Shown here: in pieces, positions 1 through 64,000 of the stretch | How positions within the stretch are numbered: position 1 is the stretch's first letter | Layout: the number at the start of each line of letters is the position of its first letter | DNA from: Ricordea florida | Taxonomy: Eukaryota > Cnidaria > Anthozoa > Corallimorpharia > Ricordeidae | Reading direction: 5' to 3' | Assembly (NCBI GenBank): GCA_949710005.1 | Contig: OX453283.1 | Span: 26,059,135 to 26,123,134, forward strand | DNA length: 64,000 bases | Program-made: the position numbers and the translations under genes | The notes under the pieces: generated by a model | The model's database searches: none | Told to the model about the DNA's origin: nothing | What the model saw: the letters and a program-made list of their open reading frames with translations, nothing else

Positions 1-2
1 AT

Positions 3-2318
3 ATTGAAGAAGAATTTAAGAAAATTTATAAGGATTGCATAAGTTATAATAAAAAAAGATTCAAAAAATTTAGTAAGAAAATGATGACAGAAGTTGATGA
101 AATAAATTATGAAAATGCTACTAACTGTCATATCTGTGAGAAAGAATTGGGCGAAGATAAGGTAATAGATCATTGTCACCTTACAGGAAAGTATAGAGGC
201 GCAGCGCATAAAGATTGCAATTTAAATTATAAGATTCCAAAATTCTTCCCAGTCATAATTCACAATCTTTCGGGGTATGATTCTCATCTATTTATTAATA
301 ATCTTGCAAAAACAGAAGGTAAAATAAAACTAATACCAAATAATGAGGAAAAGTATATTTCTTTCTCAAAAGAGATTGTGGTTGATACCTTCAAAGATAA
401 AAAAAGCGGCGAGATGAAAGATGTTATCAGGGATATCAGGTTCATAGATTCATTAAAATTTATGCCGTCCAGTCTTGATAATTTGTCCGGCAATCTTACT
501 AAATGTGGAAAGTGTGGTGTTTGTAAAGGCGAAATAAAAGGGAGGTGCCTTAATCCTACAGATAAAAACCTGCATGAAATTAAAAAGTATTTTGAAGGCG
601 AAGAATTAAAGTTATTATTGAGAAAGGGGGTTTTCCCATATGATTATCTTGATGATTTTGATAAATTAAATGAAACCCAACTCCCCCCAAAGGCGGCGTT
701 TTACTCAAAACTTAGTGATAAAGATATTTCAGAAGAAGATTATGAACATGCAAAAAAGGTATGGAAAACTTTTAATATGAAAACAATGCGAGATTACCTT
801 AATCTATATCTCAAGTCTGATGTGTTATTATTGGCCGATGTTTTTGAAAACTTTAGAGATGTTTGCCAAAATACCTATAGATTAGATCCTGCTTGGTATT
901 ATACAGCGCCGGGTTTGGCTTGGGATGCTATGTTGAAAAAAACTAAGGTTCAATTGGAGATGATAAATGACATTGATATGCTAATTATGATTGAGAAAGG
1001 TGTTAGAGGGGGCATATCCCAGATATCAAACAGATATGCTAAAGCGAATAACAAATACATGAAAGAATATGATCCTAAAATGGTAGCAAATTATATACAA
1101 TATCTAGATGCAAACAACTTATATGGCGGGGCAATGAGTGAAGCATTACCAACTCATGGTTTAAAATGGATGAGTGAAAATGAGAAAACAAATTGGAGAA
1201 ATATTCCATGTATAGTTGAGGTTGATTTAAAATATCCACGGCATCTTCATGATTTACATAGTGACTATCCGCTTGCCCCGGAAAGAATTAAGGTAAATAG
1301 GGTTGAGAAATTAATACCAAATCTAAACAATAAGAAAAATTATGTTGTTCATCATGAAACACTAAAAAAATATGAAAGTCTAGGATTAGAAGTAACAAAG
1401 ATTCATAGAGGAATTAAATTTGAAGAATCAGCATGGTTGAAACCTTACATAGATTTGAATACCGAAAAAAGGGCTAAAGCAAAGAATGATTTTGAAAAAG
1501 ATTTCTTCAAACTCATGAACAACTCTGTATTTGGGAAAACAATGGAAAATCTTAGAAAAAGGGTTGATATAAGATTGGTTACTAATGAGAAAGAAGCAAG
1601 AAAATTAATATCAAAAGCTAACTATAATCGCCGTACTATTTTTTCTGAAAATCTTATGGCCGTTCATATGAATAAAACGAATATAAAATACAACAAACCT
1701 ATTTACTTAGGAATGTGTATTTTAGATATAAGTAAAGCAATGATGTATGACTTTCATTATAATTATATTAAACCAAAATATGGTGAAAAAGCTAAATTAC
1801 TTATGACAGATACAGATAGTCTTGTATATGATATAGAAACAGAGGATTTTTATATGGATATTGCCCCAGATGTGATGGAAAGGTTTGACACTTCTAATTT
1901 TCCTGTTAACCATCGATCAGGTATTAAGACTGATAAAAACAAAAAAGTAATTGGAAAGTTTAAAGATGAGGCTGGTGGTATAATAATAACAGAATTTGTC
2001 GGTCTACGAGCCAAGCTTTACTCATACAGGATGGATGGGGGTGAAGAGATAAAAAAGGACAAGGGGGTAAAGGCATCAGTAGTAAAAAAGACAATAAGCT
2101 TTAATGATTACAAGGAATGTTTGGATAGTAAAGTAAAGCAGATGAGGGAGATGCAAGTAATAAGAAGTTACAAACATTTTGTTTATACTGAAACCGTTAA
2201 TAAAGTTGCACTATCTGCCGATGATGATAAGAGAATAATTTGTAAAGATGGAAAACATACTTTCCCATATGGTCATTATCTTACCAAAACTGAATCTGGT
2301 GGAAGTTCTGTATCATAA
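3..2318 (+). CDS. pPolB: Protein-primed family-B DNA polymerase (5' end outside window)
   Basis: This replicates the element's DNA from a protein primer. The frame is open to the window edge, so the gene starts further left; numbering here is from the first ATG at 81. A CxxC...DHCH...CN zinc-binding module (C16, C19, H31-H33, C46) precedes exonuclease motif II (NLSGYD, 62-67) and exonuclease motif III (Y243...D247). Polymerase motif A is YLDANNLYGG (341-350), motif B is NNSVFGK (about 480-486) and motif C is DTDS (576-579). The conserved near-terminal YGHY is present. Exonuclease motif I should lie upstream of the window. The last 43 bp overlap the 3' end of the convergent integrase gene. All visible catalytic residues are intact. 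Confidence 0.92.
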   Translation: MEEEFKKIYKDCISYNKKRFKKFSKKMMTEVDEINYENATNCHICEKELGEDKVIDHCHLTGKYRGAAHKDCNLNYKIPKFFPVIIHNLSGYDSHLFINNLAKTEGKIKLIPNNEEKYISFSKEIVVDTFKDKKSGEMKDVIRDIRFIDSLKFMPSSLDNLSGNLTKCGKCGVCKGEIKGRCLNPTDKNLHEIKKYFEGEELKLLLRKGVFPYDYLDDFDKLNETQLPPKAAFYSKLSDKDISEEDYEHAKKVWKTFNMKTMRDYLNLYLKSDVLLLADVFENFRDVCQNTYRLDPAWYYTAPGLAWDAMLKKTKVQLEMINDIDMLIMIEKGVRGGISQISNRYAKANNKYMKEYDPKMVANYIQYLDANNLYGGAMSEALPTHGLKWMSENEKTNWRNIPCIVEVDLKYPRHLHDLHSDYPLAPERIKVNRVEKLIPNLNNKKNYVVHHETLKKYESLGLEVTKIHRGIKFEESAWLKPYIDLNTEKRAKAKNDFEKDFFKLMNNSVFGKTMENLRKRVDIRLVTNEKEARKLISKANYNRRTIFSENLMAVHMNKTNIKYNKPIYLGMCILDISKAMMYDFHYNYIKPKYGEKAKLLMTDTDSLVYDIETEDFYMDIAPDVMERFDTSNFPVNHRSGIKTDKNKKVIGKFKDEAGGIIITEFVGLRAKLYSYRMDGGEEIKKDKGVKASVVKKTISFNDYKECLDSKVKQMREMQVIRSYKHFVYTETVNKVALSADDDKRIICKDGKHTFPYGHYLTKTESGGSSVS

Positions 2319-3295
2319 GGCACAACTTGTAATTCTTCTCTTACAAAACCACGCCTTGGCCCATCAGTTAAATAATATAAAACTGGTTGATTAGGTGTAA
2401 TCATACTTTTAGAAATATCATAAACCTTGATACTCCAAATAGGATCTGTAGCCCTCCTTTTTTCTCCACCTTCAAGTTCGCCCGGAAATAATAAATATCT
2501 AACTTTAATAATAGGTGGTAATCTAACCTCATCAAGCCCAACCACGCGTTGGTAATTTTTGGGTTTAATATCAACCTCTTTCATTTTTATAGCCTTAACA
2601 GGCTCTTTACCAGTTATTCTAGTTGGTGTATTATTCAAAGTTTTCAAAATATCTGGTAATCTTTTCACCCATACCCTTGATCGATCATCACTAATCATTT
2701 CTTGCGCATATTGATGACTAAATAATTTTTCTCCTAATATTCTGTTTGCGTTTTCTACAAATGCTTGGGCTCTATGATTACCAGCTTCACTTCTTTGAAT
2801 TCTCACATTATGGTAATTCATGAGTTTACTAACTTCTCCCATAAATTCTTTCCCGGGATCAACCATTAATGTTTTAGGGTATTTCAATCTTCTAGAATAT
2901 ATTTTCTTAAAAGCTTCTGATATCTCTCGACTTTCTTTTGAGGTTAATGGCTCTGCATCTTTATATCTCGAGGCGATATCAACCACAACTAACGCATATT
3001 TATATGTTTTTCTTCCGACTCTATCATGCGGTAAAAATAATAAATCTGCTTGGTGAATCTGATTGGGCTTATCCACAGTCCAGTGCGGCCTAGGTATATA
3101 TTTAGGCGCGGGTAGATAGATTTGCCATATTGCTTGTTTTTGCAACCATTGTTTTGCATCATTTTCACTTATCTTCACTTCATGGGCAGGCTTCGCCCGA
3201 TTCGCTTTCTCGGCTAATTTAGAAATTGCAGAATATCCTTTCCAATATCCTTCAGTTGAATAATATATTTTTGAGAGTATATTTTCGTTGTTCAT
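2276..3295 (-). CDS. INT: Polinton integrase (DDE, rve family)
   Basis: This 339-residue protein would insert the element into host DNA. The catalytic triad is visible: D84 in HQADLLFL, D146 in LMVDPGKEF and E181 in AFVENANRIL. The core is followed by a basic C-terminal region with a conserved RRATDPIWSIKVY stretch and a GFVREELQVVP tail typical of Polinton integrases. No chromodomain is evident. It is encoded opposite to the polymerase and the capsid genes. Its 3' end overlaps the polymerase and its 5' end shares a 32-bp divergent promoter region with the small gene at 3327. It resembles the C. elegans transposon-derived integrase family (F54H12.3 type) by recollection. Confidence 0.92.
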   Translation of the reverse strand: MNNENILSKIYYSTEGYWKGYSAISKLAEKANRAKPAHEVKISENDAKQWLQKQAIWQIYLPAPKYIPRPHWTVDKPNQIHQADLLFLPHDRVGRKTYKYALVVVDIASRYKDAEPLTSKESREISEAFKKIYSRRLKYPKTLMVDPGKEFMGEVSKLMNYHNVRIQRSEAGNHRAQAFVENANRILGEKLFSHQYAQEMISDDRSRVWVKRLPDILKTLNNTPTRITGKEPVKAIKMKEVDIKPKNYQRVVGLDEVRLPPIIKVRYLLFPGELEGGEKRRATDPIWSIKVYDISKSMITPNQPVLYYLTDGPRRGFVREELQVVPYDTELPPDSVLVR

Positions 3296-3311
3296 TTAAA
3301 AATAAACAAAT

Positions 3312-3328
3312 TATCTTATAAATCAAAT
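3312..3328. promoter_or_regulatory. Divergent promoter box shared by integrase and small plus-strand gene
   Basis: Read on the plus strand this is TATCTTATAAATC, the same box that precedes the capsid gene, and it ends at the ATG of the 63-residue gene. Read on the minus strand it is ATTTGATTTATAAG, matching the boxes upstream of the other minus-strand genes. One sequence may therefore serve both directions. The promoter role is inferred from recurrence and position only. Confidence 0.5.
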
Positions 3329-3518
3329 GGTGTCGGAAGAAGAAAAAATAAAATTTACCGAATACCAAATCAACATTATGAAAAAAATTATTAGAAAAAA
3401 AATTCTGTATATGGAAGATGGCGATCAAATTTTTAATGTTTTAATTTTAATTCCTGAGGCGAGAGAAGGTTTATTAAAACATATTTCCAAGTTAGAAAAT
3501 AGGACAACACAGGTTTAA
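3327..3518 (+). CDS. Small helical charged protein, function unknown
   Basis: A 63-residue protein, rich in Lys, Ile and Glu, predicted helical, with no cysteine and no membrane segment. I do not recognise it. It begins the plus-strand series that continues into the capsid gene 29 bp downstream. Support for its being real comes from its own TATCTTATAAAT box ending at the start codon and from the identical box in front of the next gene. Confidence 0.6.
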   Translation: MVSEEEKIKFTEYQINIMKKIIRKKILYMEDGDQIFNVLILIPEAREGLLKHISKLENRTTQV

Positions 3519-3531
3519 AGGTTAACCAAAG

Positions 3532-3543
3532 TATCTTATAAAT
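3532..3543 (+). promoter_or_regulatory. Late-type box upstream of capsid gene (TATCTTATAAAT)
   Basis: The 12-base box is identical to the one at 3312-3323 and lies 4 bases before the capsid ATG. It fits an AT-rich core-promoter signal for virion genes. Role inferred. Confidence 0.5.
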
Positions 3544-3547
3544 TACA

Positions 3548-4786
3548 ATGACGTCTGAAAAAATTAATCCAAACAGAATTCCCAAAGAGCCATTCGGTTT
3601 GAAAGCAGAATCAACATTGAATAGAATTACTCTCAACCCATCCACAGCCAGTCCAGGAGAAACATTATATATAAATATTCCAAAACTTTCTGAGAATTTG
3701 GTGATTGTGCCCGGAAGTGTATCTCTTCTATTTGATTTAGATGTTGAGGGTCATGCGAATAACACAGTTGTGAATAATGTGGGCCGTAATCTTGTAACCA
3801 GACTGAAAGTTCTTTTTGGAGGAGAAACATTGCAAGATACTCAAGGATATGATTTATTTCAAACATATCATGATTTATTCTTAACTGAAGAAGAGCGCGA
3901 AGATAGATTAAAACAAGGTATTTCTTCTCTAAATATTAGAAAACTTAGAACAAAATCTGGGGACGCAAAAACACAAGATGCAAAAGAAGTTGCTCTCGCT
4001 AATGTTCATGGTTCAAAGTATAGAATACCAATAAATCATCCTATTCTAAACGATCATGGTGTTTTTTATCCGAAAGCGTTGGAAAATCATCTTATATTTG
4101 AGATTACACTTGCACCAATTAATAATATTCTTATTTATTCTGATACAACTAAAGTACCATCATATTCAATCAAAAACTTAGAGTTAGAATATTCTTCAAT
4201 TTCTAGCGAATACTTAGCCCGCGAGGCCCAAGCAGCTTACCAAGTTGGTAAAGGATTCTTTTATGAAAATGTTACCTTGCACAAAACTTTTACATTTTCC
4301 ATTGGCGGTGATGGGGTCATTAATCAGCATATTAATTTACCGAGAAGATCAATGACAGGAATATTGTTTTTGTTTTTATTACCTCAAGCTGCAGGGGTAA
4401 GAGATTCTGAAAATTTTTATAATCCAGGCATATCTTCCGTTGAAATTGATGTTGATGGTGTGCCAAATAGAATATACTCTAGAGGAATGATTCCGTCCGA
4501 TCTTTGGGAATCCGTGAAAAAAAGATTCCAACCAACGGGAGAACAAATTTCATTGAAAGAAAAAGAATTTTACGCGGATAAGTTTGCTCTTTGGGTTGAT
4601 ACTAGAACTCATCCAGATAATGATATTCATGGCGGCGGACTTGCTCTAAATAATACGCATGATGGTGTAAAAATAGAAATTAAAAGGAAACAAGGCGGAA
4701 CTGGAATCGTAACTTGTCATATGTTTGTTGTAGCAGATGCAATGATGGAGATTATGAATTCAAGTTTGAGATCAATTAAGTACTGA
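3548..4786 (+). CDS. MCP: Probable Polinton major capsid protein (double jelly-roll)
   Basis: A 412-residue protein, beta-rich, without membrane segments or signal peptide. Its position directly before the packaging ATPase and its length match the Polinton major capsid gene. The sequence resembles the F54H12.2-like family of animal Polintons, as far as I can recall, with a conserved N-terminal VVNNVGRNLVTRL block (about residues 76-88) and a C-terminal DGVKIEIKR block. The double jelly-roll fold cannot be shown from sequence reading alone; it follows from family membership. The frame is undamaged. A structure prediction giving two tandem jelly rolls would settle it; if it failed, a different virion protein is the main alternative. 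Confidence 0.68.
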   Translation: MTSEKINPNRIPKEPFGLKAESTLNRITLNPSTASPGETLYINIPKLSENLVIVPGSVSLLFDLDVEGHANNTVVNNVGRNLVTRLKVLFGGETLQDTQGYDLFQTYHDLFLTEEEREDRLKQGISSLNIRKLRTKSGDAKTQDAKEVALANVHGSKYRIPINHPILNDHGVFYPKALENHLIFEITLAPINNILIYSDTTKVPSYSIKNLELEYSSISSEYLAREAQAAYQVGKGFFYENVTLHKTFTFSIGGDGVINQHINLPRRSMTGILFLFLLPQAAGVRDSENFYNPGISSVEIDVDGVPNRIYSRGMIPSDLWESVKKRFQPTGEQISLKEKEFYADKFALWVDTRTHPDNDIHGGGLALNNTHDGVKIEIKRKQGGTGIVTCHMFVVADAMMEIMNSSLRSIKY

Positions 4787-4797
4787 CCGAAGGGAAG

Positions 4798-4808
4798 AAT
4801 CTAAAAAC
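4798..4808 (+). promoter_or_regulatory. Late-type box AATCTAAAAAC upstream of ATPase
   Basis: The box is 8 bases before the ATPase ATG. It shares the TCTAAA core with the boxes at 6005, 8090, 9836 and 11500. An upstream ATG at 4812 is closed by a stop after two codons, so the start at 4817 is preferred. Confidence 0.5.
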
Positions 4809-4816
4809 ATAATGTT

Positions 4817-5458
4817 ATGATACAAAAAATCATGGAAGATTTACGAGATAAAATACCATTCCATTGTATTATAACAGGACCCACAAATTGCGGAAAAACA
4901 AAGTACTTAATTGAACAGCTCCGTGGACCTTTCCGGAAAGTTTTTGAATATATTGTGTTAATTTGCCCGACTTATTCTAAAAATAAAACATATCATAATT
5001 TTGCTCGAGGAGATGAACATTTTTATGTATTATCTCCAGATGCTAGTAACATTGATGAGATTAATGAGTTACTAACTGTTTGTCAAACATTATTCTCCGG
5101 CACAAATACACTAATAATTCTAGATGATTGCGCCGTATCCACTGATCTGAAGAAAAGATCTAATAAGTTTATAGATTTGGCATTTTCCGGTAGGCATCAT
5201 GGATTATCAGTTTGGGTTCTAACCCAGCAATTAACTTCAATAGCAAAGCCATTCCGAGAAAATGTTGCCTGCGTTGTTACTTTCCATAATCCATCGCAGA
5301 AAGGCATGAAAATGTTTTTCGAGGATTACGGCGGTGATTTGGATTATGAATTGGGTAAAAAGTTTATGCATCTCCTGAAAACAGAAAAATATTCTAGGTT
5401 ATGTTTGAGTTTGCGATACCCATTTAATTGCTATTTAGAGATTCCCGAAGTGATTTAA
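4817..5458 (+). CDS. ATP: Genome-packaging ATPase (A32/FtsK-HerA type)
   Basis: This 213-residue P-loop ATPase would pump DNA into capsids. Walker A is GPTNCGKT at residues 21-28 and Walker B is LIILDD at 99-104. A following SVWVLTQQ segment matches the sensor region of A32-like packaging ATPases. The length is typical for Polintons. It follows the capsid gene by 30 bp and precedes the next gene by 6 bp, consistent with a morphogenesis block. All motif residues are intact. Confidence 0.9.
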   Translation: MIQKIMEDLRDKIPFHCIITGPTNCGKTKYLIEQLRGPFRKVFEYIVLICPTYSKNKTYHNFARGDEHFYVLSPDASNIDEINELLTVCQTLFSGTNTLIILDDCAVSTDLKKRSNKFIDLAFSGRHHGLSVWVLTQQLTSIAKPFRENVACVVTFHNPSQKGMKMFFEDYGGDLDYELGKKFMHLLKTEKYSRLCLSLRYPFNCYLEIPEVI

Positions 5459-5464
5459 CAAAAG

Positions 5465-6001
5465 ATGGCGAATATTGATGATTATATTAAAGAAAATACC
5501 GGCCAACCTAATGGAGAAACGGTAAAGGATGATAATGAACTTGAAATAAAACAAGAATCACTTGCCATTCTCGCGGCCTTAGGAACAACAAAGGAATATT
5601 TGGGGGTTGAAATGAGTCTGGGTGATATAAAGAAATTATCTGCAAAAGATGTTGAAAAATATTTTAATCGTTATCAAGCGGTAATGGGTAAAAAAATTAA
5701 CGGTGGATTGGTAGATTCGTCCCTTCAATTAGTTTCAAAACTTATTTCATATTTAGTTCCAGTTGATGATATAGAATCTCTTTGCAATGATTTGAAGAAT
5801 GATGATTTGGTAAATCGTGAATTAACAAACATTGTTGGGTTATTAGCATTGAAAGCAGGAAGATTGGCAGCACTTGCTAGCGGGCTATTTCAAGTAGCTA
5901 AACACGTTAAATTCAACAAAAATCAACAATTTTCAGTAAATTCTAACAAAACTGAACAGGAAACTAAGCAGTCTACTGAAGGTGTTGATACAGTATATTA
6001 A
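5465..6001 (+). CDS. Conserved-looking Polinton protein, function unknown
   Basis: A 178-residue soluble protein with an acidic N terminus, a helical middle and a polar Gln/Asn/Thr-rich tail. A moderately hydrophobic helix near residues 118-145 (rich in Leu, Ala and Gly) could contact membrane or protein. I do not recognise a domain. It starts 6 bp after the ATPase stop with no box of its own, so it probably shares the ATPase transcript and is likely a virion or assembly component. Confidence 0.75.
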   Translation: MANIDDYIKENTGQPNGETVKDDNELEIKQESLAILAALGTTKEYLGVEMSLGDIKKLSAKDVEKYFNRYQAVMGKKINGGLVDSSLQLVSKLISYLVPVDDIESLCNDLKNDDLVNRELTNIVGLLALKAGRLAALASGLFQVAKHVKFNKNQQFSVNSNKTEQETKQSTEGVDTVY

Positions 6002-6004
6002 ACA

Positions 6005-6033
6005 GATCTAAAAACTTATTTGTTGCATCTAAA
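6005..6033 (+). promoter_or_regulatory. Two TCTAAA boxes upstream of the 142-residue gene
   Basis: GATCTAAAAAC lies at 6005-6015 and CATCTAAA at 6026-6033, the latter 5 bases before the ATG. Both carry the TCTAAA core of the plus-strand set. Which is used cannot be told from sequence. Confidence 0.45.
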
Positions 6034-6038
6034 TAACA

Positions 6039-6467
6039 ATGTCTGAACAAAATGAACAAAGCGCAGGAGGAGATGTGGAGCAAATTACAGCCGATCCCAA
6101 ACCAGATACTAAAAAGAGGGAAAAAGATCCTAAAAAAGTAGCGGCTGGTAGGAAATTAGCCGAATATAATAAAAAAGCAAAAGAAGCATTAGCTAGGGAG
6201 ATGAAACGAAACGAAAATACAGAAATAGATTATAATCAAGAAAAGTCAAACAATGAAGCGAAATCATGGCTTCCAGAGTTATCTTTTACTACTGTTTTAT
6301 CCGTTATTGGATTGGGGTTTACAGCATTTGATCTTTTTATGAGATATCGGGAAAAAGCGAGAGATGAATATTCCAATAGGATAGTTGATTTATCGCAAGT
6401 TCCGCAATTACCAAAACCCTCAAAAATTCCATTGCATTTAACCCCCAAATCTTTAGGAATGGAATAA
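6039..6467 (+). CDS. Single-pass membrane protein with basic N terminus, unknown
   Basis: A 142-residue protein. The first 65 residues are rich in Lys and Glu, then one hydrophobic segment (about 81-103) precedes a basic stop-transfer RYREKAR. The C terminus is proline-rich. I do not recognise it. Position among virion-type genes suggests a minor virion or membrane-interacting protein. Confidence 0.7.
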   Translation: MSEQNEQSAGGDVEQITADPKPDTKKREKDPKKVAAGRKLAEYNKKAKEALAREMKRNENTEIDYNQEKSNNEAKSWLPELSFTTVLSVIGLGFTAFDLFMRYREKARDEYSNRIVDLSQVPQLPKPSKIPLHLTPKSLGME

Positions 6468-6476
6468 TCTCAAAAG
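6466..6476 (+). promoter_or_regulatory. Degenerate late-type box (AATCTCAAAAG)
   Basis: A variant of AATCTAAAGAT 36 bases before the 72-residue gene. It is weaker than the others and may be fortuitous. Confidence 0.25.
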
Positions 6477-6512
6477 TCATTTAAAAGTTTCTCAATGATA
6501 CAGTAAAAAATC

Positions 6513-6731
6513 ATGTCAACTGAAAACAAACTTGTGAAAACTGTAACTGATTCTGCGGTACTTATCGGATTAGGAGCGGGGGTTGGTTATGTGGCAAAAA
6601 AGGTAATGAAAGAATCATTTTTGAGCGATCCATCCTCAAGTATTACAAATTACGCAAAATGGGTTGCTGTATTATCCGGAAGCATGTATCTTAAAACATA
6701 TTTAGAGGATCAAAAGATTTTACCAAAATAA
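6513..6731 (+). CDS. Small two-segment membrane protein, unknown
   Basis: A 72-residue protein with a glycine-rich hydrophobic stretch near residues 14-30 and a second near 48-62. No recognised domain. The next gene begins 4 bp after its stop, so the two are probably co-expressed. The small size and glycine-rich helix recall minor membrane proteins of Polintons and adenoviruses, but this is only an analogy. Confidence 0.65.
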   Translation: MSTENKLVKTVTDSAVLIGLGAGVGYVAKKVMKESFLSDPSSSITNYAKWVAVLSGSMYLKTYLEDQKILPK

Positions 6732-6735
6732 AATT

Positions 6736-7128
6736 ATGGCGACATTAGCAATGATGGCGATAGGAGCAGTATTGAACGCAACAGCATTTACCGGAGGAAA
6801 TATTCTTGCAAAATATATATCTGGACGAAATGTTGATACAGAAAAAATACGACACGATAAAGCAATGGAAAAATATCAAAGAGATTACGCAGAATATCAG
6901 GAAAAAAGACAAAAAATGCTTGATTGGGAAATGAAGAAAAAAGATGAAAAATATCAGGCATCAAAAAATATTTCTACTACAAATCAGGCTTTTGAATTGT
7001 ATGGTCAAATGCAAGAACCCAAATTTTCAGATTATTACAAACCAAGCGATGGTCAAAAGACTGGGGAAATGGTATATGTTGGAGCCGGAATGTTAGGTTT
7101 GGGTTACGCAGTAAGTAAAATATTATAA
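6736..7128 (+). CDS. Membrane-associated protein with hydrophobic ends, unknown
   Basis: A 130-residue protein with a hydrophobic N terminus (about 1-28), a charged coiled-coil-like middle rich in Lys, Tyr and Glu (about 34-80) and a glycine-rich hydrophobic C terminus (about 112-130). No recognised domain. It is the last gene of this plus-strand run and is followed by a hairpin that separates it from the convergent gene at 7185-8024. Confidence 0.68.
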   Translation: MATLAMMAIGAVLNATAFTGGNILAKYISGRNVDTEKIRHDKAMEKYQRDYAEYQEKRQKMLDWEMKKKDEKYQASKNISTTNQAFELYGQMQEPKFSDYYKPSDGQKTGEMVYVGAGMLGLGYAVSKIL

Positions 7129-7138
7129 ATTATTATGT

Positions 7139-7171
7139 TGTTATGTAACCAGTAATTTTAGTTATATAACA
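7139..7171. terminator. Hairpin between convergent genes (copy 1)
   Basis: Arms TGTTATGTAAC (7139-7149) and GTTATATAACA (7161-7171) pair over 11 bp with one G-T wobble and an 11-nt loop. It sits between the ends of convergent genes and is nearly identical to the hairpin at 12173-12205. The recurrence and position suggest transcript 3'-end formation in both directions. Giant viruses of the mimivirus group form 3' ends at hairpins; the link here is inference. Confidence 0.6.
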
Positions 7172-7184
7172 TAAGGTATTATGA

Positions 7185-8024
7185 TTAGTTGTCCACCAAA
7201 TTAAAACTCCACATTGAGCTTACAGAATCAGAATCTTCATCATAACCAATATAGGAAGAAGCAGATTCTCCGTCAGAAATAATTACTTCTTCATTATATT
7301 TTTTGCGTGGAGCTAATCTTTTAATTTCTTTTTTCGTTTCAACAAGCGCATCATAAAGTTTTACTTGTAAAGAAATACATCTACCAATAAATATTGATTC
7401 AATTTTGATTGAACACTCTGCGTAGCAACCTTTATTGATTAAATCTTTGGGGTTTATTGTTTCATTGCAATCCTCACTTCTAATATCGTAAAATTTTGTA
7501 AGAATTTCACCTTTTTTGTATGAAATTAATTTTGGATATAATGTTGGCCCTCTATCAGGAACTCTTTGCATACAAGGTTTGTTTTTACCATCTTCAATTT
7601 TTTCCATTTTCCAATATAGAGGATTTAAACCTCCCTTTGTTTTGGTGAGATCAGATCTTTTCAACTCAAATCTATCAATTTCTTCTTTATTTTCTATAAT
7701 ATGATCAATGCAACAATCTACTATTTCATCAAATTTTTCTATCCATTTTTTCTCTTCATTAGTGGGTCTATTTCCACTCCATAAACATAAGGGAAAAGAA
7801 TAAGTTGAAAAACTTTCAGAAACTCCAAATGAATACAAACGGCTAGTTGGAATAACTAATTCTCCCTTAGTTCCATCTTCATTTTTTGAAAAAATTTTAA
7901 TTCGTCTAAATTCTACTTTTGGTTTTTTATCTGGAACTTCGCCTAAAATTGGTTTAGAAAAGATCATACTTTTCTTAGGATCATAATTATTAATATCTAT
8001 TAATTGGGTATTTTCGTTCATCAT
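7185..8024 (-). CDS. DUF2738-like protein, putative viral ssDNA-binding protein
   Basis: A 279-residue soluble protein. The region from about residue 62 (SRLYSFGVSESF) to about 236, including ESIFIGRCISLQVKLYDALV, matches my recollection of DUF2738, a family of large DNA viruses thought to be an OB-fold single-stranded DNA-binding protein. The C-terminal 35 residues are acidic and Ser-rich, as in many viral SSBs. It lies on the minus strand between two virion-type blocks and has an AAAATTGATTTAAA box upstream, consistent with an early replication role. An HHpred hit to DUF2738 would confirm; without it the protein is unknown. The frame is intact. Confidence 0.52.
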   Translation of the reverse strand: MMNENTQLIDINNYDPKKSMIFSKPILGEVPDKKPKVEFRRIKIFSKNEDGTKGELVIPTSRLYSFGVSESFSTYSFPLCLWSGNRPTNEEKKWIEKFDEIVDCCIDHIIENKEEIDRFELKRSDLTKTKGGLNPLYWKMEKIEDGKNKPCMQRVPDRGPTLYPKLISYKKGEILTKFYDIRSEDCNETINPKDLINKGCYAECSIKIESIFIGRCISLQVKLYDALVETKKEIKRLAPRKKYNEEVIISDGESASSYIGYDEDSDSVSSMWSFNLVDN

Positions 8025-8053
8025 TTTAATTTCTGTATTTTATTTTCTTATTT

Positions 8054-8067
8054 TTTAAATCAATTTT
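8054..8067 (-). promoter_or_regulatory. Early-type box AAAATTGATTTAAA
   Basis: This lies on the minus strand 30 bases before the ATG of the 279-residue gene. It contains the exact AAAATTGA octamer known as the early promoter of mimivirus-type viruses and is identical over 14 bases to the box at 12769-12782. Confidence 0.6.
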
Positions 8068-8089
8068 GATTTTATTTCCGACTCTAGGT

Positions 8090-8100
8090 AATCTAAAGAT
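8090..8100 (+). promoter_or_regulatory. Late-type box AATCTAAAGAT
   Basis: It lies 22 bases before the ATG at 8123 and is identical over 11 bases to boxes at 9836 and 11500. It is back-to-back with the early-type box of the divergent gene. Confidence 0.6.
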
Positions 8101-8122
8101 TTCTTACTGATGAGTAAAAATC

Positions 8123-9094
8123 ATGGCGGAAGAAATACCAATGGAAGATTTTTCAAGAGATAATGATGATGCTGGTGAAGATGAAGATGATGATGCTAAT
8201 AATATAATTACATCCACATCTACTAGTACTTTTCAAAATCCCGCGTTTGATGATGAAGATGAAGAGCAAGAAAATTCGCCCAATGAAAAAACCTCCTTAT
8301 TAGGAAATAAACAAAAAGAATTCGAAGGAGCAGAATATGAAATAAAAAAAGTACGCCCAAAATCAAAATTAAAACGATTTGTTTCATTTTTCCAGCGTAC
8401 TAGTACTGGTATAGAATTGCCAGCAGTTAAAGGCCCATCTGACGGAATATATGTTTATACGGCTAATGATGATGATTTTAGAAGATATGATAAAAAAACA
8501 GGAAAATTAATGGAAAAACTAAAACCTGGAAAATTAAAAGACGCCTTGGGGCCAACTAGAGGAGAAATAGTTGAGCGAATCAATTTAGAAATTGCGAATA
8601 AAAAAGAAAAACAAAATGAGAGGCTAGAAAGAAAAAAAGTCCTTGATAATAAACCTAATAAAACAACAGAAGAAGAGGCAGAGATTGAAAATTTAAATGC
8701 AGAAGTTATAGAAAACGATGAAGATATAGCAAACGATGTTGCTGAAAGAGAAAGAATCCAAGAAACAATGTCTTTGAGAGAGCGAATAAAGTATATCTTC
8801 AAAAAGCACGGGTTTACAGTATTTGCAGTTTTAAGCGCAGTTGGTTTAGTAATTGGGGTTATAATTTCTAATCTTTCCAAAGGGCTATCTACCTTGGGAA
8901 GGGGTTTAGGAAATGGGTTGAAAACTATAGGTAAAAAACTGAGTGAAATATTACCAGGAATGGTCGGAGCAATAGTTAGCTTTCTTTTCAAAACAGCGGG
9001 CGAGGTTATTGGGTTTTTGGGTAAGAATGCTTGGCTTTTGATAATGGCTGTAGTTCTATATTTTGTGGAAAGTATAAAAAAGAAGAGAAAGTAA
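8123..9094 (+). CDS. Tail-anchored membrane protein with acidic N terminus and coiled coil
   Basis: A 323-residue protein. Residues 1-70 are strongly acidic and low-complexity, about 145-215 form a charged coiled coil, and the last hundred residues are hydrophobic and glycine-rich. There are membrane segments near 229-251 and 303-318, with amphipathic GLGNGLKTIGKKL between them. It ends in a basic KKKRK. I recall similar C termini in cnidarian Polinton proteins, but no function is known to me. A membrane-active virion protein is plausible. The next gene starts 38 bp after its stop. Confidence 0.75.
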   Translation: MAEEIPMEDFSRDNDDAGEDEDDDANNIITSTSTSTFQNPAFDDEDEEQENSPNEKTSLLGNKQKEFEGAEYEIKKVRPKSKLKRFVSFFQRTSTGIELPAVKGPSDGIYVYTANDDDFRRYDKKTGKLMEKLKPGKLKDALGPTRGEIVERINLEIANKKEKQNERLERKKVLDNKPNKTTEEEAEIENLNAEVIENDEDIANDVAERERIQETMSLRERIKYIFKKHGFTVFAVLSAVGLVIGVIISNLSKGLSTLGRGLGNGLKTIGKKLSEILPGMVGAIVSFLFKTAGEVIGFLGKNAWLLIMAVVLYFVESIKKKRK

Positions 9095-9096
9095 CA

Positions 9097-9107
9097 AATT
9101 TAAAGAT
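9097..9107 (+). promoter_or_regulatory. Late-type box variant AATTTAAAGAT
   Basis: It differs by one base from AATCTAAAGAT and lies 25 bases before the ATG at 9133, which supports that start over an in-frame upstream start that would overlap the preceding gene. Confidence 0.45.
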
Positions 9108-9132
9108 AACATGCCGTTCAGTAAAATACAAT

Positions 9133-9750
9133 ATGAACGAATACAATGGAATTTATCCTCAATTACCTAATAATAATTTCCAAACGCAAAGCGGAGATAA
9201 TTTGATTAATTTCAGACTACAAAAATCAAGCGAGGTATTACAAAATCTCGAGAAGGAAATTAAACATTACGAAGAAGTGAGGAAAAAATATAATAGAGCT
9301 AGAGGAATATGTACAAAAATTAGTGTTTCTGGCGGATTTATTTCAGTTCTTCTATCAGCAAGCGGATTAGGAACTTCTCTCACGGGTTTTGGTGCTGTTG
9401 TTGGCGTGCCTTTGGGTGTGGTTGGGGGCGTTTTTGGTGGTTTGTCGATTGGATTTGGTTTTGCCTCAAAAAGTCTTTCTGGTAAAGTTAGTAAACACGA
9501 ACAAACCGTTGCAATTGCAAAATCAAAATTAAACACCATTAATGATTTAGTCTCAAAAGCTTTGAAAGATAATGTTATATCCGACCAAGAATTTTCCATA
9601 ATTTTAGCAGAGTTGGAAAAGTTTCAAAAACTGAAACAAGAAATACGACAAAAATTCAGAAAAGCTTCAGAAAAAAACTTCGACATGTCTTTAATAAGGA
9701 AGAAAGTTCGAGAAGATCTATTAAAAGAATTAACCAATCCCGCTCATTAA
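9133..9750 (+). CDS. Coiled-coil protein with glycine-rich double hydrophobic segment
   Basis: A 205-residue protein from the ATG at 9133; the frame is also open upstream to 9031 but that would overlap the previous gene. A coiled coil (about 36-60) is followed by a glycine-rich hydrophobic hairpin (about 67-112) and a long second coiled coil (about 115-190). This layout resembles pore- or membrane-inserting proteins with a helical hairpin between coiled coils. I do not recognise a family. Confidence 0.7.
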   Translation: MNEYNGIYPQLPNNNFQTQSGDNLINFRLQKSSEVLQNLEKEIKHYEEVRKKYNRARGICTKISVSGGFISVLLSASGLGTSLTGFGAVVGVPLGVVGGVFGGLSIGFGFASKSLSGKVSKHEQTVAIAKSKLNTINDLVSKALKDNVISDQEFSIILAELEKFQKLKQEIRQKFRKASEKNFDMSLIRKKVREDLLKELTNPAH

Positions 9751-9835
9751 AAATTTCTTTTGAAAGAACTGATGTGGGGTGTAATTGTTTTGCGGGGGTT
9801 AGAAGAGAGGTTAATTGATTTTACATCTTATTCTT

Positions 9836-9846
9836 AATCTAAAGAT
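9836..9846 (+). promoter_or_regulatory. Late-type box AATCTAAAGAT
   Basis: An exact copy of the box at 8090 and 11500, 27 bases before the ATG at 9874. The 120-bp gap upstream holds no other gene. Confidence 0.6.
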
Positions 9847-9873
9847 CAGAAAAATTGGAAAACAAAGAATAAG

Positions 9874-11484
9874 ATGTTATTTGACGATTTCAAAAACCGA
9901 TACCCAAAAGCAAATCTTACTAAATTCAATTATGTAAACGATTTATATGGCGGATATATTGAATGGAAAGTTAATGGAACGACTGTAATGTCTAATGATG
10001 ATCCTTCTGGAAAAACATGGACTGATGATCTTCCTGATAATTTGAAAACATTATTATGGAAAGATTTGGGGGTAGAAAAAAAAGTTAAGGTAAGTTCATT
10101 TCCAAAAAGTTTAACATTTACAAAACAAACATATCCAATACCCGGGATTAAATTCGATGAATTTGCTCTTAATGTAACAAAAACGTTAACCAATCTAAAT
10201 ATATATGTTTCAGAAAAAGATAGTTTCACCGCATCAATGAAAAATGTTTTTAAAAATCAAACTGTGGGGTTTACTAGTGGAAAAGAAGCTAGAGCTTGGT
10301 TGAGCAAACCAAATATTAATCAGTGGCCACAACAATTAAACATGGCGGTTTGGTGCGCAACGTCTGGATGCGGTGTAAGTTTAAGTGATATTTTTAGTTA
10401 CCCGAAAGTTATTAGAAGTTTTTTTGTATTTCACATTTACTTTACAATAAGAAGAATATTATATGAATTGTACGTGCCATTACCCGACGAAAAAACTTTT
10501 TCCTTAAAAAATAATCCATATAACAAAAATGCTTATAATAGATTGTGCGCAGAATTTGGGTTAAGTAATAATCAAGATTTTAAAGGATGGAATAAGCCTT
10601 TAGCTGATTTTAGATTTAGGGGTGGTACAAACCATGGGGTTGGAGATGTATTCGTTGATTATGGGAAAGGATATGCAGACCCCGGAAGTGTTCCTGGGAG
10701 CGCATCTGCGCAATCAACGGGTGGTGGATACCAAAATGTCAGGATTATAAGAGGTTATGATACAGAAGCTAATATTTGGCCAAGCAGCGAAAATAAATTT
10801 TACGATGATGGGGGTAGAAAAAATAAAGGTGATTTAGTATCAATGCTTCGAAATGATCATTTTGTTGATTTTCAATATGCTTGGTTTATAGCAGAATCTG
10901 GGCATGGATTAACAAAGGCGGGATTGGGGAGAATAAATAGATCAATTGAAGCTTTTGTTTATTGTGTTTTGGGCTCACAAGTTAATACTAGAACTTCAAT
11001 TGTTAGTAAAGGGGGCGGTGGTTTTGAAACCCAACAAAATTTTATATCTTTATTCGAAAGTTCTGTGATTGAAAATGACATATCCAAATCAATTCAAAGA
11101 TATCAAACTGCGGTTCAAGAATCAAAATCTCGCCTTGATTTGGCTGTAGCTCCTGGTGTTTGGCTAATGCCTAGCAATTTAATAATAAATATAGAAAGTG
11201 TGGTTGGGTACAATAATAATCTGAAAATAGCTACAGAAGATATGAAATTTGGGGAAAATAATTCAATAAATATTGAAACAAAAAATGTTGGAATACCTAA
11301 TAGTTTAGGAACATCAAAGGTTTCATTAAATACCAATCCGCAACCAAGGAAACCTAAATTAAGCAATAACGAAAAATCAGACAATGAGGAAGAAGTTAGT
11401 AATATAGAAACATCTTCTCATCAAAATAATCTTATTGTTTTAATGCTAGCCGGAGGATTATTATCCTGGTTTTTATTTCGTTAA
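9874..11484 (+). CDS. Large tail-anchored virion-type protein, function unknown
   Basis: A 536-residue protein, mostly globular and beta/loop-rich with many Asn and Gly residues. A polar linker (about 470-515) leads to a single C-terminal hydrophobic anchor (518-536, LIVLMLAGG). Two nearby cysteines occur in a WCATSGCG motif. I do not recognise a domain and see no protease triad. It lies among virion-type genes with its own AATCTAAAGAT box, so a late structural or membrane-surface protein is likely. It is the largest unassigned gene of the element. Confidence 0.75.
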   Translation: MLFDDFKNRYPKANLTKFNYVNDLYGGYIEWKVNGTTVMSNDDPSGKTWTDDLPDNLKTLLWKDLGVEKKVKVSSFPKSLTFTKQTYPIPGIKFDEFALNVTKTLTNLNIYVSEKDSFTASMKNVFKNQTVGFTSGKEARAWLSKPNINQWPQQLNMAVWCATSGCGVSLSDIFSYPKVIRSFFVFHIYFTIRRILYELYVPLPDEKTFSLKNNPYNKNAYNRLCAEFGLSNNQDFKGWNKPLADFRFRGGTNHGVGDVFVDYGKGYADPGSVPGSASAQSTGGGYQNVRIIRGYDTEANIWPSSENKFYDDGGRKNKGDLVSMLRNDHFVDFQYAWFIAESGHGLTKAGLGRINRSIEAFVYCVLGSQVNTRTSIVSKGGGGFETQQNFISLFESSVIENDISKSIQRYQTAVQESKSRLDLAVAPGVWLMPSNLIINIESVVGYNNNLKIATEDMKFGENNSINIETKNVGIPNSLGTSKVSLNTNPQPRKPKLSNNEKSDNEEEVSNIETSSHQNNLIVLMLAGGLLSWFLFR

Positions 11485-11499
11485 TGTTTTGATTATATA

Positions 11500-11510
11500 A
11501 ATCTAAAGAT
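11500..11510 (+). promoter_or_regulatory. Late-type box AATCTAAAGAT
   Basis: An exact copy 24 bases before the ATG of the penton-like gene, and 15 bp after the stop of the preceding gene. Confidence 0.6.
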
Positions 11511-11534
11511 GAACATAATGTAATCAAAACAAAA

Positions 11535-12167
11535 ATGCTAAGTATTACAATGTATGATTCTGAAACAAGGATTTATTTAGATCCACCGCTGGAAAATCTT
11601 CGTGAGATACAGCTCCTAGATTGTAATATACAAACCAAAAGATTGATTAATTTCAAGGACGAACAGACAATATTATATGGCAAGAATCAGAGCTTCATAA
11701 TTCAACCGGGCACATATTCTCTTAGCGGCATCCAATCAATCTTTCTTAATGATCCTGGTCTGGAAAAAATAACAATAATTGAGACTGATACTATTGACTA
11801 TCTTTATTCAAATAAGAACTCCAAAGTTATAATTACGAGAGGATTGTCAATTGGTTTAGGAGTTCCTATAGTTTTAAATCCTGGTAAATTATACCCCATA
11901 AATATACAGATTAGGGAACCTTTGAGACTTATGTGTAGTATAGTGGATAATAAATCGTCATATATGAATAACACCAAATATGGAGAACTTGTGAAACTCT
12001 CACCATCGCACCTACTCGCGAACATACCCTCAAAGGATTATCCGACAATCCCGGTTCAAAAATATGAAAGTCCCATAAACCACTTTGATTTAACTATCTT
12101 AGACAATGAATGGAAAAAACTTAATTTAAGGGGATTGCCAATAACTTTTAGTTTAAGATTTAGATAA
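11535..12167 (+). CDS. Probable minor capsid / penton-like protein
   Basis: A 210-residue protein, beta-rich and lacking membrane segments. The N terminus (TMYDSETRIYLDPPLENLREIQLL is the region at about residues 5-28) and the following GTYSLSGIQ segment resemble the single jelly-roll minor capsid or penton proteins of animal Polintons as I remember them. Size fits. It is the last plus-strand gene, with its own late-type box, and ends 5 bp before a hairpin shared with the convergent cluster. A predicted single jelly roll would support the call. Confidence 0.5.
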   Translation: MLSITMYDSETRIYLDPPLENLREIQLLDCNIQTKRLINFKDEQTILYGKNQSFIIQPGTYSLSGIQSIFLNDPGLEKITIIETDTIDYLYSNKNSKVIITRGLSIGLGVPIVLNPGKLYPINIQIREPLRLMCSIVDNKSSYMNNTKYGELVKLSPSHLLANIPSKDYPTIPVQKYESPINHFDLTILDNEWKKLNLRGLPITFSLRFR

Positions 12168-12172
12168 ATTTT

Positions 12173-12205
12173 TGTTATGTAACCAAAATGAATGGTTATA
12201 TAACA
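12173..12205. terminator. Hairpin between convergent genes (copy 2)
   Basis: Arms TGTTATGTAACC (12173-12184) and GGTTATATAACA (12194-12205) pair over 12 bp with one G-T wobble and a 9-nt loop. The arms match the hairpin at 7139-7171. It separates the penton-like gene from the minus-strand accessory cluster. Confidence 0.62.
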
Positions 12206-12218
12206 TAATTATTTCTAA

Positions 12219-12743
12219 TTAATCTTCACCCCATCTTTCTTTCAAATCTCTTAATTCCTCAAAATCGATACACCAATCTAAATATCTAGATGGGTGCCAT
12301 GCTACGGCCATTAGTTCATCATATAAAGATTCATAAATATTCTCTTTATAAAATATCTTATATGGGTCAACTTCTATTTTTAAAGAAAAAGAATCATGAA
12401 TAATTTTTTTTTTCATCTCACTCCCATGCCAATATGTAAAAGTATTATCCATTGCTTTTATTAATTCTGAAACAAGCTCTTCATCAGTAAAATTTTTACA
12501 AAAACTAAAAACAAAAAAAATATTCTGTAATCCATAACAAATAGTACACCCAAAATCTTCATTTTCTTCAAAACCTCGATTTCTTACAAATATTGTTCTT
12601 TTTTCACTCATAAAAAACCTATATTTTGGGATGTCTTCCATTAAATATTCCTTTAATACAGTAATAAAAGTATATATATCTAATCTTTCTTCATTAATAT
12701 ATTCAATAGTAATATTTTCTTCTTCTGCATCTTTTCTATCCAT
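12219..12743 (-). CDS. Accessory protein with C-terminal WCIDFEEL motif (paralogue A)
   Basis: A 174-residue soluble protein. The last 26 residues include WHPSRYLDWCIDFEELRDLK, nearly the same as in the gene at 13194-13772, and the preceding 40 residues also align, so the two are paralogues. Their N-terminal halves have diverged. The AxHPxRxxxWCxD-type ending recalls C-terminal motifs of accessory proteins in giant viruses; function is unknown. It is the last of three co-oriented genes and has an exact AAAATTGATTTAAA box overlapping the stop of the gene upstream. Confidence 0.72.
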   Translation of the reverse strand: MDRKDAEEENITIEYINEERLDIYTFITVLKEYLMEDIPKYRFFMSEKRTIFVRNRGFEENEDFGCTICYGLQNIFFVFSFCKNFTDEELVSELIKAMDNTFTYWHGSEMKKKIIHDSFSLKIEVDPYKIFYKENIYESLYDELMAVAWHPSRYLDWCIDFEELRDLKERWGED

Positions 12744-12768
12744 TTTATTTTTATTTTATATTTTTTTC

Positions 12769-12782
12769 TTTAAATCAATTTT
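12769..12782 (-). promoter_or_regulatory. Early-type box AAAATTGATTTAAA
   Basis: It lies 25 bases before the ATG at 12743 and is identical to the box at 8054-8067. The TGA inside it is the stop codon of the upstream gene, so the promoter and gene end are fused. Confidence 0.6.
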
Positions 12783-13164
12783 TACTTTTTCTACATTCTT
12801 TACAAGAAGCTTTTTGTTTGCCATGTTCGCATATTTGTTTTCCTCCACATTCTTTACATTGTTGTTTTTGTTTATTGTGTTCGCATATTTGAGATCCTCC
12901 ACATTCCTTACATCGATATTTATATTTATTATGCATACAATTATGTCCATTACATTCACTACAAAATTTTTTATTTTTTTCATGATCACAAATAATTCTG
13001 CTAATAGAAATAACTTTTTCAATTAAATGAGTAATTTCCTCATCTTTGAAATTTTTAATCTCGCTAATTAGCTCTTTTTTACTCATTTTTGCTCTTCCTT
13101 TGATTTCTAGATCTTTCGCTATTATTTTTAGTTCATAAGTATATAAATCTCTTAATTTATCCAT
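12775..13164 (-). CDS. SAP-like plus Cys/His repeat zinc protein
   Basis: A 129-residue protein. The first 40 residues (LRDLYTYELKIIAKDL region) look like a SAP/Rho-N helix-extended-loop-helix fold that could bind nucleic acid. From about residue 57 there are four or five short repeats of the pattern C-x-H-x6-8-C-x2-C-x-G (for example ICEHNKQKQQCKECGG), which should bind zinc. Such repeats are familiar from giant viruses and protists. It lies between the two WCIDFEEL paralogues and shares their orientation. A DNA- or RNA-binding regulatory role is inference. Confidence 0.72.
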   Translation of the reverse strand: MDKLRDLYTYELKIIAKDLEIKGRAKMSKKELISEIKNFKDEEITHLIEKVISISRIICDHEKNKKFCSECNGHNCMHNKYKYRCKECGGSQICEHNKQKQQCKECGGKQICEHGKQKASCKECRKSKN

Positions 13165-13193
13165 AACTAATCTTTTATGTATATTACCTATCC

Positions 13194-13207
13194 TTATAAA
13201 TCAATAC
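13194..13207 (-). promoter_or_regulatory. Early-type box variant (GTATTGATTTATAA)
   Basis: It lies 30 bases before the ATG at 13164 and shares the ATTGATTTA core. It overlaps the stop codon of the upstream gene, as the box at 12769 does. Confidence 0.45.
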
Positions 13208-13772
13208 CCCATCTTTTTTTCAAATCTCTCAACTCTTCAAAATCAATACACCAATCTAAAACTCTAATGGGATTCCATGCTACTTCCATTAAATCATTAT
13301 GCAAATCATTATAAAATTTCTTTTTGTGTAATACCTTATGTACATCTTTGTATAATGTGATTTTAATTGAATCAATAATAAAATCATTCATACTATTTGC
13401 ATAATAATAATCATCATCATCATTATAAATGTCCATAAAATATTTTTGTTTTTGATATCTTTCATAACTAGCATTTGCATTATCTATTAATAACTCAGAA
13501 ATTTCATCAAATAATATAACCCCCTCATCAAAATCTATTTCATCATCTTCCCAATAATAGATAAACTTTTCGCCGTCGTTCTTACCAAAATATATAATTT
13601 TAATATCGACCAGACTATCTTTATCTAAAAAACCATAATTTTTTGATATTACTTTTAACAAATCCTTATTCATTGAATCAATGAAATCACCAATTTCCAA
13701 TTCTTTTTCATTAAAATACTTAAATTTAAGTATACCATTTTCAATAAATTCTTGAATTGTTAAACCTTCCAT
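13194..13772 (-). CDS. Accessory protein with C-terminal WCIDFEEL motif (paralogue B)
   Basis: A 192-residue acidic protein, paralogous to the gene at 12219-12743 through its C-terminal 65 residues (WNPIRVLDWCIDFEEL and the preceding helix). The N-terminal two thirds differ and contain an Asp/Tyr-rich stretch near residue 120. It has no recognised catalytic domain. It is the first gene of the minus-strand cluster and the closest to the element's end, where accessory genes are often gained. Confidence 0.72.
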   Translation of the reverse strand: MEGLTIQEFIENGILKFKYFNEKELEIGDFIDSMNKDLLKVISKNYGFLDKDSLVDIKIIYFGKNDGEKFIYYWEDDEIDFDEGVILFDEISELLIDNANASYERYQKQKYFMDIYNDDDDYYYANSMNDFIIDSIKITLYKDVHKVLHKKKFYNDLHNDLMEVAWNPIRVLDWCIDFEELRDLKKRWGIDL

Positions 13773-13804
13773 TTCTTTCTAATCCTTTAGCATATTTTTT
13801 TTTG

Positions 13805-13818
13805 ATAAAATCAATTTT
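13805..13818 (-). promoter_or_regulatory. Early-type box AAAATTGATTTTAT
   Basis: It carries the AAAATTGA octamer 32 bases before the ATG at 13772. Related ATTGATTTAAGG sequence recurs at 13873-13885. Confidence 0.55.
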
Positions 13819-13969
13819 TTGAAATCTTTACCCCTCACCTATTCTTGAAATATTCATTTACATCACCCATCCTTAAATCAATTCTTGAAATATCCAGTAA
13901 CCTAAAAATGACTGGGGGACCCCCACTTAACCTAAAAACCAACTTATAAATTGGCCCATATAGTAGTCC
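13819..13969. other. Right terminal region of the Polinton
   Basis: No gene. Three related copies of a TTGAAAT(A/C)T motif preceded by CAATT or TATTC occur at about 13811, 13841 and 13881. A short palindrome, TGGGGGACCCCCA, lies at about 13913-13925. Any terminal inverted repeat and target duplication cannot be confirmed without the left end. The satellite begins at 13970. Confidence 0.45.
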
Positions 13970-16001
13970 ATGTCGCTCTGCCATTGCACTGGTCATAGCA
14001 GTATTAGACCCGGGCAGATGGCGCCATAAAGAAAAGAAAATTGTCTAAGAGGACAGCGTGTTTGGGTGCAGTGTAGAGGGAGGAGTGAGACGCATGCGTT
14101 CTGTATTTAGGGCACCATATGGATGCAGGATATTTGTAGCTATAAGTTTGCGCGCCCCGTAGGTTGTGGGTGGTGGGGGATGGCAATAGGGATAGGGAGG
14201 TTTGTAACTAAATAGAACCATTAGAAACTAACCATTAGAAACTAACTTATAGCTACAAATATCCTGCATCCATATGGTGCCCTAAATACAGAACGCATGC
14301 GTCTCACTCCTCCTTTTACACTACACCCCAAAACGCTGGTTTTTAGACACGTTTGTTTTTTCTTTTTACGGCGTTCTCTGCCTGGGTCTAATAGTGCTGT
14401 GACCAGTGCAATGGCAGAGCGACATGGTGGTACCTAGTTGAGCCCAAAGTGCAATGAACTCAACCCGGTGCACCCCGAAGGATGAAAACGACCAAGCCAC
14501 AAGGCCAAAGGCCGAAAACCCCCTCAGATGACAGTAGGGATGTCACCGGCCCAGCACGGGAGATGACAAGCGGCAGGTGCAATGCTCGTCTTATCGTCAC
14601 CGCGTCAGGTAGGGAGTCACGTATTAGATGCTTTGTAATGATCCTCTGTAGTTTATCTAAAAATATCTTTCATCCATATGGTGCCCTATATACAGAGCGC
14701 ATGCGTGTCACTTCTCCCTTTACACTGCACAAAAAAAACGTTGGTTTCTAGACACGTATTAGATACTTTGTAATGATCCTATTTAGTTTCTAATACGTTT
14801 GGTTTTCGGGTACCATACGGATAGAGGAGTTTTCTACATTGATAATTGCGCACCCCGTAGGGTGTGGTGCGGTGGAGGATAGGGACGGTTAGAGGTAAAT
14901 AAGACCACTACAAACTTTCTAAAAGCAAGTGTATAGAAATTAGCGTTATTTGGGTAGAGTGAAAAACGAGCGTTTTTTCGGTAGTGTTAGGGCGGAGAGG
15001 TGAGTCGCATGCGTTTTGTTTCAGGGGAACCAAATGGATGTGGAAGGTTTGTAGTTAGAAGTTTGCGCACCCCATAGGATGGGTTTGGTGTGGAATGGTT
15101 GGATGGCACAAACTTACTAACACCATTACAAACTAGATAAAAATGTGTCTGAAATAAAGTGTTTCTCGTGGTAGTGTCAAGGGAAAGACTGAGACGCATT
15201 GGTTCTGTTTTAAGGTACGAAATATATGTGGAAGGTTTGTAGTTACAGGTTTGTGCACCAAATAGGATGGGTTAGATGGGGGATGGTTGGAGGGGCTAAA
15301 CTTACCAACACCATTACAAACTATCTAAGAAAGACACCGGGAACTAATTCTCTGTACTCTTCGCAAACAATGTGTGGGTTCTTTTAACGTCCCACCAAGT
15401 ATTACGAACAAGTGGTTGTGAGTCGGAACCTAAAGGTTATCGTCCTTCTCCGAGACGACTACAAAGTCTAACCATTTAAAAATGTCATTGCAAAGGCAGC
15501 ACTTTCTCCTCAGTAATTAAAAGACCTTGACTGATGGTTCGGCCGAGGTTTGAACCAACGACCTCTCGCGCGATAGTCTGGCGCTCTACAAACTCAGCTA
15601 ACCGGTCGAAGGTCAAGATAAGAAAATCGCAAACATTTGAAGAGTGTCAAAAAATAGACGTTTATCGGTAGGGTACAAAAAAGGGTGTTTTGGGGGGTAG
15701 TGGTAAGGCGGAAAGGTGAGACGCATGCGTTCTGTATTTAGGGCACCACATGGATGAAGGATATTTTTAGTTAAACTACAGAGGATCATTACAAAGTACC
15801 TAATACGTGAATCCTTACCTGACGCGGTGACGATAAAACGGGCATTGCACCTGCCGCTTGTCGTCTCCCGTGTTGGGCTGGTGACATCCCTACTGTCATG
15901 TGAGGAGGTTTTTGACCTACAGCCTTGTGGCTTGGTCGTTTTCCTCCTTCGGGGTGCGCCGGGTTGAGTTCATTGCACTTCGGGCTCAACTAGGTATCAC
16001 C
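13970..16001. repeat. Satellite unit 1 (diverged terminal unit)
   Basis: It differs from units 2 to 5 at many positions (for example CTGGTTTTTAG, CCTATTTAG, GACTACAAAG and CAGTAATTAAAAG) and shares these variants with unit 7. Its left edge cuts into the palindrome arm. Sub-repeats of about 190 to 200 bp lie at about 14755-15330. Confidence 0.85.
15345..15615 (-). mobile_element. tRNA-derived SINE inside the satellite unit (first of seven)
   Basis: On the minus strand a tRNA-like head has an A box (TAGCTGAGTTTGTAGAGCG) and a B box (GGTTCAAACC, 15547-15556), followed by a conserved SINE body. The other B boxes start at 17579, 19611, 21643, 23675, 25329 and 27342, so all seven units carry it. 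The body resembles a SINE common in anthozoan genomes, by recollection. The tRNA part does not fold cleanly in its anticodon arm, so it is not a tRNA gene. Confidence 0.75.
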
Positions 16002-16790
16002 ATGTCGCTCTGCCATTGCACTGGTCATAGCACTATTAGACCCGGGCAGAGGGCGCCATAAAGAAAAGAAAATTGTCTAAAAGGACAGCGTGTTTGGGTG
16101 CAGTGTAGAGGGAGGAGTGAGACGCATGCGTTCTGTATTTAGGGCACCATATGGATGCAGGATATTTGTAGCTATAAGTTTGCGCGCCCCGTAGGTTGTG
16201 GGTGATGGGGGATGCCAATAGGGTTAGGGATGTTTGTAACTAAATAGAACCATTAGAAACTAACCATTAGAAACTAACTTATAGCTACAAATATCCTGCT
16301 TCCATATGGTGCCCTAAATACAGAACGCATGCGTCTCACTCCTCCTTTTACACTACACCCCAAAACGCTGGTTTCTAGACACGTTTGTTTTTTCTTTTTA
16401 CGGCGTTTTCTGCCTGGGTCTAATAGTGCTGTGACCAGTGCAATGGCAGAGCGACATGGTGGTACCTAGTTGAGCCCAAAGTGCAATGAACTCAACCCGG
16501 TGCACCCCGAAGGGTTAAAACGACCAAGCCACAAGGCCAAAGGCCGAAAACCCCCTCAGATGACAGTAGGGATGTCACCGGCCCAACACGGGAGATGACA
16601 AGCGGCAGGTGCAATGCTCGTCTTATCGTCACCGCGTCAGGTAGGGAGTCACGTATTAGATGCTTTGTAATGATCCTCTGTAGTTTATCTAAAAATATCT
16701 TTCATCCATATGGTGCCCTATATACAGAGCGCATGCGTGTCACTTCTCACTTTACACTGCACAAAAAAAACGTTGGTTTCTAGACACGTA
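15660..16790. repeat. Imperfect palindrome of about 1.1 kb, repeated in each unit
   Basis: The left arm (about 15660-16230) and right arm (about 16270-16790) are inverted copies. For example, the stretch with TGCCATTGCACTGGTCATAG near 16010 is answered by CTGTGACCAGTGCAATGGCA near 16430. The CGCATGCG-containing outer ends also match. The same structure recurs at 2,032-bp intervals and is deleted at its centre in unit 6. It looks like a foldback element that became part of the satellite. Confidence 0.8.
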
Positions 16791-19700
16791 TTAGATACTT
16801 TGTAATGATCCTAGTTAGTTTCTAATACGTTTGGTTTTCGGGTACCATACGGATAGAGGAGTTTTCTACATTGATAATTGCGCACCCCGTAGGGTGTGGT
16901 GCGGTGGAGGATAGGGACGGTTAGAGGTAAATAAGACCACTACAATTTTTCTAAAGGCAAGTGTATAGAAATTAGCGTTATTTGGGTAGAGTGAAAAACG
17001 AGCGTTTTTTCGGTAGTGTTAGGGCGGATAGGTGAGACGCATGCGTTTTGTTTCAGGGGAACCAAATGGATGTGGAAGGTTTGTAGTTCGACGTTTGCGC
17101 ACCCCATAGGGTGGGTTTGGTGTGGAATGGTTGGATGACACAAACTTACTAACACCATTACAAACTAGATAAAAATGTGTCTGAAATAAAGTGTTTCTTG
17201 TGGTAGTGTCAAAGGAAAGACTGAGACGAATGCGCCCTGTTTTAAGGTACGAAATGGATGTGGAAGGTTTGTAGTTACAAGTTTGTGCACCAAATAGGAT
17301 GGGTTAGATGGGGGATGGTTGGAGGGGCTAAACTTACCAACACCATTACAAACTATCTAAGAGAGACACCGGGAACTAATTCTCTGTACTCTTCGCAAAC
17401 AATGTGTGGGTTCTTTTAACGTCCCACCAAGTATTACGAACAAGTGGTTGTGAGTCGGAACCTAAAGGTTATCGTCCTTCTCCGAGACGACTTCAAAGTC
17501 TAACCATTTAAAAATGTCATTGCAAAGGCAGCACTTTCTCCTCAGTTATTAAAAGACCTTGACTGATGGTTCGGCCGAGGTTTGAACCAACGACCTCTCG
17601 CGCGATAGTCTGGCGCTCTACAAACTCAGCTAACCGGTCGAAGGTCAAGAGAAGAAAATCGCAAACATTTGAAGAGTGTCAAAAAATAGACGTTTATCGG
17701 TAGGGTACAAAAAAGGGTGTTTTGGGGGGTAGTGGTAAGGCGGAAAGGTGAGACGCATGCGTTCTGTATTTAGGGCACCACATGGATGAAGGATATTTTT
17801 AGTTAAACTACAGAGGATCATTACAAAGTACCTAATACGTGAATCCTTACCTGACGCGGTGACGATAAAACGGGCATTGCACCTGCCGCTTGTCGTCTCC
17901 CGTGTTGGGCTGGTGACATCCCTACTGTCATGTGAGGAGGTTTTTGACCTACAGCCTTGTGGCTTGGTCGTTTTCCTCCTTCGGGGTGCGCCGGGTTGAG
18001 TTCATTGCACTTCGGGCTCAACTAGGTATCACCATGTCGCTCTGCCATTGCACTGGTCATAGCACTATTAGACCCGGGCAGAGGGCGCCATAAAGAAAAG
18101 AAAATTGTCTAAAAGGACAGCGTGTTTGGGTGCAGTGTAGAGGGAGGAGTGAGACGCATGCGTTCTGTATTTAGGGCACCATATGGATGCAGGATATTTG
18201 TAGCTATAAGTTTGCGCGCCCCGTAGGTTGTGGGTGATGGGGGATGCCAATAGGGTTAGGGATGTTTGTAACTAAATAGAACCATTAGAAACTAACCATT
18301 AGAAACTAACTTATAGCTACAAATATCCTGCTTCCATATGGTGCCCTAAATACAGAACGCATGCGTCTCACTCCTCCTTTTACACTACACCCCAAAACGC
18401 TGGTTTCTAGACACGTTTGTTTTTTCTTTTTACGGCGTTTTCTGCCTGGGTCTAATAGTGCTGTGACCAGTGCAATGGCAGAGCGACATGGTGGTACCTA
18501 GTTGAGCCCAAAGTGCAATGAACTCAACCCGGTGCACCCCGAAGGGTTAAAACGACCAAGCCACAAGGCCAAAGGCCGAAAACCCCCTCAGATGACAGTA
18601 GGGATGTCACCGGCCCAACACGGGAGATGACAAGCGGCAGGTGCAATGCTCGTCTTATCGTCACCGCGTCAGGTAGGGAGTCACGTATTAGATGCTTTGT
18701 AATGATCCTCTGTAGTTTATCTAAAAATATCTTTCATCCATATGGTGCCCTATATACAGAGCGCATGCGTGTCACTTCTCACTTTACACTGCACAAAAAA
18801 AACGTTGGTTTCTAGACACGTATTAGATACTTTGTAATGATCCTAGTTAGTTTCTAATACGTTTGGTTTTCGGGTACCATACGGATAGAGGAGTTTTCTA
18901 CATTGATAATTGCGCACCCCGTAGGGTGTGGTGCGGTGGAGGATAGGGACGGTTAGAGGTAAATAAGACCACTACAATTTTTCTAAAGGCAAGTGTATAG
19001 AAATTAGCGTTATTTGGGTAGAGTGAAAAACGAGCGTTTTTTCGGTAGTGTTAGGGCGGATAGGTGAGACGCATGCGTTTTGTTTCAGGGGAACCAAATG
19101 GATGTGGAAGGTTTGTAGTTCGACGTTTGCGCACCCCATAGGGTGGGTTTGGTGTGGAATGGTTGGATGACACAAACTTACTAACACCATTACAAACTAG
19201 ATAAAAATGTGTCTGAAATAAAGTGTTTCTTGTGGTAGTGTCAAAGGAAAGACTGAGACGAATGCGCCCTGTTTTAAGGTACGAAATGGATGTGGAAGGT
19301 TTGTAGTTACAAGTTTGTGCACCAAATAGGATGGGTTAGATGGGGGATGGTTGGAGGGGCTAAACTTACCAACACCATTACAAACTATCTAAGAGAGACA
19401 CCGGGAACTAATTCTCTGTACTCTTCGCAAACAATGTGTGGGTTCTTTTAACGTCCCACCAAGTATTACGAACAAGTGGTTGTGAGTCGGAACCTAAAGG
19501 TTATCGTCCTTCTCCGAGACGACTTCAAAGTCTAACCATTTAAAAATGTCATTGCAAAGGCAGCACTTTCTCCTCAGTTATTAAAAGACCTTGACTGATG
19601 GTTCGGCCGAGGTTTGAACCAACGACCTCTCGCGCGATAGTCTGGCGCTCTACAAACTCAGCTAACCGGTCGAAGGTCAAGAGAAGAAAATCGCAAACAT

Positions 19701-22700
19701 TTGAAGAGTGTCAAAAAATAGACGTTTATCGGTAGGGTACAAAAAAGGGTGTTTTGGGGGGTAGTGGTAAGGCGGAAAGGTGAGACGCATGCGTTCTGTA
19801 TTTAGGGCACCACATGGATGAAGGATATTTTTAGTTAAACTACAGAGGATCATTACAAAGTACCTAATACGTGAATCCTTACCTGACGCGGTGACGATAA
19901 AACGGGCATTGCACCTGCCGCTTGTCGTCTCCCGTGTTGGGCTGGTGACATCCCTACTGTCATGTGAGGAGGTTTTTGACCTACAGCCTTGTGGCTTGGT
20001 CGTTTTCCTCCTTCGGGGTGCGCCGGGTTGAGTTCATTGCACTTCGGGCTCAACTAGGTATCACCATGTCGCTCTGCCATTGCACTGGTCATAGCACTAT
20101 TAGACCCGGGCAGAGGGCGCCATAAAGAAAAGAAAATTGTCTAAAAGGACAGCGTGTTTGGGTGCAGTGTAGAGGGAGGAGTGAGACGCATGCGTTCTGT
20201 ATTTAGGGCACCATATGGATGCAGGATATTTGTAGCTATAAGTTTGCGCGCCCCGTAGGTTGTGGGTGATGGGGGATGCCAATAGGGTTAGGGATGTTTG
20301 TAACTAAATAGAACCATTAGAAACTAACCATTAGAAACTAACTTATAGCTACAAATATCCTGCTTCCATATGGTGCCCTAAATACAGAACGCATGCGTCT
20401 CACTCCTCCTTTTACACTACACCCCAAAACGCTGGTTTCTAGACACGTTTGTTTTTTCTTTTTACGGCGTTTTCTGCCTGGGTCTAATAGTGCTGTGACC
20501 AGTGCAATGGCAGAGCGACATGGTGGTACCTAGTTGAGCCCAAAGTGCAATGAACTCAACCCGGTGCACCCCGAAGGGTTAAAACGACCAAGCCACAAGG
20601 CCAAAGGCCGAAAACCCCCTCAGATGACAGTAGGGATGTCACCGGCCCAACACGGGAGATGACAAGCGGCAGGTGCAATGCTCGTCTTATCGTCACCGCG
20701 TCAGGTAGGGAGTCACGTATTAGATGCTTTGTAATGATCCTCTGTAGTTTATCTAAAAATATCTTTCATCCATATGGTGCCCTATATACAGAGCGCATGC
20801 GTGTCACTTCTCACTTTACACTGCACAAAAAAAACGTTGGTTTCTAGACACGTATTAGATACTTTGTAATGATCCTAGTTAGTTTCTAATACGTTTGGTT
20901 TTCGGGTACCATACGGATAGAGGAGTTTTCTACATTGATAATTGCGCACCCCGTAGGGTGTGGTGCGGTGGAGGATAGGGACGGTTAGAGGTAAATAAGA
21001 CCACTACAATTTTTCTAAAGGCAAGTGTATAGAAATTAGCGTTATTTGGGTAGAGTGAAAAACGAGCGTTTTTTCGGTAGTGTTAGGGCGGATAGGTGAG
21101 ACGCATGCGTTTTGTTTCAGGGGAACCAAATGGATGTGGAAGGTTTGTAGTTCGACGTTTGCGCACCCCATAGGGTGGGTTTGGTGTGGAATGGTTGGAT
21201 GACACAAACTTACTAACACCATTACAAACTAGATAAAAATGTGTCTGAAATAAAGTGTTTCTTGTGGTAGTGTCAAAGGAAAGACTGAGACGAATGCGCC
21301 CTGTTTTAAGGTACGAAATGGATGTGGAAGGTTTGTAGTTACAAGTTTGTGCACCAAATAGGATGGGTTAGATGGGGGATGGTTGGAGGGGCTAAACTTA
21401 CCAACACCATTACAAACTATCTAAGAGAGACACCGGGAACTAATTCTCTGTACTCTTCGCAAACAATGTGTGGGTTCTTTTAACGTCCCACCAAGTATTA
21501 CGAACAAGTGGTTGTGAGTCGGAACCTAAAGGTTATCGTCCTTCTCCGAGACGACTTCAAAGTCTAACCATTTAAAAATGTCATTGCAAAGGCAGCACTT
21601 TCTCCTCAGTTATTAAAAGACCTTGACTGATGGTTCGGCCGAGGTTTGAACCAACGACCTCTCGCGCGATAGTCTGGCGCTCTACAAACTCAGCTAACCG
21701 GTCGAAGGTCAAGAGAAGAAAATCGCAAACATTTGAAGAGTGTCAAAAAATAGACGTTTATCGGTAGGGTACAAAAAAGGGTGTTTTGGGGGGTAGTGGT
21801 AAGGCGGAAAGGTGAGACGCATGCGTTCTGTATTTAGGGCACCACATGGATGAAGGATATTTTTAGTTAAACTACAGAGGATCATTACAAAGTACCTAAT
21901 ACGTGAATCCTTACCTGACGCGGTGACGATAAAACGGGCATTGCACCTGCCGCTTGTCGTCTCCCGTGTTGGGCTGGTGACATCCCTACTGTCATGTGAG
22001 GAGGTTTTTGACCTACAGCCTTGTGGCTTGGTCGTTTTCCTCCTTCGGGGTGCGCCGGGTTGAGTTCATTGCACTTCGGGCTCAACTAGGTATCACCATG
22101 TCGCTCTGCCATTGCACTGGTCATAGCACTATTAGACCCGGGCAGAGGGCGCCATAAAGAAAAGAAAATTGTCTAAAAGGACAGCGTGTTTGGGTGCAGT
22201 GTAGAGGGAGGAGTGAGACGCATGCGTTCTGTATTTAGGGCACCATATGGATGCAGGATATTTGTAGCTATAAGTTTGCGCGCCCCGTAGGTTGTGGGTG
22301 ATGGGGGATGCCAATAGGGTTAGGGATGTTTGTAACTAAATAGAACCATTAGAAACTAACCATTAGAAACTAACTTATAGCTACAAATATCCTGCTTCCA
22401 TATGGTGCCCTAAATACAGAACGCATGCGTCTCACTCCTCCTTTTACACTACACCCCAAAACGCTGGTTTCTAGACACGTTTGTTTTTTCTTTTTACGGC
22501 GTTTTCTGCCTGGGTCTAATAGTGCTGTGACCAGTGCAATGGCAGAGCGACATGGTGGTACCTAGTTGAGCCCAAAGTGCAATGAACTCAACCCGGTGCA
22601 CCCCGAAGGGTTAAAACGACCAAGCCACAAGGCCAAAGGCCGAAAACCCCCTCAGATGACAGTAGGGATGTCACCGGCCCAACACGGGAGATGACAAGCG

Positions 22701-24129
22701 GCAGGTGCAATGCTCGTCTTATCGTCACCGCGTCAGGTAGGGAGTCACGTATTAGATGCTTTGTAATGATCCTCTGTAGTTTATCTAAAAATATCTTTCA
22801 TCCATATGGTGCCCTATATACAGAGCGCATGCGTGTCACTTCTCACTTTACACTGCACAAAAAAAACGTTGGTTTCTAGACACGTATTAGATACTTTGTA
22901 ATGATCCTAGTTAGTTTCTAATACGTTTGGTTTTCGGGTACCATACGGATAGAGGAGTTTTCTACATTGATAATTGCGCACCCCGTAGGGTGTGGTGCGG
23001 TGGAGGATAGGGACGGTTAGAGGTAAATAAGACCACTACAATTTTTCTAAAGGCAAGTGTATAGAAATTAGCGTTATTTGGGTAGAGTGAAAAACGAGCG
23101 TTTTTTCGGTAGTGTTAGGGCGGATAGGTGAGACGCATGCGTTTTGTTTCAGGGGAACCAAATGGATGTGGAAGGTTTGTAGTTCGACGTTTGCGCACCC
23201 CATAGGGTGGGTTTGGTGTGGAATGGTTGGATGACACAAACTTACTAACACCATTACAAACTAGATAAAAATGTGTCTGAAATAAAGTGTTTCTTATGGT
23301 AGTGTCAAGGGAAAGACTGAGACGAATGCGCCCTGTTTTAAGGTACGAAATGGATGTGTAAGGTTTGTAGTTACAAGTTTGTGCACCAAATAGGATGGGT
23401 TAGATGGGGGATGGTTGGAGGGGCTAAACTTACCAACACCATTACAAACTATCTAAGAGAGACACCGGGAACTAATTCTCTGTACTCTTCGCAAACAATG
23501 TGTGGGTTCTTTTAACGTCCCACCAAGTATTACGAACAAGTGGTTGTGAGTCGGAACCTAAAGGTTATCGTCCTTCTCCGAGACGACTTCAAAGTCTAAC
23601 CATTTAAAAATGTCATTGCAAAGGCAGCACTTTCTCCTCAGTTATTAAAAGACCTTGACTGATGGTTCGGCCGAGGTTTGAACCAACGACCTCTCGCGCG
23701 ATAGTCTGGCGCTCTACAAACTCAGCTAACCGGTCGAAGGTCAAGAGAAGAAAATCGCAAACATTTGAAGAGTGTCAAAAAATAGACGTTTATCGGTAGG
23801 GTACAAAAAAGGGTGTTTTGGGGGGTAGTGGTAAGGCGGAAACGTGCGACGCATGCGTTCTGTATTTAGGGCACCACATGGATGAAGGATATTTTTAGTT
23901 AAACTACAGAGGATCATTACAAAGTACCTAATACGTGAATCCTTACCTGACGCGGTGACGATAAAACGGGCATTGCACCTGCCGCTTGTCGTCTCCCGTG
24001 TTGGGCTGGTGACATCCCTACTGTCATGTGAGGAGGTTTTTGACCTACAGCCTTGTGGCTTGGTCGTTTTCCTCCTTCGGGGTGCGCCGGGTTGAGTTCA
24101 TTGCACTTCGGGCTCAACTAGGTATCACT
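16002..24129. repeat. Satellite units 2 to 5 (homogenised)
   Basis: Four units of exactly 2,032 bp (starts 16002, 18034, 20066, 22098). Units 2, 3 and 4 read as essentially identical; unit 5 carries a few private changes in its right part (for example TTCTTATGG near 23290 and AAACGTGCGACG near 23840). This points to very recent amplification or active homogenisation. Confidence 0.9.
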
Positions 24130-25783
24130 ATGTCGCTCTGCCATTGCACTGGTCATAGCACTATTAGACCCGGGCAGAGGGCGCCATAAAGAAAGGCAGA
24201 GCGACATGGTGGTACCTAGTTGAGCCCAAAGTGCAATGAACTCAACCCGGTGCACCCCGAAGGGTTAAAACGACCAAGCCACAAGGCCAAAGGCCGAAAA
24301 CCCCCTCAGATGACAGTAGGGATGTCACCGGCCCAACACGGGAGATGACAAGCGGCAGGTGCAATGCTCGTCTTATCGTCACCGCGTCAGGTAGGGAGTC
24401 ACGTATTAGATGCTTTGTAATGATCCTCTGTAGTTTATCTAAAAATATCTTTCATCCATATGGTGCCCTATATACAGAGCGCATGCGTGTCACTTCTCAC
24501 TTTACACTGCACAAAAAAAACGTTGGTTTCTAGACACGTATTAGGTACTTTGTAATGATCCTATTTAGTTTCTAATACGTTTGGTTTTCGGGTACCATAC
24601 GGATAGAGGAGTTTTCTACATTGATAATTGCGCACCCCGTAGGGTGTGGTGCGATGGAGGATAGGGACGGTTAGAGGTAAATAAGACCACTACAATTTTT
24701 CTAAAGGCAAGTGTATAGAAATTAAGGTTATTTGGGTAGAGTGAAAAACGAGCGTTTTTTCGGTAGTGTTAGGGCGGATAGGTGAGACGCATGCGTTTTG
24801 TTTTAGGGGAACCAAATGGATGTGGAAGGTTTGTAGTTCGACGTTTGCGCACCCCATAGGGTGGGTTTGGTGTGGAATGGTTGGATGACACAAACTTACT
24901 AACACCATTAATAACTAGATAAAAATGTGTCTGAAATAAAGTGTTTCTTGTGGTAGTGTCAAGGGAAAGACTGAGACGAATGCGCCCTGTTTTAAGGTAC
25001 GAAATGGATGTGGAAGGTTTGTAGTTACAAGTTTGTGCACCAAATAGGATGGGTTAGATGGGGGATGGTTGGAGGGGCTAAACTTACCAACACCATTACA
25101 AACTATCTAAGAGAGACACCGGGAACTAATTCTCTGTACTCTTCGCAAACAATGTGTGGGTTCTTTTAACGTCCCACCAAGTATTACGAACAAGTGGTTG
25201 TGAGTCGGAACCTAAAGGTTATCGTCCTTCTCCGAGACGACTTCAAAGTCTAACCATTTAAAAATGTCATTGCAAAGGCAGCACTTTCTCCTCAGTTATT
25301 AAAAGACCTTGACTGATGGTTCGGCCGAGGTTTGAACCAACGACCTCTCGCGCGATAGTCTGGCGCTCTACAAACTCAGCTAACCGGTCGAAGGTCAAGA
25401 GAAGAAAATCGCAAACATTTGAAGAGTGTCAAAAAATAGACGTTTATCGGTAGGGTACAAAAAAGGGTGTTTTGGGGGGTAGTGGTAAGGCGGAAAGGTG
25501 AGACGCATGCGTTCTGTATTTAGGGCACCACATGGATGAAGGATATTTTTAGTTAAACTACAGAGGATCATTACAAAGTACCTAATACGTGAATCCTTAC
25601 CTGACGCGGTGACGATAAAACGGGCATTGCACCTGCCGCTTGTCGTCTCCCGTGTTGGGCTGGTGACATCCCTACTGTCATGTGAGGAGGTTTTTGACCT
25701 ACAGCCTTGTGGCTTGGTCGTTTTCCTCCTTCGGGGTGCGCCGGGTTGAGTTCATTGCACTTCGGGCTCAACTAGGTATCACC
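24130..25783. repeat. Satellite unit 6 with 378-bp deletion in the palindrome
   Basis: The unit is 1,654 bp. The junction near 24195 joins GCCATAAAGAAA to GGCAGAGCGACATGG, removing the central part of the palindrome. Loss of a hairpin centre is a common outcome of replication slippage. Confidence 0.85.
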
Positions 25784-27516
25784 ATGTCGCTCTGCCATTG
25801 CACTGGTCATAGCACTATTAGACCCGGGCAGAGGGCGCCATAAAGAAAAGAAAATTGTCTAAAAGGACAGCGTGTTTGGGTGCAGTGTAGAGGGAGGAGT
25901 GAGACGCATGCGTTCTGTATTTAGGGCACCATATGGATGCAGGATATTTGTAGCTATAAGTTTGCGCGCCCCGTAGGTTGTGGGTGATGGGGATGTTTGT
26001 AACTAAATAGAACCATTAGAAACTAACCATTAGAAACTAACTTATAGCTACAAATATCCTGCATCCATATGGTGCCCTAAAGACAGAACGCATGCGTCTC
26101 ACTCCTCCTTTTACACTACACCCCAAAACGCTGGTTTTTAGACACGTTTGTTTTTTCTTTTTACGGCGTTCTCTGCCTGGGTCTAATAGTGCTGTGACCA
26201 GTGCAATGGCAGAGCGACATGGTGGTACCTAGTTGAGCCCAAAGTGCAATGAACTCAACCCGGTGCACCCCGAAGGGTTAAAACGACCAAGCCACAAGGC
26301 CAAAGGCCGAAAACCCCCTCAGATGACAGTAGGGATGTCACCGGCCCAACACGGGAGATGACAAGCGGCAGGTGCAATGCTCGTCTTATCGTCACCGCGT
26401 CAGGTAGGGAGTCACGTATTAGATGCTTTGTAATGATCCTCTGTAGTTTATCTAAAAATATCTTTCATCCATATGGTGCCCTATATACAGAGCGCATGCG
26501 TGTCACTTCTCACTTTACACTGCACAAAAAAAACGTTGGTTTCTAGACACGTATTAGGTACTTTGTAATGATCCTATTTAGTTTCTAATACGTTTGGTTT
26601 TCGGGTACCATACGGATAGAGGAGTTTTCTACATTGATAATTGCGCACCCCGTAGGGTGTGGTGCGGTGGAGGATAGGGACGGTTAGAGGTAAATAAGAC
26701 CACTACAATTTTTCTAAAGGCAAGTGTATAGAAATTAAGGTTATTTGGGTAGAGTGAAAAACGAGCGTTTTTTCGGTAGTGTTAGGGCGGATAGGTGAGA
26801 CGCATGCGTTTTGTTTCAGGGGAACCAAATGGATGTGGAAGGTTTGTAGTTCGACGTTTGCGCACCCCATAGGGTGGGTTTGGTGTGGAATGGTTGGATG
26901 ACACAAACTTACTAACACCATTACAAACTAGATAAAAATGTGTCTGAAATAAAGTGTTTCTTGTGGTAGTGTCAAGGGAAAGACTGAGACGAATGCGCCC
27001 TGTTTTAAGGTACGAAATGGATGTGGAAGGTTTGTAGTTACAAGTTTGTGCACCAAATAGGATGGGTTAGATGGGGGATGGTTGGAGGGGCTAAACTTAC
27101 CAACACCATTACAAACTATCTAAGAAAGACACCGGGAACTAATTCTCTGTACTCTTCGCAAACAATGTGTGGGTTCTTTTAACGTCCCACCAAGTATTAC
27201 GAACAAGTGGTTGTGAGTCGGAACCTAAAGGTTATCGTCCTTCTCCGAGACGACTACAAAGTCTAACCATTTAAAAATGTCATTGCAAAGGCAGCACTTT
27301 CTCCTCAGTAATTAAAAGACCTTGACTGATGGTTCGGCCGAGGTTTGAACCAACGACCTCTCGCGCGATAGTCTGGCGCTCTACAAACTCAGCTAACCGG
27401 TCGAAGGTCAAGAGAAGAAAATCGCAAACATTTGAAGAGTGTCAAAAAATAGGGGTTTATCGGTAGGGTAAAACAAGGGTGTTTTGGGGGGGTAGTGGTA
27501 AGTCGGAATGGTGAGA
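25784..27516. repeat. Satellite unit 7 (diverged, truncated terminal unit)
   Basis: It carries a 19-bp deletion near 25990 and ends inside the palindrome arm after GGTGAGACG. It shares diagnostic variants with unit 1. Confidence 0.85.
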
Positions 27517-28500
27517 CGAGGGACGAAGTTCTAAACTAACCAATTAAAAGTCAATATTAATCAAAGGCGAGCCGTACGAGTCTTAGGATAACCTAGCGAC
27601 AGATTAATCGTAAAAAAATAGAGCGATTGAGAGGCCGACACAAATAACGAGAGAACTCGGCGTTTCCCGAACGAGAACCACTATGTGGAACTTACCGGGT
27701 CCCAGTGGGACACGGGATTGCATAGATATAGTTAACCTCTTGCACCTCTCACGATGGAAGGTTCACTCAATGTAGATACGTTTGATAAGTCTCTCTTATT
27801 CTCGATAAGTTTCACGATGGAAGGTTTACTCTCAAGTGATCACTCGTAAATTTGTCTCTCCAGATATTCACTCTTAAATTTTCGTTCATTAACTAGAGCA
27901 TCGTAAAGGCTGGGGAACAAAAAGCTATAATCTTTTCCTTGACTGTCCTCTATGCCTCGCGCTGTTCAAAATGGCGAATAAGATTTCAATGAGCCAGGGA
28001 GCAAAAGTAACGAGCCAGTGATATATCTCAGTCAGCGATATATCCCTAACAATGTCACGTTGAAAAAAAGACAGAAACCGTCTACATTTTATGACCGGTG
28101 CCAGCCTTCAGCTGGGTTCTGGTAAAGACCCGAGTCCTAACAGGCCAATCGCAAAAGTGTGACTGAGTCTAAACATCATCAAGTGAGACACGTTTTATTA
28201 CAGAAATAATAAAAAAAAACGTTTGTTTTTCGTATGGTGTAGCGAGCGTTGCTGATATTTACAAGATGAAATGATTGGCTTTCACGCACTATATAATAAA
28301 TAAGAATACACATAATGACAATAACGTAAAAGAAGTCATTGGTTTACAAATACATTCGCTAGTCTAATTGAATATAAAAAATGAATAACCTCAATTCTGA
28401 GATGTACGGTATGATGGAAACTTACGTTAGCCGTTTTGTTTTTGTGGCAATATTTACTATCTCGAAGGTGAATTCAATTGCTCGTTGCCGACCTGGTCTT
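27517..28500. other. Unassigned intergenic or intronic DNA
   Basis: No gene, repeat family or exon is visible. A short open frame at 28381-28605 has no recognisable features and overlaps a foldback element. Confidence 0.5.
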
Positions 28501-28501
28501 T

Positions 28502-28637
28502 ATGTTGTAGTTCAATTTTATCCTTGGTTTAAATTTTATTTTCCTTTGTTTCAAACTCGTTATCAGACATTACCATACCAGGAAACAAAAGAAAATAAAA
28601 TTTGAAACAAGGAAAAAATTGACTACAACAAATACAA
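28502..28637. mobile_element. Foldback MITE-like element
   Basis: The arms are about 50 bp and imperfect: TTGTAGTTCAATTTTATCC near 28505 is answered on the opposite strand near 28615, and AAATTTTATTTTC recurs inverted. It supplies an AATAAA on the minus strand. Confidence 0.6.
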
Positions 28638-28763
28638 ATAAAAACTATAGTTCGGTGCGGTTACAAACCTCAAGTTACCATTAACAAATTATTTGACCAT
28701 GAAGTCGACAATTTCTCGAGTCCACTTAAACTACAGAGGCACCAAATACGGTGCATATTTTCA

Positions 28764-28862
28764 TTACAGCTCGCTGTGTTCAGACAATGAGGTCCAGGCA
28801 CTTCTCTTTTTCCGCCGGTTGTTAGGAAACGTGATAACAAAGCGATTCTTGTCAACGGAGCT
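28764..28862 (-). CDS. Weak candidate 3' terminal exon of the thrombospondin gene
   Basis: On the minus strand TTTTACTTACAG at 28863 onward is a good acceptor. Joined in phase 0 to the last secure exon (31166-31360), the frame runs 32 residues to a TAA. An AATAAA follows in the foldback element. The peptide does not complete a LamG domain, so this could be a chance or alternative exon. Confidence 0.18.
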   Translation of the reverse strand, partial: SSVDKNRFVITFPNNRRKKRSAWTSLSEHSEL

Positions 28863-28987
28863 CTGTAAGTAAAACACGAATCCTTCATACACATTTTTCA
28901 ATGATAAAAGAGCTTAGGCCTGAGTTAACAATATACCTATACATGCTGATTGGCCAAAAGCATGGCATATAATCCCTAACAATAGAC

Positions 28988-29150
28988 CAAAAAAAATTCA
29001 TGCAAGGGAAAATGCGAAGAAAAAAATTCATGCAGAAGGAAGGTCCAATTGTGACTTTTTCACACGTAGTAAAAAAAATTCGTGCAGAGGGGTTCACCTA
29101 AAAAAAAATTCCTGCACAAGCAGTGAGCGAAAAAAAAAATCGTGCAAGCT
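28988..29150. repeat. Short tandem motif AAAAAAATTCRTGCA
   Basis: Five variants of AAAAAAATTC(A/G)TGCA occur at spacings of about 35 bp. Function unknown. Confidence 0.6.
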
Positions 29151-29199
29151 GAAAACTCCCCACCCCCCATCACTTTTCTAATGGTCCGTCCCTTAGGAT

Positions 29200-31110
29200 A
29201 ATAGGAGTAGTTCTTGATCATTTTTGAGGGTAAAAATTGGCAGATGTTGGAAGTCATTTTGAGGATAAAAAGAGCAGATTTTTGTGGTCAAATTTCACGG
29301 CAAAATATTGGCATATTTTTGTGGCCACCTCTGAGGGTGACTAAATGGAGAATTTCAATAGTCATTTTGAGCGTATTGTATAGGACATTTTGGTAGGAAC
29401 GTTAACAAATAACAGATTTTGGTGTTCAATTTTAAGGGTAAAATAGAGTAGATTTCGGCAATTGTTTTGACGGTAAAAATTTTAGCCATTTTTGAGGGTA
29501 AAAAAGCAGATTTCGGTGATCATTTTTCACGGTAAAAAAATTGGCACATTGCTGGTCATTTATTTAAGAAGCAAAAAATAGGTAGAATTTGATAGTCATT
29601 TTTAGGAGTATAAAACCACTACATTCCGGTGTTCATTTTTGAGGGTAAAATATAACTTAGATTTTTGCGGTAATTTTGTAGGGGTAAAATATTGCCAGAT
29701 TTTTGGTGGTCATCTTTCAAGGGTAAAAGATTGGCAGATTTTTGTGGCGACTATCCAAGGTTAAAAGTAAGCAGATTTTGGTGGTCAGTTTTGCGAGTTA
29801 AAGATTGTCAAATTTTTCTAAACATTTTCAGAGCAAAATTTAGGCATACCTTTGCGGTCATTTTTGGGCAAACAATAGGCAAATTTCGGTAGTAATTTTT
29901 AGAACTAAAAATTGGCAGATTTTTAGGATCATCTTATAGATGGAACAAGACAGGGTTTAGGTAGTAAGTTTGAGCAGTAAAAATTTGGCATATTTTGAGG
30001 GTAAAATATTGGCAAATATTACAAGTCATATTTGACGGAAAAATACGCAGATTATAGTAATTGTTTTTTTTGGGAGGGGGTGGGTAAAAAGAGGCAGATT
30101 TGGTAGTCACTTTTCAGGGTAAAAGATAAGCAGATTTTGGGGCTGATTTTTGACAATAAGAAATTGGCATATTTTAACAGTCATTTTGAAGGCAGAAAGA
30201 GTTAAAATAGAAAGAGTTTAGCAGTCAATTTCGAGGGTAAAATGGGAGTTTTTCTTCATCATTTTTGTGGGTATAAATATTGGCAGATTTTTAAGGTAAG
30301 GTCGTTGTTTAGGGGAACAAAATGGAGAATTTAATATATAGGCAGATTTCGGTAGTCATGTTAAGAGGTACAAAATGACCAGATTTTAGATTTAATTTTT
30401 AAGGGCAAAAAATTAGTAGATTTTGGTGATAATTTTGAGGGTAGAAATTTGGCAGATGTTGGTAATTATGTTTGAAGGTAAAATAAAGACAGATTTTAGC
30501 AGCCATTTTTGAGAGAAAAATGGGAGTTTTAAGAATAAGCGAATTTTTGGTGATGAAGATTGACGCTAAAAAAATTGGAAGATTATAATAGCAACTATTG
30601 CAGGTTAAAACTAGGACAGAAAAAAAAGGTTAAAAAATTGGCATAGTTAAAAAGTGATTTCTTCGAGTAAAAAATGGTCAGATTTTGGTTATTTTTGAGG
30701 GTAAAACATGGCAGATTTTACTAGTCATGTTTGAAGATAAAAAAGGCAAATTGTGGTAGTGATTTTTGACGCTAAAAAATTGGAATATTTTGGCGGTGAA
30801 TTTTGAGGGTAGAAAATTGGCAGATTTTTAGAGACATTTAGGGCTATATAATAACTAGATTTTGGTGATCACTTTTGAGGGGAAAAATTTCTAGATTTCG
30901 GTGGATGAAAAATTGGCAGGTTTTCGCAGTCATTTTTAGTGGTAAAAAATTACTAGATTCTGGTGCTCATTTCGGAGGGTGAAAAAATTGGCACATTATT
31001 GTGGTCACTTTAAGGGGTATACGATAACTAGATTTTGGTGCTTTTTAGGGGTATATAATAACTACCTTTTGGTGATCATTTTTCAGGGTAAAAATTGTTT
31101 TTTGTGATAT
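29200..31110. repeat. Degenerate minisatellite, about 1.9 kb
   Basis: Dozens of diverged copies of a 38 to 50 bp unit built on GGCAGATTTTGGTGGTCATTT and GAGGGTAAAAAATT. Period and sequence vary from copy to copy, so the array is old. No gene is visible within it. It ends about 50 bp before the last secure exon. Confidence 0.85.
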
Positions 31111-31165
31111 AAAATGGCATTTTGTGGTGGTTCCTCCCCTCCCACACAAAAGAACACGTACATAC

Positions 31166-31360
31166 CGAGACAAGAGAGGGTCCTCCGACTAGGCTACCAT
31201 GGTAACCATTACCAGCTTGATCAAAGATGATGGTACCACCGTTGTCTTCCATATTAAAGTGAGCTTTGACCACGCCTTTGTGAATGGGCCACAGTAACCC
31301 AGCAGTCTGCATGTAGTCCACAATCTCAGCGTCTGGCACCAGGACACCCCACAGAGTTAG
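31166..31360 (-). CDS. Thrombospondin gene exon 19: end of LamG 1, start of LamG 2
   Basis: Sixty-five codons. LTLWGVLVPDAEIVDYM closes the first LamG domain and AHFNMEDNGGTIIFDQAGNG opens a second one. Acceptor TTGCAACAG, donor GTATGT at 31160-31165. The remaining LamG 2 exons are not visible to the left within the window. Confidence 0.88.
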
Positions 31361-32389
31361 CTGTTGCAAATCAGAGTGCAGGAGATTAAAGAAAATCAAA
31401 GTGGAGTAGATACATACTGATATTTTACGAGGAGTCTGTGTTATTAGGGCGGTTTACAATCTGGTACTAGATTCCTTACTCAACAAGACGATCTAAGATC
31501 GTAAGTCGGACAACAGGTAGACGTGCTGTTGTGAGCGTTGACCACTTATCGTGCGGAGTGGTCCAAAAAAGAAATGCTAAGGGTACCAAGGTCCTGGTTT
31601 CCAGCGTGGCATCTTTGTTGTCGTTTCCTCGAGTTTCATCGCGAGGCACCTTGTCTTTATCAGCAAATGCTCTTCTGTCACTCTGTCCACATTTTCTGTT
31701 CACTGGTAACTCGTTTGATTTCTGGTTTGATTATAGTGAGACATTCGCTAAATCATTTGATTCTTTTGCTATTTTCAGTTCGCGGAACGACCCGTTTCGA
31801 AATATACGCTCATTACACACGCCATCTTTTAGAGTGGGTCTACCGCGAACGGTTTGTGGGTCTGTATGTTTGAGTGTAGAAAAGATGACACCATTTGTTT
31901 TCAACATATTCGCCATCGACTTCGACATCGTAGAAAGGTTGCGCCCGTATTACGTGTCTGCGGTATTCCCCATTGCACGTGACTGCGATTTGCGATGAAA
32001 CTCGAGGGTAAACCTATAGTCGGTTGCCCGACTAATTAGTATTTAGAAATGGTGATTTTTATGAAGAAAATCAATGTACATGGAGAAAAACTCTGTCAGC
32101 AAGAAGAGAAGTAACAAAAAACTTGATCCATTTATGACGCTCGGTCCAGGACAAACCAAGGCCACATTCATGGCAGGCGAGTTCCCCCACTTCTGTGCCA
32201 CCCTTTCGTATTAATTTTGTAATACTACGTAGGCTAATATATATTGGAGTAGCTGCTGTTGAAAACCTATGCTTTGATGTTTCAAAAAAATCCAGTATAT
32301 TCATGAATTAACAGGAACTATAGCTGATTCGACTATATTAACAATTATTTATCAAATATGTGTTGCAGGACACCATACAAAGGACTTAC
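31361..32389. other. Intron between exons 18 and 19
   Basis: No repeat family is recognised. Overlapping open frames on both strands at 31476-31998 have no domain features and are not supported as genes. Confidence 0.6.
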
Positions 32390-32455
32390 TTCATCCACTG
32401 TCCCTATCATGTAAGCAGCACCATTGCGTCCCACGTAAAGAACAGCGTCAGAGGC
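32390..32455 (-). CDS. Thrombospondin gene exon 18: LamG domain 1
   Basis: Twenty-two codons in phase 0 reading VLYVGRNGAAYMIGTVDE, the LxIGxxxxxxFxGxIDE block. Acceptor TTCCTTCAG, donor GTAAGT. Confidence 0.9.
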
Positions 32456-32659
32456 CTGAAGGAAAAAATCTCCCATTCGTTTACTGTACTTCTGTGATGT
32501 GATATACCACTAAATTATATTAAAGAACAAAAAATGCACTGAGTCCGTTAATTCGGATATAACGCGCGTGCTGATTGGTCAAAAAAACTAAAGGTTATTG
32601 TTCCGGTAAACTCACATAAAAGAGAAACATTTTTTGTTTTTATTTCAAGTTAACTTATA

Positions 32660-32830
32660 AATTATAAACCGCAGTTTCTATGGGTTTACAGGCGTAATAA
32701 ACCACTTGGGATGTTGGGAGAACACTCGAAGGGCTTGTCAATTACTCGCCTGCGGCTTGTGATTTACCAGCTCTTCTCGTGTTCTCCTAACATTCCAAGT
32801 TCGCTGGTAAACCCATAGAAACTGCAATTT
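32660..32830. mobile_element. Foldback MITE-like element
   Basis: Inverted ends: GCAGTTTCTATGGGTTTAC near 32672 and GTAAACCCATAGAAACTGC near 32807, about 19 bp and perfect. The interior is also partly palindromic (GAGAACAC and GTGTTCTC). Confidence 0.75.
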
Positions 32831-33326
32831 ATTTCTTAAATAAATGTACGTGGGAATTTGTAAGAACACGAGAGGAGTGCCTAGAGAAGCACAAGCTGTG
32901 GACAGGTTCTTCTCACACTTCTCAATTGTGCATGAAAATTTCCCAGTACATTTACAACTCAATTATGAATAAGGAAGTTTTTTTTAATTGTTTTATAAAG
33001 TGCTCAATTTTGAAACGCTTGTTTTGCCAGGACAGTGGTGAATGTGTGCAAGAGAACCGAAAGCCCTTGCAGGCGTAAATTAATTTAAGGTGATTAAGAA
33101 AATGGAGAGACGTTGGTCAGAATGGTTTCGGAAAAATTTAAACATCACTATCGTGCCAGCTGAAGAAAATTGGTGCAATGCATATGCTGCACTAAAATGC
33201 ATGCGAGTGACGTAGGCCACCTGCTTTAAGGTGTTATACTGCACTGGCTTGACCAATCAGAGCGTGTGTTATACCTGTTTCATTTTATAAATAGTAAGTT
33301 TCCCTTCATGTACAGTGGGTACTTAC

Positions 33327-33397
33327 CCAGGTATGTGGTAGCACATCGGTCTGAAGACCAACTAAGGAGCCATTTACAAACAGGTCCAACTGATAAT
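33327..33397 (-). CDS. Thrombospondin gene exon 17: LamG domain 1
   Basis: A 71-bp exon reading YQLDLFVNGSLVGLQTD, the LYVNG block of LamG domains. Acceptor ACACGTGCAG, donor GTAAGT. Confidence 0.9.
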
Positions 33398-33514
33398 CTG
33401 CACGTGTAAAATGCGAAGTAAAAATTAAGTGCTTGACAGGGTAGTTAGCCAGAGATAGGATCAGCTACCGGGTCATTTAGCCAGTTAATCAATATATCTG
33501 TATGCCTGTCTCAC

Positions 33515-34340
33515 ATTCAGGAAGCCTATCAGTCAGTCAGTCAATCAATCAGCAAACTAGTCAGACAGCCAGTCAGTAAGCAAACTAGTCACTCAGTCAG
33601 ACAGTTAGTTAGCAAACTAGTCAGTCAGCAAACTAGTCAGCCGGACAACCAGTCAGTCAATCAGTCAGTCAGACATTCAGTCCACTAATCAGTTAACCAG
33701 TGAGTCAGCAAACTAAAAGGTCAATCAGTCGATCGGTCAGTCAGTCAATCAATTAGTCAATCAGTCAAGCACATGGTCATTCAGTCGGGGAGTCATTATC
33801 AGTTAGTCAGTCAATAAATCACCTTGTTAACTAGTCATTCAGTCAGTCGGCCAATCAGTCAACCAACTAGTGAGTCCGTCAGTGTGTGAATAAGTCACTC
33901 AGTCCGACCGCCAACCAGAAAGTCAATTCGCCAGCTTTCCAGTCACTTAGTCTATTTGTCTGTCATCCAACGAACGACAAAATTGATTGCTCAATCAAAC
34001 TATCAATCAACCCATAAAGTCAAAAGATCTACTAGCCACTTAGCCAATGAGCCAATCAGGCTAACATCTGGTTAGTCAGCATCTGTCATCCCAGCCAACT
34101 AAAATATCTCAATGACTCAATCATATATAAACCACTTATCAGGTCAATAAAACTGCTAGTCAGTCAGTCAATTAGTTTGATACCCAGTCAGCCATTGAAT
34201 TGGTATTTCACTCTATCTGTCGTTTGACTCAACAAAAAAATTATCAGTAGATCAGTCTATAAACCTATCACTCACTCACTGAATCAATCATCAGTCAGTC
34301 AATCAATTAATCAATAGTCAATAGATTCACCGACCAGTCA
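33515..34340. repeat. Low-complexity CAGT/CAAT-rich repeat
   Basis: About 0.8 kb of degenerate TCAGTCAG and TCAATCAG runs in the intron between exons 16 and 17. No gene is visible. Confidence 0.8.
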
Positions 34341-34433
34341 TCCAGTCCGTTACTCCGTTTGACAGGACGTTGTCTATATATCACCTCTAACCTCAATAAA
34401 GGCAAACACTTAACTTCATCTTCTTGGACTTAC

Positions 34434-34531
34434 TCTGTGCATCATATCTGTAGACCAAATGGTGCCACTCTTCAGGCTCAATAACTTCAGATCCCTCTGC
34501 CACTGCTGATCCCAGTCTACCGTGGATTTTT
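34434..34531 (-). CDS. Thrombospondin gene exon 16: LamG domain 1
   Basis: A 98-bp exon with IEPEEWHHLVYRYDAQ, the WHHVA-type block of LamG domains. Acceptor TTTCCGCAG, donor GTAAGT. Confidence 0.88.
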
Positions 34532-34692
34532 CTGCGGAAAGAAAGAAATTAAATGAAATACATTACAGTTACAAAAGACGGAAAAGGCGCATAAGGGAAT
34601 AATAAGGGCAGTATATGTTGACCATGGCAAAGAAGAGAAAAGATGTATTTTCACCGTGTCAGAGGTAATCTCAGAAAAAAACAGATCCAAGT

Positions 34693-34763
34693 TTCCCCAA
34701 CAGGAGTCGAACGTGCGATCCTTTTATTACTAGATCAGACACTATCTATGAGCTACAGGAAAA
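34693..34763 (-). mobile_element. Degenerate tRNA-like SINE remnant
   Basis: On the minus strand a box resembling TAGCTCATAGATAG and a B-box-like GTTCGACTCC are spaced as in a tRNA. The stems are poor, so this is a remnant rather than a gene. Confidence 0.35.
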
Positions 34764-34812
34764 TCGTGGAAGCAAACCCATTAAACTAGGTTCATGGAAC
34801 ACTGACATTGAA

Positions 34813-34817
<5 letters not shown>

Positions 34818-34875
<58 letters not shown>
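34818..34875 (+). repeat. (AAT)n microsatellite, LINE target
   Basis: About 19 AAT units directly precede the 5'-truncated LINE, as at the other two related copies. Confidence 0.9.
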
Positions 34876-34877
<2 letters not shown>

Positions 34878-36341
34878 GTTGATTAGCCAAGATATAGGAA
34901 TGGAATTTGGGGTAAAGAAATGTGGTGTTGTGGTACTGAAGCGGGAGAAGTTGTGTAAAAGTGAGGGTATTAAATTGATAAATGGACAGACGATAAAGGA
35001 AGTTGATGAAGAAGGTTATTAGTATCTGGGCATTCTAGAGCTGGACAAGTTTAAGGAAAGGGAAATGAAAGAAATATTTCGAACAGAGTACTTAAGGCGG
35101 TTTAAACTTGTCATGAAATCTCAGCTCAATGGCAAGAACAAGATCAAAGCAGTTAATACTTGGGCTGTGTCGCTCATGAGGTATGGAGCAGGAACAATTA
35201 ATTGGAATAAGTAGATAGGAAGTCTAGAAAAATCATGACAATGAATAAGGAACTACACCCTAGAAGTGATGTTGCCAGAATATAGTATTATACGTACCCA
35301 GAATGAGGGGAGGAAGTAGATCAGTTGCGAGTGCTGCGTCAGGAGGGAAGAGAACAACTTGAGTTGGTATGTAAGGAATAGTGAAGAGGTATTACTCAGG
35401 AAAGTTGGAGATAGTAATGTAGTCAACATCTCAGACGCTGTGGACCCAAAGAAGTTCAAAGTGAATGAAGTAAAGGAGACGGAGAATCAAAGGAAGCGGA
35501 AAAGAATGCATGGGCAGTATGTGAGAGAAAAGGAAGGTATTGATTGGGATAGAACTTGGCAGTGGATTGCTAAAAGAGATTTGAAAGGATGTACTGAGCC
35601 CTGATATGCAGCGCTCAGAAACAATCTTTGAGAACAAATTATACGAGATTTCATATTGATCACACAGCAGAATCCCCTTTGTGTAGAATGTGCGGTAGTA
35701 AGGGAGAAACGATGGCCCATGTGGTGACTGAATGCAGTAAGTTGACGCAGACAGAATATAAAGGCAGGCATGATGACGTGGCACGGTATATCCACTGGCA
35801 ACTTTGTGGTAAATGCGGATTGGAAAGAGCTAATTGCTGGTATGAACAGAAACCGGAGGAAGTGGTGGAGAGTGAAAATTTCAAAATACTGTGGGACTTC
35901 ACAATCCAGTGTGATCGGAAAATCGAGGCTAGAAGACCAGACATTGTCTTTACTGATAAGAAGGAGAGAAAGGTTGTTGTGATTGATGTTGCCATCCCAA
36001 GTGATGACATGGTGAAAGAGAAGGAACTTGAGAAGGTAGAGAAGTCTGGCGCATGCGAAAAGTCATCGTAGTGCCTGTTGTCATTGGGGCTCTTGGAGGC
36101 GTATCAGTCAACTTTAAGGAGTACATGAAGCGAATCGGCGTGAACTTGAGGCTGGAAGTTACCCAGAAAACAGCATTGTTGGGGACAGCAAAGATACTAA
36201 GGAAAGTAATGACTCTGTAAAAACGAAGGAAAAGAGAGTCCTGGGACCTGTGGGGACTTGTTGTAACCCGCTCCAAAGGACTATATACCAGGCCGAACAT
36301 CCTAGTTTAGCCTGAGTCTACAAGGAATGGACATAATAATT
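34876..36341 (+). mobile_element. 5'-truncated REL-type LINE (copy A)
   Basis: It matches the nearly full-length copy from about 53712 to its 3' end, so only the end of the reverse transcriptase, the CCHC zinc knuckle and the endonuclease region remain. It is broken by an in-frame TAG (near 35020), by small deletions (near 35208 and 36045) and by an insertion near 35284. At the codon where the full-length copy has a stop, this copy has GAA. The shared 3' end is GGAATGGACATAATAA. Confidence 0.9.
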
Positions 36342-36360
36342 ATAAAGACTTTATTTATGC

Positions 36361-36480
36361 AGGGGGGGGGGGGGGCACGTAATAGCCATAGGCTAATAAA
36401 TTTGTGGCCCTGATTAAATTAACTAATACTTCTTCGAAATCTGCCTTCCTTATGTTGAAAAATACACCTTTTCAAAAGTT
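36361..36480. other. Poly-G tract and unassigned intron DNA
   Basis: A run of about 14 G at 36361-36375 followed by AT-rich sequence with no recognised feature. Confidence 0.5.
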
Positions 36481-36499
36481 TATTTTTTCTCATGGAAAG

Positions 36500-37600
36500 G
36501 ACAGAACACGTGTCAAGAGCTAGTGAACTAAGAGTGCGTTCCTTTGGTGTGATCCGGATCAAAGAAATCAAAGGAACCGATGAATCCACTCTGGACAAGG
36601 ATTCATCGGTTCCTTTTATGTGCCGTGATCTGAGTGGTCTCGCAGGGGGAATCTCTTCTAAGGCTGCATTCCTTTGGTGTGATCCGAATCAGGATTTGGG
36701 ATCGTAGATCACGTCGATCATGGAACCGATGAATCCTTGTCCTGAGTGGATTCACTGGTTCCTTTAATGCATCATGACCGAGTGAGCTCGTGGATCACAA
36801 ATACTAACCTGCGACCTTCCGCGTGTGAAACGGATGTGATAACCACTACACTACAGAAACTCTGTTTCGTTGATGGTGCGTTTCTTTCCCATGATCCAAT
36901 CTGGATTTGTGATACGAGATCACACGGATCAAGGAAATCAAAGAAACCAATGAATCCACTCTGGACAAGGATTCATCGGTTCCTCTCATGCACCGTGATT
37001 CGTGTGACAAGGATTCATCGGTTCCTTTCATGCACCGTGATTCGTATGACAAGGATTCATCGGTTCCTTTCATGCACCGTGATTCGTGTGACAAGGATTC
37101 ATCGGTTCCTTTCATGCACCGTGATTCGTATGACAAGGATTCATCGGTTCCTTTCATGCACCGTGATTCGTATGACAAGGATTCATCGGTTCCTTTCATG
37201 CACCGTGATTCGTGTGACAAGGATTCATCGGTTCCTTTCATGCGCCGTGATTCGTGTGACAAGGATTCATCGGTTCCTTTCATGCACCGTGATTCGTATG
37301 ACAAGGATTCATCGGTTCCTTTCATGCACCGTGATTCGTGTGACAAGGATTCATCGGTTCCTTTCATGCACCGTGATTCGTATGACAAGGATTCATCGGT
37401 TCCTTTCATGCACCGTGATTCGTATGACAAGGATTCATCGGTTCCTTTCATGCACCGTGATTCGTATGACAAGGATTCATCGGTTCCTTTCATGCACCGT
37501 GATTCGTATGACAAGGATTCATCGGTTCCTTTCATGCACCGTGATTCGTATGATCTCGGATCACAAATCCAAATCCGGATCATACGAAATGAACACACCC
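36500..37600. repeat. MITE-like element with 42-bp tandem expansion
   Basis: The ends carry TTTGGTGTGATCCGGATC and GATCCGGATTTGGATTTG-type inverted sequence. An 18-bp perfect inverted repeat, AAAGGAACCGATGAATCC, lies at about 36566-36611. From about 36970 to 37555 a 42-bp unit (GACAAGGATTCATCGGTTCC plus CATGCACCGTGATTCGTATG) repeats about 13 times. Because 42 is a multiple of three, long frames stay open on both strands; these are artefacts. Confidence 0.8.
36804..36860 (-). pseudogene. Truncated tRNA-Val(CAC)-like sequence
   Basis: The minus strand reads a D arm TAGTGTAGTGGTTATCAC and an anticodon arm TCCGT/TTCACAC/GCGGA with anticodon CAC, as in animal tRNA-Val. The sequence breaks off in the T loop after GGTCGCAGGTT. 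It is embedded in the MITE-like element. Confidence 0.55.
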
Positions 37601-37805
37601 TAAGTAATGAGTTACCACTAAACAATAAAGAAAATGATAGATTGTAACCTTATAACACAGTCAAACAACAACAACAACGATATAACAACAATAATAACAC
37701 AGACTTCGAATAGCGAGCACCAGTTAAAACAACAACCCAGACAATCAGTAGAATAAAGCAGTACAATTGGCATGGAACTAGTCCCTGATTGGCTAATTGT
37801 CACAC

Positions 37806-37910
37806 CTGTCCTTCAGATACAGACAGAGCGTGTCGTCATCGTTACAAACAATGGGCATCACATCAATTGGGTAATCCGCTGCCATCCAGACCCAGGTACT
37901 GATAGTAAAA
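37806..37910 (-). CDS. Thrombospondin gene exon 15: LamG domain 1
   Basis: A 105-bp exon reading FTISTWVWMAADYPIDVM, the second strand block of LamG domains. Acceptor TTTTTCAG, donor GTGTGA (weaker). Confidence 0.87.
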
Positions 37911-39787
37911 CTGAAAAACAAGTATGACAACGCATATTTGAACTCTGTGCCAAACGGAATTTCGCGATTGATTCTACCTTACTAGTGTTAGTTTTGAAAC
38001 GCCAATTTTTTTATTTCCACTTCCTTTCTTTAGTATTTTCAACTAGTAATAACAGATGAATAGAATTTAGCAAACGGGCTCAACACGAATCACGCTTTAG
38101 TTGAGGAATTTGTGGTTTTGCCCTCACCCTTACCGCTAAAACTGCCGCCAGGAAATAGCTTTACGCTTAGATCACACGCTCTCGACGACGCCCAGGGCAG
38201 AATGCACGTAGCAGAATATAGAAAAGAACTTGCAACTGCCATAGAAATTGTGGTACTTCGTCGCCACGCGTCGATCACAGGATCCGCTTATCAGTTTTAC
38301 CCGCTACTATTTGGTGCGAGTCGTCGATCAAAGTGAGTTTTGCATTTCTTGTTATTAGCTAGTTTATGTATCTACTCGTCGTTAGATTTTCAAAGTCGAC
38401 ACCTCAATGAATCATATTAGAATTATTACGCCGATTTACCAATTTTACGGCATCCTTATGCACCAAAGGGAGTTGTAATCTACGAAACGTTCTACGATTC
38501 TAAGTTTTATTCCATTAGTATATGAGTCAAGCTTAGTATAGTTACGATTATTTTAGTTCTCTATTTTCTACGAGAACCGTTAGATTTGTTTTAGTTGTTA
38601 GTTATTTTATACGGCAATTATTTTCCCTTAAGTACCAATTATCACGTTTATACGTTCAATATGCCAATGTTGATTGTTAGTTTAAGTAAGAATATATTTA
38701 ATTGTCGTTTTCATTTCGAACCTCCTACTACTTCAACTAACTACTACTAATAGGCACAATGAGCAAAAACAATGGCTCTGCACGCCCCACACGTGCGTTT
38801 TGTATTTTGGTACATTTCATTGCCGTTCTCTCCAAAACAACGACGTGAAATGACCAAATCTAAAGTTCTGTGGAGGACGTCAGTAAAAGCAGAGAAATGT
38901 TCAGTTTACTCGGAAAACATCAACGCCGTTTATGCAAGTTAAGTTTCTGGTCAGTTGGCGTGAGTTTCACAAGGGGAATGTGTTGGAATAATTGCAATTT
39001 CACTGCAGTAATGCGAATTTATGTTTTTCGTAATCGTTCTCGTTGACGTCGGCGTCGTCCTTGCTAAAGGTCCCTAGTATCAAGAGCAGCTCGAGTCGTC
39101 TATTGCCTTGCACCTCGCTACTCCTGTAATTATTAAGATTGGAGTATCACGCGACCTCTAGAGTCTTACTGAATAGTTACAACTCGATTTTGAGCAAACG
39201 ATCCTACAATACGAGTATTACTGTCAGTACATTACTGAACAATGGGATGAAAGTGTACCGCTACACCGTTACAATATTTATCAAGAATTTACCATTAATA
39301 ATAATAATAACTTTATTTACCCTGGTAAAAGACCGGTCAGTCGATCAAGATATAGATTGACTGGTATTAATCGGTGACCAGTCAGGCATGACGCGTACTG
39401 TCCTATTTAACTGTCCTATTAAGGCAGAAATCAGGGCAGTTGATAGCCAATCAGCTTTGAGAATTTTGCTATGGTCACGATTATAAAAGTAATAAGTTAA
39501 TTACCCCGGGCATCTTTATTCAAACAATCGCAAGTCAAATCAAAGCAAATCGTAATATGGTTGCACGTGTTTTTCCATCTTCGGTTCTGACGAAATTTAC
39601 ATGCCCTGTGTTTTGATAAGTCATTTGGACTGTGTACAAGAGTTTTGATTGGTCAGAGTAAATGCTTTGAGTTTGGTTAATTTAACACTTGTTCACGAAA
39701 AAAATGCCGAAAGAAAAAAGCTAGTTGTATGAAAGGCGTCTTTCTAACAAACTTCGTTCGAAAAGAATGCCATCGAAATATACTTAC
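37911..39787. other. Intron between exons 14 and 15
   Basis: I see no recognisable gene or dated repeat. A short plus-strand frame at 38112-38336 has no domain features. A short (AAT)n run lies near 39297. Confidence 0.5.
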
Positions 39788-39868
39788 CTGTCAGTCAAGC
39801 CAAGTACGTGAATAGAAGGCAGAATCACGTGATCATCAACACCATCAAACTGCAAAGCTTGATTCACT
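39788..39868 (-). CDS. Thrombospondin gene exon 14: start of LamG domain 1
   Basis: An 81-bp exon reading NQALQFDGVDDHVILPS, the typical opening of a LamG/concanavalin-like (Laminin_G_3) domain. Acceptor CTTACACAG, donor GTAAGT. Confidence 0.9.
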
Positions 39869-40094
39869 CTGTGTAAGAAAAAAAATAGTTAAAGTCAGGA
39901 TCGTTTTCAAAAAAATGCAGTTTGAATATGCTCTTTCTTTTCTAATATCTTAGAGATTATTGCTAATTGTACGGAATAAATAAGTAAAGATTTCGATTTT
40001 GTGCTGATTAATGTGTCGGCAAGATTCGTGATAGAATGCGAGTTGGCTTCTACTAATGTCAGATAGTTCCAATTTTTTTTTACATGAAACAATT

Positions 40095-40245
40095 GGGCAC
40101 AATAAATCACCACCATCATTATCATCATCAGTATCATCATTATTATCATCATCATCATTATCATCATCACCATTAGTATCACCATTAGTATCACTATTAG
40201 CATCATCAGTATTATCATTATCATCGTCATCATCATCATTTCGTA
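40095..40245. repeat. (ATC/ATT)n low-complexity microsatellite
   Basis: Interrupted ATC, ATT and AGT triplets; open frames in several phases here are low-complexity artefacts. Confidence 0.85.
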
Positions 40246-40475
40246 TTGTCCTTTCGGAACACTTTTCCGCGCTTTCTCTTCCTGGACGCAGGTAATATGA
40301 ACTCTTCTGTTTAAAGCCAGGAAGACAAGGGAGCAATGGATGGTCTGCTGGGGCTACGAACTAAAATTCGCATGGCCAAACATACGACGACATTAAATCC
40401 GAAACGGCGTTAAGCAGGACATTTTAAATCCCGCTGTATTTAGATAAAATTTGCCACAGCGGAGGCCCAACTGAC

Positions 40476-40619
40476 CTGTCAAAGCATTTGGCCTGGAGAC
40501 GTGACCAAATGACATCCTGCTGACCAAACACAAGCATTCCAAGTCTGCCGCCAGTGATAGTGATGTCATAGAGATCGCCGGAGTCTGTCAGTACTGTTTC
40601 ACCTTGTTTGATCTTCACT
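40476..40619 (-). CDS. Thrombospondin gene exon 13: end of C-terminal domain
   Basis: A 144-bp exon with VLTDSGDLYDITITGGRLG and VIWSRLQAKC, the final conserved blocks. In canonical family members the protein ends soon after this; here the donor GTCAGT leads in frame to a LamG exon. Confidence 0.92.
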
Positions 40620-40712
40620 CTGAAGACACAGAACACGAGTTAGCAAACATTTTATAAACTCAACATGACAGAATAAGGAGAAAACAGGGTTGGGTTTCCT
40701 ACAAAGTCTACT

Positions 40713-40953
40713 GGGGCCGGTTGTTCGAAGGCCGATTAGCGCTAACCAAGGGTTAAATTTTAACATGGGTTTCTTTTCCTCTTTTTAAAAAGCGTTTTCT
40801 CCGACAACTTTCTCTATTTTATTCTGAGCATACAATCATCAAATTGTATTCAAAAAGAATTATACTGAATGTGCTTTTTAAGCTCTCAGATCTGCATTTA
40901 AATTTCGCACTAACCCTGGGTTACCTTAACCCTGCTTCGAACAACCCGGCCCT
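40713..40953. mobile_element. MITE family 1, copy 1
   Basis: About 240 bp with terminal inverted repeats GGGCCGGTTGTTCGAAG and CTTCGAACAACCCGGCCC. Two further copies are at 49352 and 62595. Confidence 0.8.
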
Positions 40954-41029
40954 GGCGGTTACCTGGGGAAAAAGGTCTACTTTTTGTTACCAGTTAATCT
41001 TCAAAAAGCGCTAAAGCCGGGTTCACACT

Positions 41030-41289
41030 TGTGAGATAAGCACAAGCAAAAGCACAATTATGTTCACACTAACGACTAACGCGTGCGCACTGCGAGTCAC
41101 ACCGGTGGAGAAACAAAGATGGCGGAAGAGCCGCTGATGCTTGATTATTTCACGCCAGTTCCCACTTGTGAAATAAGCAAAACAGAAGCACAAGAAAAAG
41201 AAAACCTTATGCTTATTTCATCCCGGTGCACATGAGCGTTTTCTTGTGCTTATTCTTGCGCGTATCTCACAAGAGCTAACCAGGCTTAA
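41030..41289. mobile_element. Foldback MITE-like element
   Basis: The ends AAGCCGGGTTCACACTTGTG and CACAAGAGCTAACCAGGCTT are inverted, and AAGCACAAG near 41039 is matched by CTTGTGCTT near 41244. The rest of the intron to 41926 shows nothing recognisable. Confidence 0.65.
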
Positions 41290-41926
41290 CTGGCATTCTA
41301 GAAGAGTACGATTGACAGCGGCAACCGTTCTCAAAAGAGGTTCGAGCTAACAGCCATTGGAGGTAATTAAACTAATAAACCTGCAGAAAAAAGAAGAGCT
41401 TTCAATTGAGGTTCATGGTGTTGTTTCTGCATTTTGGGTCCTTGTATCTGAACTTAAAGTTGTTTTTGACAAGCTATATGGTTGCTATGTTAACCTGTTA
41501 CAAAAACAAGATTACTTTAATGAGTTCACCATTAATAAAGCAATTGATTGATGGCTTGATTGCCGTATTACAGCACAAAACAATCCTGAGCATTGGCAAA
41601 AAATACTGGTACGTTTAGTGAACTACTTTTAATTAACGGGAAGTGACAAAAAATACCTCTTGTTGGTCTTTCATTAGGTGCGCTTAGCGACAAGACTGTC
41701 CAATATGTAAACCTTATTTATCAGGGTGTTCATTAGGCATCGGAGATCGGAGAATTCACCGGCTACTACGAAGAATTCTCCGGCTACTACGCAGAATTCT
41801 CGGGTCAATTTTAGATGGCCTGAGCTAGTTTTAAATTCAGACAGGGAGCGCTTTCAGAATATTCTCCTGTTACTTTACACAATTTTCCTGCTGCAACAAT
41901 TCTTATTTAAAACCCTGTTTATATAC

Positions 41927-42024
41927 CTTATTAGACCAATAGAAGGCTTGTGGACGATTTGAAAGGCGTAGGAAGTCTGGAAACTCCATCCTCTCATTCT
42001 AGGATCTTGCCACAGGAGAGTAAC
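41927..42024 (-). CDS. Thrombospondin gene exon 12: C-terminal domain
   Basis: A 98-bp exon reading VTLLWQDPRMRGWSFQTSY and IVHKPSIGLIR, the family's TLWHDPR and HRPxxGLIR blocks. Acceptor TTTTTTCAG, donor GTATAT. Confidence 0.92.
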
Positions 42025-42125
42025 CTGAAAAAAAAAAAAGAAAGAAAACAGGATAGAACTTGCCCTTTTCCTATTGCTCACCAATAGCTAACATTCATTG
42101 ACTACACAGCACCAAAACAACTCAC

Positions 42126-42200
42126 CTGATTAGTTGTGTCTCCAGAATGCCAAAGTGCTTCAGCTAAATCGGAACCTGGTCCACTTTGGGAGTTGACAAG
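42126..42200 (-). CDS. Thrombospondin gene exon 11: C-terminal domain
   Basis: Twenty-five codons in phase 0, reading LVNSQSGPGSDLAEALWHSG, a conserved thrombospondin segment. Acceptor TTTTTACAG, donor GTGAGT. Confidence 0.9.
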
Positions 42201-42243
42201 CTGTAAAAAGAGGAAACATCAGGATAAAATGATCAAGTAAACA

Positions 42244-42545
42244 ATGGTCACACTGCATGGTTTGATCCACAGATGAAAAAGTTAGAACCACACTGTATAG
42301 TAAAACAAACAGTACCACAGTACAGTGCTGTTCAGTAGCTTTACAAAGAATGGTCACACTGCATGGTTTGATCCACAGATGAAAAAATTAGAACCACACT
42401 GTATAGTAAAACAAACAGTACCACAGTACAGTACTGTTCAGTAGATTTACAAACAATGGTCACCCTGCATGGTTTGATCCACAGATGAAAAAGTTAGAAT
42501 CACACTGTATATTAAAACAAACAGTACCAAAGTACAGTACTGTTT
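42244..42545. repeat. 106-bp tandem repeat, about 2.9 copies
   Basis: GGTCACACTGCATGGTTTGA recurs at 42246, 42352 and 42458. It fills most of the intron between exons 10 and 11. Confidence 0.85.
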
Positions 42546-42607
42546 ATGTGAAATCTAGAACAACCGAGATTAATCTGAAATAAAGGTTCGTCCTTTCAAT
42601 ACTGTAC

Positions 42608-42798
42608 CTTGAGTTGAATTCCTTTAATGCCAGCCTGAATATTCAAATTGTCGAAATTGCTGTTTTCTTTTCTCCACATAGCAACGTAAAATTTGCGGTT
42701 GGACTGGTAACCAAAGACGACGCCTAGATAATCTGAGCCCTCGTTTCCTTTCACGTACAGAACTCCGCTGTAGTCCACCGGGCCGTAACGGGTTGATC
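42608..42798 (-). CDS. Thrombospondin gene exon 10: C-terminal domain
   Basis: A 191-bp exon containing RYGPVDYSGVLYV and GVVFGYQSNRKFYVAMW, core strands of the thrombospondin C-terminal lectin-like domain. Donor GTACAG; the acceptor ACATGAAG is weak. Confidence 0.88.
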
Positions 42799-42869
42799 CT
42801 TCATGTAAGCACAAATGAAAAACGGGTTTCATCAAAATATGTTTTACTTACATACATGAATGAATTTAC

Positions 42870-42879
42870 CTGACAGGAA
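42870..42879 (-). CDS. Tentative 10-nt microexon in the C-terminal domain
   Basis: On the minus strand TTCCTGTCAG is flanked by an acceptor (TTCTCTTGCAG) and a donor (GTAAAT). Its length, one more than a multiple of three, exactly bridges the phases of exons 9 and 10. About ten residues expected from the family would still be missing, so another short exon may exist in the 3.9-kb intron. Confidence 0.35.
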
Positions 42880-43090
42880 CTGCAAGAGAAGACCGTCTTT
42901 TTTATTAGAATAACTCAAAGCACTTCAACAAGGAAGCCTGTTTATAACAGAACGTTATACAGTCAAGAATAACAAAGATGCTACTAGAGGGAAGCACTTG
43001 CTGAAAACGTACGGTCGTAATTTTACTCACCCAACAAGAAAACAAAAAATATCTCGCAACTCTCAAAATACATGTGTCACCAGAAACCCA

Positions 43091-43294
43091 AAAGACTTGA
43101 AACGTGAAACTCACGTTCACAGCTTGTTCAGCTTCAATATTTCCCATGTACCATATTTGGAAACAGCTTGGCCCAGTCTTTGAGCTTGTTGGCACTGATT
43201 GGTTCATTAGGTTTCCAAATATGGTACTTAGTAGATTGAATGTGGACAAGCTGTGGTTAAAGACATTTAAAGGCAGTTACATGTTTCAAGTCTC
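43091..43294. mobile_element. Foldback element
   Basis: Imperfect inverted arms: ACCATATTTGGAAAC near 43149 pairs with GTTTCCAAATATGGT near 43211, and CAGCTTGT at 43120 pairs with ACAAGCTG at 43246. Confidence 0.6.
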
Positions 43295-43683
43295 TGGCAT
43301 CACTGTATTATTTTTCTCTCATATATTTCATCCATATTTGTTGGTATCCGACCGAACGTTCCCATCAAGCTCTTACATGTATGATGTACTGTAATACATG
43401 ATGTAACTATGACGGAAAGTGTACTTTTCAGTGAGCTCTGTGTAGTTTATAATCGTTATGCAATGCCTTCCCGTGGCATATTTCAGCATTACCTAACTAG
43501 TCACTAGTTTCATGGTATTATACTTAGTCACCTTAAGGGTACTATACCAAAAGACCACTGAGGAGATTTCCATGAAATAGCACTTATAATCATTGCGTAA
43601 CTAAACCGTTCAGTAAGGTAAATCCATTCAGTATTATAACAGGGTGGCCCACAATAATAAACAACACAAAATCCAGTTAGCAT

Positions 43684-43820
43684 AGGTATTCGAATGGTTT
43701 CGAGTGCAGTTTGGAATCAATGAGAAGCAGCTTGTAGGGCGAGTGCAATTTGTCGCCTTTGAAAAATTTACGAGTGCTTGTTTATTCCAAATCGCACTCA
43801 AAACCATTTGATTACTTGTT
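43684..43820. mobile_element. MITE family 2, copy 1
   Basis: The ends are CGAATGGTTTCGAGTGCA and CGCACTCAAAACCATTTGA, inverted. Related copies are at 48815 and 59117. Confidence 0.65.
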
Positions 43821-43829
43821 AGTAATAAA

Positions 43830-45398
43830 CATGAAAAATTTCAATTTCACATTTTTGCACCTGCAAATGCTAGTTTCATTTTTTGGTTATCCTGTGTGAT
43901 CGGACCAGTCCGTCCGAGCGTTGAGGACACGTGATTTGATCGAGGTTCGTTCCAGTTTAGGACAACCTCGGCGCTACACGTTTTCGTCGATTGAGTTGTT
44001 ATTTCCCTTGTGTATGGTCAAAGGAACACTAACCGGACTGTTATTTGTAAAGGAACTTACGGAGAACGAAGGTTAAGGTAACACGAAATTTCGTATTGTA
44101 AACAGGACAGTGTCGAGCGTTTCCTTGTTGATCTAGACGAATAAACGATGGACTTTACGGCCGTTACAGCACTCAAGTTCAACTTACTGCACTGTTTGGT
44201 ATCAATTAACGCGCTCTCAGCCAATCAGCGCATAGATATTTTTGCAGGTATATTATCAATGCCAGAATGGCTTACTGAACACGCATACCTATTAACATGG
44301 CGGGATGTTTGGAACTACCGCTAGTTATCTCCTCTACATCAACACCCTGCAGAAAAACATTAAAAGACATGTTTTAAGCGAGAAAAGAAAAATAGCTTGT
44401 ATTATTAGCGGAGCTCCACAGAGCCCCATAACTACCGTGCGAGGATAGAAATTGAGAAAACCATGCGTTTGAGTTTTCATGGTCATCGTGGCTAGCGGCG
44501 TGGCTCGCGGGCGCGTGCGCCTAGCGACGACGACGACGACGACGATGTTGCCCCAACATGGCGGCCATAGTCATCCGGGATATTTAGAAGGTCTTAAACC
44601 GAAACGAGGCTTTGTTTTTCGCGCGCTTTTCGCGGCTTGCCGCGGCTACACAACCAACAGCCAGCAGTCTACAGCAGTCTGCAATGTTTTGCTGAAGAAA
44701 CGGATTATTCATAGCGGTTTTGGAGGAGAAATTTTCTTCCTACAAGTTTTCAAGCGTTTTTGGAGGGACATAAGCATAAAGCTGAGTGTCTATTTTTCAT
44801 TTGTTAAAGAGCTGCCTAGCTGCTTTTGGTGTTGCTTTAAAACTATTATAATTTTGCTGACCAGGTAATGGTTCTTCCGTTGAGTCGCGAGCTAGATGTT
44901 TTTCTTTTTGACGATTTATTTCAGCTATCGAATCTTCTTTAAGTAGTTGCGTACACCAGGCGTATTAAATAACTTTAGTGACAGCATTTTCAAAGTGTGA
45001 GGGTCTGTGTGAGAAGCTCCGCTTTTAGGCTTGCCTAAATCTATTTAATACACATTATAATATAGCTACGTTCTTACGCGCGCTCTGATTGGTCAAAAAC
45101 CCATATTTTATCAGAGTATAAAACATAGAAAAAGCGTGTTTTATTGTTTTTGGCCACCTTACCTCTACTCGACAATTCTTTAAGAGACGGCGAAAAACAT
45201 TTTCTTTGAAGAAATTCATGATGGAGTTCTCTGCATCTCAGCAGAAAGTTTTGAAGCCGAGAATAATAAAACAAAAATAAAAGAGAATAATAAAACAAAA
45301 TAAAACAGTCGAGAAGTTGGTATTAAATGGCGTTAGTGTGTCGATCTGTGTGCTTTGTTGTTTCTACTCGAGGCATGTAAAATCTATATCATAAAGCG
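43830..45398. other. Intron DNA with a CpG-rich stretch
   Basis: The segment at about 44400-44700 is rich in CpG (GCGGGCGCGTGCGCC and a CGACGA run). A 129-codon frame starts at 44479 but has no recognisable domain. It could be a promoter-like island or an old repeat. The remainder shows nothing recognisable. Confidence 0.4.
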
Positions 45399-45574
45399 AA
45401 TAAAGAAGCCTAAGCCGTGTATTACACTGTGATAAAAACACTCCGGACATTTGAGAACACTCGAGAAATGTAGGAAACATGAGCCGCAGGCGAGTGTTTT
45501 CTACATTTCACTCGTAATCTCAAATGCCCGTCGTGTTTTATCACAGTGTAATACACGGCTTAGGCTTCTTTATT
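45399..45574. mobile_element. Foldback MITE with perfect 39-bp inverted repeats
   Basis: Arms 45399-45437 and 45536-45574 are exact reverse complements, beginning AATAAAGAAGCCTAAGCC. The 98-bp interior is partly palindromic too. Perfect arms indicate recent insertion. Confidence 0.9.
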
Positions 45575-45784
45575 TGTTAAGAAAAGCAAGATTATACCGA
45601 GGAAAGAAAACCTTATCCATGTAGTTACTAAAACGGAATTGTAATTTCCGAACTTCAGTGAACGGTGGACAGTAGCCAGCGAAAATTCGGTCTAAAAAAA
45701 TAGATTAGATAAGTCATTATTGTGGTTACTTAAGCGGAACAGGAGGTCATTATTTTCAATAAATATTATTATTTTCAATGACCT

Positions 45785-46275
45785 CCTGTTCCATATGCAG
45801 CCATGTTGACCTCACGCTTGGTCAGTAACACATATTTATTGACTCTGTCTTGGTCAATAAAAACGCAAAAAAGAACTTGGCCAATATGCAGCCATGTTGA
45901 CCTCACGCCTGGTCAATAACACATATTTATTGACTCTGTCTCGGTCAATAAAAACGCAAAAAAGAACTTGGCCAATATGCAGCCATGTTGACCTCACGCC
46001 TGGTCAATAACACATATTTATTGACTCTGTCTCGGTCAATAAAAACGCAAAAAGGGAACTTGGTCAATATGCAGTCGTGTTGACCTCACGCTTGGTTAAT
46101 AACACATATTTATTGACTCTGTCTAGGTCAATAAAAACGCAATAAAGAACTCGGCCAATATGCAGCCATGTTGACCTCACGCTTGGTCAATAACACATAC
46201 TTATTGACTCTATCTCGGTCAATAGAAACGCAAAAAAGAACTCGGCCAATATGCAGCTATCTTGACCAAAAAAAC
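45785..46275. repeat. 91-bp tandem repeat, about 5 copies
   Basis: CAGCCATGTTGACCTCACGC recurs at 45798, 45889, 45980, 46072, 46163 and 46254 with small changes. Each unit also holds an inverted pair, TTATTGAC and GTCAATAA. Confidence 0.9.
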
Positions 46276-46419
46276 TTGGTCAATAAAGAATTTATCATAT
46301 GGTTATTTTGTTTTGTTTTGTTCCGCAAGATTACGCGGGAAATACCATGCGGGTCGCGTAGCCAATCAGAACCAAGGATTTGCCTCATCTTGCGCAACCA
46401 GTAATAAATACCTCTTACT

Positions 46420-46565
46420 AACCGAGTTCGCGTTCCGTCCTGTAAGTTACGGACCGAGTTTTTCCGCTCGAATTTGTGGCCCAAGAGCGAAGCGCGCGGG
46501 CCATAAATCCGAGCGAAAAAAGCGAGGATCCGTAACTTACAGTACGGGCCGAGAAAACGAGGTTT
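46420..46565. mobile_element. Foldback element
   Basis: The arm CCTGTAAGTTACGGACCGAG near 46439 is answered by GATCCGTAACTTACAG near 46527, and GGCCC near 46479 by GGGCC near 46498. Confidence 0.65.
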
Positions 46566-46741
46566 GTAAGATATTTATATCTTTTCGGCGACCAAAAACA
46601 AACTTTTGAATTCAGCGGGCCGTACAGTGACGTACGGGACGCTAAATTGACCAATCACAGGGCGCGTACTAGCTGAGAGGTATAATAAAACAAATTTACT
46701 TTGAAAACGGATTTAAAAACGGTTTGTCTTAAAATGCATAC

Positions 46742-46917
46742 CTTTTCGGCAACCCTCCACACTGGTAAAGGATCGCTATGAGCAGGGTACAGGTCAACAG
46801 TGAAATATTCCAAGAAGCTTGTTTTACTGATGTGTTTAACATAAGGACAATGATCATCATCGTCTAATACACCATCACCATCAAAGTCTGTGATACAGGC
46901 GTCGCCCACAGCTCTCG
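46742..46917 (-). CDS. Thrombospondin gene exon 9: last type-3 repeat, start of C-terminal domain
   Basis: A 176-bp exon with DFDGDGVLDDDDHCPYVKH followed by FLEYFTVDLYPAHSDPLPVW, the junction of type-3 repeats with the C-terminal domain. It ends in phase 0. Acceptor CTTTGCAG, donor GTATGC. Confidence 0.87.
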
Positions 46918-47319
46918 CTGCAAAGTAGAAGAAGAGAACACAGGACAAAAGACCATGAAAACAGATCAAAGTAAATTTTTCAAAGAGTTACAAAATAAAG
47001 ACGAAAGATGGAGGGGCATACATTAGTTTTTAACTCAATTTATTATATGGCTGGCTCCGCGAGTGGTCAATATGAGGCGAATTTTGAGTTTTGATTGGCT
47101 ACCGGAGCGGGAAATATGGGTCAGTCTTGCCCGCTTGGGATTTCTCGCGTTCACCTCATAGAAATCGAGAGCGAATAATCGAATTCTTTTAGTAAAAAAT
47201 CACAAACGAATCATGTGTCGGTGAAAAGAATACAAATTTAACGTTCATTTGTTACATAACTTCGCTAAAGCGCGAAGACGCTGCCATTTTCAAAACGATC
47301 TTCAACCAAGTGCTACACT

Positions 47320-47495
47320 CTAATTAAACAATAGAGTGTTTCTGTCGAGGAGCTATCGGCTGATAGTTGCCCCGCGGAAATTTGATGTTCTTAAAACAAA
47401 TATGCTAGTTTGAAGAACATCAAATTTCCAAGGGTCAACTATAGGACCGATAGTTTCGAGACATAAGCACTCTACTGTCTTAATTGTTCACCACA
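47320..47495. mobile_element. Foldback element
   Basis: GGAAATTTGATGTTCTT near 47377 is answered by GAAGAACATCAAATTTCC near 47413, and flanking AATTAAACAATAGAGTG by CACTCTACTGTCTTAATTG. It lies in the intron between exons 8 and 9. Confidence 0.65.
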
Positions 47496-47894
47496 AAATT
47501 TTCTTCTGCGCGCCAGTTGAAAAGCAATCAAAATCCACTAAATGCAGGTCTATCAAATATTTATTCATGTGTACACCCTAAAATTTCAATAATTCGCAAC
47601 GTACATTGCCTAAAAAATACGGTATAATTGTAAGAAAATTCACATTTTCACGGACGGTTACCATCCATCCGGGTATTTTCCTCGGAAGGGCACTGTAAGC
47701 TGATTGTGTCTCTCCGCGGACGAACACTATGGCGTCACGTGATCAATTTAAACCAATAAGGAGAGGCGAAAATTTAGTGGTGAACTATGACTGATAGTGT
47801 CCAGTAGTTCAGCCAATCAGATTGCGGCATCGCTGTGCTCTTAGCCAATCAAAATCCAGCAATTTTCTAATGTATACGATTCAGTAGATTGTAC

Positions 47895-48008
47895 CTTTTG
47901 CATCATAGGCCAGTTGGACATGTTCTTGTCCTGAGTTGCTGACCAATCGGCAGTTATCTTGCATGTTAAGGACACCGTCACCATCCTGATCATCATCACA
48001 AGCATCAC
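47895..48008 (-). CDS. Thrombospondin gene exon 8: type-3 repeat
   Basis: A 114-bp exon coding [19 protein letters not shown], entering in phase 1 and leaving in phase 1. Acceptor TCTCTTCAG, donor GTACAA. The upstream intron of 8.3 kb holds the nearly full-length LINE. Confidence 0.87.
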
Positions 48009-48465
48009 CTGAAGAGATTATCAACCAGGTCAATGGTTAAATCTTGCACTTTCACAAGTCACCAATATATAAATTCTCCTCAAATGGCCCCGTTTACAAT
48101 AATTATCACATACATAGCAAAATTACTAAATGCTGATTGGCTGAGGCAGAGCAACGTTTCTTAATCACATTTTTTCCTTAATTTAATTAATGTTTATTTT
48201 TCTTAATCACCAGGGCACTTTTGGTAAATCAAGAGGGCATGATTACTCGATCCTGATTGGTTAACAGTTGCCTAGTAACAAAGCGTTATTGTTGAATCTG
48301 TTGGTACCAACGATTTGGAACCGTGTTTACTGTAATTTTAAGAATAAAATGTTCTTTAAAAAAAGTGGTCATTTAATTGATTGTCATTTGTCCCGGGATT
48401 GAGCGGACTTCCCTCAATAATTTTGCCCTTTATGCGATAAATAAGTAGTCACAATCTGACCTTGT

Positions 48466-48550
48466 GCAATTAAGGATTAATTTCATCTGCATTTTTCAAA
48501 AAAAAAAACTTTGAAAATACGCGTGAGATTAATCCTTAATTGCCCTTGGG
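48466..48550. repeat. Short hairpin element
   Basis: GCAATTAAGGATTAAT near 48466 and ATTAATCCTTAATTGC near 48526 are perfect inverted copies. Confidence 0.6.
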
Positions 48551-48814
48551 CTCAAGCGATTACAGATAAATAGAAGTTCTTAGACGCTTCCCAACTGGAC
48601 TGGTCTCAGTCAATCAGAACAGACACATACCAAGTATAAGGAAACAGTTCAACATTCAACTCTGACAAGTATGCAATTTTTCCTAACATAAGCCCATCAT
48701 TCGTTAATAATATACATGCAAAAATTCTAACATGCTGATTGGCTTAGGAACTCGTCAATTAATCCTAAGCCGTGCAGAAAGTTGAAATTAAATTTTTGTA
48801 CCTATACTATTAAC

Positions 48815-48962
48815 AAGTAATCAAATGATTTCGAGTGAAGTTTCGTATAAATAAGCACTCATAAAATTTTCAAAGACAACAAATTGCACTCGCAGTACGA
48901 GCTCATGCAATTTTCTTCTGTTAATTTATTCCAAAGTGCACTCGAAATCATTTGATTTCCTA
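48815..48962. mobile_element. MITE family 2, copy 2
   Basis: The ends AATCAAATGATTTCGAGTG and CACTCGAAATCATTTGATT are inverted. It is the clearest of the three copies. Confidence 0.75.
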
Positions 48963-49351
48963 TACGCATCACCAGCAACCATGGCAACTTGAGAACGAAC
49001 TGAAGCAGCTATAACTATAACTTTATTATATCACATTCAGGATATCTCCAATAAAAAACAGATTACAAAAATTATTTACATTCGATCATATAGATAAAAA
49101 AGAGAATACAATAAGCTAAAAGATTACAATTACTTTAAATTAACTGCAGCTGGAGCAACAAAAGTGACCAAACAACGGCAACCAAACTCTACTCCACTTA
49201 AACATTTGGTGTTACTCAATAAGAGAACAATAGTGGAACAGCGCATAAAAGATATACAGATGGAAAAGGCCAATACAATGATTAAAGAAGAGAAAACGAA
49301 TCATCATCACAACTGAGACTTTAAGCTTTAAAACAAAGAATGCATACACCT

Positions 49352-49577
49352 GGGACCGGTTGTTCGAAGGCCGATTAGTGTTAAGCCAGGGTTAAATTTA
49401 ACCCCAATTTGTTTTCCTCTTGTAAACAAAACATTTTCTCTATTTTTCAAAGCATACAGTCATCAAATTGTATTCAAAAATAATTATACTGAATGTACTT
49501 TTTAAGCTCTCATATAAGCATTTAAATTTTGCACTAACCCTGGGTTAACTGAACCCTTCTTAGAACAACCTGGCCCT
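49352..49577. mobile_element. MITE family 1, copy 2
   Basis: About 226 bp, with the left end GGGACCGGTTGTTCGAAGG and a diverged right end AGAACAACCTGGCCCTG. Confidence 0.75.
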
Positions 49578-49579
49578 GT

Positions 49580-50545
49580 AGAAAGTACGAATACTTTGTG
49601 GTTATGGTACTTTGCTGAAAGTCAGAGCAAAGTGAGAAAAGAGTGGCACTTTTCAGAGTCAGCCTACTGGACATACCTCTGAGAGAATGTAACCAAAGAT
49701 GATAGAAAGGAAGAGAGTGGATCTATTGAACACATCTGGGGTAAAGGCAGTCAAAGAAAGGTAGTCTAAAAGCGAGGAAAGAAGGCAAAAACTGTACGTC
49801 GTGTAAACCAAGAGGAATAATTGTCATAACCAACAACAGACAGGTGCAAAATTGAACGTTTAAGAAAACAAGAGCCACTAATACGTGAGGAATTGTTACC
49901 AAGAACAGAAGCAATTCAAATAGAGAACATAGTTCCAAAGCTAAAGAATGTAAACGGACTTTTGAGCAAATGACCAAATGGAACGCAGGTTTGCAGTGGC
50001 AAAGCGACGTTTTTATGTCACAAGGCTTTTAAATTTACATCTGATGTTGATGATATGAAAATCACTTAGTTGTGAAAAGGTGATCAAACGGTAAACTAAG
50101 GGCGCTTACCAAAACGCAGAACTGACCAGCCAGGCAGGTCAAATTAAAAATGAAGTAGGCTTCTTTTGAGAGTTTTCGCCAAAAACCTGTCACTGCTATA
50201 CATGCTGTGTAGAAATAAACTGATCTGGCTGGACAGCTCTGATTGATAGTGGAATTCTCTTTACAAATGGACTGGTCTGACCGGCCAGTTCTGGCAAATG
50301 GTAAGCATCCTAAGAGTGATAGGAGTTGAGCAACTCTACTAACATCACATGAGGTGCAAGCAATACGGTCTGTAACATTGCATGAGGTGCAATGTTACAG
50401 ACCCTTTCGGCGGTATACCACGAAGCTCTTTACATAGAGGATATGATGATATTACATGGCCGCCGGGAGATACGAAATTTATCTTCGAGTGTTATAAAAT
50501 ATTTCTCGAGTGAGAGCAGCGAAAGAGTTTAATATTTTCGCCAGT
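49580..50545. other. Intron DNA, nothing recognised
   Basis: No exon of the thrombospondin gene and no clear repeat. A short minus-strand frame at 49723-49977 has no support. Confidence 0.5.
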
Positions 50546-50547
50546 CT

Positions 50548-50990
50548 GGGGAGGGCTGCCGATCTACCTTGATAAAGATCTACAAAGAGTGCAGAATAGA
50601 CGTCTAAATGTGATAGGACTCCCTAGGGACACTGTTCAGTCACTTGCGACTAGGCGTCAGAAATTGACGAGGAGAGAATTTAAACGTATCCAAGAATCTG
50701 ACGCGCATCCTTGCAAACGTTTTTTAGACAAGGCAGTGGATCATGGCTTTAACCTAAGATCCTGTAAGACGAACTCACTGCACTTCAGAATACCTGTATC
50801 ACGTACTAACAGGCACAAACAATCGTTTATTCCTAGAGGTGCTAAACTTAATCTCAATTTCACTTAGCCTTTTATAACTTTAATCTTATATATAATATAC
50901 TTTTGTAGTGGTTTTAAATTTTATTGTAATATTACCGTAATTCTTATGCCAAAGGTAATAAATAAAGTTTATTATTATTATTATTTTCAA
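50548..50990 (+). mobile_element. CR1/L2-like LINE 3' end fragment
   Basis: A frame at 50548-50866 reads the C-terminal end of a reverse transcriptase polyprotein (GGLPIYL, RVQNRRLNVIG and LATRRQKL). It is followed by a short AT-rich tail and a TTATTA microsatellite. It is heavily 5'-truncated. Confidence 0.6.
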
Positions 50991-51396
50991 AACGAGAAGA
51001 CAAACTTTCGCATCTCCAAGAAACCATGTAATTTTCTTTTTTACTATACAAAATTTAGTGGTAAAAACGCCTGCACGTGTGATATCATTTTTAACAATTT
51101 GCTACCACTCAGTATACCACTCAATTTTCTGTCATAAAGCCTATTATTCCCTGACTGCTGTATGCTGTACATCATATTTGGGAGACAGAATCAGCAATGA
51201 AGTCCTACTTTTGACCATTTTTTCCCTTTTCTTTGGGAAGACAGGAAAAAGATAGCCCCATTTCATTGGTTTCAGGGGCCAGAAGCATTGCTTGTATTTT
51301 GTGTCTTGGTGTGTTCTGTTGTTTGGTTTGCCAATGATATAGAACCTAGTAAAGGCTGCTAACCGCCCTTCATCAGTTTATATCATCTCTACTCTC

Positions 51397-51413
51397 ATGA
51401 TGATAATAATAAC

Positions 51414-51483
<70 letters not shown>
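51397..51483 (+). repeat. (AAT)n microsatellite, LINE target
   Basis: About 25 AAT units directly precede the full-length LINE. Confidence 0.92.
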
Positions 51484-54400
51484 GGCACTGGGGTAGGACA
51501 GGGTGGTACCTCAGCCTACCACGGGAAAGTGGACGCTCCCGCCTACCAGAGTCTGGGGTGGCACCTTTGGCAAGTGCCCGCAGCCCCTTGCCACCCTCGT
51601 TGGGGTAACAACACTGGGTAGAGGGGACCCTTCAGTCTTGGTCGACAGCCCTTCTAGAGAAAGTGTCTCGATAAAAACACTGGTGCTGGTTGCACCTTAA
51701 AAGTACCACCCTCATAATGAGTGAAGATGACAGATTATGATTCATCCACGAACGGCGTGAATGGGAGTGGAACCGGGGAAACTGGTGAAGCTTCCTCGCC
51801 CGGCAGGTGTCCCACTGTAGGGCAGGGTGGGCCCGGTCGTCATCCAGCTACTGCCAGAATGAAATGGAGCAGAGATATGAACATTGCTGTAATGGAGTGC
51901 TACTATCTGGGTAAACCAGTGGATGAAAATGGCAGACCAGTCAGAGGATATAGACAGAGAATGCATGCTGTCTGGAAGGAAAGAGGTTTACCAAAGATAA
52001 CAGAGCAGAGACTATGTGATCAGGCTAGGGCGATCAGAAAGAATGAGTGGTTTACTTTGGTCGAGTTGGATGAAATCAGGAGAAGAATGACTACAGTAGA
52101 TGAAGAACTAGAGGAACAGGATGTCGGGTGTATAGACACAGAACCCGAACAGGTCGATGAACTAAATGGAGATGTCAATGTGCAGATTGTAGACAATGAC
52201 ACGAGGAATGACGAGGAGATTCAAATGATCAAGGATATATTGGAAATTATGAGAAGCGGTCAGGTGTGTAATGGTGCTGGGTTTAAGAGAGTTGACAGAA
52301 AAGTACTGGCAGAATGGACGAAGAAGGTGAATAGAGTAGTGTCAGATATACAATCTAACAATATCACTGACACCAATAAATTGATTAATGCTACTGCGAT
52401 TTACGTAGGAAGACAAATTGGACTCAAAGTGGGTGGTTATGAGGGAAAAGGAGGCAAAGAACCGCGGTGGAAAAGGAGAATCAAAGACTCTATTGCAGAG
52501 TTACGGAGGCACATCAACATCCTGGAAAGATCTAAACAAGGGAAAATTAAAAGGAAGGAAAAATACTCCAAGTTGGAGAGGAAGTACAACATCAAACAGA
52601 AAGGAGAAAAGCTTGTAATTGAAGAACTTAAGCAAAGACTGCTAGCTAAATCTGCAAAGTTGAGAAGGTATGAGCAAAGGATTCATCGCTATCAAGTCAA
52701 CAGATTGTTCCAGCAAGACCAAAAGAGGGTGTACCAACAAATGAATGGAACATCTAGTAGCTTCAATAAAGTTAGACCTGATGCTGAGGAAAGCCAACAG
52801 TTTTGGAGAGATATATGGGGCAAGGAGGTTTTACACAATGAAAATGCAGAATGGTTAAAAGAACTGAAAAAGGAAAGAGTAGAAGGTATACAGGAGGACA
52901 TTGTAATAACAGCTGAAATGGTGACAGCAAGGTCAAAGAAGATCCCTAATTGGAAGGCACCTGGCCCTGATGGCGTCCAAGGCTACTGGATCAAGAAATT
53001 GACAGCATTACATGAACGAATGGCGGACCACCTGAATGATTTGATCAACAACAGGGTCACCATACCTGTATGGATGACAACTGGAAGGACTGTGCTGTGT
53101 CAGAAAGACCAAGAAAGAGGTAGTGCTGTTGATAACTATCGACCCATATCCTGTCTACCACTTGCTTGGAAATTGATGACAGGGATCATAGCTGATAGTA
53201 TGTATGAGTTCTTTGTAGAAAACGATGCTTTGCCTGTAGAACAGAAGGGGTGTAGGAGAAAGAGTAGAGGCACAAAAGATAAGTTGTTGATTGATAAGAT
53301 GGTCCTTGCTGATTGCAAAAGAAAGCATAAGAACTTGGCTATGGCGTGGGTGGACTATAAGAAAGCATATGATATGGTGCCTCACTCTTGGATTATTGAA
53401 AGCCTAAAAATGGCACAAGTGGCGGAAAATATAATAACTTTTCTGCAGAAATCTATGGTAAATTGGAAGACAGAGCTGACTTCTTGTGGAGAGACACTTG
53501 GTGTAGTTGATATTAAGCGGGGTATCTTTCAAGGAGACAGTCTGTCCCCCCTTATCTTCACTGTTTGCATGGTACCCTTGACCAAGATCTTGCAAGATGC
53601 GAAAGCTGGATATACATTAGGAGATGTCAAAATAAATCATTTGTTCTTTATGGATGACTTGAAGGTTTATGGCAAGGATAAAGCAGAGATTGAAAGCCTT
53701 GTTTCGACGGTACAGTTGATTAGCCAAGATATAGGAATGGAATTTGGGGTAAAGAAATGTGGTGTTGTGGTACTGAAGCGGGGGAAGTTGTGCAAAAGTG
53801 AGGGTATTAACTTGTTAAATGGACAGACGATAAAGGAAGTTGATGAAGAAGGTTACAAGTATCTGGGCATTCTAGAGCTGGACAAGTTTAAGGAAAGGGA
53901 AATGAAAGAAATATTTCGAACAGAGTACTTAAGGCGGTTTAAACTTGTCATGAAATCTCAGCTCAATGGTAAGAACAAAATCAAAGCAGTAAATACTTGG
54001 GCTGTGTCGCTCATGAGGTATGGAGCAGGAACAATTAATTGGAATAAGGAGGAACTTCAGGAAATAGATAGGAAGTCTAGAAAAATCATGACAATGAATA
54101 AGGAACTACACCCTAGAAGTGATGTCGCCAGAATATACGTACCCAGAAAGAAGGGAGGAAGAGGCTTGATCAGTTGCGAGTGTTGCGTTAGGAGGGAAGA
54201 GAACAACTTGAGTTGGTATGTAAGGAATAGTGAAGAGGTATTACTCAGGAAAGTTGGAGATAGTAATGTAGTCAACATCTCAGACGCTGTGGACCCAAAG
54301 AAGTTCAAAGTGAATGAAGTAAAGGAGATGGAGAATGAATGGAAGCGGAAAAGAATGCATGGGCAGTATGTGAGAGAAAAGGAAGGTATTGATTGGGATA

Positions 54401-55222
54401 GAACTTGGCAGTGGATTGCTAAAGGAGATTTGAAAGGATGTACTGAGGCCCTGATATGCAGCGCTCAGGAACAATCTTTGAGAACAAATTATACGAGATT
54501 TCATATTGATCACACAGCAGAATCCCCTTTGTGTAGAATGTGCGGTAGTAAGGGAGAAACGGTGGCCCATGTGGTGAGTGAATGCAGTAAGTTGGCGCAG
54601 ACAGAATATAAAGGCAGGCATGATAACGTGGCACGGTATATTCACTGGCAACTTTGTGGTAAATGTGGATTGGAAAGAGCTAATTGCTGGTATTAACAGA
54701 AACCGGAGGGAGTGGTGGAGAGTGAAAATTTCAAAATACTGTGGGACTTCACAATCCAGTGTGATCGGAAAATCGAGGCTAGAAGACCAGACATTGTCTT
54801 TATTGATAAGAAGGAGAGAGAGGTTGTTGTGATTGATGTTGCCATCCCAGGTGATGACAGGGTGAAAGAGAAGGAACTCGAGAAGGTAGAGAAATACCAA
54901 CTATTGAAAAATGAAATTGCAAAAGTCTGGTGCATGCGAAAAGTCATCGTAGTGCCTGTTGTCATTGGGGCTCTTGGAGCCGTATCAGTCAACTTTAAGG
55001 AGCACATGAAGCGAATCGGCTTGAACGTGAAGCTGGAAGTTATCCAGAAAACAGCACTGTTGGGGACAGCAAAGATACTAAGGAAAGTACTGACTCTGTA
55101 AAAAAAGAAGGAAAAGAGAGTCCTGGGACCTGTGGTGACTTGTTGTAACCCGCTCCAAAGGACTATATACCAGGCTGAACATCCTAGTTTAGCCTGAGTC
55201 TACAAGGAATGGACATAATAAG
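51484..55222 (+). mobile_element. Nearly full-length REL-encoding LINE (R4/Dong-like)
   Basis: It starts directly after an (AAT)n run and ends with GGAATGGACATAATAA, the same 3' end as copy A. It has a GC-rich 5' leader of about 240 bp, one long coding region and a short 3' tail without poly-A. The restriction-like endonuclease at the C terminus and the TAA-repeat target are features of the R4/Dong group; clade placement needs a tree. Confidence 0.87.
51727..55101 (+). pseudogene. LINE polyprotein: HTH, reverse transcriptase, CCHC, REL endonuclease; one nonsense codon
   Basis: Numbering is from the ATG at 51727. An N-terminal Myb/SANT-like domain (about 40-110) and a coiled coil (about 255-330) precede the reverse transcriptase, with catalytic D543 in WVDYKKAYD and FMDD at 641-644. 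A CCHC knuckle is C936, C939, H948, C953. A restriction-like endonuclease follows, with RRPDIVF (D1022) and VIDVA (D1037). A TAA at 54694-54696 (codon 990) separates the endonuclease from the rest, while the frame continues open on both sides. The truncated copy A has GAA at this position. The copy is therefore probably unable to integrate by itself. Confidence 0.88.
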
Positions 55223-55264
55223 TACTGTAAGACAAATGTTTTAAATTCCTAATAAATTCCTTTT

Positions 55265-55266
55265 TT

Positions 55267-55300
<34 letters not shown>

Positions 55301-55316
55301 TAATAATAATAATAAT
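55265..55316 (+). repeat. (TAA)n microsatellite, LINE target
   Basis: About 17 TAA units, one interrupted, directly precede LINE copy B. Confidence 0.9.
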
Positions 55317-56357
55317 ATCAACTGGACCCAGTGCGAACTTCAAGAAATGGACAGGAAGACACGTAAGCTGTTGTCTATCTATAGATCCCTCCACCCTCAA
55401 GCTGATGTGGATAGACTTTATATCCCTAGAAAGGAAGGCGGTAGAGGTCTGATAGGTGTGCAAGATTCTGTACATGCAGAGATTGAGAGCCTGAATGAGT
55501 ATGTTAGCAACAGCGACGAGTCAGCTCTTAAAGCAGTGACAAGAGAGAAAACCCTGAAGAGGAGGATGGAGTTCCCTGGTATGAAAGCCCTTAGGAAAGA
55601 AAAAAAGCGTAAGCATCTAGATAAAGCTCTCCACGGGCAGTTCGTCAAGGCTACCGAAGACGACGGCGACCCAGAACTCTCTTGGAGATGGTTGAAGAGA
55701 GGCCAGTTGAAAAGAGAAACCGAAGGTTTGATTATGGCAGCACAAGAACAAGCCTTGAGAACAAACAGCATAAAGGCCAGGATCGACAAGCAGGACGTAT
55801 CATCTACATGTAGGTTATGTGGCAAGAGGGACAAGACTGTGGCGCACATTGTCGCTGAATGTAAGATGCTGGCGCAAAAACAGTATCGTCTGTGGAGACA
55901 CGATAAGGTTGCTGCCATCATACATTGGAAGTTATGCCAGAGATTTGGATTCGAAAGTGGCCAAAAGTGGTATGAGCATAATCCGCAGCCTGCGTCAGAT
56001 AGGGTCAAGCTGCTTTGGGACTTCAGTATACAGACAGACCAGCGGTTAGAGCGTAACAAGCCTGACATCGTATTGTTTGATAAGGAATCAAGAACTTGCC
56101 TCATTGTAGATATTTCTAGTCCGTTCGACACGAGGGTCATGACGAAACAAGAGAAAATGGAATACTACGGTGACCTGAAGCGAGAAATGAAACGTCTCTG
56201 GAAGTGTCGAGAAGTCCAAACACTGCCAATTGTCATCGGAGCCCTTGGCACAGTACCAACAAGACTTGTAAGAGGGCTCAACGCTCTAGATCCTCGTTTG
56301 ACATGCTGCAGAAAGCTTGCCTCCTCGGTACAGCAAGAATCACAACTGTAATCATAC
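55317..56357 (+). mobile_element. 5'-truncated REL-type LINE of a second family (copy B)
   Basis: A frame at 55347-56351 covers the end of the polyprotein: RKEGGRGLIG, a CCHC knuckle (CRLCGKRDKTVAHIVAEC) and the endonuclease (KPDIVLFD and LIVDIS). It is homologous to but clearly diverged from the copy at 51484. Near 56282 the homology changes frame (LQKACLLGTARI reads in another phase), so it is frameshifted. The element's 3' end abuts the splice donor of exon 7. Confidence 0.85.
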
Positions 56358-56443
56358 CTGTACTGTCTTCATCTACGTTCGCTTGATCGCCATTAGGAAG
56401 ATCAGGGCAGTTATCCCTTTCATTCAAAACACCATCTCCGTCC
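56358..56443 (-). CDS. Thrombospondin gene exon 7: type-3 repeat next to a LINE
   Basis: An 86-bp exon coding DGDGVLNERDNCPDLPNGDQ. Acceptor TCTTGTAG, donor GTATGA at 56352-56357. The 3' end of a plus-strand LINE fragment lies directly against this donor. Confidence 0.87.
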
Positions 56444-58312
56444 CTACAAGATAAAGCAAACACTAAAGAATGGGAAATAAGCAACTTATTATTGCATACA
56501 ACATTGGGTTGGAACTCAGTAGAGTTTATTAGCTCCTAAGGTAACCAGTGGTCTTACCAGGAGTTTGTACACTGGGGTGAACAGGACCCATAGAGAAGCT
56601 AAAGGGGGGTGGGGGGGTGGGGGGGTCACAATTTTTAGACAGTTAACTTTACGTTTTATTCCAGAAAAAATCCGATACAAACTAAGATGACAAATTTTCT
56701 GAACAAATAAATGTCTGAATGGTAGCTGTAAAAGATCAAATTTCTGTTATTAGTCCTACTGATTTTATAAGAATTGACAAAAAGCCTAAAAATTAATGAT
56801 ATCTGTTTCCTTGGCATCTTTGCTTTAATGGGACTTGGCAACGGTAAATGCATTTGTTTTCGAAGTACCCAAACACTGTTTGCAAGACACGGTATTCTTT
56901 TCCTTATCATACTCAAGCCATGCTTACTTCAGTGTCCAGATTTGATGAAATGAACGCACGCGATTTTTGTGTTTGTGCCAGTTGTGGAAGTGGCTTTCAA
57001 ACTTTCATGGCTGTTCTCACCTTTTGTTTCATCGTTAATGTTTTGAATTGTCAGACTTGTTTGGGTACTTTGGCAGCACCACGGCTTTGGAACAGTCTTC
57101 CCATAAGCATTAGATCTGCTTGCACCACAAATAATTTTAAAAGGAAACTTAAGACATTTTTATTCAAGAAGGCATTTTGTTAATACAATTAGGTTATATT
57201 TGTTCTTCTGTAAATTATTTTTCTTATAGTTAATTGTAAATAGTGTAATTTCCGTTTTTGATTTTATAGAAATTGTAAATAGGTTTATTTTATTTTTTAT
57301 TCATTGTAATGCGCATTTGATTATTTTATAGAAAATGCGCAATATAAATATTAAATATTATTATTATTATTATTATTACTTTCCGTTTCATCGGCATCCA
57401 GCCTTGGAAGTTAAGCACTTGCACACGGAATAATGTTGTTTGTTTCGCCATGAATAAAAATCAGTTTAACAATTGAAACTCATTCAACATGGCTTTCAGA
57501 ACGCTTTGCAACGCTTTTCAGGACGCATCATTTGACAAGGGAGCATGTGGAGAAGTCGTTACTTTTAAGGAAGCCCATGATTGGTTACTTTCCAAAGAGG
57601 CCAAAATCAATTAAATTTTGGCAACTATTACTAGTACTAGTACTGTATGTGTACGTGTTTTTGCGAACGTCTCGTAATACGTTTTCCCTTTTTCCAATTT
57701 TTTCTTCTGTTTTCCAGTTCTTTGCGCCCTTGGGACACATTGGGCTAACAATAGCGCGGCATTCACTGCAAAAGTGCGGCAGTGCTGCAATGCCGCGAAC
57801 TACTGGTAAGAACACTGGGTAACATACCATTATGTTCAAAAGACGATACACTCTGATCTCCCTTAGAAGAGAAAGTTCTAAGTGATCAGTCGCATTTTTC
57901 TTATACGCTGCACGGTTGACGTACTACTGATATGTCAAGGGGAATATACATGCTGATCACAGTTACAGTTGAAGTGATCAGTTCTTTAAATCTCATAAAC
58001 CGCATGGTTGGCTTTGTACTGATATGCTAAAGAGAAGATACATGCAGATTATTCCTAGGGTTGAAAGGGTACACTGATCAGTTTCTTTATTTTCGTAAGC
58101 TGCATGGTTGAATTTGTAGTGATACAGTATGGAGAAGATACATATACGGAATGATTTCCGTACAGCTCCCCACCTCATTATGCATGCTGAAGCTGTCGTG
58201 TCTGGTGTAATGCACGTGCAAATACTTCTTGCGTTCGAAGAACGAAATAGTATAGTTACAGAATGCATAATAAAGTAGGGACCTGTGCGGAAATCTTACC
58301 ACATATACTTAC
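56444..58312. other. Intron between exons 6 and 7
   Basis: It contains a G-rich run at 56605-56631, a LINE tail, a trinucleotide repeat and a three-copy imperfect tandem repeat of about 95 to 100 bp (57840-58165, sharing GCATGGTTG and GAGAAGATACAT). The rest is unassigned. Confidence 0.55.
57056..57385 (+). mobile_element. LINE 3' end fragment with (ATT)n tail
   Basis: The frame reads APRLWNSLPISIRSACTTNN and FKRKLKTFLFKKAF, the very C terminus common to CR1/RTE-like LINEs, then an AT-rich tail with ATTATT repeats. Confidence 0.7.
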
Positions 58313-58374
58313 ATGTCAACGCCTCCACTCCCAGAAGAACAAGCGTCTCCAAAGCCACTCTGTGTAGAGTCAGT
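58313..58374 (-). CDS. Thrombospondin gene exon 6: short type-3 segment
   Basis: A 62-bp exon coding TDSTQSGFGDACSSGSGG and ending two bases into a Met codon completed by the next exon. Donor GTAAGT. The acceptor CGGACAG is weaker than the others. Confidence 0.78.
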
Positions 58375-58966
58375 CTGTCCGTTTGAAAACACAAGAAATA
58401 TTCATAAAAACAGTTAGTCTAGGACTACATGTGGCTACTGCAATTTAGTAATTTTTATACGCTGTGCACTTTATTTCATAGTAAGATTTGTCAGGTCATA
58501 ATACACCGCGTTTTTTAATTTCTAACATTGACTTGAAAAGTCATTGCAGTTAAGATTTCAACTTGGTCTTTGAGGTAATTGGGTCTGGTATGTGTGCATA
58601 ATAAACTAGTCCGAACACTTGAAATCCCAGCATCCCTCGCGCGTCAAGTTTTCATTATTACCTTACATCTCGATGTCATAGTGGCTACCAGCCTTCTGGC
58701 TCGTAGCCACAAAAACTATAGAGCGTTTTCACATGACGTCACAGCAGCCATATTGGTGTTTCAAAACAATAAAACGGCGGCCATGTTGGTGTTCCAAACT
58801 AATCCTCTGGGAATTGAACTCTTTTCTTATGTAAAACCTTTCTTTTGCTCCAAAAAATTTGCATGGTTGCTGGCCACGTGAGTGAAAACACTCTATTCGT
58901 TGTACCCGCAAAAATCTGTAAGAGGAATTTAAACTAGCAAAAGGGCAATAAATTTATCAACGTCAC
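58375..58966. other. Intron between exons 5 and 6
   Basis: Nothing is recognised apart from short inverted CACATGACGTCA-like sequence near 58730 and its flanks. Confidence 0.45.
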
Positions 58967-59085
58967 CTGGTCTGAGTTGGAAACAGTAGGGCAGTTATCG
59001 CACACGTCTCCCACCCCATCACCATCTGTGTCAGTTTGACTCGTTGAGTTGAACGTTGGGCAATTATCAGTGCCGTTGTCAATAC
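58967..59085 (-). CDS. Thrombospondin gene exon 5: type-3 repeats
   Basis: A 119-bp exon entering in phase 1 and ending in phase 0. It contains [20 protein letters not shown] and DNCPTVSNSDQ. Acceptor TTCCTCAG, donor GTGACG. Confidence 0.9.
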
Positions 59086-59116
59086 CTGAGGAAAGAAATT
59101 ACATAATTCATGTATA

Positions 59117-59260
59117 GGTAATCAAATGGTTTCGAGTACAATAAATAGTAAGTACAAGTAAATTTTGAAGAGTGAAAAAGATTGTACGCGCCTGTAGGGC
59201 GAGTGAAATTTGTTATCTTTGAAAAATGTTTGACTGCTTATTGTAGGATTCAAACGTGAA
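59117..59260. mobile_element. MITE family 2, copy 3 (degenerate)
   Basis: The left end GTAATCAAATGGTTTCGAG matches the family; the right end is eroded. The remainder of the intron to 59936 shows no recognised feature. Confidence 0.45.
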
Positions 59261-59936
59261 ATCGTTGCATTCCACGGTCACTGATTAATTCATATTTTAA
59301 TTTTCACGCACCTTCTTTATATCACACCTAAGTTGATTCCAAATTCAATTTTCGTTAGTCAGCACTTTCATTTCCAGCTAGCCAGGCAAGGGAAGCATTT
59401 GTAAGTACTTTTTTGCATATATCTTTCTGCTATCGTTTCTTCTTCTCATTCATATACTTGATTTATTTTTCAAGCAACTGATTTTAACCAACTGATTTCA
59501 ACCGATTCACAGTTTTATACGATCGAGTTGAGTTCGAAGGCTCCCAAATAGAATTTCCGTAGTTAAACTCAATGTTCAATTTTGTGAGTAACAGTTATTT
59601 GTACAAAACTGCAGTCGAAAACAGTCGATTACTTGTTAATAATATACATGCAAAAATTTAATTTCACATTTCTGTACTATTTGGGAGCCAAACAGCTTGT
59701 TGAAATGTTTGCATGTACATTATTGTACTAGAAATACGACTCCAGCAAAACCTCGAGAAGCAAGTGTGTGCGACAAGGCAACGCTTTACCCTCTGAGCTA
59801 AGCCAGCTGTTTACTCTACTACTCTAGGGGCAGGTCAATGGTGGTTCATAACTTCATATTGTGCCTCAGTCAAATATAATTACCATTAATTGTTTATAAT
59901 GATTAACAATTATCATGGAGGAGTCAAATATCCTAC

Positions 59937-60096
59937 CGTCACCATCCATGTCAGAGTCACACGCATCCCCGACACCATCCCCGTCGGTATCTTTTTGGTC
60001 TTTATTAGCAGTGGCATTGCAGTTATCGCAAGCGTCCCCTACACCGTCACCATCAGAATCAACTTGATCTCGGTTTTTAACAAAAGGGCAGTTGTC
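59937..60096 (-). CDS. Thrombospondin gene exon 4: type-3 repeats
   Basis: A 160-bp exon ending in phase 1. Two repeats read [11 protein letters not shown] and [11 protein letters not shown], each followed by [11 protein letters not shown]-type calcium loops. Acceptor CCCATAG, donor GTAGGA. Confidence 0.9.
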
Positions 60097-60370
60097 CTAT
60101 GGGAAAAAAGACCACCTGCTATCTAAGTTTGCAGACTGCCTAAGTTTGCAATTACCAGGAACTTTCTAAAATGCGTTTTTGAGAATTTTTTTGATACAAT
60201 ACGTTTATATTGATCATTTTCTCAGTTCTCATCGTCTCTTAGCCTTGATATTCTATTGATATTGTCAAGACAAAGCCCACTGATCAATGTCTGCGGCAAA
60301 AAGGTACGGAAATGCAACTAAGTAAGAAAAGAGGTAAAGGGCTAAAAGGCAAAACAACATTTCATGACAC

Positions 60371-61510
60371 AAGGTTTGACTGTGAAGGTGAAACGGTTAA
60401 AAAATAGAACCACATTTTGTGACTCAAGGTTTGACTGTGGGAGTGAAAGGGTTAAAAGACAGAACCACATTGTATGACTCAAGGTTTGACTGTGGGAGTG
60501 AAAGGGTTAAAAGACAGAACCACATTGCATGACTAAAGGTTTGACTGTGGGAGTGAAAGGTTTAAAAGACAGAACCACATTGCATGACTAAAGGTTTAAC
60601 TGTGGGAGTGAAAGGTTTAAAAGACAGAACCACATTGTATGACTCAAGGTTTGACTGTGAAGGTGAAACGGTTAAAAAATAGAACCACATTTTATGACTC
60701 AAGGTTTGACTGTGGGAGTGAAAGGGTTAAAAGACAGAACCACATTGTGACTCAAGGTTTGACTGTGGGAGTGAAAGGGTTAAAAGACAGAACCACATTG
60801 CATGACTAAAGGTTTGACTGTGGGAGTGAAAGGTTTAAAAGACAGAACCACATTGCATGACTAAAGGTTTAACTGTGGGAGTGAAAGGTTTAAAAGACAG
60901 AACCACATTGTATGACTCAAGGTTTGACTGTGAAGGTGAAACGGTTAAAAAATAGAACCACATTTTATGACTCAAGGTTTGACTGTGGGAGTGAAAGGGT
61001 TAAAAGACAGAACCACATTGTGACTCAAGGTTTGACTGTGGGAGTGAAAGGGTTAAAAGACAGAACCACATTGCATGACTAAAGGTTTGACTGTGGGAGT
61101 GAAAGGTTTAAAAGACAGAACCACATTGTATGACTCAAGGTTTGACTGTGGGATTGAAAGGGTTAAAAGGTAGAACCACATTGTATGACTCAAGGTTTGA
61201 CTGTGGGATTGAAAGGGCTAAAAGGTAGAACCACATTGTATGACTCAAGGTTTGACTGTGGGAGTGAAAGGGTTAAAAGACAGAACCACATTGTATGACT
61301 AAAGGTTTGACTGTGGGAGTGAAAGGTTTAAAAGACAGAACCATATCGTATGACTCAAGGTTTGACTGTGGGAGTGAAGGGGTTAAAAGGTAGAACCACA
61401 TTGTATGACTCAAGTGTTGACTTTGGGGGTGAAAGTGGTAAAAGTTAGAACCACATTGTATGATTCAAGGTTTGATTCTACGGGTGAAAGGACTAAATGT
61501 TAGAACCACA
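60371..61510. repeat. 55-bp tandem repeat, about 20 copies, with higher-order pattern
   Basis: AAGGTTTGACTGTGGGAGTG recurs every 55 bp (60371, 60426, 60481, 60536 and on). A variant unit with GTGAAACGGTTAAAAAATAG recurs near 60381, 60660 and 60930, so blocks of about five units have themselves been duplicated. It fills the intron between exons 3 and 4. Confidence 0.9.
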
Positions 61511-61602
61511 CTAAGTAACCTCAGGATTTTGTTCTTGGACTGAAAAAGTAGAAATGAAGAGCCACGTTGGATAATTCAAGAATGTTGCAACGTTTATCGT
61601 AC

Positions 61603-61710
61603 CAGTTTATCAAGTATCAAATCGTTATCATCATCTTCATCGCAAGCGTCTCCGTCAGTGTCCCCGTCGTTATCTTCCTGACCTGTGTTAGGAACACTTG
61701 GACAATTGTC
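61603..61710 (-). CDS. Thrombospondin gene exon 3: type-3 repeat
   Basis: Thirty-six codons, beginning [17 protein letters not shown] and carrying [10 protein letters not shown], the calcium-binding pattern of type-3 repeats. Acceptor TTTTCCAG, donor GTACGA. Confidence 0.87.
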
Positions 61711-62131
61711 CTGGAAAATACCGGAGACTACTTCAACAAATACAAAACATGGTTAGATATCAAACATATTTGTCGCATGAGCAGTTAAGCTCAAGAGTGG
61801 TCAATCTTTGGCAGTGTAACCACAAGTCAGGCGCAAAGGTAGAGTTAACGTATTCTCCTTCGTGACATGAACGAAGGGAATGTTCGTATTTTGGTATTGA
61901 GTCAAGGGTTGAAATATTTCCCACCTCAAGCAGCTGAGTACCAACAACTGAGGACAATTGCTATGGGCCATATAAATATCTAGATCAAACTGGAATTGGA
62001 TGTGCAAGGAGAAACGCAACAACAAACTCAGCCCACATGAGTCCGCAGAATTCTATCCCGAGTCACCGAGGTGGAAGGTGAGTACTCTGACCGCTGACCC
62101 AACCTTACTCCTCTGTTTCATACTGCAGTTG

Positions 62132-62476
62132 TGACTAGAATGGATACTTCAAAATAAGGTGAGGCATTTTGTGACACATATACAATGAAGGTTATCTCAA
62201 AATAAGGCGAGACATTGATATGGTGTCACCATAAGAACATATGAAAGTTGACCATTTCGAGTCAGCGCTTAACCCTAATCACTATAGATCAGCGCCTAAC
62301 CAAGCAGTTATTCTCTGGGTAAACAGTGTTGTTTATCTGCCAAAGCTAGTTAACACTGGAGGTTGTCAGGTATTGCCATGTTACGTGACCAAATTTCTCG
62401 CCTTATTTTGAAATAATCTTTATTGTATATGTGTCACGAAATGCCTCACCTTATTTTGAAATATGCATTCCAGTCA
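62132..62476. mobile_element. Foldback MITE with about 80-bp inverted arms
   Basis: Arms near 62132-62212 and 62398-62476 are inverted copies with few mismatches (GACACATATACAATGAAGG and its partner near 62425). CATACTGCAG flanks both sides and may be a target duplication. Confidence 0.8.
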
Positions 62477-62594
62477 TAACCTTCATACTGCAGCACTCCT
62501 GCGTTGTCACTTGACTTGTGTGTGCCTCTGTTCACATGGTATATTCATGGTATATGGTATGTTCAGGAGATCTTTTTCATGTGGCAACCTACCT

Positions 62595-62836
62595 GGGGCC
62601 GGTTGTTCGAAGGCCGATTAGCGCTAACCGAGGGTTAACTTTTAATGTGAGTTTCATTTCCTCTTGTTAAAAACCATTTTCTCCTCTAACTTTCTCTATT
62701 TTATTCAGAGCATACAATCATCAAATTGTATTAAAAAAGAATTATACCGAATGTGCTTTTTACGTTCTCATATCTGAATTTAAATTTCGCATTAACTCTG
62801 GGTTACCTTAACCCTGCTTCGAACAACCCGGCCCTG
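62595..62836. mobile_element. MITE family 1, copy 3
   Basis: About 242 bp with ends GGGGCCGGTTGTTCGAAGG and CTTCGAACAACCCGGCCC. It is closest to copy 1. Confidence 0.8.
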
Positions 62837-63189
62837 ATGGATATGGTACGGCAAAAGAGCGAAGTCTGAATCAATTAGCTACAGCAGTTTTAATTTGTTG
62901 GGCAAAAACATTCAGTTTGACAGGGGCAGTCACTTTATTCGACACTGGAGCGGCAGGTGATTCATGCGGCGCCCTTCTCAAGCGCACAGCCAGATGCATA
63001 CATAACGTACTGGACTCGATCCCTTCTCTTTCTCCTTACATGCAGTAAAGGCTCGGTTCGGCATAAGGTGAGCCGACTGAGTGTCGAACCAGTGTCTCGA
63101 CAAAGCCCGACTTGACTTAACTGGGTTCGGTACATGTAAAGTACAGTGTCTGAGCTGGGCCTTACAAAAGCGACTTATTAGTAGCTCAC
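62837..63189. other. Intron DNA between exons 2 and 3, nothing recognised
   Basis: No repeat family or exon is visible in this part of the intron. Confidence 0.5.
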
Positions 63190-63294
63190 CTTAAAACAGT
63201 TTGGTAAAGTGCAGCTCAAACCCTCGAATGGAATCCCATCAAGATCTGGATCAATGTCACACTCTTCTCCGTCACCGGCGTAACCGTCTTTACA
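63190..63294 (-). CDS. Thrombospondin gene exon 2: end of EGF, start of type-3 region
   Basis: Thirty-five codons, phase 0. CKDGYAGDGEECDIDPDLDG closes the EGF domain and leads into the aspartate-rich type-3 region; NC near the end precedes the first DNCP repeat. Donor GTGAGC. Confidence 0.85.
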
Positions 63295-63589
63295 CTGAAA
63301 AATAGTTCATGGTTAATTAAAAACGTTGTTGCCCTTGATAGGGGTTACTAAGAGGCAATATTTTACTACCCTATTTGTTGGGTTAGAAAAAAATGTTAAA
63401 AGAAACAGTCACATGATCTGCTAGTTATCATATGATCTACTGACCGAAAAAGACAATCACGTGATGTAGTCACAAGAACGTATGGATTAAAACAGCGCCA
63501 TGAACTTCAGTCCAAATGAAACTAACGAGAACAATCTGATGATCCACAAGCTAGACACGTGATCACAGGTAACAGTCATGTGATCATAC

Positions 63590-63739
63590 CTCGCATTTAA
63601 ACCTTCCTGCGCCAGTCTGTGTGCAAATGGCAGACTCGTGGCAGGTGTGTGTGCCATTGGTGCAGAGGTCTCCAGGGTAACAGCCGGTGTATCCATCACC
63701 GATAAATCCCGGATGACAGGCGCCGCATATGAAGCTGCC
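63590..63739 (-). CDS. Thrombospondin gene exon 1 in window: EGF-like
   Basis: Fifty codons, phase 0 at both ends, acceptor TTTATCAG and donor GTATGA. Six or more cysteines in EGF spacing (CGACHPGFIGDGYTGC, then CTNGTHTCHESAIC), as in thrombospondin EGF modules. Upstream exons lie beyond the window. Confidence 0.85.
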
Positions 63740-64000
63740 CTGATAAAGAAAGAAAATCGTTCAACACTCGACCAGTAGATACAATCTTCAATCAGATTTG
63801 ACGAACAGGAAACTCTCCAATTTAAATATCAGACAAATGTATGGCACGTGTGGTGACAAGCTTCCTTCTCTACATCTGATAGAAATACCGACTGAATCGG
63901 ACGGTCACACCTAGATCGCTTCTAAAAAAATACAATCTTAGCCGTTTTTAGCGGTTTATTCAGTGGATGGCGGCTGTCTACTCTTTGGTACCTTGCGTTG
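63740..64000. other. Intron DNA at the right edge
   Basis: The intron upstream of exon 1 in window; no further exon can be supported before the edge. Confidence 0.5.

Follow-up and report, generated by a model that had tools for sequence, protein, structure and literature searches.

Two classes of upstream sequence box that probably follow gene function in a Polinton lineage of Ricordea florida

Polintons are regarded as endogenous viruses; in animals, to our knowledge, there have been few observations of their virions or expression programmes. The TATT-type late promoters of herpesviruses are read by a viral TBP-like factor. In the closest described systems, the late promoter of mavirus and EMALE type 4 is a TCTA motif in AT-rich flanks, common to CroV (excerpts of PMC8547959), the early promoter of mimivirus is AAAATTGA (excerpts of PMC11464507, PMC11998528), and poxviruses and yeast VLEs encode their own RNA polymerase (excerpts of PMC6211774). 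For animal Polintons, full-text literature searches returned no report of promoter classes as judged from titles and the beginnings of abstracts, and the word "promoter" is absent from the retrieved parts of PMC10120064 and PMC12220804.

The window analyzed here, a stretch of 64,000 nt of R. florida DNA, contains an element that shares several features with Maverick/Polinton (adintovirus-like) elements: an rve integrase (PF00665, E 2.4e-9) and an A32-type packaging ATPase (PF04665, E 6.5e-12), both above the Pfam cut-off, a capsid gene with a weak Capsid_N match (E 0.0068, at 16.4 bits below the cut-off of 24), a long polymerase-like gene, and compact genes in single open frames. In contrast to the described elements, it carries two classes of upstream signal (Table 1). 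The putative gene classes rest on Pfam for the integrase and ATPase, and weakly so for the capsid. We take the long open reading frame to be polymerase-like from its position, its length and the usual Polinton gene order; its scanned 3' part matches Endonuclease_7 and no DNA-polymerase model. The 210-aa product of 11535-12167 is called penton-like from its position only, and DUF2738 might, at a guess, be a replication protein. No PDB relative of DUF2738 was found at E up to 1, and the predicted structures were too poor to use (mean pLDDT 30.5 for DUF2738 and 48.1 for the 210-aa protein). Candidate terminal repeats are stretches of 58-88 bases, 84-90% matching and in both orientations, between window positions 13601-14400 and piece L009. 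Integrase copies in the genome are close (40 large matches, 89-100% DNA identity), and IMG/VR searches with the capsid, DUF2738, ATPase and polymerase piece yielded no confirmed relative.

Table 1. Candidate early and late boxes and associated features (positions in the window unless stated otherwise).
Feature	Position	Strand	Remark
Polymerase-like gene, 3' part	1..2318	+	start at L009:1230, 1.9 kb before window
Early box AAAATGATTTT of polymerase-like gene	L009:1173-1183		outside window
TATCTTATAAAT between divergent integrase and orf63	3312..3323	.	overlaps integrase early box on opposite strand
Early box of integrase (2276-3295)	3319..3329	-	
TTTAAAGGT, box-like, of major capsid gene (3548-4786)	3514..3522	+	late position (-34)
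TATCTTATAAAT before major capsid gene	3532..3543	+	at place of second late element
Late-type box of A32-type packaging ATPase (4817-5458)	4798..4808	+	nearer ATG than elsewhere
Two TCTAAA boxes of g142 (6039-6467)	6005..6033	+	TCTAAA at 6007/6028
Early box AAATTGATTTA of DUF2738 gene (7185-8024)	8056..8066	-	
Bipartite late module of g323: TCTAAAGAT box, ACTGATG, AGTAAAA	8092..8119	+	ATG at 8123
Late box variant AATTTAAAGAT of g205 (9133-9750)	9097..9107	+	TCTAAAGAT instead in L012, L022, L024
Late box AATCTAAAGAT of g536 (9874-11484)	9836..9846	+	
Late box AATCTAAAGAT of 210-aa gene (11535-12167)	11500..11510	+	
Early box of g174 (12219-12743)	12771..12781	-	
Early box of SAP/Rho_N-like gene (12775-13164)	13197..13207	-	
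Early box AAATTGATTTT of g192 (13194-13772)	13807..13817	-	

The individual sites of the original prediction were recovered: AATCTAAAGAT at 8090, 9836 and 11500 with a one-base variant at 9097, TCTAAA at 4800 and 6007/6028 (noted at 4798 and 6005), TATCTTATAAAT before two genes at 3312 and 3532, and the identical 14-mer AAAATTGATTTAAA on the minus strand at 8054 and 12769. A box near every minus-strand start, as had been claimed, holds in the exact form WTTGATTTA for four of the five genes; the fifth gene, g192, starts at 13772 and carries ATTGATTTT at -45, with an exact WTTGATTTA copy about 100 bases upstream of the start, at 13874.

Counts over the whole window are too weak to serve as evidence, and it is position that counts. 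With up to one mismatch, AATCTAAAGAT occurs 7 times (2.6 expected; 1/100 shuffles reach 7) and TATCTTATAAAT 3 times (0.9 expected; 5/100 reach 3), WTTGATTTA is found 7 times (4.5 expected; 20/100 reach 7) and TCTAAA 70 times (63 expected; 16/100 reach 70). Position was assessed in the 60-base upstream regions of 11 late (capsid-side) and 6 early (replication-side) window genes, against 500 shuffles of these regions. TCTAAA precedes 5/11 late genes (shuffle mean 0.61) and TGATTT precedes 6/6 early genes (mean 0.49), values reached by 0/500 shuffles each. TGATTT is also present in 3/11 late regions (8/500 shuffles reach 3), WTTGATTTA in 4/6 early and 0/11 late regions, and exact AAAATTGA before 3/6 early starts (2/500 reach 3). 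We regard the positional evidence for both boxes as strong and take the two box classes to be real.

In other copies of the element the late signal is bipartite, with TYTAAAGAT followed 21-22 bases on by AGTAAAA and then by the ATG. This looser module pattern fits 54 of 61 pieces, with 30-37 bases from box to ATG, and 7/61 fall outside it. Box and AGTAAAA are 21 or 22 bases apart in 54/54 fitting pieces, where the pattern permitted 20-27. In 37/54 the module contains an out-of-frame ATG, which favours a start downstream of the module (in frame in 11, none in 6). The box itself lies at about -31 to -36, with the ATPase as an exception at -17, and its C is replaced by T in 8/36 modules. In g323, as in copies of g72 and g205, the second element AGTAAAA precedes the ATG by some 11-12 bases. 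The best box of g536 is at -36 in 17/17 copies, despite protein identity down to 59% and differing flanks, and the box-like sequence at the late position of the major capsid gene (TTTAAAGGT in the window) scores barely above the 95% line in 8/8 copies. The bipartite nature of the signal, with TYTAAAGAT as the first half of a fixed module, had been missed in the earlier description.

In wider, deduplicated upstream sets (44 early regions of 86, 31 of which are DUF2738, and 27 late regions of 109, excluding g178 and g130), TYTAAAGAT is present in 13/27 late regions (shuffle mean 0.12, max 2). It also occurs in 8/44 early regions, so that the two classes have part of a core in common. TCTA alone is found in 15/27 late regions (8.8 expected, max 14) and in 5/44 early regions (4.9 expected). 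The late module, 28 bases long, lies opposite 36/40 DUF2738 starts with at most 7 mismatches (best of 800 shuffles, 9), and a 37th start (L050) has the module with a small insertion. In L039, L043 and L052 the DNA upstream of DUF2738 looks, on inspection by eye, like the end of a same-strand g130-like gene; the late module is missing from 3/3 of these pieces, and 2/3 show a TGA box that is loose and A-rich. Genome-wide, the strict late module has 1,487 exact matches and its reversed control 0. Of the sampled sites, 20/20 had an open reading frame start at a distance of 31-34 bases from the box, the start being whichever ATG within 25 bases of the module opened the longest frame; by tblastn 9/20 were g323 (3), g205 (2) and g72 (4), i.e., Polinton genes, and the other 11, one of which stops at 15 aa, gave no tblastn match and have a g323-like acidic start by eye.

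The early box is a looser signal than the late box. It is AT-rich, sits about 34-58 bases before the ATG and takes the form AAANTGAWTTW, present in 23/44 early regions of the wider set, against a shuffle mean of 0.9 and a maximum of 4, and in none of the 27 late regions; the core ANTGAWTT is in 26/44 early regions. Neither exact AAAATTGA (10/44 early regions; shuffle max 7) nor the Onecut-like host site, with its ATTGAYT core (10/44; 1.0 expected), is the general early signal. The proposed mimivirus parallel is weakened, and the common NTGAWTT core fits the UCEs of poxviruses and VLEs at least equally. With these the early box shares an AT-rich element in which TGA follows four A and one free base, and their motif criterion AAAANTGA is found here in 25/44 early regions (shuffle mean 5.9, max 15) and 0/27 late regions.

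Not all genes contribute equally. When one gene at a time was left out, the fractions above 95% of their own shuffles for the early signal were INT 0/7, SAP129 1/6, g192 3/10 and DUF2738 27/52, and for the late signal g178 1/15, g72 2/17, g130 2/9 and ATPase 5/9, whereas MCP (8/8) and orf63 (7/7) barely passed, with median p 0.041 and 0.049; near-identical copies within these counts are non-independent. In lineage B, a second Polinton lineage of the same genome, neither box was found at the integrase/MCP promoter (0/11), which makes the signal code a lineage trait.

The original prediction had divided an early and a late programme by strand. The early-type box on the plus-strand polymerase-like gene rules out this division, and in this Polinton lineage the promoter classes probably follow gene function instead, in a lineage-specific two-class architecture. 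The pattern is enriched and tightly spaced, is reused before three different genes, and persists while flanks and neighbouring proteins diverge. From this we infer that the boxes are promoters and the classes early and late in time. Replication-side genes (polymerase-like, integrase, DUF2738 and small right-end genes), which carry the AAANTGAWTTW-type box, would most likely be read first. Capsid-side genes, with their TYTAAAGAT-like late box, would follow once replication has taken place: a specificity factor, borne by the element or supplied by a helper, would recognize TYTAAAGAT and recruit a polymerase starting about 20 bases downstream; transcription would then begin near AGTAAAA, leaving short leaders. 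Of the proposed programme, two promoter-like classes are supported that are kept in many copies and divide the genes in a virus-like way, and they suggest that an early and late programme of viral type is still at work in the element. If so, a promoter code at more than 1,000 places of one animal genome would predict where transcription starts, when genes are expressed and where they begin and end, and ordinary RNA data could address whether a viral cycle still operates in animal Polintons and which polymerase serves it.

Our probability applies to the two-class architecture; which polymerase reads it is disputed, and the readings with host Pol II signals and with a giant virus are each partly compatible with it. 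In contrast to poxviruses and yeast VLEs, in which a viral RNA polymerase reads the UCE and starts about 11-12 bases after it, none of the 17 window proteins scanned matched an RNA polymerase, which makes host Pol II with a lineage-specific factor the default reader and a helper virus polymerase the main alternative. As at the late promoters of herpesviruses, a late box that resembles TATA in a non-canonical form would call for a dedicated factor; no such factor was identified here.

It is unlikely that the boxes are ordinary host Pol II signals, with TYTAAAGAT as a TATA-box variant and ATTGATTTA as a host factor site, presumably of the Onecut/HNF6 or PBX type. A lineage-B ATPase start does have TATAAAG-N13-GAGTAA at like spacing (L211, one copy), and the ATTGAYT core exceeds expectation in early regions. 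However, the usual distance from TATA to start is about 30, which with 30-37 bases from box to ATG would leave the mRNA with almost no leader, ANTGAWTT and not ATTGAYT is the early core, and the sampled module sites accompany Polinton-type open reading frames.

The boxes may have come from a giant virus or be read by one. Their mimicry of promoters of the mimivirus/CroV type, with the Polinton travelling as a passenger in the manner of a virophage and being expressed in the giant virus's factory, is in our view unlikely. It would be in line with the AT-rich, UCE-like early box, the short predicted leaders, and the Pox_VLTF3-like remnants in the genome, one of them inside a broken Polinton-like region; in the available excerpts, virophages have promoters in common with their giant viruses (PMC8547959, PMC6428243) and motifs differ among EMALE lineages, as they do here between lineages A and B. 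Against it, the strict late module is in no IMG/VR contig, exact AAAATTGA is confined to the minority of early regions given above, and the genome has no Capsid_NCLDV match, though the search controls were also silent. The looser late box has at least 120 IMG/VR stretches, with one match each among the 80 listed, and is not informative. VLTF3 as late factor of the window lineage was rejected, as tblastn with three VLTF3-like pieces gave no match in the window, L002-L008 or L010-L025. The proposed TCTA parallel to CroV and Mavirus is weakened. Most late modules contain TCTA, and, judging from the excerpts of PMC8547959, one motif for many genes and lineage-specific motifs are likewise shared with mavirus and EMALE type 4. 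In contrast to the TCTA motif described there, T often takes the place of C here, the core TYTAAAGAT lies at about -33, and some genes have a second element at fixed spacing; mavirus also has a giant-virus partner with the same motif, and none was identified here. That the lineage is, or recently was, expressed by a non-host NCLDV-type transcription system, with boxes of giant-virus/poxvirus type and VLTF3-type late factors in some members, appears quite unlikely; if true, these Polintons would be animal counterparts of virophages.

RNA-level signals (trans-splice acceptors or translation leaders) in place of promoters would suit the tight spacing to the ATG and gene gaps of a few bases (5458/5465, 6731/6736), which make polycistronic RNA possible. 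They are nevertheless very unlikely, as the g323/DUF2738 box lies in a divergent intergenic region with no same-strand gene directly upstream, and the ATPase and g142 boxes (TCTAAAAAC) lack the AG required of a trans-splice acceptor, a reading we rejected. Shared ancestry only, with recent copies retaining functionless upstream DNA, would fit the closeness of the integrase copies but is scarcely credible, since the module is near-identical before three genes and opposite the DUF2738 of many lineages, despite diverging flanks and proteins.

The two classes of promoter-like signal in this Polinton are real and conserved, and the split between them is one of gene function. Most of the element occupies bases 1 to ~13,900 of the window (G000:C12:26059135-26123134 in the searched genome of 538 Mb and 48 contigs). 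Among the window proteins, Pfam models matched for an rve integrase (E 2.4e-9), a Pox_A32-type ATPase (E 6.5e-12) and DUF2738 (E 6.2e-53), with a weak capsid match below the cut-off (E 0.0068). A long polymerase-like gene begins 1.9 kb upstream of the window, in L009, a piece of the same genome that holds its upstream part (plus-strand ATG at L009:1230); because no DNA-polymerase model in Pfam matched the part scanned, its name is one that we take from the usual gene order of Polintons. Directly after the element, from ~14.3 kb, a long repeat array with 2,032-base spacing extends through 14356-24000 and beyond and holds inverted copies of ~360 bases. An uninterrupted 991-aa frame is found on the plus strand at 51721-54696. 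Elsewhere in the genome, the GFP family gives 61 exon-sized matches on G000:C11, C4 and C15, mostly on one contig, and none in 14 control genomes. The host is on this evidence very probably an animal, and the matches would suit a cnidarian or a cephalochordate.

Genes were named early (n = 6: integrase, DUF2738, three small right-end genes and the polymerase-like gene) or late (n = 11: the capsid gene and ten others on its side) from gene content rather than timing. In the 60 bases before their starts, TCTAAA occurs in 5/11 late and 0/6 early regions, TGATTT in 6/6 early and 3/11 late, and AAANTGATTT in 4/6 early and 0/11 late. The upstream enrichment over shuffled DNA that the original prediction hinged on is thus present: in its proper class, each motif was matched by none of 500 shuffles of the same sequences. 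The value for TGATTT in late regions was itself reached by just 8 of 500, and counts across the entire window are unimpressive. The individual box sites first quoted are all present; the one correction is that exact WTTGATTTA lies near just four of the five minus-strand starts.

The proposed division by strand does not hold. The polymerase-like gene shares the plus strand with the capsid genes, yet it carries AAAATGATTTT at -57. In three DUF2738 pieces (L039, L043 and L052) the upstream DNA looks, by eye, like the end of a same-strand gene resembling g130 (g-numbers denote predicted Polinton genes); the late module is absent from all three, and loose A-rich TGA boxes are present in two. On these few cases, therefore, box class follows the gene rather than the strand.

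The element is abundant in the genome, with at least 40 large integrase matches (89-100% DNA identity), 150 scored places for DUF2738 and 101 for the capsid protein (95-100% identity; 100 of them stop-free). For comparison we used sixteen pieces of ~9.9 kb, together with forty shorter ones (up to ~0.5 kb) from the starts of DUF2738 genes; counts leave out copies whose aligned start missed the ATG (e.g., 8/17 ATPase rows and 2/17 g178 rows), and the eight ATPase rows nonetheless have TCTAAA. The late box keeps its position amid changing surroundings: the best box of g536 is at -36 in 17/17 copies, and the GC-rich inserts that some copies of the ATPase and of g205 contain end short of it. For g205, TCTAAAGAT is found in three copies with 65-81% identical proteins and, at the same place, TTTAAAGAT or TTTAAAGAC in the 14 others.

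In 44 deduplicated early regions, of which 31 are DUF2738 regions, AAANTGAWTTW occurs in 23 (shuffle mean 0.9, maximum 4), AAAANTGA in 25 (mean 5.9, maximum 15) and the exact mimivirus early form AAAATTGA in 10 (mean 2.2, maximum 7); each is found in 0/27 late regions. TYTAAAGAT occurs in 13/27 late and also in 8/44 early regions, where it is often the 3' end of TGATTTAAAGAT; the two classes therefore share part of a core. Scored with one gene left out at a time, the outcome was mixed across genes (see table).

Leave-one-gene-out scores of the promoter classes (copies exceeding 95% of their own shuffles), with window coordinates of genes
Gene	Class	Copies over 95%	Window position	Remark
g205	late	17/17		
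g142	late	17/17		
g536	late	16/17		
penton-like	late	14/14	11535-12167	210 aa, named from position
MCP	late	8/8		barely
orf63	late	7/7		barely
ATPase	late	5/9		
g323	late	3/3		opposite DUF2738
g72	late	2/17		
g130	late	2/9		
g178	late	1/15		
POL	early	9/10		polymerase-like
DUF2738	early	27/52	7185-8024	
g192	early	3/10		
g174	early	1/1		
SAP129	early	1/6		SAP/Rho_N-like, right end
INT	early	0/7		

A longer late module, from the box to the end of AGTAAAA, lies opposite DUF2738 and before some g72 and g205 copies. Its 28 bases are found with at most 7 mismatches in 36/40 DUF2738 pieces, 27 of them with 0 or 1. Of the remaining four, three are without the module and one carries it with a short insertion. 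Among 800 shuffles, the closest came to 9 mismatches. Genome-wide, the strict form of the module was counted at 1,487 places, against 0 for its reversed control. Twenty strict sites were sampled among the matches listed, all on contig C1, and in 20/20 an ATG, chosen as the one with the longest frame, opens an ORF 31-34 bases from the box start. By tblastn, four of these ORFs match g72, two g205 and three g323; the other 11/20 were without a match and by eye have a g323-like acidic beginning, one stopping at 15 aa. No evident host gene followed the module in this small sample (20 of 1,487).

In a set of 61 pieces, made up of the 40 DUF2738 pieces, the window and the 20 samples chosen for the strict module, a looser form fits 54 and not the other seven. 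The distance from box to AGTAAAA is 21 bases in 47 of the fitting pieces and 22 in seven (20-27 being allowed), and the next ATG is 11 or 12 bases past the AGTAAAA start in 43/54. An ATG also lies inside the module in 48/54; in 37 of these its frame differs from that of the gene, and in 11 the two agree. We infer that transcription would start near AGTAAAA, because an upstream start would usually mis-start translation at this internal ATG.

As described in PMC6211774, the poxvirus early UCE is an AT-rich element in which position 5 may be any base and TGA follows, and the yeast VLE box is its relative; the Polinton early box fits the UCE form. The mavirus-type motif is TCTA in AT-rich flanks, and EMALE types differ in the motif they carry (PMC8547959). 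TCTA is present within most Polinton late-module copies, but the Polinton late box is longer, permits T for C and has a second element in some genes. The strict module was found in 0 IMG/VR contigs. Among the papers listed by literature searches that covered few subscription papers, none announced promoter classes of animal Polintons in its title or the opening of its abstract.

The two-class signals may be connected to a giant virus. Pox_VLTF3 gave four genome matches above the cut-off, two with stops. One, at L208:3940-4284 (-), is the remnant of a VLTF3-like gene. The surrounding region is Polinton-like but divergent and broken; a capsid fragment with 59% identity to the window capsid lies ~3.5 kb away, and L210 adds an integrase. 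Between remnant and capsid fragment sits a DUF4371 match, which we take to be of transposon type. The remnant may represent a late transcription factor carried by the Polinton, or may lie beside it by chance. The matches in L206 and L207 have stops and that in L209 lies in an open 142-aa frame; no window-type Polinton genes were found in the 8 kb examined at these three, which are possible endogenous giant-virus remnants. In other cnidarians, NCLDV-like genes are reported from Hydra, and a VLTF3 from Exaiptasia (PMC5294986). Capsid_NCLDV had 0 matches in the genome, a search that does not show absence because nothing matched anywhere, controls included.

A search with 172 aa of an integrase that shares 72% identity with that of the window revealed a more distant Polinton lineage, B, which is large (150 scored places, most stop-free in the matched piece). 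Its integrase/capsid intergenic region has TYTAAAGAT, TYTAAAG or ANTGAWTT in 0/11 copies, so the promoter code is lineage-specific, which counts against one common reader for all Polintons in the host. TTATAAA is present there in 8/11 copies. In L211, one lineage-B copy, TATAAAG precedes the start of the ATPase gene, itself split by inserted DNA, with GAGTAA at similar spacing.

Several minor features of the window-type copies were also seen. Short, similar GC-rich stretches lie between genes upstream of the ATPase (L017, L020, L022, L025) and of g205 (L012), and at the g178 start (L021, L025), and are missing from the remaining copies. Between the window and L010-L025, strongly different alleles occur for DUF2738 (to ~55% identity) and the 210-aa penton-like gene (to ~61%). 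The capsid proteins of these elements are, as far as seen, at least 95% identical, and the combination suggests gene swapping between elements. The SAP-like early gene has a 54-base tandem repeat of two copies in its Cys/His-rich part (window 12824-12930). In nine copies (L011-L015, L017, L019, L022 and L024), the DNA upstream of the SAP-like right-end match closely resembles that upstream of the polymerase-like gene, as if each end of the element had, in its inverted repeat, the promoter of the polymerase together with the SAP domain of that gene.
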